DNA of 38,747 bases, from assembly GCA_016930645.1 (NCBI GenBank), contig JAFGGH010000042.1, positions 1 to 38,747 on the forward strand, written 5' to 3'. Shown piece after piece: positions 1 to 38,747 of this stretch. The position numbers and the translations under genes were made by a program. The stretch comes from Sedimentisphaerales bacterium. GTDB lineage: Bacteria; Planctomycetota; Phycisphaerae; Sedimentisphaerales; Anaerobacaceae. Every line of letters begins with the position of its first letter. The stretch's first letter is position 1. The notes under the pieces were generated by a model. The model was given only the letters and a program-made list of their open reading frames with translations, made no database searches and was not told the DNA's origin.

Positions 1-243
1 AAATGTCTCTGCGACCTCGGCGAACTCCGCGGTAAGAAAGAGGATAGTGGCGAAAAACCTTTTTTATGCAAAACGAACCCAATTTTCACCGTTTTTAGCC
101 CAAAAACGAAGATTCAAAGCCAATTCAAAGCCAAACGAACCCAAAGCAAAGCCAATTATTTGGCTTAGATTGGCTTTGAAAAGTGAATATCAGAACCCAA
201 AATCTTGTCCGCCTCAGGCGGATTTACCCGCCCTTGTCAGGTA
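1..243. repeat. Intergenic repeat-word region at window edge
   Basis: I see no convincing gene here. Bases 5-32 carry three related 9-nt words; read on the minus strand they are CGCGGAGTT, CGCCGAGGT and CGCAGAGAC. Bases 65-185 are built from recurring words such as AAAGCCAA and CGAACCCAA, and 208-222 is the palindrome TCCGCCTCAGGCGGA. The plus-strand open frame over 47-244 is made of these words and is treated as non-coding. Confidence 0.55.
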
Positions 244-264
244 AAAGGTAGACAAGTATTGAAA

Positions 265-642
265 CTAATACCAAACCGTTATGATAAGATTCGGCTCGGT
301 TTTTTTTGCGGACACTTCACCAATAACAGCATTGGTGTGTTTAATCACAACACCGGGATTTTCAGCAAGCCATTCATTAATCTGCCCGCTCAAAAAATCC
401 ATCGCTCCAGCGTGCAGCTTGGTAAAGAACATCTTGACTCCTGTAATCCTGTCAGGTGAAGATGCCAATTTGCCTGTTCCGGTCTTCTTCGGCGCTTTAG
501 ATTCCATTGAAATCGCCTTATTGCCGCCCAAATCCAGCGGGGAACGAGAAATTTCTGTCTCTATATCACTGTCATCGAAAGGAATAGTCTCATCATCCGG
601 CTGGGGTTGCTCAGGCATGTTTTTTACGTCAAAGTCGTCCAT
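265..642 (-). CDS. Small two-part protein of unknown function
   Basis: The protein is about 125 residues. The N-terminal half is acidic and low-complexity (many D, E, P and Q). The C-terminal 60 residues look folded and contain the segments KLHAGAMDFLSG, INEWLAENPG and KKTEPNLIITVWY. I have an impression of similar C-termini in other planctomycete proteins but cannot name a family. The ATG at 642 is preferred over an upstream TTG because GGAG lies 8 nt before it. There is no signal peptide or membrane segment. It ends just before the repeat-word region and stands alone, so context gives no function. It could be a small nucleic-acid or protein adaptor, but that is speculation. Confidence 0.7.
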   Translation of the reverse strand: MDDFDVKNMPEQPQPDDETIPFDDSDIETEISRSPLDLGGNKAISMESKAPKKTGTGKLASSPDRITGVKMFFTKLHAGAMDFLSGQINEWLAENPGVVIKHTNAVIGEVSAKKTEPNLIITVWY

Positions 643-648
643 AATCAA

Positions 649-974
649 TTCTCCAAATTTATTTTAAAGGAAACTTATACTAATCCAGTTTAATAATTGA
701 AGCTCAACTTGGAAGAAGTTGCTTATCGACAACCAATGTCAGTAACCAAACGTGAAACTTACTTGTACGCCTATGGCGTATTACCCTATAAGGGTATTAC
801 TGCTTTGACCAGCTATATTAGGAAAACACCACTTCTTCCTCTTATGTTATCTCAAATTTGTGTTTAGACTGCAACTTTTTAAAATTTTATTTATGTGGAG
901 TGGTTTTACGGAATTGTTACCTGACAGTTGATAAACTGCCCTTGCCGCGACAATTACAGCCGATACATCTTTAG
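649..974. other. Intergenic region with twin hairpins at 766-796
   Basis: No gene is seen. Two perfect hairpins stand one base apart: TACGCC-TAT-GGCGTA (766-780) and TACCCT-ATA-AGGGTA (782-796), each with a 6-bp stem and 3-nt loop. Neither is followed by a T-run on either strand, so a simple intrinsic terminator is unlikely. They lie between the 3' end of the gene at 975-1448 and the 5' end of the gene at 265-642. Confidence 0.6.
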
Positions 975-1448
975 TTAATCGCTTACCTTAATGTCACCGG
1001 ATTCAATCACTTTGCGTTCTGAAGGTATTTCCAGATTCTCGACTTTGCTCTTCGCGATGGACTCTGCGTCGTCACTTTCGCTTATCCACTCCCACCAGAG
1101 CTGGTCAACCAGTCTGCCCGGCTGGCCCCCGTCGTGAACAACCCCAAAGAACCAATTATTCAGGTTGTCCATTGGCCCTTCTACGCACTTGCCGGCGAAC
1201 CATGCGTATTCACCGTCAATCTTCAGACAGGTTACCTTAATGCGGACTGTGCTTTCGCCATCGGAATACTGGAAGAAACCGCTGCCTGTGCCCTCGTCAG
1301 AAAGCACCATCTTAAACTGAGTGTGCAGGCTGCTTCCGTTGTTCGATATCGAAATTTCCCCCCGTACCTCTGCCGCATGTAACCACGCTGGTAATATGAG
1401 AATCACAGTCAATGCGATTAACACCCAAAATTTGTTTTCAGACTTCAT
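975..1448 (-). CDS. Exported protein of unknown function
   Basis: This 157-residue protein begins with a clear Sec signal peptide: a short basic start (MKSENK), a hydrophobic core (VLIALTVILILPA) and a likely cleavage site after LHA, near residue 25. The mature part is predicted beta-rich, with segments such as GEISISNNGSS and STVRIKVTCLKIDG, and has two Cys that could form a disulfide outside the cytoplasm. I do not recognise a family. It is on the same strand as the secretin lipoprotein upstream, about 115 bp away, so the two could be co-expressed, but nothing else ties them together. Confidence 0.7.
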   Translation of the reverse strand: MKSENKFWVLIALTVILILPAWLHAAEVRGEISISNNGSSLHTQFKMVLSDEGTGSGFFQYSDGESTVRIKVTCLKIDGEYAWFAGKCVEGPMDNLNNWFFGVVHDGGQPGRLVDQLWWEWISESDDAESIAKSKVENLEIPSERKVIESGDIKVSD

Positions 1449-1564
1449 AGCGGTGTTCCCAAATTCATTGACCTTGGTTTACAGCTATTTATTCTATCGT
1501 CTTTTTGTGATATTCAAATTAAATTATAAAAAATAATCTTCCAAACCATTATTGCTTTTAAGGT

Positions 1565-3253
1565 TTATTGTTCCTGGTTTGTCTGAACTTTCTGATTTTC
1601 TTCTTGTTCCTTCTCTTTCTGCTTGGCCTCTTTTTCTTTTTCCAGCTCGGCCTTGGTTTTTTCAGCAGCTTCCTTAGCCGCCTGGGCCTTCTTCTCGGCT
1701 GCCTCTGCATCCTCCTGCGCCTTCAGCAGCGCATTTTTCACGGCTTCAGCCTCTTTCTTGGCTTGTTCGGCTTCGGCTTTGGCCTTTATCGCATCATCCT
1801 CCGCCTTTTTCGCTTCAGCTAACGCCTTTGCCGCTTTTGCCTTTTCGGTCATGACCTCCTCGGTCGATTCTATAAGCCCCTTCTTTATCTGCTTTATTTC
1901 CTCCATCGCCTCGGCTCTTTTTATTTCGGCCTTTCGGCGTTCAAGTTCCGCTTTCTGCGCCTCTTTTTTAACCTGCTCGGAATATACGCCTTTGCCGAAA
2001 GGATCGGTTATATATTCTTCCCAGGAACTCTCATAATCAGGCGTCTTATGAATGTCTCGTACCTCTTCCAAAACTTCCTCATATGGTCTGCCGCCTGAAG
2101 ATATGCTCGGCGTCAGGATAAACACAATCTCGGTAGCCTTTTCTTCAAAGTCCTTACTCGAAAACAATACGCCGATAACCGGTATGTCCTTAAAAAACGG
2201 TATCCCTCTGATAACCGACCGTTTTTCACTCTTACGAAGTCCACCTATAATAAGACTCTCGCCCGGTTTAATCCTGTTCTCTTGTACATCTACCGACCTT
2301 TCCGTGATAATTGATGCCTGTATCACACCTTCTGGCTTCGACTTCGAACCAATCTGTACCTTTGTCTGTAGTCCGACCGAGCCGTCCGCATAGACATGTG
2401 GCGTTACCTCAAGCGTATCAGCTACCCATTGATACTCGGTTGTTTCAAACGGCTCATCGAGACCGGCTTTGAAGATAATTTTCTGCAAAGGAGCGTTTTC
2501 ACGAGATAAAATCATGGCTTTTTGGCCGTTGACCGTCTCAAGCTGGGGATTCATCAATATCTTTAGATATCCTCTCGATTCGAGAACGTCCACTACCGCT
2601 CTAATCTGATGGCCGGTAACACCCTGGTTTCGCCAGTAACCAAAATCAAGTCCGAATTCCCGCCGCGCTCCTTCTCGCAGGGCCGCACCGGGGAATGTAG
2701 GTAACAGGTCGCCACTGCTGTCGGTTTTGCCTCCGAGAGTAATTTTCTCACCAAGCAGATTTTCTATTAACAGTGTTGTTTCCCAGTCAAAGGTAACATC
2801 GGCGAAACGCTCTACTACCATACAGTCGATATTGACCTGTATTGGCGGCACATCAACCTGTTCCAGATACTTAAGCACCGTATCGGTCTGCTCATCGTTT
2901 TCGCAGTGGATTACCATCTGGTTTGTCGCCGGATTCGTGCTGATTTTGTTACCCAATTGCTGGTTTACAAGCGTACCTAACTGTTCAACCGGATGGTGCT
3001 TGGTGAAATAGAAAAGCTTAATTCCATCCGCTACTTGTATTTTTTTTGATTCACCGCGGTACATCTCCGGAAGCGGATTTTTTATTCCAGGCACTTCCCG
3101 AGGCTGCTCAAGCTGGCGCAGAATCTCCCTTGTCTGTATTTCGGTGGTCTTCTTCTCAAAAAAGTTACCACAGCCCCCCGCAAAAACCAGTAAAATGGGT
3201 ATTGCCCAGCGTAGCCCGTCCTTGAATGAAATTTTGAGAAGGTACATTAACAT
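1565..3253 (-). CDS. Lipoprotein secretin with C-terminal coiled coil
   Basis: From the ATG at 3253 the protein is about 562 residues. GAGG lies 12 nt upstream; an earlier TTG touches that GAGG and is less likely. A lipobox ending in VFAGGC puts the lipidated Cys near residue 28. A secretin N-domain-like segment (about 80-135) is followed by a secretin core of the type II/III and PilQ kind (about 140-385), with the hallmark run KPGESLIIGG then IPFFKDIPVIGVLF and EIVFILTPSI. Residues from about 420 to the end are a Lys/Glu/Ala-rich coiled coil resembling TolA. This tail is not usual for secretins. No pilus or type II secretion genes are nearby, so the substrate or partner cannot be read from context. 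It likely forms an outer-membrane ring. Confidence 0.85.
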   Translation of the reverse strand: MLMYLLKISFKDGLRWAIPILLVFAGGCGNFFEKKTTEIQTREILRQLEQPREVPGIKNPLPEMYRGESKKIQVADGIKLFYFTKHHPVEQLGTLVNQQLGNKISTNPATNQMVIHCENDEQTDTVLKYLEQVDVPPIQVNIDCMVVERFADVTFDWETTLLIENLLGEKITLGGKTDSSGDLLPTFPGAALREGARREFGLDFGYWRNQGVTGHQIRAVVDVLESRGYLKILMNPQLETVNGQKAMILSRENAPLQKIIFKAGLDEPFETTEYQWVADTLEVTPHVYADGSVGLQTKVQIGSKSKPEGVIQASIITERSVDVQENRIKPGESLIIGGLRKSEKRSVIRGIPFFKDIPVIGVLFSSKDFEEKATEIVFILTPSISSGGRPYEEVLEEVRDIHKTPDYESSWEEYITDPFGKGVYSEQVKKEAQKAELERRKAEIKRAEAMEEIKQIKKGLIESTEEVMTEKAKAAKALAEAKKAEDDAIKAKAEAEQAKKEAEAVKNALLKAQEDAEAAEKKAQAAKEAAEKTKAELEKEKEAKQKEKEQEENQKVQTNQEQ

Positions 3254-3381
3254 AAATATGACCAACCTCTAAGAATGGGATTATATACTACGTATCGAGC
3301 ATTTTCAAGGCTTTTCATTAAAATTGCTTCTTACGAGCTAAAAAAGATGACTTTGCCACGTTACTCTGTTATCTTTTTGTT

Positions 3382-4725
3382 ATGAAAGACCAAAAAAACA
3401 ATGATTTAACAATTGGTTTTATTTCACTCGGCTGCCCGAAAAATACCGTCGATTCCGAGCGTATGCTCGCTGAAATCGCCCAAGCGGGTTTTCTTATCGC
3501 AGCAAATCCCGAAGATTGCGACATCCTTATCATAAACACCTGCGGTTTCATCGAACCGGCAAAACAGGAAGCCTTCAACATTATAAGACAGGCTATCCGG
3601 TGGAAAAGTTCCAATAAAATCAAAAAGCTTATCGTTGCAGGCTGTCTTGTCCAGAGAATAGGCCAGGACATGCTGGCTGAATTTCCCAAAATCGATGCAA
3701 TCGTCGGCTTAGGCCAAAGGGATGATATAACAGAAATAATAAAAGAAGTATTGAATGAAAAATCAAAGCACTGCTATATAGCTCATCACGACCGGATTGT
3801 CAGCAATGACAGAACTCGTCTTCTAATCACACCGGCTCACTGGGCATATCTGCGAATCAGCGAGGGCTGTGACCATACCTGCTCATTCTGCACCATTCCA
3901 TCAATCAGAGGCCGATTCCGCTCAAAATCCCCAAAATCCATCCTCGAAGAAGCCAGCGAACTTACCGACGCCGGAGTTGTAGAGCTGAACCTCATCGCAC
4001 AGGATACCGCATCTTACGGCAGAGACCTGAAAATCAAAGACGGCCTGGCAAACCTTATCACTGATTTGGAAAGAATCGATTCTGTAAAGTGGCTCCGCCT
4101 GATGTACCTCTATCCGGTCGGCATAACCGACAGGCTGATTGATACAATAGCCGAATCGAAAAAAATCGCGCACTACCTCGACATACCCATCCAGCACATT
4201 AACAATAATATTCTAAAGGCTATGCGCCGCCCCGATACAAAAGAAAATATCTGCAATCTCATTGAAAAGCTCCGCTTAAAATTACCGGACATTGTCCTGC
4301 GTACAACCGTCATCGTCGGCTTTCCCGGCGAGACGGATAAGCAATTCGAAGAGCTGCTCGATTTTATCAAATGGGCACGATTCGATGCCCTCGGCTGTTT
4401 CAAATATTACGCCGAATCCGGCACCGAAGCAGCTAAAATGCCCAACCAGGTACCCGAAAACGTCAAGGACAAGCGGGTCGAAGAATTAATGCTCGCCCAG
4501 CAGCGAATTGCCTTTGGAAAAAACCAGGCGCGGAACGGCACAGAATTGACCATACTTGTAGATACTTTTAAGCCGGACGGCAGTGCGACAGGCCGCTATT
4601 ACGGCCAGGCCCCTGAAATCGACAGCGTCTGTATCCTGAAACGCTGCAGCGCCCGGCCCGGCAGCTTTATAAAAACAAAAGTTACAGCGACAAAAGATTA
4701 TGACCTTATTGTTAAACAAATTTAG
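3382..4725 (+). CDS. rimO: Ribosomal protein S12 methylthiotransferase RimO
   Basis: RimO is a radical-SAM enzyme that adds a methylthio group to an aspartate of ribosomal protein S12 in the cytosol. The 447-residue length is normal. The N-terminal UPF0004 domain holds three cluster cysteines, C18 (SLGCPKNTVDSE), C54 (INTCGF) and C88 (VAGCLV). The radical-SAM CxxxCxxC is C163-C167-C170 in EGCDHTCSFC. The C-terminal TRAM domain ends the protein. The wording SLGCPKNTVDSE separates RimO from the tRNA enzyme MiaB. It is followed 37 nt later by pgsA on the same strand, a likely two-gene operon. The ribosome-binding site is weak. Confidence 0.95.
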   Translation: MKDQKNNDLTIGFISLGCPKNTVDSERMLAEIAQAGFLIAANPEDCDILIINTCGFIEPAKQEAFNIIRQAIRWKSSNKIKKLIVAGCLVQRIGQDMLAEFPKIDAIVGLGQRDDITEIIKEVLNEKSKHCYIAHHDRIVSNDRTRLLITPAHWAYLRISEGCDHTCSFCTIPSIRGRFRSKSPKSILEEASELTDAGVVELNLIAQDTASYGRDLKIKDGLANLITDLERIDSVKWLRLMYLYPVGITDRLIDTIAESKKIAHYLDIPIQHINNNILKAMRRPDTKENICNLIEKLRLKLPDIVLRTTVIVGFPGETDKQFEELLDFIKWARFDALGCFKYYAESGTEAAKMPNQVPENVKDKRVEELMLAQQRIAFGKNQARNGTELTILVDTFKPDGSATGRYYGQAPEIDSVCILKRCSARPGSFIKTKVTATKDYDLIVKQI

Positions 4726-4762
4726 ACTTGGCAAATCGTCCTTTCAAAAGTAAACTTTCACT

Positions 4763-5377
4763 ATGCTCAAACAGATTCCAAATATATTAACTATTGGCAG
4801 GTTCGTTCTGACGGTCATCGTCCTCGTAATGATTCTCTACTCACCTACAATTCCAAAGGAAAATTATTCGCTTTTTCTCGATGTTGCCTTTGTGCTATTT
4901 GTCATCGCGGGCCTGACCGATATGGTTGACGGCACAATCGCCCGCAGGCTCGGTGTGGCAAGCAAGTTCGGCAGAATGCTCGACCCCTTAGCTGACAAGG
5001 TCCTTGTCTGCGGTGCCGTTATTTGTTTTGCGCTCCTCGGAAAACCCACTCTTTTCGAGTTGAGTAAAACTAATCTTGCCATAATTCACTGGAGTTACGC
5101 TGCTATACTTATACTACGTGAGGTTTATGTAACAATACTCCGCCACATTGCAGAAGCCAAAGGAATTAACTTCGCCGCTACCACATCCGGCAAAATCAAG
5201 ATGTTTCTGCAGAGCTTTGCTATCGGAACCGTTATGGTAAAGATGGCCCACGTTCACGAAGCTCAATGGGGCTGGTGGTTTACTTCGGCGGTTTATATTC
5301 TTACCGTTCTTGTTACTGTCGTATCAGGCATCCGCGCTACCCAACGCCCATCCTGGAAACAAACACAGCAGGTATAA
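4763..5377 (+). CDS. pgsA: CDP-diacylglycerol-glycerol-3-phosphate 3-phosphatidyltransferase
   Basis: The enzyme joins CDP-diacylglycerol and glycerol-3-phosphate to make phosphatidylglycerol phosphate, the first committed step to phosphatidylglycerol and cardiolipin, in the inner membrane. The 204-residue protein has several membrane segments and the complete CDP-alcohol phosphotransferase motif: D53, D56-G57, A60-R61, G70, D74 and D78 in TDMVDGTIARRLG then GRMLDPLAD. The opening PNILTIGR is typical of PgsA. A related CDP-alcohol phosphatidyltransferase cannot be fully excluded, but length and opening fit PgsA best. It lies directly behind rimO. Confidence 0.9.
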   Translation: MLKQIPNILTIGRFVLTVIVLVMILYSPTIPKENYSLFLDVAFVLFVIAGLTDMVDGTIARRLGVASKFGRMLDPLADKVLVCGAVICFALLGKPTLFELSKTNLAIIHWSYAAILILREVYVTILRHIAEAKGINFAATTSGKIKMFLQSFAIGTVMVKMAHVHEAQWGWWFTSAVYILTVLVTVVSGIRATQRPSWKQTQQV

Positions 5378-5633
5378 TCTTTTAGGCTATCCCTAAAAAC
5401 TGGTGTTGCTTTTATTTTTTATCCCATCGCTTCCGTCTTCGCCCTGCGGGCTACGCCGGACAGGTGCGCTCGGGGCTTGTTGTGCGCTCGGGGTTTGTCC
5501 TGATTTATCGGGATCTGGAATTTTTATTGGTGTTGCTTTTATTTTTTATCCCATCGCTTCCGTCTTCGCCCTGCGGGCTACGCCGGACAGGTGCGCTCGG
5601 GGCTTGTACTTTGGGAATTTTTAGAGGTTGCCT
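5378..5633. repeat. Intergenic region with an 80-bp direct repeat
   Basis: Bases 5401-5480 recur unchanged at 5528-5607, 127 bp apart. Each copy includes the phrase GCGGGCTACGCCGGACAGG. Between the copies is a 16-nt near-palindrome, TCCTGATTTATCGGGA (5498-5513). Open frames that cross this stretch read through the repeat and are not supported as genes. Confidence 0.9.
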
Positions 5634-6509
5634 TTATTTCTCTTCCAAAAGCAATTGTATCTCAACCTTCATCTTTTCTGGTTTTGTTTTGTCGGGGTGT
5701 TTCAGGTATATCTCAACGCTGGGGAAATTTTTTGCCTCCCTTCCGGATTGCGGCAGCCATTGGCCGCACAACCGCGAATAGGTCTCGCTTAATTTTTCAA
5801 GAGGCCCTTTATGCAAAGTAATCGCATACTCTCCCTGGGGTATTTCCTGAACACCAATTTCACCTTCCGGCTCGACATCCTTCGTAACTGTTATACAGGC
5901 GTCATACCGGATTTTCTCAGGCTCGGTAACATCAGGGTCATCGTAACACAACCCTAAAAATTTTGTGCTGAATCCAAACAACCGCTTCGGTCCGGCCCAG
6001 CTGCAAAGTTTTTTCCACGCAGGACCGCACTGGTCGTAAGGGCCGGTATGCCTGACAAAAACAACCTTTCTCGGCTTTAGTTTCTTGATTTTCACATCCA
6101 TTAGTTTATCTCCTTTGATTTCAGCAAATTCAGGTAAACTATCCTTCTTAAAGTTGCTTGCTGAGTTCGCTTTTTCCTGCCGGTATTCAGATGGGCTCAT
6201 ATCAAATCGGCTTTTGAAAGCCCGAATGAACGATTCGAGATTATCGTATCCCGCTTCAAGAGAAATATCGGTAATACTCCTTTGTGTCTGGACGAGTATC
6301 CCCGCTGCGCGCTCGATGCGAAGACGCCTGATATATTCCGCCAAGGATTCGCCAACCATTCCTCTGAAAATCCGGTGAAAATGATAAGGTGAAAAATACG
6401 CTATCGATGCTAATTTATCCAATCCAAGCTCCTCGTACAAATGCTCCTGAATGTACAGCAGCACTTTAAGTATCCGTTCTTGATATGTTGTCCTGGTATC
6501 TTCCTTCAT
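5634..6509 (-). CDS. AraC-family regulator with GyrI-like effector domain
   Basis: This is a probable transcriptional activator of about 291 residues. The N-terminal 100 residues form an AraC/XylS double helix-turn-helix: LDKLASIAYFSPYHFHRIF for the first and ISLEAGYDNLESFIRAFK then SPSEYR for the second. The C-terminal 150 residues look like the GyrI/Rob-type small-molecule binding domain (KKLKPRKVVFVRHTGPYD; EIGVQEIPQGEYAITLHKGP). The order AraC then GyrI resembles E. coli Rob and SbmC-linked regulators. The ATG at 6509 is chosen because the upstream extension overlaps the next gene and lacks domain character; AAGG lies about 10 nt before it. The ligand is unknown. Confidence 0.88.
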   Translation of the reverse strand: MKEDTRTTYQERILKVLLYIQEHLYEELGLDKLASIAYFSPYHFHRIFRGMVGESLAEYIRRLRIERAAGILVQTQRSITDISLEAGYDNLESFIRAFKSRFDMSPSEYRQEKANSASNFKKDSLPEFAEIKGDKLMDVKIKKLKPRKVVFVRHTGPYDQCGPAWKKLCSWAGPKRLFGFSTKFLGLCYDDPDVTEPEKIRYDACITVTKDVEPEGEIGVQEIPQGEYAITLHKGPLEKLSETYSRLCGQWLPQSGREAKNFPSVEIYLKHPDKTKPEKMKVEIQLLLEEK

Positions 6510-6637
6510 AAATTCAGCCTTATTAACTACATTAACTACAAGGACATGAATAAGACTATAAACAAAAAGCCAAGGGCGTGCTTGACATTTTTTGCTATTT
6601 TTGAAATGCCTGAAATTTGCCAACAACAAAATACGAG

Positions 6638-6832
6638 TTAAAGATTCCACGCTTTGGCAAAGGCGGTAAAGCTGCGGTCGTAAGTCAGTTCGACCTCATC
6701 GGGGAAACAACAGGCGGGGAGCTGTTTCATCGCAAGATGATATCGCAGACAATCACAGCATACTCCTTTTTTACCGCAGCCGGGATATGAACAATTGCAG
6801 TTTTTTAAATTCTTTTCTTTCTTACATTCCAT
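6638..6832 (-). CDS. Small Cys-rich protein, DUF6485-like
   Basis: The 64-residue protein begins MECKKEKNLKNC and holds eight cysteines, most in CNC, GVCCDC and ACC clusters, suggesting metal binding. The layout (CSYPGCGKKGVCCDCLRYH, then LPACCFP, then TYDRSFTAF) matches what I recall of DUF6485 proteins, which are short and of unknown role. AAGG lies 7 nt before the ATG. It is on the same strand as a second small cysteine protein just upstream and the AraC-type regulator downstream. Confidence 0.8.
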   Translation of the reverse strand: MECKKEKNLKNCNCSYPGCGKKGVCCDCLRYHLAMKQLPACCFPDEVELTYDRSFTAFAKAWNL

Positions 6833-6855
6833 AACATTACCTTCTACTCGAACAT

Positions 6856-7086
6856 TCAGACATTGATAGCTTCCATTATTTTATACACTTCGGCTCCGCA
6901 CTTCATGCACCGCCATTTGCTTTGACTCTTGATTCTTCCTATATCAAGCACCCATAGTATTATCCATAATCCACAGAGGGGTGCTAATGCAAGAACCCAT
7001 CGTTTTGCCGTCACTCGGCGTACTGATACCTGCTTTAGACACTTGCCGCAATAACCGCTTGCTTCTTCGATACGTCTGCATAACAT
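6856..7086 (-). CDS. Small membrane protein with split zinc-ribbon cysteines
   Basis: This 76-residue protein has a CGKC pair near residue 13, one membrane segment (WVLALAPLCGLWIILWVL) and a CMKC pair near residue 61. The two pairs could come together as a zinc ribbon on the cytoplasmic side only if the hydrophobic stretch is a hairpin or is not fully membrane-spanning. AGAAGA lies directly before the ATG. I do not recognise a family. It follows the TGS GTPase with a 14-nt gap and may be its transcriptional passenger. Confidence 0.6.
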   Translation of the reverse strand: MLCRRIEEASGYCGKCLKQVSVRRVTAKRWVLALAPLCGLWIILWVLDIGRIKSQSKWRCMKCGAEVYKIMEAINV

Positions 7087-7100
7087 TTTCTTCTGACCTT

Positions 7101-8084
7101 TTATCCGAAGTGGAGTTCTACCACATCTTTGTCATTCAAAATATGTGTCTGCTGACAGTTCTGCCCGTCATACACCCCCATTCCCCAGATGCGTGCATTC
7201 CGCAGCTTATCAGCCAGTTCTTTGTGAATAGCCCGCGCCAAATCCAGCACAGTCGAACCCACGGGCAGCGTAAACGGGTCCTTCATATCAACCTTTTTCC
7301 CGGGCGGCTTTGAATAAACACGTATAATTTCCAGCTTTTCGAACAATCTTTTACCTAATCTGTCAATATCGTCAGCCGACCTGGTACAGACCTTGATGCA
7401 GTCAAACCGCCCTTTCAAAAGCTCCTGTACTTTTTCAAACGCGCTGTTTTCGGCTATGTCACTCTTGGTACAAACACAGAATACCTTCCTGCCCAACAAA
7501 TTGCCGCTATCATCCGTCGCAGGATTGTCTCTATCTATCAGCAGCCTGCGCGACTCGAGAAAATCCATCAATACACTCATCTGCTCTTCGACATCCTGCA
7601 ACAAATCTATAACCAAAACAATCAAATCGCAGTTGCGATACGTCCCCACCTGGCCGGGCGACACAAAATCAGCCGTTATAGGCGGCGTATCGACAAGCTG
7701 AATCTGGATGTCCTCATACTTCATCATTCCCGGCACGGGCGCACCGGTCGCGAATGGAAAATCGGCGATATTTACCTTTGCGTTGGTCAGCGCGCCGACT
7801 ATCGAGCTTTTCCCGCTGTTAGGCGCCCCGATAAGAGATATCTGCCCGGCGCCGCTGCGTTTGACATGAAACACATCGACATGCCTGGCTGCGCTTTTTT
7901 GGGTACCGGCTTCTTTGAGTTTGCTGAGCTTACGGCGCAAATCCGCTCGCATATGGTCGGTGCCCTTGTGCTTGGGTATCACCGCAAGCATCCGTTCCAT
8001 CGCGAGAATTTTCTCATCATTGGTACTCGCTTCGCGATACCACTGCTCAGCCTTGAAATATTCCGGTGTTAAATTAGCAGGCAA
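7101..8084 (-). CDS. Obg/DRG-type GTPase with TGS domain
   Basis: The 327-residue protein has a short helical N-terminus, a GTPase domain and a C-terminal TGS domain (about 260-327), the order of DRG-like and Obg-like GTPases that act on ribosomes or translation factors. Visible motifs are the P-loop GAPNSGKSS (86-94), the switch I region FPFATGAPVPG, the DTPP G3 motif (132-135; Pro replaces the usual Gly) and CTKSD as G4. The TGS part includes LPVGSTVLDLARAIHKEL and NDKDVVELHFG. The start is a TTG with AGGA 6 nt before it; no ATG is closer. Its exact cellular role is not known to me. A GxxExxY gene lies 30 bp upstream. Confidence 0.88.
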   Translation of the reverse strand: MPANLTPEYFKAEQWYREASTNDEKILAMERMLAVIPKHKGTDHMRADLRRKLSKLKEAGTQKSAARHVDVFHVKRSGAGQISLIGAPNSGKSSIVGALTNAKVNIADFPFATGAPVPGMMKYEDIQIQLVDTPPITADFVSPGQVGTYRNCDLIVLVIDLLQDVEEQMSVLMDFLESRRLLIDRDNPATDDSGNLLGRKVFCVCTKSDIAENSAFEKVQELLKGRFDCIKVCTRSADDIDRLGKRLFEKLEIIRVYSKPPGKKVDMKDPFTLPVGSTVLDLARAIHKELADKLRNARIWGMGVYDGQNCQQTHILNDKDVVELHFG

Positions 8085-8096
8085 TTTATATCCTAA

Positions 8097-8126
8097 CCAC
8101 TGATTACACTGATTTCACTGATTACT
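8097..8126. repeat. Three-word 9-nt repeat (AATCAGTG type)
   Basis: On the minus strand the stretch reads AATCAGTGA, AATCAGTGT, AATCAGTGG, three words with an exact 9-nt period. The TGA stop codon of the GxxExxY gene at 8115-8507 lies inside the first word. A related cluster in the opposite orientation lies at 8522-8545, on the other side of that gene. Confidence 0.9.
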
Positions 8127-8507
8127 ATTTATAAATCTTTTAATTTCGAGAGATTTTGCACCGAAATTCAAAAGCAAACCAACTTCCAAACCTGTTGCCT
8201 TAAGATAGTTAATAACCTGAGAATATTCAATTTCTGTGTTTTTCTTGACAGCTTTTAACTCAATTATAACTTTACCATCAATAATAAAATCACAAATAAA
8301 TTGTTTTGCAAGCCGTCCTTTATACAACACATCTATCTGCTTTTGCCGTTCATAATTTATATTTCTCAATTCAAACTCAATAGCAAGCGCCTCCTCATAC
8401 ACACTTTCCAGAAAACCGACGCCGAGCATTTTGTGTACTTCTATCGCTGCCCCGATTATGACTTCTGTTAATTCAGAATATAAATAGCTTTGCTTGAGCA
8501 TATTCAT
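8115..8507 (-). CDS. GxxExxY protein (PD-(D/E)XK-like), copy 1
   Basis: This 130-residue protein belongs to the GxxExxY family, named for G31-x2-E34-x2-Y37 in GFLESVYEEA. The family is thought to have a PD-(D/E)XK nuclease-like fold; the candidate active-site residues D73 (FICDF) and E83-L-K85 (IIELKAV) are present. Cellular role and substrate are unknown. The end of the gene runs into a repeat word that supplies its stop codon, and words flank it on both sides. It sits between leuB and the TGS GTPase on the same strand, with gaps of 47 and 30 bp. It is the closer relative of copy 2 (10570-10971). Confidence 0.92.
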   Translation of the reverse strand: MNMLKQSYLYSELTEVIIGAAIEVHKMLGVGFLESVYEEALAIEFELRNINYERQKQIDVLYKGRLAKQFICDFIIDGKVIIELKAVKKNTEIEYSQVINYLKATGLEVGLLLNFGAKSLEIKRFINSNQ

Positions 8508-8521
8508 CTTTTTTGTATATT

Positions 8522-8545
8522 CTGTGTAATCTGCGAAATCTGCGG
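8522..8545. repeat. Repeat words upstream of GxxExxY copy 1
   Basis: On the plus strand this reads TGTAATCTGCG then AAATCTGCGG. It is the inverted, diverged counterpart of the words at 8097-8126, so the GxxExxY gene lies between imperfect inverted repeats. leuB ends 10 bp further on. Confidence 0.8.
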
Positions 8546-8554
8546 TTTAAAAAA

Positions 8555-9643
8555 TTATTCTGCCACTTTGTTGGCAACTAAATCTCCTACTTCACTGGTC
8601 GAATATCCCATCTTGCCGGCCTGCATACTTTCCAGCTTCTCACTGGTAACATATTTTACCGCTTCTTCGACCTTGTCAGCCGCCTTCTCTTCACCAAGCG
8701 TCTGGAGCATCATCTGCATCGCGCATATCGCCGCCAGCGGATTGATTACTCCTTTGCCCGTATATTTCGGTGCGCTGCCGCCTATCGGCTCGAACATACT
8801 AACACCCTGGGGATTGATGTTCCCGCCTGCCGCGATTCCCATTCCGCCCTGTGTTATCGCGCCGAGGTCGGTAATAATGTCACCGAACATATTACCGGTA
8901 ACAATCACGTCGAACCATTCCGGATTCTTCACCATCCACATACAGGTCGCGTCAACGTGGTAATACTCCCGCTTGATATCCGGATATTCTTTTTGCCCCA
9001 TCTCGTGGAACGCTCTTTCCCACAAATCATAAACATAAGTCAGCACATTCGTCTTGCCGCAAAGAGCTAATGTATTTTCCTTGCCTACGCCGCGAGCCTT
9101 TTTGCCGTATTTCTTGGCATACTCGAACGCGTATTTCAAACACCTGTCAACCTGAAACCGGTTATAAACCGATGATTGTACCGCTACCTCGTTAGACGTA
9201 CCCTTCATCGTAAAGCCGCCCGTTCCGGTATATAAATCGCCGGTATTCTCACGTACCACGACATAATCGATTTCGGCAGGCCCTTTATCCTTCAGCGGAC
9301 AAGCCACTCCCGGATAGAGCTTCACAGGCCGAAGATTAATATACTGGTCAAGCTCGAATCGGGCCTTTAGCAAGATACCTTTTTCAAGAATACCCGGCTT
9401 GACATCGGGATGGCCGATTGCTCCCAGGAGTATCGAATCGAATTTGCGCAGCTCTTCTACAGCGCTATCCGGCAGAGTTTCGCCTGTTCTTTTATATCGC
9501 TCACCGCCGAAGTCATATTCGGTAAGCTCAACGCCGAAGCCGAATTTATCCTCCGCCGCCTTTAATACTTTTATCGCCTCGGCCGTAACCTCAGGACCGG
9601 TCCCGTCACCCGGTATCACCGCAATATTATACGTCTTACCCAT
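8555..9643 (-). CDS. leuB: 3-isopropylmalate dehydrogenase
   Basis: LeuB oxidises and decarboxylates 3-isopropylmalate with NAD+, the third step of leucine synthesis, in the cytosol. The 362-residue protein opens with IAVIPGDGTGPEV and has the substrate-binding series LKARFELDQYINLRPV, VVRENTGDLYTG and the metal-site region VTGNMFGDIITDLGA, then EPIGGSAPKYTGKG for the cofactor. Isocitrate or tartrate dehydrogenase relatives share these motifs, but the other leu genes in the same direction upstream settle the call. AAAGGA precedes the ATG by about 11 nt. An accessory gene and repeats now separate it from leuD. Confidence 0.92.
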   Translation of the reverse strand: MGKTYNIAVIPGDGTGPEVTAEAIKVLKAAEDKFGFGVELTEYDFGGERYKRTGETLPDSAVEELRKFDSILLGAIGHPDVKPGILEKGILLKARFELDQYINLRPVKLYPGVACPLKDKGPAEIDYVVVRENTGDLYTGTGGFTMKGTSNEVAVQSSVYNRFQVDRCLKYAFEYAKKYGKKARGVGKENTLALCGKTNVLTYVYDLWERAFHEMGQKEYPDIKREYYHVDATCMWMVKNPEWFDVIVTGNMFGDIITDLGAITQGGMGIAAGGNINPQGVSMFEPIGGSAPKYTGKGVINPLAAICAMQMMLQTLGEEKAADKVEEAVKYVTSEKLESMQAGKMGYSTSEVGDLVANKVAE

Positions 9644-9685
9644 TTATACTTGTCCTTTCAAACCACAGATTAAATTATAGTAAAT

Positions 9686-9753
9686 TTTTTAACCGCGGAT
9701 TAACAAAGAGTAAAATTGTTATTAACCGCGGATTTCGCGGATTTCCACGGATT
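9686..9753. repeat. AATCCGCG-type word island
   Basis: AACCGCGGATTA occurs at 9691-9702, and AACCGCGGATT, TCGCGGATT, TCCACGGATTA run in series at 9724-9753. On the minus strand they read AATCCGTGG, AAATCCGCG, AAATCCGCGG. The island begins about 3 nt after the TAA of the gene at 9756-10469 and spans most of the gap to leuB. Confidence 0.85.
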
Positions 9754-9755
9754 AT

Positions 9756-10469
9756 TTAAAGTAATTCTTCAATTAATTCACGTATCCCTTTTATCATTGC
9801 CCCGACATCTGAAATGTCGAACTTATCCCATTCAGCGTGCAAAGCATTATTCCTAACACCTGCAAATGATCGCACTCTTTTTGCTTTTACCTGAGTTAAT
9901 ATACCTGCTTGTGCAAGTTGATTTATTATATCATCAAGACCTTTTCCACTTGAGTTAATACTATTCTTTTTACAGATTTTCTTGATAGTGTCTTCAAGGA
10001 CGGCACTTGCCAGAACGGATGATTCTATCCTTTTACCTCCTTTGTGGTATTTTTCTGCATGGTCGAGGAAATCATCAAAAGTAGCGCCAGAGATAATGTA
10101 TTCCATCTTGCCAAGAAAGCCGCATTGCCAATCATTTTTTGCGCCCATTAACAAGCCGAGCATTAATACCAGAACTTTCGATGGAATACCTCTTTCTAAA
10201 TCTTCACTTGCCATAACTTTATCACATTCTTGAGCATAATGAGTTCCGTCCGGTGTTATAAAATGTATTAAACTTGTTGCCGAACTCAACCACGCACGAA
10301 ATTCCGGTATCTTTTTTTCAGGAACCCAATATTCATATTTATTATTGTCATATTCTGTAGTGCCATCCTGTCTTATGATGGAAACTGCCGGCCCTAATGT
10401 TCCGATTAACTTTTGGCCTTGATTGATTAGAGCTTCGAATCTATTGGTTATATCTTCTTTCATTCCCAT
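9756..10469 (-). CDS. Abi-C/DUF4145-like accessory protein
   Basis: From the ATG at 10469 the protein is about 237 residues; AAAGG lies 9 nt before it, whereas the longer frame starts with a GTG lacking a good site. The C-terminal 90 residues (SSVLASAVLEDTIKKIC, then GLDDIINQLAQAG, then RSFAGVRNNALHAEWD) resemble the helical domain shared by abortive-infection C-terminal and DUF4145 proteins. In those families the conserved RN and H-A residues may form a nuclease-like site. The N-terminal part is unassigned. The gene is visibly more AT-rich than the leu genes, suggesting acquisition. Its position between leuD and leuB and repeat words on both sides support insertion into an older operon. Confidence 0.65.
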   Translation of the reverse strand: MGMKEDITNRFEALINQGQKLIGTLGPAVSIIRQDGTTEYDNNKYEYWVPEKKIPEFRAWLSSATSLIHFITPDGTHYAQECDKVMASEDLERGIPSKVLVLMLGLLMGAKNDWQCGFLGKMEYIISGATFDDFLDHAEKYHKGGKRIESSVLASAVLEDTIKKICKKNSINSSGKGLDDIINQLAQAGILTQVKAKRVRSFAGVRNNALHAEWDKFDISDVGAMIKGIRELIEELL

Positions 10470-10526
10470 ATTGTGATACCTTTCCATCTCCTTATATAGA
10501 GATATAGGAAACACAATTTTTAGATC

Positions 10527-10569
10527 TTAATCCGCGTTAATCCGTGAAATCAGCGGTTAATATTTTTCC
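10527..10569. repeat. AATCCGCG-type word island
   Basis: On the plus strand TTAATCCGCG, TTAATCCGTG and AAATCAGCGG follow each other. Another word, TTAATCCGCGG (10570-10580), lies inside the end of the GxxExxY gene and supplies its TAA stop. Confidence 0.9.
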
Positions 10570-10971
10570 TTAATCCGCGGTTTTAGATCTTCTTTGCAGC
10601 ACTAATCTTTTGTATTTCAGCGATTGCTCTCCAAAATTTATCAGCAATCCCAGCTCCAGGCCGGTTGCTTTCAGATAATTCAAAAGCTGAGCCTCTTCAA
10701 CGCCTGTAATAGCTTTTATGGCTTTAAGCTCAACTAACACTTTGTGGTCCACAAGAAAATCGCATATAAATTGTTTTGCCAACAGCCCTTTGTAAATAAC
10801 GTTGATGTTTTTCTGCCTTTCGTATTGTACTTTGCGAAGATTAAATTCTATTGCTAAGGCTTCTTCGTAAACACTTTCAAGGAACCCACTGCCGAGAGTT
10901 CTGTGCACTTCCATCGCCGCACCTATAATTTCCCTCGTGATTTCACTGTGCATCAAATCCGATTCTGCCAT
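10570..10971 (-). CDS. GxxExxY protein (PD-(D/E)XK-like), copy 2
   Basis: A 133-residue relative of copy 1. The naming motif is G29-x2-E32-x2-Y35 (GFLESVYEEALAIEF, nearly identical to copy 1), and the nuclease-like residues are D71 (FICDF) and E81-L-K83 (VELKAIK). GAGAG precedes the ATG. The last residues (KTAD then stop) are encoded by a repeat word of the flanking island, so the natural C-terminus may have been replaced. It lies 64 bp after leuD in the same direction and before the Abi-C-like gene. Function is unknown. Confidence 0.92.
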   Translation of the reverse strand: MAESDLMHSEITREIIGAAMEVHRTLGSGFLESVYEEALAIEFNLRKVQYERQKNINVIYKGLLAKQFICDFLVDHKVLVELKAIKAITGVEEAQLLNYLKATGLELGLLINFGEQSLKYKRLVLQRRSKTAD

Positions 10972-10989
10972 TTTTCTCTCTTTTTATTA

Positions 10990-11048
10990 AAATCCGTGAT
11001 AATCCGCGTTAATCCGCGGTTCCTGACAAATCTTCTTAATCCGTGGTT
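10990..11048. repeat. AATCCGCG-type word island after leuD
   Basis: On the plus strand AAATCCGTGA, TAATCCGCGT and TAATCCGCGG follow each other (10990-11020), with a further TTAATCCGTGG at 11037-11047. The last word overlaps the leuD 3' end and contains its stop codon. Confidence 0.9.
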
Positions 11049-11521
11049 GCTTTTTTAATATGTTCTAAAAGCCCGCCATTATTTATTATTTCACGCGCGA
11101 AATCCGGCAGCGGCTCGAAGTTTATATCTTTGCCACTTGTAACATTCTTTATCAAGCCGTTTTCAAAATCGACCTCAATTTCATCGCCGTCGCTGATTTT
11201 ATCCACGTCAGGCGTTTCGATAATATAAAAGCCGTTATCAATCGCATTGCGATAAAATATCCGCGCAAACGACTTAGCAATTACGGTTGAAACATTCGCG
11301 CCTCTTATAGCCCAGACTGCGTGTTCTCTGCTCGAACCGCAGCCGAAATCCTCGCCTGCCACAATAATATCACCGGCCTGGCATTTTTTGACAAACTCGG
11401 CATCCAAATCTTCCATACAATGCTTCGCCAACTCCTGCTCGTCGTCGGTATTTAAGTACCGCGCCGGTATTATCTCATCGGTATTAATATGGTCTCTATC
11501 ATACTTATGTGCTTTTGCCAT
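11036..11521 (-). CDS. leuD: 3-isopropylmalate dehydratase small subunit
   Basis: LeuD forms the swivelling subunit of isopropylmalate isomerase, which with LeuC converts 2- to 3-isopropylmalate. The 161-residue length is that of the short, archaeal-like (HacB/type 2) branch and matches the 420-residue LeuC here. Motifs are [17 protein letters not shown] near the start and [15 protein letters not shown] (57-71), the substrate-binding loop. The final residues ATTD and the TAA come from a repeat word. LeuC lies 234 bp upstream, an unusually large gap filled with repeats. Confidence 0.93.
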
Positions 11522-11755
11522 CTGTATCTACCTCATTAGTTTATGACTCTAACTTTATAGTTTATCAGAATAACAGTGCATCAGGTAGTGGTTATCAGGC
11601 TATCAGAATATCAGGTTACATGTGCCATAGCCTGATTCCCTGTTAACCAGATGTCCTGCACCCTGATTACCTGTTTCACTGATTTCCTGTATTTATTTTA
11701 TAATCCGTGTAAATTCGTGAAAACCTGTCCTGAGCGAAGTCGAACGGATCCGTGG
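11522..11755. repeat. Repeat island between leuC and leuD
   Basis: No gene is seen. From 11598 ATCAGGCT, ATCAGAAT and ATCAGGTT follow each other with an 8-nt period; 11630-11695 has CCTGATTnCCTG words in the reverse sense. At 11702-11757 a third type, AATCCGTGT, AAATTCGTGA, AAA-TCCGTGG, is interrupted by about 25 nt (11724-11748) containing CCTGAGCGAAGTCGAACGG. The last word abuts the leuC stop codon. Confidence 0.85.
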
Positions 11756-13018
11756 TTACAGATAACTTCTCGGATCTGCCAATTTTCCTTCAATTGCGCT
11801 TGCCGCAGCCGTCGCTGGGCTGGTTAAATATACTTCGCTTTTCGGATGTCCCATTCGCCCGACAAAGTTACGATTGGTAGTGCTGACGCATTTTTCACCT
11901 TCAGCCAGGACGCCCATAAATCCGCCTAAGCACGCCCCGCACGTCGGCGCTGATATAACGCATCCGGCATCGTAGAATATATCGAACAGGCCTTCGTCCT
12001 TAGCCATTTTCCATATTGTCGGCGTCGCGGGCACTATAAGTGTCCGTATCGCTACCTTTTTGCCTTTTAATATATCCGCGGCAATTCTCAAATCTTCAAT
12101 CCTGCCGTTGGTACAGCTACCGATATACGCCTGGTCCATATCTTTTCCGGCGCACTTGGAAATCGGTACGCCGTTACTCGGCAGATGCGGCATCGCCACC
12201 ATCGGCTCTAACTTCGAGCAGTCTATCTCTATCGTCCGGCAATATTCGGCGTCGGCATCTGACTCGAACACCTCGTAATCCGTTTTACCTTTAAGGCGAC
12301 CGTCGAGATATTCCTTTGTAATATCATCAAAGCCCATTATCCCGTTCTTGCCGCCTGCTTCGATTGCCATATTCGTTATTGTCATCCGAGCTTCCATACT
12401 CATATCAGCCAATGCAGGCCCGGTAAATTCCATCGCCTTATAGAGTGCGCCATCTGTACCTATGAGCCTTATAGCTTCAAGGATAACGTCCTTACTATAA
12501 ACGCCTTTGCCGAGCGAGCCGTTCAATACGAACTTCATAGATTCGGGCACTTTGAACCACAGCTTGCCTGTCGCTATCGCCGCCGCCAAATCCGTCGAAC
12601 CGATACCGGTACTGAAGGCGCCGAACGCGCCGTAAGTACAGGTATGCGAATCACCTCCTACTATAACCTCGCCGGGCCGGATATGTCCCTGCTCCGGCAA
12701 TAACGCGTGACAGACGCCGGCCTGGCCGATTTTATAATAGTATCTGATATTGTGTTTTCTTGCCCATTTATCTAAGCGCTTATGAAGCGCTGCGCTTTGA
12801 ATATCTTTGGCAGGCTGAAAATGGTCCGGTGTTACCACGATTTTCTCAGTATCGAAAACCGTGTCGATCTTCTTATCTTCGAGCATACTTATCGCAGGCG
12901 GAGTCGTTACATCGTGACACATTATCACATCTATTTCAGCGTCAACCAACTGCCCTGCCTTGACCGTCTCTTTACCTGCCGCTTTGGCCAATATCTTTTC
13001 TGTTATTGTACTACCCAT
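11756..13018 (-). CDS. leuC: 3-isopropylmalate dehydratase large subunit
   Basis: LeuC carries the [4Fe-4S] cluster of isopropylmalate isomerase. The 420-residue protein belongs to the shorter HacA-like branch. Cluster cysteines are C302 (SCTNGR) and C360/C363 ([10 protein letters not shown]); the aconitase signature [15 protein letters not shown] is at 121-135. HacA homoaconitase of lysine synthesis has the same form, but the adjacent leuA, leuD and leuB support leucine synthesis. It follows leuA by 80 bp; that gap contains AATTAACC-type words. Confidence 0.93.
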
Positions 13019-13061
13019 ATTCTATTCCTTGTATTATTTAGTCCCGTCACTTGAGTACGGG

Positions 13062-13104
13062 ATTAATTAACGCAATTAACCAATTAACCACTTACCAATT
13101 AACT
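13062..13104. repeat. AATTAACC word island
   Basis: GATTAATTAA, GCAATTAACC, AATTAACC, ACTTACC and AATTAACT follow each other between leuA and leuC. The TAA stop codon of leuA (13099-13101) is inside the last word. Confidence 0.85.
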
Positions 13105-14643
13105 TTTCTTTACCGCTTCGGTCCTATTGAGCGCGTCCACATAAGCCTTGGCACTTGCCTCGATAATATCCGTACTCAGGCCTCTGCCGATAAATATCCT
13201 GCCGTTATCACGAATCTTTACCGTCGCTTCGCCGAGCGCCTCTTTGCCGCTGGTAACGGCGCGTATAGAATAATTCTCCAGTTTCGGCGATAGCCCCGTC
13301 GCCTCGCGTATCGCCTCATAGGCCGCATCGACAGGCCCATCACCACACGCAGCAGCCTGTTTATTTTCGCCCCTTACAACCATCTTTACACTTGCCGTCG
13401 GCAGTGTACCCGTCCCGCAGGCCACGTGCAAATACTCAAGCTTAAATACATTCTCTACCGCGTAAATCTCATCACTGATTATAGCGGCAAGGTCCTCATC
13501 GAAAACTTCGTGCTTCTTGTCGGCAATTTCGATGAACCGTTTATACGTCTTATCCAGTTCAATCTTATTGAGCTTATGCCCAAGCTCTTCGAGCCGGTGC
13601 TTCAAGCCGTGCCTGCCCGTCCTTGCTGTCAATACGACCCTGGTTTTGGGCGAACCGACATCTTCAGGCTTCATAATTTCATACGTCTCACGTTTCTTAA
13701 GCACTCCATCAACATGGATACCCGAACTATGCGCAAAGGCGTTATCACCAACTACCGCCTTATTGACAGGCACCGGCATCCCAAGCATATCAGCTACCAT
13801 CCTGCTGGTACGGTAAAACTCCTCAGTCCGGATTTTAGTTTCAATCCCGAAGAAATCCTTTCTCGTCTTTATCGCCATTATCACCTCTTCGATAGCCGCG
13901 TTTCCCGCACGCTCACCGATACCGTTTATCGTGCCCTCTATCTGCCTGGCGCCGTTTTTAACACCAGCTAAGGAGTTCGCCACTGCCATACCCAGATCAT
14001 TATGACAGTGCACACTGATTACAGCTTTATCGATATTCGGCACATTGGCCCTGATGTCGGCTATCAGCTCGCCGAAAAGCTGTGGTATCGAATAGCCGGT
14101 CGTATCGGGAATATTCAGAGTCGTAGCTCCGGCATCGACTACCGCTTCGAGTATCTCATAAAGAAACTCGCGATTGGCCCTGCCGGAGTCCTCTGCGTAA
14201 AACTCGACATCATCGGTATATCTTAGCGCTCGTTTCACAGCTTTGACCGCCATTTTTATAATATTGGCCTTCTTGGCGCCGATAGTCCTGCCGTATTTGG
14301 CATCACCGAACTTGCCTCGAATATGAATATCCGAGACGCCGATACCGGTATGTATCCGCGAGCGTTTGGCCTTGGCGACAGCCTTGCCGCAGATATCGAT
14401 ATCCTCATCCCTTGCCCGCGTCAGCCCGCAGATAGTAACAGTCCTGATTTTTTCGCATATCAGCTTGACCGCCCGGAAATCCTCAGGCGATGACGCCGGA
14501 AAGCCGGCCTCGATTATATCTACATTCAACCTGGCAAGCTGACGGGCCAGTTCGAGCTTTTCCCTCGCACCTAACCGTGTACCAGCGGCTTGCTCACCAT
14601 CCCGCAGCGTCGTATCGAATATTATCACCTTGTCTTTATTCAT
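13099..14643 (-). CDS. leuA: 2-isopropylmalate synthase
   Basis: LeuA condenses acetyl-CoA with 2-oxoisovalerate, the first step of leucine synthesis. The 514-residue protein has a TIM-barrel catalytic domain opening with [13 protein letters not shown] (D10 as metal ligand) and the metal histidines H212 and H214 in [11 protein letters not shown], then [12 protein letters not shown]. Residues from about 385 onward form the LeuA dimer/allosteric domain that usually binds leucine ([20 protein letters not shown]). GGAG lies about 9 nt before the ATG. It is the first gene of the leu cluster, with a 280-bp leader behind a tRNA gene. Citramalate and homocitrate synthases are less likely given the neighbours. 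Confidence 0.94.
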
Positions 14644-14924
14644 TGTCTTATCTCCAAAATCCGCTCTCAGCGGTTTTACTGTATTCTATCATCTGTCTTA
14701 AACTCATCAGGATAACCCTTATTGCGCATAAATTCCACGTTTTTTGTGAAAAATAAGGTCTGTATTAGGATGGGTAGTGTTTCTATTCTGCGCCTACTGG
14801 CGCAGGAGCAAGCTAAGACCCAAAAGGGCCTGAATAATAGAACGTGATGGGTAGTTTCTTACCATTACAGCCAAATTATACTGATTCTAACCTCAATTGC
14901 AAGAAGAATTTTCGAAATAAATAA
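14644..14924. promoter_or_regulatory. leuA leader region with hairpin element 14769-14855
   Basis: The region upstream of leuA holds a 10-bp direct repeat, GATGGGTAGT, at 14769-14778 and 14846-14855. Between the copies, TTCTATT (14781-14787) and AATAGAA (14836-14842) are inverted. Inside are a 7-bp hairpin, CTGCGCC-TACT-GGCGCAG (14788-14805), and a weaker one, GACCC-AAAA-GGGCC (14817-14830). It could be a structured leader RNA of leuA or a small insertion with target duplication. No T-box sequence or leucine-rich leader peptide was recognised. Confidence 0.4.
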
Positions 14925-14998
14925 TGGGCGATATTGGACTCGAACCAACGACCTCCTGCGTGTCGAGCAGGCGCTCTATCCATCTGAGCTAATCGCCC
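14925..14998 (-). tRNA. tRNA-Val(GAC)
   Basis: The minus strand folds into a full cloverleaf: acceptor GGGCGAT/ATCGCCC, D arm GCTC/GAGC, anticodon stem CCTGC/GCAGG, T arm GTTGG/CCAAT with loop TTCGAGT and discriminator A. The seven-base anticodon loop is TCGACAC, giving anticodon GAC for valine. Position 33 is C where U is nearly universal. The 3' CCA is not encoded. It lies upstream of leuA in the same direction. Confidence 0.88.
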
Positions 14999-15071
14999 TA
15001 ATTCTAAAAGCAAGAGAGTACCCAAATCAGCGGATAAAATCAAGAGATTTCTTCGGAGCATTTTCACAGAA

Positions 15072-15120
15072 AGCCGCCGTTACCTCCTTCGCTGAAGCTT
15101 CGGAGGACAGGCCGGCGGCT
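15072..15120. repeat. Compound hairpin downstream of aroK
   Basis: AGCCGCCG (15072-15079) pairs with CGGCGGCT (15113-15120), and inside it CCTCC (15083-15087) pairs with GGAGG (15102-15106). It starts 2 nt after the aroK stop. The minus strand gives only TTTC after the stem, so it is at best a weak terminator. The internal GGACAGG is shared with the 80-bp repeat at 5401. Confidence 0.6.
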
Positions 15121-15121
15121 G

Positions 15122-15622
15122 CTAAACTTTATTTATAATTTCTTCCACGATTTGCTCGTGCGTTTTGCCCGCGCAATCGATGGTAACTTCAGCGTACTTT
15201 TCGTATAAAGGCTGGCGCTTCTCGTACAGGCTTTTTAAGGTCTGGCCTTTCTCCATTACTACACCGCGGGTATATAAATCCCTTACCCTCTGCTCGATAA
15301 TCTCATAAGGTAAATCCAAGTGAACGATAGTGCCGATTTTCTTTAGATAGCTCATCGCCTTTTCGCTATAGACAACACTGCCGCCTGTTGCGATAACAGC
15401 GTTTTCCAAGTCTATGCAGATTACATATTCTTCCTCGATTCGGCAAAATTCATCCAGTCCTTTTTCATCGATTATTTGCTGCAAGGTTTTACCTTCTGCA
15501 GCCTGGATAAATACATCATTATCGAGAAATCTTTTACCGAGCGCCTTTGCCAAAAGCACCCCGACGGTGCTCTTGCCGCTGCCGCACATGCCGATTAAAA
15601 CTACGTTCGATTTGCCTGTCAT
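15122..15622 (-). CDS. aroK: Shikimate kinase
   Basis: The enzyme phosphorylates shikimate with ATP in the chorismate pathway. From the ATG at 15622 it has 166 residues, the usual length. Visible are the P-loop GMCGSGKST, the shikimate-binding DNDVFIQ with RIEEEYV, and the ATGGSVVY loop. The later ATG is preferred to one 13 codons upstream because AGGA lies about 10 nt before it and it starts 2 nt past the stop of the PHP gene, with which it probably forms an operon. It could be called aroL equally well. Confidence 0.9.
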   Translation of the reverse strand: MTGKSNVVLIGMCGSGKSTVGVLLAKALGKRFLDNDVFIQAAEGKTLQQIIDEKGLDEFCRIEEEYVICIDLENAVIATGGSVVYSEKAMSYLKKIGTIVHLDLPYEIIEQRVRDLYTRGVVMEKGQTLKSLYEKRQPLYEKYAEVTIDCAGKTHEQIVEEIINKV

Positions 15623-15624
15623 TG

Positions 15625-16377
15625 TTAAATCAATCCTATCGATTCGGGCGTCTCTAAGCAACCTTCAGGCAGTTTTTTCAATATGTTCGATACAAATTCA
15701 TTACCGCCGATTTCATTTGGGAAATGCGAATCCGAGCCGTAAATCAGCTTCACGCCCGCATCGAGAGCAATCCGGTAAATCTCGTGCCACCTGTTATGAT
15801 AGTCCTGCCTGACCATATTACGGTCGTGTTCGTTAATTTCCCAGAGTATGTTGTTTGCAGCGGCAACTTCAGCGGCTTCTGTGAGAATTTCGAGCACATC
15901 ATCGAAATACAAATCCATATCGATAGAGGTTGCGACCATTCTGCCGGGATGGGCGAGAGCATTTATCTTTTTATTATTGAGCACGCCGAGCATAGTGCTC
16001 CGCCAGCGTTTTAATAATTCTTTGGGACTAAGCGGATTATCCTCGATTTTTCTCGGATAAAAACCGTCACCGGGGATATAGTGAATCGCTGCCAAACAAT
16101 AATCCAGGCCTCTGGGTATCGGCGCCGCCAGAGTACCATCACTGTGCAGTCCTGATACATCCATTTCGGCACCAATTAAAACACGGCAATTAGTTTTGTA
16201 AGCCGCAACTTCTTCCCGGATACGTCTTGGCGTATCGATTTCCTTCGGACTGTATATATGGTCTGCGATGCAGATAGTATTAAGACCAAGCTCATCGGCG
16301 CATTTGAGTATCGCATCGATTGTCATCGTCTCAGCGTGCCCGCAATAAACAGTATGTATATGCAAATCGTAATTCAT
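15625..16377 (-). CDS. PHP-domain metal-dependent phosphoesterase
   Basis: This is a PHP-fold hydrolase of about 250 residues, like histidinol phosphatase HisK and related phosphoesterases. Metal-site motifs are DLHIHTVYCGH at the start, IADHI near residue 40, GAEMDV, the AHPGRM loop and the closing YGSDSHFPNEIG. The ATG at 16377 has AAGGA 6 nt before it; the earlier start runs into repeat words. The substrate cannot be fixed: a histidinol-phosphatase role is possible but no his genes are here. It is translationally adjacent to aroK. Confidence 0.85.
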   Translation of the reverse strand: MNYDLHIHTVYCGHAETMTIDAILKCADELGLNTICIADHIYSPKEIDTPRRIREEVAAYKTNCRVLIGAEMDVSGLHSDGTLAAPIPRGLDYCLAAIHYIPGDGFYPRKIEDNPLSPKELLKRWRSTMLGVLNNKKINALAHPGRMVATSIDMDLYFDDVLEILTEAAEVAAANNILWEINEHDRNMVRQDYHNRWHEIYRIALDAGVKLIYGSDSHFPNEIGGNEFVSNILKKLPEGCLETPESIGLI

Positions 16378-16389
16378 TTTTTCCTTTGC

Positions 16390-16448
16390 CACAGAGGTCA
16401 CAGAGAACACAGAGATATAATAATGTCATTCTGAGCGTAGCGAAGAAT
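16390..16448. repeat. Three-word CACAGAG repeat and CTGAGCG element
   Basis: CACAGAGGT, CACAGAGAA and CACAGAGAT (16390-16416) follow each other with an exact 9-nt period in the 5' region of the PHP gene. At 16428-16448 comes ATTCTGAGCGTAGCGAAGAA, whose ends are inverted (ATTCT/AGAAT) and whose core CTGAGCGnAG is shared with the element at 11724-11748. Confidence 0.85.
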
Positions 16449-16521
16449 CTATTTCTATACGCTAAACGCTGTACGCATAAAAGAATCCTAACATATAATT
16501 GTTTAGATTTCATTAGCGCAT

Positions 16522-16550
16522 AAAAAAAGCCGGGCAAACACGGCCCGGCT
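16522..16550 (-). terminator. Intrinsic terminator of the 16672-17925 gene
   Basis: On the minus strand AGCCGGGC pairs with GCCCGGCT around a 7-nt loop (stems 16543-16550 and 16528-16535), followed by a T7 run. It lies about 120 bp downstream of the stop codon. Nearly the same sequence recurs at 18592-18617. Confidence 0.8.
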
Positions 16551-16671
16551 TAAACTTCATTCGTTTATCGGTTTCGCTGTTCGTAACGTTTTTCGTCTTA
16601 CGGTTGCGCAAAAACTACGTTTAACATTTTACGCAAACGATACGAGCTGCGCAAACGAAAACGAACCGATT

Positions 16672-17925
16672 CTAATAGATCTCATCGAACTCTGCTCCTA
16701 TAGTACCTGCAACAACGCCTACCTTGCCGCGGGGCATCTGTCTTATTTCAACATTCAGAACAGACTGTCCCATTGTACCGTCTTTCATTTTGACAACACA
16801 CGTTGCTTCCACAAAGGTTCCGGGGTCGTCTAAATGATTCACACCCTGGATACTAACCAGTTCCGAAGGTTCGTGGACCTGATAAGTTAACTGCAATTTT
16901 TCAAGGCTGTCGCCGGCAGCTAAGGGCCTGATTTTCTTAACGTCATCCCAATTTCGGTCAATTACTGCCTGCCAGTATTTTTCTATAACCTTCTTACATG
17001 CGTCATAGGTGCTTACTTGTCCAACTAGTATTCCATAATTGGGGTCTCTATCAAGGAGGTCACGCAGCATTCTGCAATCGACAACCTGCGTTCCATCCGG
17101 AATATCAAAATCAAAGAAACCTTCCGGTATTTCCCGGTCGTATTCTATAGATGTGTATTCGAAGTGAGGAACGCCCTCGTAACCCTCGCTGTACCATACA
17201 CTTCCACGAACCGGCAATTTGGTTTCTACATCAAACTGCAGCTTCCAGTAAGGTGCGGTGTTCACAGGCGGGCCAATAAACGTAACAAAGACGCTGTCTC
17301 TGCCGGTTTCTTCGTCCCTGCCGTACCTCTCCTTCCAGTTCCGCCCCATTTCCTTCAACTGCCTGAACAAATCACCCGTCAGAAAAGGATTGCATCCTCT
17401 GTTCAGCCCCTCTGTTATATAAAGCACATCCCATTTCGGATGACGCGTATAAACATAGGTGATGTTCTCCCGCTCATTAGCAAGGGAAATGTGATTGTCC
17501 CCTTCCACAAGCTTGAAATTGCCGGAGACAGAACCATCCATACTATGAGGCATAGCCCAGATTTCAAAAGTCTCCCTGGGTCTGTCCGGGTACTTGGCAT
17601 ACCCGGCGAGGTGAACAACTTTCATACCCTCCAATACCTCGATGGTCTGTTCAATCGCCCAGGCAGGTGTGATAGACTTGTCTATTAACACTATCGAAAG
17701 AGCCACAGCTATAAGAACAACGGCTGCTGTAGCGAATTTTGATATTCTGTTTTTCATAATTATTCTCCATATATTCGGCTGGGAAGCGCCCAGTCCTGTT
17801 CGTTTAGATTTCGATTGTTCGTCGAGTATTTTCCTGAAAGCGGCTCGTTCATATTCTGTAACACTATCTGGAATAATGCCGTCCGCTTTTAACAGCTCTT
17901 CAGATAATTTCCTGTCATTATCCAT
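16672..17925 (-). CDS. Membrane-anchored partner of ECF sigma factor
   Basis: The 417-residue protein overlaps the end of the ECF sigma gene by 8 nt, which points to a regulatory partner, probably an anti-sigma factor. The N-terminal 60 residues are cytosolic and charged. One membrane segment (ATAAVVLIAVALSIVLI) follows the juxtamembrane run IWRIIMKNRISKFA, which is shared with the protein at 19857-20279. The remaining 320 residues face outward and contain a region resembling LolA/LppX-like lipoprotein carriers (HLAGYAKYPDRPRETFEIWA; YWKLQFDVETKLPVRG). A C-terminal NTF2-like part may include YWQAVIDRNWDDV. The binding partner outside the cytoplasm is unknown. Confidence 0.7.
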   Translation of the reverse strand: MDNDRKLSEELLKADGIIPDSVTEYERAAFRKILDEQSKSKRTGLGASQPNIWRIIMKNRISKFATAAVVLIAVALSIVLIDKSITPAWAIEQTIEVLEGMKVVHLAGYAKYPDRPRETFEIWAMPHSMDGSVSGNFKLVEGDNHISLANERENITYVYTRHPKWDVLYITEGLNRGCNPFLTGDLFRQLKEMGRNWKERYGRDEETGRDSVFVTFIGPPVNTAPYWKLQFDVETKLPVRGSVWYSEGYEGVPHFEYTSIEYDREIPEGFFDFDIPDGTQVVDCRMLRDLLDRDPNYGILVGQVSTYDACKKVIEKYWQAVIDRNWDDVKKIRPLAAGDSLEKLQLTYQVHEPSELVSIQGVNHLDDPGTFVEATCVVKMKDGTMGQSVLNVEIRQMPRGKVGVVAGTIGAEFDEIY

Positions 17926-18457
17926 TTTGTCTTTCCATTTCTTTGCGAAGAGATTGCTTTGCGTAAAATATTCGCGACCTGACAGTACCAATACTGCAAC
18001 CGGTAACGCCGGCTATCGACTCGTAAGACATCCGTTCAACGAATGACAACGTCAGTACTTCTTTGTGATAAGGCTTAAGTTCATCCAGGGCCCTGTGCAA
18101 CTTCTTTGCATCATCGGCGTTAAAAACAGGTTCATCGCTACCCGATACGGGAAGTTCATTTTCTTGGGGCAGACTGACAAACCTTTCCTTGCGCTTGAAT
18201 CCGCTATAAACCTTATTCCTTGCGATACGGTAAAGCCAGACGGCAAAAGCCTTGGTATCCTTTAGCTTATGTATCTTCTTAAAAACGGTCAGCCAGATGT
18301 CCTGGAGCATATCGTCAGCATTGGTACCTCTGCCGTCCATCCGCCTGACATAATACTTCAGCCGTGGCTGGTATATCTCGAATAGCGCCTCGAAAGCCGC
18401 TCTGTCACCATTTTGGCTGCGAAGCACTATCTCTTCTACCTGCTTATCAAAATCCAT
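17918..18457 (-). CDS. ECF sigma factor, module 1
   Basis: This is a sigma-70 family extracytoplasmic-function sigma factor of about 179 residues. Region 2 runs through FEALFEIYQPRLKYYVRRM, ADDMLQDIWLTVFKKIHKL and FAVWLYRIARNKVYSGFKR. Region 4 has LDELKPYHKEVLTLSFVERMSYESIAGVTGC and IGTVRSRIFYAKQSLRKE. The ATG at 18457 has AAGG about 8 nt before it. It overlaps the next gene in the sequence ATGGATAA, so the two are translationally coupled. Promoter targets are unknown. Confidence 0.93.
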   Translation of the reverse strand: MDFDKQVEEIVLRSQNGDRAAFEALFEIYQPRLKYYVRRMDGRGTNADDMLQDIWLTVFKKIHKLKDTKAFAVWLYRIARNKVYSGFKRKERFVSLPQENELPVSGSDEPVFNADDAKKLHRALDELKPYHKEVLTLSFVERMSYESIAGVTGCSIGTVRSRIFYAKQSLRKEMERQNG

Positions 18458-18591
18458 ATATGTACCTTGAAATCTTTCCCGTATCACTGATTAAAGATAC
18501 ATCCCAGCCCAATTAGTTCAAAAAATAATTTGACATTTTTCAATTTTTACCGATTTCAAGCCAGTAAAAGCCTAAAAAGCCCTCTGCGCAT

Positions 18592-18617
18592 AAAAAAACC
18601 GGGCAAACCCGGCCCGG
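18592..18617 (-). terminator. Intrinsic terminator of sigma module 2
   Basis: On the minus strand CCGGGC (18612-18617) pairs with GCCCGG (18599-18604) and is followed by T7. It lies about 30 bp past the stop of the 18644-19843 gene. It and the terminator at 16522-16550 share the flanking GCGCATAAAAAAA and most of the stem-loop. Confidence 0.8.
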
Positions 18618-18643
18618 CTTGGTTTTTAGGGCGTTATCAAAAA

Positions 18644-19843
18644 TCACTTCACTTTGAACTCATATACATAAGTCTCATCTTTCATCAAATCCGGCTTTTT
18701 GCAGCGAAGGACAAAGCCGTCAGCTTTCTTCTCATATTCAAAATCCTCGCCGCTGAATAAATCCTTCGGCATACCGGCAGGTAACTCTTCAGGAAGATGT
18801 CCGGTTTGTGTTTTGATAATATAAATTTCCAGGGCGGTTCTAAGGGCGTTCGAGAAAGTTCTGATTTTGATGTCATGGTTATAAATCCTCTGGATGGCAG
18901 GAGCCAAAACCATAGTCAGAATTGTGTCAGGATTTTCCTCGGATTTCTGCTTAATACTGTCGTTGATTTCCGCAAGCTTCTTGTAAGCCTGCTCGTAAGG
19001 AAGCTCAACCGCCGAATATATCGCCTCCCAGCATTCATTGAAATAGGCCAGATTACGCCGGCAGAACTGCTCATCGGCGGCAAGAACAGCTTTTCGTATG
19101 TCCGCCTGCGCCTCGTCTTTTATGGTAATTAAAGACTGATTATCAATGAAAGGAAGTAATTCCTTAACTCTCTGCGGCTGAAAATACATACCCATAACTT
19201 CCTGCTCGGTAACCAGAAAGTATTTTATCGGCTTTCTTTTATTGTCGAGTTCACTTAACTGAGCTTTGAGATATTTCAAAGTCTCCAAGTCCACTTGCTG
19301 AGACGAAAGAATATCTTCAATACATTCATCTGCAAGCGTCTCTACGGTAACTCCAACGAGAAAGTTTATGAGAGTCGGTCCCTCGGCGACATGCAGTGCT
19401 ATCCTTCGTGCAGTTAAGCATCGCTCAATTGCAAAATTGTAATCTCCTTCCGCCAGGCTTTTTCTCGCATCAGCCAGAATTAACTTAACGATATTCCTGA
19501 TTTGAGACAGATACGGCATTTGCAAATCCAGGCCTTCGGAATATCTTAAACCCCAATCGCATTTATCAAGCTCACTTGCTGTTACCACAAGGTAAATTGC
19601 AGCGCTGCAATTTTCGATATGTTTGAGAATTTGCGGATTCGGTTCAATTTTCCCTGCAGCCAGATCACTTATCATATCTCCCATGGTATCATCGGTTTTC
19701 TCATAGAGGAGAAAGGCCTGGTAATATAACAGTGCTGCGTTATCAGGGTCAGGCGGATACGCCAAAACCGAAAAGTCTAATAAAAATAAGGTTACCAAAG
19801 CACAAATAACAATCCTAAAACAATTATTCACATACGTTTTCAT
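18644..19843 (-). CDS. Exported helical protein of sigma module 2
   Basis: The 399-residue protein has a signal peptide (hydrophobic core IVICALVTLFLLDF, cleavage likely near LAYP). The mature part is almost all helical, starting PPDPDNAALLYYQAFLLYE and including LAEGDYNFAIERCLTARRIALHVAEGP, which resembles TPR-like pairs. I cannot name a family. It begins 13 nt after the membrane regulator of module 2 and is probably co-transcribed with its sigma factor, so it may be an input or output of that envelope response. A strong terminator follows. Confidence 0.7.
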   Translation of the reverse strand: MKTYVNNCFRIVICALVTLFLLDFSVLAYPPDPDNAALLYYQAFLLYEKTDDTMGDMISDLAAGKIEPNPQILKHIENCSAAIYLVVTASELDKCDWGLRYSEGLDLQMPYLSQIRNIVKLILADARKSLAEGDYNFAIERCLTARRIALHVAEGPTLINFLVGVTVETLADECIEDILSSQQVDLETLKYLKAQLSELDNKRKPIKYFLVTEQEVMGMYFQPQRVKELLPFIDNQSLITIKDEAQADIRKAVLAADEQFCRRNLAYFNECWEAIYSAVELPYEQAYKKLAEINDSIKQKSEENPDTILTMVLAPAIQRIYNHDIKIRTFSNALRTALEIYIIKTQTGHLPEELPAGMPKDLFSGEDFEYEKKADGFVLRCKKPDLMKDETYVYEFKVK

Positions 19844-19856
19844 GATAAGCTCCTTT

Positions 19857-20279
19857 TCAATTATTCAAATCTTTATATAAACCATTCAGTGATAAACTAC
19901 CGTACTGCGGCCCCAGCAGTTCCAGGGATTTATCAAGCTGCTCTTCAACAGCCTCCATCCCGCCTCGGCGAAAAGCAGCATTAATTGAAACCATTTTTGT
20001 CAAATCAGCAGGTGATTTGACAATCCGTGCAATATTGATATTAGGCTGTTCGTCTTTGTTGTTATGTAAAAGTAAAACACAAACCGCGATTATCAACACC
20101 GCAGCCGCGGCCAGTTTGGTCATCTTGCTTCGCATAATTACTTGCCAGACATTCAGCTTTTGCTCAGTAATTTCCCTGCTGAACTGTTGAGACTTTTGTT
20201 CGGCAATTTCGGCAATGTCATCAGGCAAAGGTTCGTTTGCCAAATTACACAGCAATTTATCTAATTTTTCATTATCCAT
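19857..20279 (-). CDS. Small membrane-anchored anti-sigma candidate
   Basis: The 140-residue protein has a cytosolic acidic N-terminus (MDNEKLDKLLCNLANEPLPD), then VWQVIMRSKMTKLA directly before one membrane segment (AAAVLIIAVCVLLLH), then about 70 residues outside. The juxtamembrane run matches that of the module 1 regulator. Its ATG lies inside the last codons of the sigma gene (ATGGATAA overlap, 8 nt), as in module 1. No zinc anti-sigma (HxxxCxxC) motif is seen. The role as anti-sigma factor is inferred from position and topology. Confidence 0.7.
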   Translation of the reverse strand: MDNEKLDKLLCNLANEPLPDDIAEIAEQKSQQFSREITEQKLNVWQVIMRSKMTKLAAAAVLIIAVCVLLLHNNKDEQPNINIARIVKSPADLTKMVSINAAFRRGGMEAVEEQLDKSLELLGPQYGSLSLNGLYKDLNN

Positions 20280-20763
20280 TGCTCAATCTCCTTTTAAGAG
20301 CAGCTAACGCCTTTGATACATTTGACCTTGCGGCAGCTTCAGTGCAGCTTAAAACACAAGCAATATCCTCATAACTTTTCTGGCCGAGGTATCTCATAAC
20401 AATTGCCTTTGATTGCTTTTCTGGCAGCAAAGCGACAGCACGCCTGATTTGTTCGAATCCTTCGATATCACCAACTTCTTGATTCGTTTTCTCAGGCAGG
20501 CGATGTTCATTAAGCTGTCCGTCTCTGCCTATCCTGTTTCGCCAGGCCTTTGAGTTGGCAGACATCGCTATCCGGTAGATATATCCGCCCGCCGAATCAG
20601 AGCTGAGCTTTTCAACATTTTGCCACATACCCAAAAGCGCATACTGCATCGCTTCGCCGAAAAGCTCCCTGTCGCCCGTTAGTTTCCAAAGAACCGAAGC
20701 CAGAAAGCTGTTGTAACGGGTCTTGACTTCGTCAAATATCTGCAACCTTTGCCGATGTTCCAT
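20272..20763 (-). CDS. ECF-like sigma factor, module 2
   Basis: A 163-residue sigma-70 family protein. Region 2 includes FLASVLWKLTGDRELFGEAMQYALLGMW and GGYIYRIAMSANSKAWRNR; region 4 includes LLPEKQSKAIVMRYLGQKSYEDIACVLSC and AAARSNVSKALAALKRRL. Region 2 is less typical than in module 1. The gene is followed by an overlapping anti-sigma candidate and an exported protein, so it starts a three-gene unit. No promoter could be assigned with confidence in the 170 bp upstream. Confidence 0.85.
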   Translation of the reverse strand: MEHRQRLQIFDEVKTRYNSFLASVLWKLTGDRELFGEAMQYALLGMWQNVEKLSSDSAGGYIYRIAMSANSKAWRNRIGRDGQLNEHRLPEKTNQEVGDIEGFEQIRRAVALLPEKQSKAIVMRYLGQKSYEDIACVLSCTEAAARSNVSKALAALKRRLSNG

Positions 20764-20933
20764 TTACGAATTACCGCCTACTGTGGATGAACATGTTCAA
20801 AATCCATAATATAATAACCGCCTTGGACCTTATCTGTGTAAAATAATTTTTGTAGATTTGCAAATTTAAGAAAATCACTGACCAAAGCTGTCTTTGCCGG
20901 TGATTTTGAATCTTGATATTTATATTGTTGAGC

Positions 20934-21827
20934 TTAGACAGTAAACTTTTTGCCGGTCAGGCGCTCGTAGCATTCGATATACTTGGCGCTGGTCTTTTCG
21001 ACAATATCGACAGGCAGTACCACGCCCGGACCGGATTTGTCGAAATTGATGCCCTCAAGATAATTGCGAACGAACTGCTTATCGAAGCTCTCCTGGTCGC
21101 GCCCCGGCTCGTATTTATCCCCAGGCCAGAACCGCGATGAATCAGGCGTTAATACTTCATCAATCAAAATAATCCTGCCGTCCACAATCCCCCACTCAAA
21201 TTTTGTATCGGAAAGGATTATACCCCTGCTCTCAGCATATTCACTTGCCTTTTTAAATATCCACATACTCTTATCACGGACGTACCTGGCTTTATCTTTG
21301 CCGATTATCTCAGCGCACCTTTCAAAGCTGATATTCTCATCATGCGCGCCTCGTTCGGCTTTGGTGGCGGGTGTGAAAATCAGTTTGGGCAGCTTGTCGC
21401 ACTGCTTTAGTCCCTTGGGCAGTTTCTGGCCGCAAACGGTGCCGCTTTGCTTATATTCCTTCCAGCCGGAACCGGCGAGGTATCCACGAATCACACATTC
21501 GACCGGCAGGACATTGACCTTTTTAACAAGCATACTTCTGCCTTCGAGCTGGTCAGGATGCTCGCAGAACGGTTCCGGATAGTCGTTTACATCATCGCTG
21601 ATTAAGTGGTGTTCGATTGAATCGCCCAAAAAATCGAACCAGAATCGGGAAATTTTTGTAAGCACGATGCCTTTGTAAGGGATACCGTTAGCCATAACCA
21701 CATCGAATGCGCTTAGTCTGTCGGTGGCAACTATAAGCAGCTTGTCGCCCAAATCGTAAATATCTCTTACTTTACCGCGGGCGCATTCTATCCTTTCGAT
21801 ACTTGTCTGCAGAATCGTCTCAGCCAT
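20934..21827 (-). CDS. purC: SAICAR synthase (phosphoribosylaminoimidazole-succinocarboxamide synthase)
   Basis: PurC joins aspartate to CAIR with ATP in purine synthesis, in the cytosol. The protein has about 297 residues, the longer single-domain form. Family motifs seen are GKVRDIYDLGDKLLIVATDRLSAFD, the central ECVIRGYLAGSGWKEY, FTPATKAERGAHDENISF and LIDEVLTPDSSRFWP. The ATG at 21827 is chosen over one six codons earlier because AGGGGA precedes it by about 6 nt; the earlier ATG merely overlaps the stop of the HD gene. It is the only purine gene in the window. Confidence 0.95.
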   Translation of the reverse strand: MAETILQTSIERIECARGKVRDIYDLGDKLLIVATDRLSAFDVVMANGIPYKGIVLTKISRFWFDFLGDSIEHHLISDDVNDYPEPFCEHPDQLEGRSMLVKKVNVLPVECVIRGYLAGSGWKEYKQSGTVCGQKLPKGLKQCDKLPKLIFTPATKAERGAHDENISFERCAEIIGKDKARYVRDKSMWIFKKASEYAESRGIILSDTKFEWGIVDGRIILIDEVLTPDSSRFWPGDKYEPGRDQESFDKQFVRNYLEGINFDKSGPGVVLPVDIVEKTSAKYIECYERLTGKKFTV

Positions 21828-21841
21828 AATATTCCCCTGAA

Positions 21842-22633
21842 TCATCCCTGCTTAATTTTCCTGTCCACATATTCGAGCACAGTTTTTGCAACCTGCTTAA
21901 TATCATCGTTAGGCGGCAGAAAATCAATTATCTTTTCCAAAAATCTTCTTTCCCTGATACGATTATAGGTCGCGGCAAAATTCACATCATATACCCACGA
22001 AAGCTGAATCAGCTTCATATCGTTCAATGTCTTCAGGTCTCGATAGTCAATCCGCCGGCCGGTAAGTATCTTCTGCAACACTTCATCGCTGTACCACGGC
22101 TCATCCGGCAGCTCGATTTCCAGCTTGAACGAGTCCGGGTCATTCTCATACTGTTCGTAACATTCCGTTACAACCCGGTAAATATCTATCTTGTCGGCAT
22201 CTCGAATAATCCGACTCTGCAAAAAGACTTCACCGCTGAGATTGTCCGGCAGTTGCTTATCACCGTGGTATTTTATCGCCACCTCTATAATCTCAGCCTC
22301 ACCCGCTGTGAGATTAGCAAGCACATTATGTTCCCGGATTATCTTCACCCCCAAAAGACTGTGATTTACACTCCGCGGGTCATTGTACGTGCGATATCTT
22401 TCAAACTGGACAAACCTGCCGACATCGTGCAATATCGCGATTACCTCAGCAATCTGTTTCTGTTCATCGGTCAACCCAAGCTCATCGGCAAGATACAGGC
22501 TTTCGGCGCAAACTAACCTGCTGTGCCTGTCTTTAAGCTCGATATTGGCGTTAAAATACTCATCATCACCATAAAACCCGGCGACATATTCATCGAACCA
22601 TTCTTTGATTTTTTCCAACTGTTCTTTTTTCAT
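21842..22633 (-). CDS. HD-domain phosphohydrolase
   Basis: The 263-residue protein has the HD metal site: H in DRHSRLVCAESLYLA, the HD pair in AILHDVGRF, H in VNHSLLG and the distant D in RDADKIDIYR. This puts it among HD phosphohydrolases that cleave nucleotides or other phosphoesters. The substrate is not evident. It precedes purC with a 15-nt spacing and shared overlap of stop and potential start, so the two are probably co-transcribed. Repeat words lie directly upstream of its start. Confidence 0.85.
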   Translation of the reverse strand: MKKEQLEKIKEWFDEYVAGFYGDDEYFNANIELKDRHSRLVCAESLYLADELGLTDEQKQIAEVIAILHDVGRFVQFERYRTYNDPRSVNHSLLGVKIIREHNVLANLTAGEAEIIEVAIKYHGDKQLPDNLSGEVFLQSRIIRDADKIDIYRVVTECYEQYENDPDSFKLEIELPDEPWYSDEVLQKILTGRRIDYRDLKTLNDMKLIQLSWVYDVNFAATYNRIRERRFLEKIIDFLPPNDDIKQVAKTVLEYVDRKIKQG

Positions 22634-22637
22634 AAGT

Positions 22638-22697
22638 CCGACAGGATAACAAAATAATTTTCAGGGACGGGATAACAGGATTAACAGGATAGTAAAA
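22638..22697. repeat. ATCCTGT-type words, left side of island 3
   Basis: GACAGGATAACA and GGGATAACA, GGATTAACA, GGATAG are on the plus strand. The same words in reverse orientation fill 24200-24410, so GxxExxY copy 3 and the FRG gene sit between inverted word arrays. Confidence 0.85.
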
Positions 22698-22707
22698 AAC
22701 TCCTCTA

Positions 22708-23091
22708 TTATTCATTATATTGATTTAAATCACGCACTTTCCTCTTAACATCGACCTTCTTTTCATTAAAATTGATAAGCAAGCCGAGAGATTTACCTGT
22801 TGCCACAAGATAATTGACCAATTGAGCTTCGTGTATTGTTGAAAGATTCCTAACTGATTTAAGCTCAACAATTATTTCATCTTCAACAAGTAAATCTGCT
22901 TTGAATTCTCCAACAATTTCTTCTTCGTATTTGACAGTGATAGATTTCTGCTGTTCTGCTCTTAATCCTTCTTTTCTTAACTCAATCATAAGACACTTTT
23001 CATAAACAGATTCGAGGAAACCAAAACCCATTTTGTTATAAACCTGATATGCACTACCGATAATTTTTTCGGTTATTTCTTCATATTCCAT
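22708..23091 (-). CDS. GxxExxY protein (PD-(D/E)XK-like), copy 3
   Basis: A 127-residue, more diverged GxxExxY protein. The motif is G24-x2-E27-x2-Y30 (GFLESVYEKC), with D66 (ADLLVED) and E76-L-K78 (IVELKSV) as candidate nuclease residues. It is AT-rich compared with purC and HD genes next to it. It lies 56 bp downstream of the FRG-domain gene, on the same strand, and the pair is enclosed by inverted repeat words. Function is unknown. Confidence 0.9.
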   Translation of the reverse strand: MEYEEITEKIIGSAYQVYNKMGFGFLESVYEKCLMIELRKEGLRAEQQKSITVKYEEEIVGEFKADLLVEDEIIVELKSVRNLSTIHEAQLVNYLVATGKSLGLLINFNEKKVDVKRKVRDLNQYNE

Positions 23092-23147
23092 AACACAATC
23101 CTATTTACAAATCCTACTTACCTTGTCATCAAATGAGATACCTATAA

Positions 23148-24056
23148 CTAATCCTCATTGATATGACCTATCGTTTTATCAAAATTAACTTCCCACAAAT
23201 CATTTACATACCGTGCCGCTCCATCAAGATCAGGGAATAAACTAGCTCTATTTATATTCGCATAATCTAAAAACCTCAAACAATTAACTCTATCCTTGCT
23301 TGATATAATAAATTTTTGAAGAATTGAAATTGGTTGTGGATTACCACTCCCATCACTACATGGTTCCTTATATGTTTCCTTTTTAAAATTTTCTGTCATA
23401 TAGGTTTCAAGGTCTAAATGTTTAACCTCTAACTTGCCACCGTTATCCGGTATATACTCAGGATCAGGCATCCTTAAAAATAACCCGCCTTGATTAGTCA
23501 ATCTATAGCTCGCATGTTCAGATGGAGAAAATACTCTTGGAGCATTTGTTTCTTTTGGGAGCAAGTGATGCGCAAGAGCAAAAACTGCTCTGTTATCAGG
23601 CTCTTCCAATTTGCCTTTAATGTTGCATTTTTCATCTTCGAAAGCAAAAAACAATGCTATGAGCGGGAAATATGTCCAGTCTAATAAAGGAGTAGCAAGT
23701 CCATGATGTTGAGCAAGTCCCCACCATTCACCTTCATTTCGTGGCATACTTATAACAATTTCCCCTCTTGCTATTTCCTTGAACCTCTTTATTTGCAGGG
23801 AGCTTCCTACTCTAGGAATGCCAAAAATCTTCGGAACAAATCCACCAAGATTGGGCGTAGTGGGATAACGCTTTCGTATTCGATCTAAAGTTGATTCTAC
23901 TTTCCAGTCAGAATTAGCCTGACCTCGATAAATCAAAGTCGGCCAAGAATCATCTGGATTTTTTACGAACTCGACAAATTTTTCCCAGGAATCAAATGTA
24001 TGGACAAGCATACCGTTTTTGACATCCTTAACGTAATCATTCATAGACTTACTCAT
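23148..24056 (-). CDS. FRG-domain protein
   Basis: The 302-residue protein has the FRG domain signature: LIYRGQANSDWKVESTL (41-57) and WWGLAQHHGLATPLLDWT (111-128), followed by LIALFFAFEDE. FRG domains are often seen in defence-related and toxin-like proteins, but their activity is not settled. No second known domain is visible; the C-terminal half is unassigned. It is AT-rich relative to the neighbours and lies in an island with GxxExxY copy 3 between repeat arrays, suggesting joint acquisition. A phage-defence role is possible only by analogy. Confidence 0.85.
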   Translation of the reverse strand: MSKSMNDYVKDVKNGMLVHTFDSWEKFVEFVKNPDDSWPTLIYRGQANSDWKVESTLDRIRKRYPTTPNLGGFVPKIFGIPRVGSSLQIKRFKEIARGEIVISMPRNEGEWWGLAQHHGLATPLLDWTYFPLIALFFAFEDEKCNIKGKLEEPDNRAVFALAHHLLPKETNAPRVFSPSEHASYRLTNQGGLFLRMPDPEYIPDNGGKLEVKHLDLETYMTENFKKETYKEPCSDGSGNPQPISILQKFIISSKDRVNCLRFLDYANINRASLFPDLDGAARYVNDLWEVNFDKTIGHINED

Positions 24057-24429
24057 CGAAAAAATACCTTAATTCATAATTTTCAATATGTCAGCATATT
24101 TCTAATCTCACTATGTATCCTATGTTAGCTAAAAGCAATTCTTTTTTGTTTCTTGCTAAATGAACCTTCGTTCTAATAAAAACTTGTATAATATAATATC
24201 TTGTTAATCCCGTTATCCTGTCTAATAATAAATCCTGTCAATCCTGCCTGCCCGCCGTAGTGTTTACGAAGGCGGGTTATCCTGTCTTAAAATATATCCT
24301 GTCTATCCTGTTATCCTGTCGAAAAATATATCCTGTCTATCCTGTTATCCTGTCGAAAAAAATCTTGTTAATCCCGTCTAAGATAAATATCATACCTGTC
24401 CTGTCAATGATATTTTGAAAGGGAATAAG
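24057..24429. repeat. Word repeat block with nested hairpin
   Basis: From 24200 the sequence is built from ATCCTGTC, TATCCTGTT, AATCCTG and related words with a period near 9 nt. Two copies of a 40-bp unit (words TATCCTGTC, TATCCTGTT, ATCCTGTCG then AAAAATA) run side by side at about 24293-24360. A hairpin unit, CCCGCC (24251-24256) with GGCGGG (24271-24276), interrupts the word array. The part 24057-24199 is AT-rich and may hold the FRG promoter. Confidence 0.85.
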
Positions 24430-24702
24430 ATGCCTACTGTAAAGGATGTTATCGTCAAAAAGCCGTCACCCGAAGAGCAATCACAGGCCGAATCCTGGCC
24501 GATTTGGGAATGTCAGCCTTCCGAGTTTGACTGGGCATATACCCAGACCGAGACCTGCTTGATACTCGAAGGCCAAGTCACCATCAGTGATGGCGAAAAT
24601 GAGGTCAGTTTCGGCCAGGGCGACTGGGTGGTCTTCCCTGTCGATTTGGAATGTATCTGGAAGGTCAAGAAACCCGTCCGCAAACACTACAATTTCTCAT
24701 AG
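24430..24702 (+). CDS. Cupin-domain protein
   Basis: A single-domain cupin of about 90 residues, similar to the cupin_3/DUF861 group. Segments SWPIWECQPSEFDWAY, LILEGQVTISDG and VSFGQGDWVVFPVDLECIWKV give the beta-barrel order. The usual metal-binding histidines of the first motif are replaced (TETCLILEG keeps E only), so enzymatic function is uncertain. The ATG at 24430 is used because AAAGGGAA precedes it; an ATG five codons earlier lacks that site. It stands alone on the plus strand. Confidence 0.85.
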   Translation: MPTVKDVIVKKPSPEEQSQAESWPIWECQPSEFDWAYTQTETCLILEGQVTISDGENEVSFGQGDWVVFPVDLECIWKVKKPVRKHYNFS

Positions 24703-24729
24703 CAACGATTATCTGGCATTTTTGATTTT

Positions 24730-24767
24730 TTACCAAAAGCTGATTAGTTTTACTCAGTGCACGGGTA
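24730..24767 (-). pseudogene. Relic of an alpha-galactosidase 3' end
   Basis: Bases 24742-24767 match 27765-27790, the end of the GH27 gene, at 25 of 26 positions. On the minus strand the relic reads IPVH-stop-VKLISFW-stop, against VPVHGVKLIRVW-stop in the intact gene. A TGA replaces Gly. The match does not extend upstream, so only about 12 codons survive. Confidence 0.6.
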
Positions 24768-24809
24768 TCTAAATGATACAGGAGGGCTTAATTTTCCCGG
24801 GAATTCGGA

Positions 24810-24815
24810 TATAAT
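24810..24815 (+). promoter_or_regulatory. Possible -10 box for sigma module 3
   Basis: A perfect TATAAT stands about 70 bp before the sigma gene. No good -35 box is at the right distance, so this is weak. Confidence 0.25.
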
Positions 24816-24886
24816 CTGGTTTTCCAATTAAAATTTTCCGGATTTTTGTAAGTTTTACCTGTTATTCTTGTCTAATACTCAGGTTA

Positions 24887-25471
24887 ATGGCCAAAAATTG
24901 TGAAAAATCTTCGAAAAGTCAGGCTTGCAGTGAGGCCCCTGCTGATGAAGTTACGGTACGCACATTAAAGCAGGACAATATTCCTGACTTCGACAGGATA
25001 GTCGCCGACAACGCTGAGGCTGTTTCAACATTAGCAGGACGATTGCTGGCTTGGCCGTCCGATGTGGAAGACATAGTACAGGATGTTTTTCTTTCAGCTT
25101 ATCTCGGATTGAAAAAGTTTCGCGGTAACTCCAGTATAAAAACATGGCTCTTTAAGATAACAATAAACAAGTGCCGCAACTATCGACGCAGGTGTATGGT
25201 TCGACTCAAATTTTTTTCGTATGCCCGTCGGGAAAAAGTTCATGCGGCAGACAGCCTGAGTATGGATAGCGAAACGTTTAACCAGGTCAGAAACGCGATA
25301 ATGGCACTGCCCGCCAAATATCGCGAACCGGTGGTACTCAAGTATCTGCAGGATATTCCTGCTGACAATATATGCCAGATACTCGGAATCTCAGAAAATG
25401 TTCTTCAGGTCCGATTGAGCCGGGCAAGGCAAAAGCTCAGGCTTTCATTAGACGGACTGTTAGAGGAGTAA
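24887..25471 (+). CDS. ECF sigma factor, module 3
   Basis: A 194-residue sigma-70 family protein. After a 35-residue N-terminal extension rich in Ser, Lys and Glu, region 2 includes DVEDIVQDVFLSAYLGLKKF and SSIKTWLFKITINKCRNYRRR. Region 4 includes MALPAKYREPVVLKYLQDIPADNICQILG and ENVLQVRLSRARQKLRLSL. It is the first gene of a three-gene plus-strand operon (6-nt gap, then 4-nt overlap). Confidence 0.92.
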   Translation: MAKNCEKSSKSQACSEAPADEVTVRTLKQDNIPDFDRIVADNAEAVSTLAGRLLAWPSDVEDIVQDVFLSAYLGLKKFRGNSSIKTWLFKITINKCRNYRRRCMVRLKFFSYARREKVHAADSLSMDSETFNQVRNAIMALPAKYREPVVLKYLQDIPADNICQILGISENVLQVRLSRARQKLRLSLDGLLEE

Positions 25472-25477
25472 AAAATA

Positions 25478-26056
25478 ATGGAAGACAGAATACAGAATAT
25501 ACTTAAAAAGGCAGACCAGGCCGCGGGCAAAACTACAAATATACCCTCGAACCTGACTGACATCATCAGGCTCCGCGCACAAAGAAAACACACAACCAAT
25601 GCTGTGTTCGTCACTTTATTTGTGTCTGTGCCGCTTGCCATACTTGGTACGTGGTTTCTTGCGGACAGGCCGACTCAAATAGCCCACCAAGATGTCAAAA
25701 TCGAGACAATCCAGCATAAGGTCAGTCAGTTAGAGAAAAGCACTGAAACCACACTGGCTCTAATCGACAAAATCCTCGACAGGGAAGAAAGGCTGAGGCG
25801 AATCGATGAATTGGAAGCAAAGGTCGCGAAAATGGATGATTCGCTAAACCAGGTCCGTCTGGAATTTGATAAGACGGCCTTCATCCTGGTCAATAATGCA
25901 AATCGAATGTACGACGAGCTTGATATGAAGCGCCCTGCTATCGAAGAATATAAACGAATCATCAGCCTGTATCCGCAAAGCCGGTGGGCTGAAGTCGCCA
26001 AACAAAAATTACTCGAAATCAAAAATGAAAAAAATAGAAAAGGAGATTTATTATGA
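25478..26056 (+). CDS. Membrane coiled-coil regulator of sigma module 3
   Basis: The 192-residue protein has a cytosolic N-terminus of about 42 residues, one membrane segment (AVFVTLFVSVPLAILGTWFLA), a coiled coil (about 75-130, VSQLEKSTETTLALIDKIL and LEAKVAKMDDSLNQV) and a short TPR-like end (AIEEYKRIISLYPQSRWAEVAKQKL). It does not share the juxtamembrane run of modules 1 and 2. Position behind the sigma gene suggests an anti-sigma or sensor. AGGAG-like bases (TAGAGGAG) overlap the end of the sigma gene just upstream. Confidence 0.7.
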   Translation: MEDRIQNILKKADQAAGKTTNIPSNLTDIIRLRAQRKHTTNAVFVTLFVSVPLAILGTWFLADRPTQIAHQDVKIETIQHKVSQLEKSTETTLALIDKILDREERLRRIDELEAKVAKMDDSLNQVRLEFDKTAFILVNNANRMYDELDMKRPAIEEYKRIISLYPQSRWAEVAKQKLLEIKNEKNRKGDLL

Positions 26057-27726
26057 AATCGAAAATGACTTTACTAATCCTGGCTGTATCGATTCTTCTT
26101 ATCGGCTCGGCGTATCCTAAGGAAAATGAAAAGCCGATATACAACACACAATCCGCCCGCTGCATGGTAAAAATTACCGCCGACCAGGATTTTCTTGCGC
26201 TTTCACCTGACACAGTTCGGGCCCTTCTTAATAGTACCGATGTGCGGGACAAAGCAATTAGAGAAACATTTAATATGTCACCGAGAGAATTTAAGGGCGT
26301 TTTCAACGCAGATACATTCGTTCAAAGCTCTACTCGTTCAACTTCATCACAGAGCATACAATTCTGGCTTGATGTCGCTTTGCCGGAAGATGTTAAACCC
26401 GTCGCGGAAGAATTTATGGACGCCCTGATTAACAATATGCGGACAGTCCTTCTTGAAAGTTATAAAAAATACAAAGTAAATCTCCAAATTGAAATCGAGA
26501 ACTCAAGGCTGCTGCATAATCAGCTACTTGAGGATTTTAAAACGACCATGAACCTGCAAAAAAACCCTGTTGCCAGGCCTGCAACCGACCAGTATGAAGA
26601 CCCACAAAATGCACAGGTTGAAGAACAAATGAAGAAAACCGTGGATATGTCGGCACTCAATCCGGACATGCCTTTTGAAGAAGCAATTAACATTATCAAA
26701 CATTCTGTTGACCCGCCGCTCGAAATATTCGTCAACTGGCGAGACTTGAGTGATAATGCGAGCATAGACAAAGGAACACCCATTGGCATTGACCCGGTAT
26801 CAAATATCGAACTTGGCCTTGCTTTGAAGCTCCTGTTCGAAGGGGTCTCAGGCGGTTTTGCCGATTTGGATTATGCAGTCGAAAAAGGTATAGTTGTCAT
26901 TGCAACAGGTGATGCGCTTCCATTGCAGCATGATACACGGATTTATGAGGTATCTCCAAATGTCGAACCCGCCGAGCTTGCCGGTATAATCCAACAGACA
27001 GTAGAAGACAACTCCTGGTATGATGTCGGCGGCACCGGCACAATATCAATCCACGCAAACAAGCTTATTATCAATCAGACCGGCAGCATTCACAAAAAAA
27101 TCAATGTATTTCTGCAGAACCTCACGATAGACACTTTACCTGTTAGTCCGGCACCGGACCTGACAGAGTTGACTGCAAATCAACAAAACCTGCAAAAGGA
27201 ACAACAAGGCCTTGAGAGAAATGTCGCTGTATTAAAAGCCCAGCGCATTGCTGTTGAAGAGCAAATTGCCGGGATTAACCATGAAGTCGAAAAGAAAATG
27301 AATGAAGACGCCGTCACCAAAGAGCTACAGCAATTAATCACAGAGCTTGAGCAGGCTCGAAATGAAAGCAAAGACGACAAGAAACTGGAAGTTATAGAAA
27401 AAATTACAGAAGCAAAAGTGCGGTTAGCCGAAAGACGGCAAACTGCAATTAAAGAAGCCAGAGGCGATGAACTGGAAAGGCTGAACGGCATTTTAACCGA
27501 CTTGGCTTTTAAACTGGCCGAGAGCAAAGCTTCACTTGAAACCGTTACAAAGCAGCTTACACAAGTAAAGTCACAATTAAGGTCAACAGCCGCGTTTGAC
27601 CCGGATATCTTGAAAATCAAAGAAGCCAGACAAGCCCTTGAAGCTGCCGCTAACAAACTGAATAATTTGAATAACCTTTATACTAACAGTAGTTCGCCGA
27701 CGGTAATGGTTTTCGGCTCAAGGTAA
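26053..27726 (+). CDS. Exported STN-like protein with long coiled coil
   Basis: The 557-residue protein overlaps the regulator upstream by 4 nt (ATGA). It has a signal peptide (LLILAVSILLIGSAYP). Residues about 200-360 resemble secretin/TonB short N-terminal (STN) and N-domain modules: DMPFEEAINIIKHSVDPPLEIFVNW, then ELGLALKLLFEGVSG, and YEVSPNVEPAELAGIIQQTV. The last 170 residues are a coiled coil (LEQARNESKDDKKLEVIEKI). A related pairing of secretin features with a coiled coil is seen at 1565-3253, but no secretin core is present here. It is probably periplasmic and part of the envelope response controlled by module 3. Confidence 0.7.
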   Translation: MKSKMTLLILAVSILLIGSAYPKENEKPIYNTQSARCMVKITADQDFLALSPDTVRALLNSTDVRDKAIRETFNMSPREFKGVFNADTFVQSSTRSTSSQSIQFWLDVALPEDVKPVAEEFMDALINNMRTVLLESYKKYKVNLQIEIENSRLLHNQLLEDFKTTMNLQKNPVARPATDQYEDPQNAQVEEQMKKTVDMSALNPDMPFEEAINIIKHSVDPPLEIFVNWRDLSDNASIDKGTPIGIDPVSNIELGLALKLLFEGVSGGFADLDYAVEKGIVVIATGDALPLQHDTRIYEVSPNVEPAELAGIIQQTVEDNSWYDVGGTGTISIHANKLIINQTGSIHKKINVFLQNLTIDTLPVSPAPDLTELTANQQNLQKEQQGLERNVAVLKAQRIAVEEQIAGINHEVEKKMNEDAVTKELQQLITELEQARNESKDDKKLEVIEKITEAKVRLAERRQTAIKEARGDELERLNGILTDLAFKLAESKASLETVTKQLTQVKSQLRSTAAFDPDILKIKEARQALEAAANKLNNLNNLYTNSSSPTVMVFGSR

Positions 27727-27752
27727 ATCACTATGTCGTTAAACTTATAATT

Positions 27753-29741
27753 TTACCATACGCGGATTAGTTTTACTCCGTGCACGGGTACTTCGGCGTT
27801 GAATAATCCATCGAACTCGCCCAAATCCTTTTGCCGCCAGAGGTCGCGGACTCTGTGACTTTCCCCCTTCAGGCCTAAGTCTTCAAATTTCACACCGATT
27901 GTTTTTTCATCATAGTCATTAACATTAAACAGCCCTATCGCTTTGGAACCATCCTCCATATCCTTATACCAGACCTGCACATCATCGGTTTTAACAATCC
28001 TCTTTGCCTGTCTGCCGAGCGGGTCCTGGTTGACCTCGAGCACCTCATCATTAGTCAAAAGGTTCATTGTAAAATCATCCAATTGCTCAATCGGACAGCC
28101 TATCAATAGCGGCGCGCTCAGCAGACACCACAGGCTGATATGCGTATATTGCTCATCCGCCGTCAATCGCGAATCATGCAGATTCGGTCCCCAGCCGACC
28201 TTGCCGACAACGAGCATATCAGGATCATTCCAGCTCCCAAGTTTTGCGTAAGGCCAGTGGTCGGCCTGCGAAAAACCTATACCGCTCATACTGCCCCAGT
28301 TATCAACTATATCGCCGGTAGTCCGCCAGCAGTTTCCACCGACAGCTTCGCCCCACTCCCACACATTTCCCATTCCGTACTGGCACAAGCTGTAAACAAT
28401 ATCGCGGCCGGATTCCTCAAGGATTTGGCCCATCAGGATATAAGGCCTTTGCAAATCTTCGAGCTTCTCGTTGCCGGAGACCTTCGAATAGCCGCACCAG
28501 TCGTACTTTAAATAATCGAAGCCCATCTCGGCGAAATATTTTGCGTCCTGCTCTTCATGCTGCCACGAGCCGACATAACCTGCACAGGTAGTCGGGCCAG
28601 GCGAGATACAAACGCCGGCCTTCAATCCTAGACTATGAATATAATCTGTCAGGGCCTTCATATCACCGAACCTGTCATTGGTCAGCAGCATTCCGGTCTC
28701 ATCTCGGACGGGCGGGCCGATTGCCGCGTCATTGGAATCGGCCTTTCTCATCCAGCAGTCGTCGATATTGATATACGAGAAGCCGTGATTAATCAGGCCG
28801 GAGGCGACCATCGCCTCAGCCGTATCGCGGACGTTCTTTTCTGTTACCGAGCACGCCCAGCAGTTCCAGCTATTCCAGCCCATCGGCGGCGTCAGGCAAA
28901 TCGTATCGCCGATTACTATTCGCAATTCGCGCTTGGCTTTGCCAAGTGAGTTTTGTGCTGTAACGGTTGTCTTGTATTCGCCGCGCTTTTTGGCTGTGCC
29001 GGTGATTCGGCCTGACTCGGAATCGAGCTTCAGACCTTTGGGCAGGCCCTTGATTTTAAATTTCATCGGGCGCTGGCCGGTCGCGGTAACGGTGAATAAA
29101 AACGGGTTGCCCGGTCTTGCTCCGAAGACCTTCGGGCCGGTGATTCTCGGCGTTGGTTTCGGCTTAGGTGTCAGGATGTACGGTTTCGGCTTTGGGATAT
29201 CGATAGTAACAGGCGGCTTACCGGTATACTCGAATTTGGCCATTACCCAGTCTGCGTGGTCGTAGTAGTTGTTTTCGATATCATCGGCAATCAGGCGTAA
29301 TTCCTCGACTCCGGTCAGGTCGATATCAATTTTTTCAGGGGTCTGATAGCCGCGGATTGTGCCGCTGGTATATAAGACTTTTTTGTCGCCTACCACCTTG
29401 AAATCGATAGAGCCGCGGTCGCTGGTAGGCTGCTCTGATATTTCATCATCGACACCGATTATAGCGGTGAACCTCGTTACCTTGCCGTCCAGCTTTAATA
29501 TTAACGTGCTCGGCGTGTGCGTGCCCATACCGCGCTCGTATTCTACGCCGTTGATTTTCAGAGGATTGCCCTGGCAGGACTTGTTTTTGTTTACCTGTCC
29601 CCAGCCGCAGGTGGCTTTGCTCAAATCAAGCTCATCCAGCCAGATAGTATTGACTTCTTCGGCATAGGCGGCTGAAAAGAGAAAACATACGATAATTAAG
29701 ATAACGTTCGCGTAAATTAAAGCTGTCCTTGATGTTGTCAT
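27753..29741 (-). CDS. Secreted alpha-galactosidase, NPCBM-Ig-GH27
   Basis: The 662-residue enzyme should hydrolyse terminal alpha-galactosides outside the cytoplasm. Order: signal peptide (1-27, ending AAYA), an NPCBM carbohydrate-binding domain (about 30-173, GMGTHTPSTLIL), a Pro/Lys linker, a putative Ig domain (about 200-276, GLPKGLKLDSESGRITGTA) and the GH27 barrel (283 on). Catalytic residues are D414 as nucleophile (YLKYDWCGY) and D477 as acid/base (CWRTTGDI); TPPMGWNSWNCW and SWNDPDML are family marks. A C-terminal beta domain ends in GVKLIRVW. It converges on sigma module 3 with a 26-bp gap. An alpha-N-acetylgalactosaminidase is possible. Confidence 0.93.
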   Translation of the reverse strand: MTTSRTALIYANVILIIVCFLFSAAYAEEVNTIWLDELDLSKATCGWGQVNKNKSCQGNPLKINGVEYERGMGTHTPSTLILKLDGKVTRFTAIIGVDDEISEQPTSDRGSIDFKVVGDKKVLYTSGTIRGYQTPEKIDIDLTGVEELRLIADDIENNYYDHADWVMAKFEYTGKPPVTIDIPKPKPYILTPKPKPTPRITGPKVFGARPGNPFLFTVTATGQRPMKFKIKGLPKGLKLDSESGRITGTAKKRGEYKTTVTAQNSLGKAKRELRIVIGDTICLTPPMGWNSWNCWACSVTEKNVRDTAEAMVASGLINHGFSYINIDDCWMRKADSNDAAIGPPVRDETGMLLTNDRFGDMKALTDYIHSLGLKAGVCISPGPTTCAGYVGSWQHEEQDAKYFAEMGFDYLKYDWCGYSKVSGNEKLEDLQRPYILMGQILEESGRDIVYSLCQYGMGNVWEWGEAVGGNCWRTTGDIVDNWGSMSGIGFSQADHWPYAKLGSWNDPDMLVVGKVGWGPNLHDSRLTADEQYTHISLWCLLSAPLLIGCPIEQLDDFTMNLLTNDEVLEVNQDPLGRQAKRIVKTDDVQVWYKDMEDGSKAIGLFNVNDYDEKTIGVKFEDLGLKGESHRVRDLWRQKDLGEFDGLFNAEVPVHGVKLIRVW

Positions 29742-29936
29742 AATCGAAACTCCTTACTGAAATTTGGGCTTTGGAGAAGTGATTTTAACATCCGAATATT
29801 CATTTGGACAGAAATAATTAAACACGAACGGCAAACAGTTAATTGGTTAAATTGTTAATTGGTTAATTAATTTACGAGCTGTCAGAAGTCAGAAGCCAGA
29901 ATTCAGAACTCGTTTATGGCGTTCCTTACTGCAGAT
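29742..29936. repeat. TTAATTGG and CAGAA word islands
   Basis: AGTTAATTGG, TTAAATTG, TTAATTGG and TTAATTAA follow each other at 29838-29871. At 29881-29908 GTCAGAA, GTCAGAA, GCCAGAA and TTCAGAA follow each other with a 7-nt period. No gene is seen. Confidence 0.85.
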
Positions 29937-30527
29937 TTAGTCTTCGCCAAAGTTCAATACTGCGAATTCGCCTCGGTGCTTCTTCGCGGCCTTGTCGAAA
30001 GCTCTTGCAGCTTCAGCTTCATCTTTGTATCGTCCCAAGTGTATGGCAATTCCGTTAACACCAATACGGGCAAGCCACTTTTCATCTCTTTTACACCACG
30101 AGACACCAATATATATAGAAGACCCATTGTTTCTGCCATAATCCCTGTTCCATACATTTTGCGTATGCGTCGCTCTTCGGAGATTTGCTTTTCGATTATC
30201 CATTGTGTTCCTGTTTTTATGATCAACATACATATCATCAGGCGTAGGCCGTATTGCCCGGTGCATGTATTCCTTACTTCTTTTTTTGCCTTTTTTTATA
30301 GTCCGCAGCGCGTAGAAGTTTTTGCCTGATTTATGACTGTACCAATTATATTGACTGAGTCTTTCAAAATCCTCCGGGTCAACAATCGCAAATTTGTCCC
30401 AGGACAGCCGTATCCTTCTGAACGTGTATCCGTAGCGCAGCTTTCTATATAAAAGCACTACAGGTACCAGCCGGTGTATAAAGAAAACGGGCAGGTAAAT
30501 TGGAATGTATATCCTTTTTAATTTCAC
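29937..30527 (-). CDS. HNH endonuclease-like protein with AP2 domain
   Basis: The 196-residue protein carries an HNH-type core (about 95-130: YMHRAIRPTPDDMYVDHKN, then NRKANLRRATHTQN) and a C-terminal AP2 DNA-binding domain (about 138-190: YIGVSWCKRDEKWLARIG, then GRYKDEAEAARAFDKAA). HNH-AP2 proteins are typical free-standing homing-type endonucleases. The N-terminal 30 residues are hydrophobic (IPIYLPVFFIHRLVPVVLLY), which is unusual for a DNA-binding enzyme. The start is a GTG without a clear ribosome-binding site; no better start precedes the domain. No split host gene was found around it. Confidence 0.8.
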   Translation of the reverse strand: MKLKRIYIPIYLPVFFIHRLVPVVLLYRKLRYGYTFRRIRLSWDKFAIVDPEDFERLSQYNWYSHKSGKNFYALRTIKKGKKRSKEYMHRAIRPTPDDMYVDHKNRNTMDNRKANLRRATHTQNVWNRDYGRNNGSSIYIGVSWCKRDEKWLARIGVNGIAIHLGRYKDEAEAARAFDKAAKKHRGEFAVLNFGED

Positions 30528-30892
30528 AGGGACATTTAGTGAATTGTTAATAGTAAGTTGTTAATTTTAAGTTTTTCCGCCTGCGGAAAAACTCCCTCTC
30601 TATTATTGGATGAACTTGCGCATTTGGTCGCGCTTTTACTGTTTTTTTAGAGGCCGAAAATGATGTAAGCGCTTGTCTGATAAGGGGTAAAAAAAAAATT
30701 AAAAAATGGCATTTTAGGTCTGTACCCCCCTGCGCATTTGGTCGCGCGCAATCCCTATAATCATTACAGACCTACCAGTTTAAACCACGGGTTCATAGTT
30801 ACCCCTCCAGGCAGCCGCCTGCGGCGGCTTAAGGCCTGGAGGCTAAATAAAAATGTTGCCTTAATTTTTAGTAGATATTATCATCCCAAATT
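30528..30892. repeat. Repeat-rich region upstream of the transposase
   Basis: It holds a perfect 10-bp hairpin with loop CT (30571-30592, stem GTTTTTCCGC), two identical 17-bp copies of TGCGCATTTGGTCGCGC (30617-30633 and 30731-30747), an inverted AGGTCTGTA/TACAGACCT pair near 30716 and 30765, and the REP-like hairpin at 30804-30842. No gene is seen. Confidence 0.8.
30804..30850 (+). repeat. REP-like hairpin, copy 1
   Basis: Outer stem CCTCCAGGC (30804-30812) pairs with GCCTGGAGG (30834-30842). The inner part AGCCGCCTGCGGCGGCT forms a second stem. The tail CTAAATAA follows. It lies 43 bp before the transposase start. Confidence 0.88.
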
Positions 30893-31342
30893 ATGGCAAA
30901 AACACTCGGATTTATACTGACATGGACTACATATGGAAGTTGGCTGCAGGGTGACAAACGCAGATACGTAAAGAATGGCAAGGTACTTGACGGTGATGAA
31001 GAACTTTTCGAATTATGCAGATTCCTGCAAAAAGGGCCGACCGTCAAGCTGCGATACAATGAAAAACAAATTGTTCATCTCGCAATTCTGAATGAAGCTG
31101 AGCGCGTCAATCTTAAAGTAGGAGCACTTGCGGTATGCAGTAATCATGTCCATTTATTGCTGTGGTTTACTCCGATACCAATAAGCAGTCTTATAAGTCG
31201 GTTCAAAAATATCTCCACATCCGCGCTGAAAAAACTTGGCCGTACAGAACGAATCTGGACAAGGGGATATGATAAAAGGTTTTGTTATAACGAAGACCAG
31301 TTCAATGCGTACATTAAATATATAAACGACCACAACAAATAA
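30893..31342 (+). CDS. REP-associated Y1 (IS200-like) transposase
   Basis: The 149-residue protein is a HUH-superfamily Y1 transposase. The opening FILTWTTYGSWLQGD is typical of the family, the metal-binding HxH is H85-V-H87 (SNHVHLLLW), and the candidate catalytic Tyr is Y140 or Y143 in FNAYIKYINDHN. These enzymes nick single-stranded DNA; REP-associated members (RAYT) act on nearby hairpins. The gene is on the strand opposite to its neighbours and lies between two matching hairpins (30804 and 31404). Length is normal, and it appears intact. Confidence 0.88.
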   Translation: MAKTLGFILTWTTYGSWLQGDKRRYVKNGKVLDGDEELFELCRFLQKGPTVKLRYNEKQIVHLAILNEAERVNLKVGALAVCSNHVHLLLWFTPIPISSLISRFKNISTSALKKLGRTERIWTRGYDKRFCYNEDQFNAYIKYINDHNK

Positions 31343-31403
31343 ACATTAAGAACGTTCTCCCCAAAAATATTTAGAGGGGATTCCTTCATTTATTTAGAAT
31401 TTC

Positions 31404-31450
31404 CCCCTCGGCAGCCGCCTGCGGCGTCTAAAGGCCGAGGGGCTAAATAA
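31404..31450 (+). repeat. REP-like hairpin, copy 2
   Basis: Outer stem CCCCTCGGC (31404-31412) pairs with GCCGAGGGG (31434-31442). The inner AGCCGCCTGCGGCG and the tail CTAAATAA match copy 1, at exactly the same spacing and in the same orientation. It lies 61 bp past the transposase stop. Confidence 0.88.
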
Positions 31451-31461
31451 TTATCCTATGT

Positions 31462-33465
31462 TTATTTTACACGCTGGCCTGGGGATGGGCCTGAGTCGGT
31501 GGTGAGCATAAAGATATCAGCGTCACCCTGGCCTGCGGCGAGAATCATACCTTCAGACAGGCCGAACTTCATCTTGCGAGGTTTAAGATTAGCGACGCAA
31601 ACAACGATTTTACCAACTAAATCTTCAGGCTTGTAGGCTTTAGCGATGCCTGCAAAGACGGTCTTTGTGCAGCAGCCGATATCGAGCTTCAATTCGAGCA
31701 GTTTATCAGCACCTTCGACGGGTTTAGCATCGAGAACTTTGGCGATACGCAAATCGACTTTCATAAAATCTTCGATTGTACATTCGGGGGCAAGTGGTTC
31801 GATATTGGTTTGCTGCGGCGCTGGCGCGGCCTGGGTATCTTTACTTTCATCAATCATCGCTTGTACCTTATCCTTATCAATTCTTTCAAAGAGTCTGGCG
31901 AATTTATTTATGGTATGATTTTCCAGAACTTTATCAATGTCGGCAAAGCATTGCGGCGAGATATTCAGGAATTTTTCTATTTTTTCAGCGAAGGCCGGCA
32001 AAACCGGTTTTAGATATATGCTTAAAATCCTGACCGCGTTGATAACGGCGGTAAGTGTTGTGCGGGTCGTATCGAGGTCGTTCTTTATCGTTGTCCAGGG
32101 CTGGTTCTGCTCAACGTAGCGGTTGGCGGAATCGGCAAGGGCAGTTATGGTTCTGATTGCTGAGGAGTAATTCAGGCCTTCGTAGTCATTTAAGATTTGC
32201 TGTTTAGCAGCGATAAGCTCATCTATAAGAAGCCGGCCTTGCTCGTCGAGTGTGCCGAGTTTGGAGTCAAGATATTTGCAGAGCATCGGGCCTGAACGCG
32301 AGGCGAGATTTGCGAATTTGCCGACGAGGTCGGAGTTTGTCTTGCTGATGAAGTCATCGACGCTCAGGTCGATGTCCTCGACGGCGGCGGTTAGCTTGCT
32401 TGCGTAGTAGTAGCGCAGGAATTCGGGGTCGAGGTGATTGAGGTAGGTGGCGGCTTTTATGAAAGTGCCGCGAGATTTACTCATTTTCTCGCCGTTGACG
32501 GTCAAAAATCCGTGGACAAAGAGATTGTTTGCGGTTTTGAAGCCTGAGCCCATCAGCATTGCCGGCCAGAACAGTGCGTGAAAGTACATAATGTCCTTGC
32601 CGATGAAATGGTAGATCTGCCAGTCATCGCCGTTCCAGACATCCTCGAAATTCAGATTGTGCTTATCGCAGTAGTTTTTGGCAGAGGCCATATAACCGAT
32701 AGGGGCATCGAGCCAGACGTAGAAATACTTGTCGTCTTCGCCGGGAATCTTAAAACCGAAGTAGGGACCATCGCGCGAGATGTCCCAGTCCTTCAGGCCT
32801 GTGCTGAACCACTCATCGAGCTTATTGGCGACGGATTTGTGTGTGTGGCCTGCGTCGATTAGCTTTTTTAGCGGCTTTTCGTAATCGGCGAGCTTGAAGA
32901 AGTAATGCTCGCTTTGTTTTCTAATCGGCGTATTGCCGCAGTGAGCGCATTTCGGATTGAGCAGCTCGGTCGGGCTGTGTGTGCCGGAGCAGGCTTCACA
33001 GGAATCGCCATATTGGTCCGGGGCGTGGCAGCGCGGGCATTCGCCTCGGATGTAGCGGTCGGGAAGGAACATCTTGCAGTTGTCGCAGTAGGTCTGTGCA
33101 ATGGTGCGTTTGGCGATGGAGCCTTTTTCGTTTAGCCGGCTGAAAATCAGCTCGCTTAGCTCTTTGTTTTCCGGTGAGTGGGTCGAGTAGAAATTGTCGA
33201 ACTCGATATGGAAAGCAGCCAAATCTTTGTGATGGTCGTTGTGAACCCGTTCTATAAGCTGCTCGGGGGTGATGCCTTCGGTTTTGGCGCTAATCATAAT
33301 GGCTGTACCGTGTGTGTCATCAGCGCAGAAATAGAGGCAGCGGTTGCCGCAGAGTTTTTGGAAACGAACAAAGATGTCGGTTTGGATGTATTCGACGAGG
33401 TGGCCCATGTGAATGGGGCCGTTTGCGTAAGGCAAAGCTGAAGTTACTGCAATATTTCTCGGCAT
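31462..33465 (-). CDS. metG: Methionyl-tRNA synthetase
   Basis: MetRS charges tRNA-Met. The 667-residue protein has the HIGH-type site PYANGPIHMGHL (12-23), a double zinc knuckle region (YCDNCKMF, GECPRCHAP, SCEACSG, KCAHCGN), the KMSKS loop (GEKMSKSRGTF), the anticodon-binding helical domain and a C-terminal tRNA-binding (EMAP/Trbp111-like) domain from about 560 (DFMKVDLRIAKVLDAKPV). GGGAAG precedes the ATG. It follows the PSP1 gene with a 13-nt gap at the end of the tmk-holB-PSP1-metG run. Confidence 0.96.
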   Translation of the reverse strand: MPRNIAVTSALPYANGPIHMGHLVEYIQTDIFVRFQKLCGNRCLYFCADDTHGTAIMISAKTEGITPEQLIERVHNDHHKDLAAFHIEFDNFYSTHSPENKELSELIFSRLNEKGSIAKRTIAQTYCDNCKMFLPDRYIRGECPRCHAPDQYGDSCEACSGTHSPTELLNPKCAHCGNTPIRKQSEHYFFKLADYEKPLKKLIDAGHTHKSVANKLDEWFSTGLKDWDISRDGPYFGFKIPGEDDKYFYVWLDAPIGYMASAKNYCDKHNLNFEDVWNGDDWQIYHFIGKDIMYFHALFWPAMLMGSGFKTANNLFVHGFLTVNGEKMSKSRGTFIKAATYLNHLDPEFLRYYYASKLTAAVEDIDLSVDDFISKTNSDLVGKFANLASRSGPMLCKYLDSKLGTLDEQGRLLIDELIAAKQQILNDYEGLNYSSAIRTITALADSANRYVEQNQPWTTIKNDLDTTRTTLTAVINAVRILSIYLKPVLPAFAEKIEKFLNISPQCFADIDKVLENHTINKFARLFERIDKDKVQAMIDESKDTQAAPAPQQTNIEPLAPECTIEDFMKVDLRIAKVLDAKPVEGADKLLELKLDIGCCTKTVFAGIAKAYKPEDLVGKIVVCVANLKPRKMKFGLSEGMILAAGQGDADIFMLTTDSGPSPGQRVK

Positions 33466-33478
33466 TTATCTTCCCTGA

Positions 33479-34489
33479 TTACTGGATTTGGTCTTCTTTT
33501 TTCAATTGCAGCTGTTCTTCGTCTATATCGGGCTGCGGCTCGATGCCTTGCCGGGGTTGCTGCTGGTTAGCTTGTTGTCTTTTTTGCAGTGGTGAAACAA
33601 CCTCGATTTCCTCGACGGCGATGGCTTCTCTACTTCCGGATGCGTATTCAACAACGACAAGCTGCGTGAGAATCTGCGTGTCGATAACTTTTCCTATGCC
33701 ATTAGGGGTATTAACTTCGATATTTTTCTTCGGCAAGCGCTTTTTCAGCTCGGTGTACATTTTGTCTTCGTATCTGAGACAGCATTTCAGTCGGCCACAG
33801 TAGCCGCTGATTTTAGACGGGTCGAGTGTTGCCTTCTGCATTTTGGCCATTCTCATATTGACGGGCTTTAGTGCTTTCAGGAATCTCTGGCAGCAGCACT
33901 GCTGGCCACAGCTTTCGACATCGCCGAGGATTTTGGCTTCGTCGCGTGAGCCGATTTGTCGCATTTCGATTCGGGTCTGATATTCGTGAGCGAGCTTTTT
34001 TACCAGCTCGCGGAAATCGATTCTGCCTTCGGCCCTGAAATAAAAGATTATTCTCTCGCCGCCGAGGATGTGCTCGGCGTCTATGATTTTCATATCAAGC
34101 TCCAACTCGGCGATGAGCCGTCTGCAGGTTTCGATTTCTTCTTTAACTATTTTTCTTAAATGCCTTTCTTCGCTAATGTCGGCGGGAGTTGCGAAACGGA
34201 CGAAACTGCCTGCCGGCTCGCAGATGAATTCGATTTCGCTGTTTCGGTAATAGCCGTTAATCTGGTCTGGATTGAGTTTGAGCTGTCCGGCTTTGTACGA
34301 GGTTAGCTGTCCGACGAGATAGCCCAGTTCAAGGCCTTTTTCAGTTTTTACGACAACGCGGGTCCGGACTTTAGGGACTGAGGACTCGTTGTGCTCGAAC
34401 AGGCTTAAAGAGTTCATCCTGCCGTAACGAACGAGAAAATATTTTTTATTTTTAACCGGCCTTGTTTTTGCCGTATCGTATTTAGCCAT
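33479..34489 (-). CDS. PSP1-domain protein, RicT/YaaT-like
   Basis: The 336-residue protein carries the PSP1 C-terminal domain of YaaT/RicT, part of the Ric complex that affects RNA processing and differentiation in Bacillus. The cysteine series SCGQQCCCQRFL and SGYCGRLKCCLRYE matches the iron-sulfur cysteines of RicT. The last 50 residues are a Gln-rich extension, not part of the domain. The place between holB and metG is conserved in many bacteria, which supports the call. RicA and RicF partners are not in the window. Confidence 0.88.
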   Translation of the reverse strand: MAKYDTAKTRPVKNKKYFLVRYGRMNSLSLFEHNESSVPKVRTRVVVKTEKGLELGYLVGQLTSYKAGQLKLNPDQINGYYRNSEIEFICEPAGSFVRFATPADISEERHLRKIVKEEIETCRRLIAELELDMKIIDAEHILGGERIIFYFRAEGRIDFRELVKKLAHEYQTRIEMRQIGSRDEAKILGDVESCGQQCCCQRFLKALKPVNMRMAKMQKATLDPSKISGYCGRLKCCLRYEDKMYTELKKRLPKKNIEVNTPNGIGKVIDTQILTQLVVVEYASGSREAIAVEEIEVVSPLQKRQQANQQQPRQGIEPQPDIDEEQLQLKKEDQIQ

Positions 34490-34548
34490 TTAACTCATTA
34501 ACCATTTAACTAATTAATAATTAACCAATCACGGGCAGGATGCCCGTG
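34490..34548. repeat. AATTAACC words and GGA-loop hairpin A
   Basis: TTTAACTC, ATTAACC, ATTTAACT and AATTAACC words fill 34491-34527. A perfect 8-bp hairpin, CACGGGCA-GGA-TGCCCGTG, occupies 34530-34548, and its tail CTAC overlaps the holB stop codon. Confidence 0.9.
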
Positions 34549-35661
34549 CTACGTCTTTATTGTAGCAGAATCGGCGAGGTTTAACAATAGCTGCTCAAAA
34601 AGGAGCTTTTCATTCACCGAGGCCTCGATATACCTGATGCACCGGTAGCAATCGGAAATTTTCTTAGCGGCGAGTTCGGGGTCGAATTTTTTGGCCAGCT
34701 TTGCAATTATTTGTTTTTGGTCGGCGTTTATCAGCTTTGCGTTTTCGTCCATATTTAGCTTCATAGCGTCTCGCAAGGCGGATATAACAATTTCAAGGAT
34801 TGTGCAGGTTGCTTTTCTTTTTATGTCTTTGTCACTGGTATCAGATTCGATTTTCGACCATGTATCAGTGAGGCTTTTGGCGGCATTTATGAAGGACCTG
34901 GCACAATCGAGGGCCTGGTCATATTTAAAGGTCGAAAGTGTTTTTATCAAATCGCATTTCATTTTGAAAAGCTCGGAAGATTCCAACTCAAGCTTTGCAT
35001 AGGTAAAGGCACGGCCTATGCTTCCGTCGGCAAGGCGGGCAAAGTACGTCGAGCGTTCGGCATCAAGTCCCAAATCAGAAATGCGGGAGGTAATAATATC
35101 CTCATCTATACGGCCAAATTGAATAATCCGGCAGCGTGATTTGGTGGTGGGTAATAATTTTTCAAGCCTGGTACAAAGCAGAATGATACAGCAATATACG
35201 GGCGGCTCTTCAAGCACTTTCAAAAGTGCGTTCTGTGAGCTGTTGTTTAATTTTTCGGCTTCGGATACCACGAAAACTTTGCGTTTTGAAAGGGTCGGCT
35301 TTTTCGAGGCAACTTCGATGAGAAACTCCCTGATTACATCGATGGATAAATCGACGGGTGTCGTTTTGTTCCTGCCGTCTTTAGTAAATTCAAGCAGCTC
35401 TTTATATATATGAACAAAATCCGGGTGAGAGCCGGTATCGAAACTTTTACAGGATTGGCATTTGCCGCAACTATCAGCAACATCATTATCAACCTTTGGA
35501 TTATCACACAGCAGCAGTTTTGCGTATTGGTTTGCGGTAGTGGATTTTCCGACGCCGTTGATACCGGAAAAGATAAAGGCGTGCGCATCTTTACCGGAGG
35601 TAAAGCCTTTGCACAGAATCGACAGTGCTTTGTCCTGACAAAATATGTCTTTCAATGACAT
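34549..35661 (-). CDS. holB: DNA polymerase III subunit delta prime
   Basis: HolB is the delta-prime subunit of the clamp loader. The 370-residue protein has the P-loop GINGVGKST (33-41), a four-Cys zinc module (C52, C65, C68, C71 in SCGKCQSC), VVSEAEKLNNSSQNALLKVLEEPP and the sensor TTKSRCR. The Walker B acidic pair is altered (SEAE), as in non-catalytic delta-prime. A DnaX/gamma identity is unlikely at this length and position. Its stop codon TAG is part of a hairpin tail. A broken copy of its first 15 codons lies 1 kb upstream (36626-36715). Confidence 0.88.
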   Translation of the reverse strand: MSLKDIFCQDKALSILCKGFTSGKDAHAFIFSGINGVGKSTTANQYAKLLLCDNPKVDNDVADSCGKCQSCKSFDTGSHPDFVHIYKELLEFTKDGRNKTTPVDLSIDVIREFLIEVASKKPTLSKRKVFVVSEAEKLNNSSQNALLKVLEEPPVYCCIILLCTRLEKLLPTTKSRCRIIQFGRIDEDIITSRISDLGLDAERSTYFARLADGSIGRAFTYAKLELESSELFKMKCDLIKTLSTFKYDQALDCARSFINAAKSLTDTWSKIESDTSDKDIKRKATCTILEIVISALRDAMKLNMDENAKLINADQKQIIAKLAKKFDPELAAKKISDCYRCIRYIEASVNEKLLFEQLLLNLADSATIKT

Positions 35662-35760
35662 AATATCCAGCCTAATAACAAAAAACCAAGAACAATCAAC
35701 TCATTAAGAGTGATAAATTTGCAGGTCGATTTTCTTTCATCACATTTCCCAAACGGCCTA

Positions 35761-36333
35761 TTATTCCCCTCGTATTTTCCCAGCTTCTTCTACTATTTTT
35801 TCGAGATTTTTTTCGACACCAAGCCCTTTTGCCCAGTGTCGCAGATAGTCCCAGTCCAGCTTGTCCCATTGTAGCTTGATAACGCCGAGAACATCCCTGT
35901 ATTGGAGCTGTGAATCAGTATTCTTTGCCCAATTCAGTTTGCTTAAAATAACATCTTCCGCTGACAGTATCCAAAGGTCAATTCCCATCACGCGGGCTTT
36001 TACTCTGCGGTTAAATCCTGCCAAATGGTAGGGACTTTTCTTCAGGAATATCAAATCAGCTTTCCAGCCAAGTTCAGAATCAATTACGTTAAACATTGAG
36101 CAGAGACCCATAGCTTCAAACGCTGCTTCGGGGCTCACATAGCAGCCTGTTCCAAGAGACCTGATAAGTTTAGCAAGTTGCTCTCGAGTTGGTGAGATTA
36201 TGATATCAGCGTCATTTGTCGCCCGTGGCTGACCGTGAAGACTGCTACAAATGGAGCCGCATACAGCATAGGGAATACCTGATGCTTCTATTAGCTGGGT
36301 GAGTTTCTGGAGAAATTGCTCTTGCTTTTTCAT
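35761..36333 (-). CDS. Nucleotidyltransferase-fold protein (AbiEii/MNT-like)
   Basis: From the ATG at 36333 the protein has about 190 residues. The polymerase-beta-like nucleotidyltransferase motif is YAVCGSICSSLHGQPRATNDADIII, followed by KADLIFLKKS and a helical end (RDVLGVIKLQWDKLDWDYL). The stop of the 84-residue gene overlaps its ATG (ATGA), a coupled pair. Such pairs occur widely and resemble toxin-antitoxin or abortive-infection modules of the AbiE type. Activity is inferred only. The pair interrupts the tmk-holB order. Confidence 0.82.
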   Translation of the reverse strand: MKKQEQFLQKLTQLIEASGIPYAVCGSICSSLHGQPRATNDADIIISPTREQLAKLIRSLGTGCYVSPEAAFEAMGLCSMFNVIDSELGWKADLIFLKKSPYHLAGFNRRVKARVMGIDLWILSAEDVILSKLNWAKNTDSQLQYRDVLGVIKLQWDKLDWDYLRHWAKGLGVEKNLEKIVEEAGKIRGE

Positions 36334-36584
36334 TTGTTCTCGTCCCGCCTTACGAATGCCTCGCGATAGAGTTCGTCTCCCAGAGTAATACAAAGAACTT
36401 CTCTGCGAACTGCTTGTTCATCGTATGCGGGGTGTCTCAGTCGAACACCTGCTTCGGTGATTTGCCGAAGGTTATCACTTAACTGAAAAGTCATCTCGGC
36501 ACGGCCTTCGATGCCGATTCGCTGCAAAATCTCAAACTGATTTCGCATCGCCTCAATAGTAGTATCGGCTGGTATTAAGTTCAT
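36330..36584 (-). CDS. Small partner of the nucleotidyltransferase
   Basis: An 84-residue, mostly helical, charged protein. Segments AEMTFQLSDNLRQITEAGVRLRHPAYDEQAV and ITLGDELYREAF resemble a small, widely distributed partner that I recall next to nucleotidyltransferase genes, though I cannot name a Pfam family. It lies first in the pair, with a 4-nt overlap. Antitoxin or adaptor function is possible. Confidence 0.75.
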   Translation of the reverse strand: MNLIPADTTIEAMRNQFEILQRIGIEGRAEMTFQLSDNLRQITEAGVRLRHPAYDEQAVRREVLCITLGDELYREAFVRRDENK

Positions 36585-36625
36585 TTAGCACCCAATGTTT
36601 TCGGTAAATAAAGCTGACAACCAGT

Positions 36626-36715
36626 TTACCAATAACGCTCCAATAATGCCACCGAGAAAGCCCTGTGGAGAATCGACAGTGCTTTGTCCTGACAGAATAT
36701 ATTACTCAATGACAT
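36626..36715 (-). pseudogene. Truncated copy of the holB 5' end
   Basis: Starting 3 nt past the tmk stop (TAG-AAA-ATG), the minus strand encodes MSLSNIFCQDKALSIL, against MSLKDIFCQDKALSIL in holB. A run of 26 nt within this is identical (TGTCAGGAC through TCGATTCT). The reading frame then diverges and stops after 29 codons. It is a remnant, not a functional gene. Confidence 0.85.
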
Positions 36716-36718
36716 TTT

Positions 36719-37408
36719 CTAGAAACTTGTTTCTATAAGTATCCTTTTTATTTCTTCAGCTATTGCCTCTATATTACTCGTGCTTGCATCAACAATCTTA
36801 ACTAGTCCAGGATAACTTTCATCTAACTCTAAAAATATACGCCTAACCCTCCCCTGATATTCAAGTGTTCTTGAGTCGAACTGGTCTGCAGTAGGACTAT
36901 CGATAAAATGAGTCTGGTAATAATCATTTGAAATTTTTTTACTTCGTTCTACCCCTATTCTTTCTCTTCCCTTTTTAGGGTCAATGTCCAAGACAATTGT
37001 TAAATTAGGCCACGTTTTTCCTACTGCGTATTTTCCCAGTTCAAGAATTTCCTTGATTGCATAACCTCCAGCACCCTGATAAGCACACGTAGAGGATATA
37101 TATCTATCACAAATAACTGTTTTACTTGTTTTTAGCGCAGGCTCAATAACTTCTGATACAAGCTGGGCCCTCGAAGCCATGAAAAGCATAACCTCAGTTC
37201 TTACATCAATTCCCTCCGAACCGTATTTAACTAATTTCCTTATTTTATCTCCTATAGGAGTTCCCCCGGGATCAGCCGCCACAACAATCTCTACACCTTG
37301 TGATTTAAGGTACTCTTTCAATTTTCTTATTTGTGTTGTTTTACCGCAGCCATCTGGTCCATCGAGTACTATAAATTTTCCTTCTAACTTTTTTTCTAAG
37401 TTACCCAT
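36719..37408 (-). CDS. tmk: Thymidylate kinase
   Basis: Tmk phosphorylates dTMP to dTDP. The protein has about 229 residues. Motifs: P-loop GPDGCGKTT, ADPGGTPIGDKIRKL (Asp replaces the usual Glu of EPGG), CDRYISSTCAYQGAG and DIDPKKGRERIG. GAGGAG stands about 13 nt before the ATG at 37408; an upstream TTG overlaps it. The gene is more AT-rich than holB, PSP1 and metG. It is followed directly by a holB remnant. Confidence 0.9.
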   Translation of the reverse strand: MGNLEKKLEGKFIVLDGPDGCGKTTQIRKLKEYLKSQGVEIVVAADPGGTPIGDKIRKLVKYGSEGIDVRTEVMLFMASRAQLVSEVIEPALKTSKTVICDRYISSTCAYQGAGGYAIKEILELGKYAVGKTWPNLTIVLDIDPKKGRERIGVERSKKISNDYYQTHFIDSPTADQFDSRTLEYQGRVRRIFLELDESYPGLVKIVDASTSNIEAIAEEIKRILIETSF

Positions 37409-37429
37409 ATGTAAATAATCACTCCTCAA

Positions 37430-37674
37430 AAGTACATTTTAAGCTATGAGAATAAATAATATAAATACATCATTTCGTCAAAGGCAATTTCGTGAGATGA
37501 TTTAAAACACAAAAACATGGGCTGGAAGCCCATGCCACAGAATATAAAAAACCCCAATCACTTTTGAGTAATCGGGGTATGGGATAATTTTTTTGATTTA
37601 ACAATTTTCCACGAATATTTTGTTAATTCTTTTTTTACCTTATCTACAAAGGCGGCGGCCTTATGGTATTGATT
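37430..37674. other. Intergenic region with hairpin B and terminator
   Basis: GGA-loop hairpin B (37516-37534, CATGGGCT-GGA-AGCCCATG) and an intrinsic terminator lie here. No gene is seen. Confidence 0.7.
37546..37577 (-). terminator. Intrinsic terminator downstream of LysE region
   Basis: On the minus strand an 11-bp stem (CCCCGATTACT with AGTGATTGGGG, two G-U pairs) around loop CAAA is followed by T6. It ends transcription from lysE or the open frame after it. Confidence 0.85.
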
Positions 37675-38001
37675 TTAAACCTTCGTAAAAGCTGTTTTTG
37701 CTGCATGATATGCAGCCTCTTGAAACAGATAATAACAAAGTATATACCGCAACTGAGGCTTAATGCCGCAATGAACAATAAGCTCTGCGCCAGAAATGTC
37801 TTTATTTCCATAGCGCGGCCCCCAAGACCATAAAAACCCTAAACTTTTTAGTATCATCGACAAGAGATTAAATTTTTCCTTAACGTTTAATCGGCCATAA
37901 ACGGGTATCAGAGGCTGGTTTAAATGACCTCGCCAGCGAAAATGGGCGATATCAATACTGATATGAAGGGTTGAGTGGAAATCCGGTATCAGGTGGCTAT
38001 T
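37675..38001 (-). other. Unexplained open frame behind LysE
   Basis: Directly after the LysE TAA, in the same frame, 108 codons stay open until TAA at 37675. The sequence (IPDFHSTLHISIDIAHF; NQPLIPVYGRLNVKEKFN) lacks an early ATG; the first usable start is a TTG or ATG near 37857-37863. It may be a decayed gene, a repeat or chance. I do not recognise it. Confidence 0.3.
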
Positions 38002-38625
38002 TTAGAAATATAAGAAAAATATTTTTGCCGCGCCGAAGATGAATTTTCCGGCGAAGACGGCAAGAACAGCGGCACAGGCAGCGAGGACGATTTTCTGGGC
38101 TTTTACGCCAAAAACCTTAGTGCCTGTGAAGCTGGCATAGGAAAGAAAACCAAGCCAGACTAAATCGCAGAACCAGTGAACCACCCCTAAGATTACAAAA
38201 CCCATCGCTCCAAGCTCTTTAGCACCTGTTATCAGGTTAAATCCAACACCAATCCACCAGAGGGGAAAATACGGATTACTCCCAGACAGGATTATTCCCG
38301 CAAAAAATGGTTTGTCAGTTTTGCTCTTTTGCTGCTTTATACCGATTGTCTTTATTTCCAAAGCCATCTTAACAGCCAAAAAAATCAGAAATGCCCCGCC
38401 GACAAATCCGATTATCATCTGCCAGCCGTGAGATTCGAGAAATTTTTTCACTCCGAGCATAAGAATAATCACCAAAGGCAGCTCGATTGCCATATGCCCA
38501 AGGGCCATGAAAATCCCCGCGAATTTATTACGGGCGCCCATAGCTATCGCCGAAGTTGTTACCGGCCCGGGAGCAAGAGCGCCGGTCAGTGATATCAAAA
38601 AAACCTGAGAAAGAAAAAGTAACAT
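38002..38625 (-). CDS. LysE-family exporter
   Basis: The 207-residue membrane protein belongs to the LysE/RhtB family, which exports amino acids. It has about six membrane segments. The opening FLISLTGALAPGPVTTSAIAMG is the family signature (APGP), and FFAGIILSGSNPYFPLWWIGVG is the second conserved region. Substrate cannot be read from sequence; no regulatory gene is adjacent. It stands upstream of an open frame and a terminator. Confidence 0.88.
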   Translation of the reverse strand: MLLFLSQVFLISLTGALAPGPVTTSAIAMGARNKFAGIFMALGHMAIELPLVIILMLGVKKFLESHGWQMIIGFVGGAFLIFLAVKMALEIKTIGIKQQKSKTDKPFFAGIILSGSNPYFPLWWIGVGFNLITGAKELGAMGFVILGVVHWFCDLVWLGFLSYASFTGTKVFGVKAQKIVLAACAAVLAVFAGKFIFGAAKIFFLYF

Positions 38626-38747
38626 CTAAGTTAAATTCTCCTACTGTTCATAAAAATATCGTAATGGGTCAGTTACAGGGGTGTCGCTCCCGATATATCG
38701 GGACTCCCGACAAGTCGGGACGAAAACGCGGCCAGGATGGCCGCGAC
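38626..38747. repeat. Tandem palindromes and GGA-loop hairpin C
   Basis: Two 16-nt palindromes, TCCCGATATATCGGGA (38688-38703) and TCCCGACAAGTCGGGA (38705-38720), are followed by hairpin C, CGCGGCCA-GGA-TGGCCGCG (38727-38745), at the window edge. Confidence 0.9.

Follow-up and report, generated by a model that had tools for sequence, protein, structure and literature searches.

GxxExxY nuclease genes between inverted arrays of 9–10 nt words: probable small inserted elements in a planctomycete and its relatives

Described systems close to the GxxExxY locus

The 23S rRNA IVS has a size of ~430 nt, carries one small ORF and possesses ~30-bp inverted-repeat ends, which is the same layout as that of the GxxExxY elements described here. 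The IVS of Coxiella burnetii comprises 428 nt, with 28-bp inverted ends and one small S23 ORF (PMC4990558). These elements have been termed selfish, and an old hypothesis is that the ORF serves mobility. However, the IVS is located in rRNA and is cut by RNase III, whereas the GxxExxY elements are located between protein genes, encode a nuclease, and have ends made of tandem words with no sign of pairing at the RNA level.

IS and MITE elements are also short; the inverted repeats that bound them accompany the encoded enzyme, and solo copies are abundant. In these respects the GxxExxY elements resemble them. However, no recognised transposase was found inside the GxxExxY elements, which contained only GxxExxY and variable cargo, no target duplication was detected, and the 9–10 nt words arrayed at the ends vary among elements. 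Target duplication is not made by all IS families. The repeats of REP/REPIN-RAYT systems are short, also occur as inverted pairs and are scattered between genes, as the words are here; in contrast, the word arrays are not hairpins, and hairpin repeats distinct from them accompany the RAYT-like genes that were read in this genome. The encoded protein has the fold and the D...ExK...QxxxY active site in common with the PD-(D/E)XK nucleases Cas4, RecB and lambda exonuclease, but it is minimal (120–130 aa), has a GxxExxY helix and carries no fused helicase; it showed no CRISPR linkage here.

GxxExxY genes were carried by 45 of 60 related genomes, with hundreds of loci across phyla. Yet in the papers searched, all available without subscription, queries on GxxExxY, PF13366 and TIGR04256/TIGR02436 elements found none described, and GxxExxY was only mentioned in passing. 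Twelve word sequences, searched in the same papers, were found in no relevant context, and one word by chance only. An earlier sequence-only reading of this DNA had known of no described GxxExxY element of such a kind. Likewise, we could not find a description of the element family in this literature; parts of its layout are common to IVS and IS/MITE elements.

GxxExxY elements in the window and their nuclease

The window (the whole 38,747-nt stretch of Sedimentisphaerales DNA that was analysed) contained three elements. Only the first had been noticed before; the other two, the second genes found in some elements, the covariation of word families with the nuclease and the four-helix-bundle genes with the same architecture are additions of the present analysis.

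Element 1 has a size of ~450 bp, in the order of word array, nuclease gene and inverted word array. The stop codon of its gene, GxxExxY copy 1 (TIGR04256/PF13366 PDDEXK_3; 130 aa; 8115–8507, minus strand), is inside the 3′ arm (8095–8124, minus strand), which comprises three 9-nt words of the form AATCAGTG(A/T/G) running outward from the gene, with GGTT at its outer end on the minus strand. The words are AATCAGTGA, AATCAGTGT and AATCAGTGG (8097–8123, minus strand). The 5′ arm (8518–8547, plus strand) runs outward through AATCTGCGA and AATCTGCGG (within 8526–8545, plus strand) and one decayed word, and lies 7 nt from the leuB stop codon. The positions and strands that the sequence-only reading had given for the words agreed with the sequence. 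Its description of them as related but not the same also held, with 22 of 30 positions identical between the arms; what it had left out was the decayed word on the right, so that there are three 9-nt words on each side. The element is flanked upstream by the host gene leuB (3-isopropylmalate dehydrogenase; 8555–9643, minus strand) and downstream by a TGS-domain GTPase gene (7101–8084, minus strand), which immediately follows leuB in relatives.

The 22 identities were obtained without gaps between AACCACTGATTACACTGATTTCACTGATTA (8095–8124, plus strand) and AACCGCAGATTTCGCAGATTACACAGAATA (8518–8547, minus strand). In gene orientation the latter is the 5′ arm and the former the reverse complement of the 3′ arm, the two being aligned from a common outer AACC. 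A match of at least 22/30 was reached by 0.6% of control genes (n = 494). Plain local alignment of the arms gave scores of 15–17, insignificant alone; the case for element 1 rests on the family, its own arms being too diverged for this method.

Element 2 (9720–11046) is located between leuD and leuB, in the order of array, GxxExxY, array, 252-aa ORF and inverted array. The first array (10987–11046, plus strand) lies at the 3′ end of leuD and provides the last leuD codons (TTD-stop). GxxExxY copy 2 (133 aa; 10570–10971, minus strand) is followed by a middle array (10528–10562, plus strand) that is direct, i.e., oriented as the first one. The second gene (252 aa; 9756–10514, minus strand) had no Pfam match, and a similar-looking ORF occupied the same position at another locus (L122:3177–3890). 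The terminal arm (9720–9754, minus strand) was 86% complementary over 35 nt to the middle array.

Element 3 (22657–24378) comprises an FRG gene and GxxExxY enclosed by ATCCTGT arrays. Its first array (24185–24378, plus strand; ATCCTGTC words) is inverted relative to the terminal arm (22657–22691, minus strand; ATCCTGTTAATCCTGTTATCCCGTC words). Between them are the companion gene (23148–24056, minus strand), whose FRG-domain product matched the candidate defence family PDC-S15 (6e-55), and GxxExxY copy 3 (127 aa; 22708–23091, minus strand).

The profile scores of copy 1 were above the curated cut-offs (TIGR04256, 144 bits vs. 35; PF13366, 137.5 vs. 22). It carries D73, E83-x-K85 and Q97-x3-Y101; in an alignment of 49 GxxExxY proteins, E34, D73, K85, Q97 and Y101 were invariant and E83 was present in at least 90%. 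A search of the PDB by sequence with copy 1 matched no solved relative. With the predicted structure (pLDDT 92), the best Foldseek match was Cas4 SSO0001 (8e-5), and LHK-Exo was matched at 1.6e-3 (TMq 0.54); the model was also like MGME1 and lambda exonuclease. Because of the conserved residues and the structural likeness of the model, we read GxxExxY as a minimal RecB/Cas4-type PD-(D/E)XK nuclease with an intact D-ExK-QxxxY site and predicted activity.

Inverted arms, word families and empty sites in other genomes

The sequence-only reading had compared the facing words to the terminal repeats of a small element carrying the nuclease gene, with inverted clusters commoner beside GxxExxY than beside other genes and empty sites in relatives as its checks. 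Both checks came out in its favour. Inverted arms with a score of at least 24 were found at 55% of GxxExxY genes with flanks (n = 94), compared with 3.3% of controls >400 bp away, 4.9% of small controls and 10.6% of mismatched up/down pairs. In a stricter element test among related planctomycete genomes, an inverted array closed 62 of 91 GxxExxY genes vs. 5 of 298 controls, the control gene sets being simple longest-ORF picks made with no trained gene caller. The 62 closed elements comprised 37 with the gene alone and 25 with a second gene; 37 had an adjacent inverted array, 19 a direct and then a distal inverted array, and six a distal inverted array only. Direct flank similarity, observed in 37% of GxxExxY genes, was largely explained by two-gene elements of the form [W>]GxxExxY[W>]ORF2[<W], where W is a word array. 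In a second set from many phyla (83 genes), 69% had inverted arms vs. 12% of mismatched up/down pairs; this contig scan used a closer set of 15 proteins as query, the 49-protein alignment being too diverse.

Different word families flanked the eight GxxExxY genes of the own genome, and for most of the genes both flanks held words (ACCACAGAGGCACAGAG, GCAGAGAACGCAAAGAACGC, AACCACGAATGAACACGAAT, ACACGAAAACACAAAACC, AATCTGTG, ATCCTGTT and others). The words vary between copies, yet they match at both ends of one copy. A periodic flank was found in 70% of GxxExxY genes vs. 3.8% of control windows, and the period was 9–10 nt in 87 of 97 periodic flanks. Arm similarity was correlated with protein similarity (Mantel r 0.417, 0/500 permutations), also between different phyla (r 0.274 vs. 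a permuted spread of 0.028, 0/1000). Two loci in unlike contexts (L148 and L149) carry different second genes, and the outer arm end is where their DNA similarity begins. The family spans many bacterial phyla with repeated words differing by copy; word family and nuclease stay associated from genome to genome and between phyla, and the second gene is exchangeable.

The leuB–GTPase junction was conserved without GxxExxY in at least 14 relatives (gaps of 13–250 nt), and one further genome (G009) likewise had GxxExxY there. In two loci (L374 and L382) this junction contained another dispersed word type (AAATCCGAAATCCGAAAC...) with no gene inside. Further empty sites were found in congeneric or confamilial genomes. 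The gatA–gatB site was occupied in G036 and G050 and empty in G046, G054 (same genus as G036), G058 and G042; at the empty sites the two genes almost touch, and the arrays, that is, both arms, were missing together with the gene. For the metG slot, G036 holds the element, and G046, G042 and G058 have neither gene nor arms. At the argF–rdgB slot, G036 and G058 have GxxExxY, whereas G046 lacks it together with its arms; in G054 and G050 (L353 and L349) a DNA methyltransferase-like gene was found where other genomes hold GxxExxY, which suggests a shared insertion hot spot. After leuD, GxxExxY was present in seven genomes, and in six of them the arm provides the last leuD residues (TTD, TAD or ATD) and the stop; many relatives had nothing there, and two had a four-helix-bundle gene. 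Insertion points in the family often coincide exactly with a core gene's 3′ end. These comparisons are between species, the nearest being ~76–78% identical, so the junctions are not placed exactly, and host gene names other than leuB, leuC, leuD and GTPase are our own sequence reading. Like the gene and inverted terminal repeats of an IS, the GxxExxY gene and its two arms occur, or are missing, together, and the arms are locus-matched inverted arrays of 9–10 nt words. Carriage by phages or plasmids was rejected, with matches in 0 of 50,697 phages, eight of 72,556 plasmids and one viral contig.

Explanations for the arrays and a proposed mechanism

Our main reading, to which we give a probability of about 0.6, is that copy 1 represents a small element that was inserted, one of a wide family whose members insert between genes and have the arrays as their ends; these ends would be processed by the nuclease. 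It is quite likely that the elements are, or formerly were, mobile as units. Several results are against the main reading: arms like these also flank four-helix-bundle genes, where the GxxExxY nuclease is absent, 22 of the 91 GxxExxY genes showed no array, most arrays of one word family are solo and one genome has arrays but no GxxExxY match (see below for both), and the target duplication test gave no signal (mean common outer word 3.77 vs. 3.50 ± 0.19 permuted, 19/200).

The solo arrays favour an explanation that we consider unlikely, in which the arrays are an independent, host REP-like family of dispersed repeats and GxxExxY genes were merely trapped between, or recombined into, its copies. 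The 2.18-Mb assembly contained 72 pairs AATCNGYG-N(1-2)-AATCNGYG vs. 0 for the reversed pattern, and in the own-genome stretches read, 53 of 61 AATCNGYG-family clusters were >1.5 kb from any GxxExxY or four-helix-bundle gene. Since these clusters stand apart from such genes, the word alone does not mark a GxxExxY gene; the locus-matched inverted pair does. Similarly, 1056 CACNGA triple arrays were found in the 60 genomes vs. 14 for the reversed control. In favour of the main reading, their number per genome was correlated with that of GxxExxY genes (rho 0.64, P 3e-8), yet one genome (G016) had 49 arrays and no GxxExxY match; together with the 53 solo clusters, this indicates that arrays persist or spread without GxxExxY. 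However, a REP-like origin is at odds with word families that differ among the copies of one genome and match at both ends of each, with words that follow the protein between phyla, and with empty gatA–gatB and leuB–GTPase sites that hold no arrays of the GxxExxY kind.

An IVS-like RNA element is also improbable; here the arms would pair in the transcript, RNase III would excise the element as in the 23S rRNA IVS, and any mobility would go via RNA. The size and layout agree with the Coxiella IVS (PMC4990558), and PF05635 genes (23S rRNA IVP, four-helix bundle; the S23/IVP family) had inverted word arms in 74% of cases (n = 27) vs. 5% of mismatched pairs, with words shorter and more varied than those of GxxExxY. 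GxxExxY genes were mostly co-directional with their neighbours (80 of 92 upstream vs. a 75% background), which would also fit. However, the G-U wobble bias that an RNA stem would predict was not seen between the complementary arms on the sense strand (102 vs. 118 changes, P 0.31). The arms are tandem words with a period of 9–10 nt rather than unique stems, and the sites are between protein genes: element 1 lies between leuB and the GTPase gene, not in an rRNA helix, and an Rfam search of window positions 7000–25000 gave only a tRNA and no rRNA family match. Separately, at loci L288–L317, PF05635 genes were found between inverted arrays of 7–8 nt words that were very diverse (GCGTATT, GTGAAGC, TAGTATT, ACAGAAA, and others).

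Second genes, when present, follow the layout [W>]nuclease[W>]cargo[<W]. They included FRG (also PDC-S15), a UDG-superfamily protein and DUF5677, weak matches only to SIR2-like and HEPN_AbiU2 proteins, and many genes without any match. The resemblance of several to known or candidate defence genes is a lead from sequence similarity. This grammar, the exchange of second genes and the presence of other genes in the same slots would agree with cassette capture. Under that explanation a recombinase of host or foreign origin would use the arrays as its recombination sites, and GxxExxY would be just one of the cargo genes, beside the four-helix bundle, FRG, SIR2-like, HEPN-like and methyltransferase types. 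Cassette capture too seems improbable to us, given that the word family is tied to the nuclease and that the sole candidate recombinase examined, Y1/RAYT, has its own palindromes. Chance similarity of A+T-rich intergenic words could be entertained for short words and for the diverged arms of copy 1, but it is refuted by the nine AATCNGYG pairs in the window vs. 0 in 100 shuffles and by all of the population tests.

For the reading of the family as inserted elements, we propose that the words, one per helical turn, form the element ends and would be bound by the element's own PD-(D/E)XK nuclease; this spacing fits repeated binding on one DNA face. That the nuclease acts on its own arrays is conceivable, at slightly less than even odds. 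Either the nuclease by itself would process the ends, or replication or recombination enzymes of the host would assist it, and joining would leave no target duplication. Slippage, and conversion from one arm to the other, may keep the words of an element alike, and solo arrays may be relics or non-autonomous copies moved in trans. The lack of a detected target duplication and the end-processing type of nuclease suggest an insertion that is repair- or replication-coupled rather than DDE transposition. Only tentatively do we speculate on a new kind of mobile element, in which a minimal Cas4-like nuclease mobilises itself and exchangeable defence-type cargo via inverted, element-specific, helically phased arrays of 9–10 nt words. 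Four-helix-bundle IVS proteins would be the basis of a sister class, and the two would together lie behind much of the repeated intergenic sequence in many bacterial phyla.

Mobility of the elements, if real, would explain a large class of "hypothetical" nuclease and four-helix-bundle genes and a considerable share of intergenic repeats; it would also make the second genes candidates for new defence systems and render the spread of IVS elements, an old question, testable outside rRNA. At one locus (L164:1287–3964), hsdM-like and KilA-N-like genes adjoin GxxExxY, and one word array is repeated between successive genes.

The window also contained a Y1 (RAYT-like) transposase ORF (30893–31342, plus strand) with palindromic REP-type repeats at 30803–30868 and 31403–31468. 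Y1_Tnp was matched nine times in the genome, in most of the cases read by a gene with its own hairpin repeats. At locus L051 a Y1 gene was located between two AATCCGTG arrays; the RAYT/Y1 transposase as mobiliser, suggested by this locus, was rejected, as the Y1 genes here carry their own REP-type palindromes. Three direct repeats were observed elsewhere in the window: one of 80 nt (5401–5480 and 5528–5607; 100% identical, period 127), one of 40 nt (24728–24767 and 27751–27790; 90% identical, ~3 kb apart) and one of 47 nt (35615–35661 and 36669–36715; 89% identical, ~1 kb apart).
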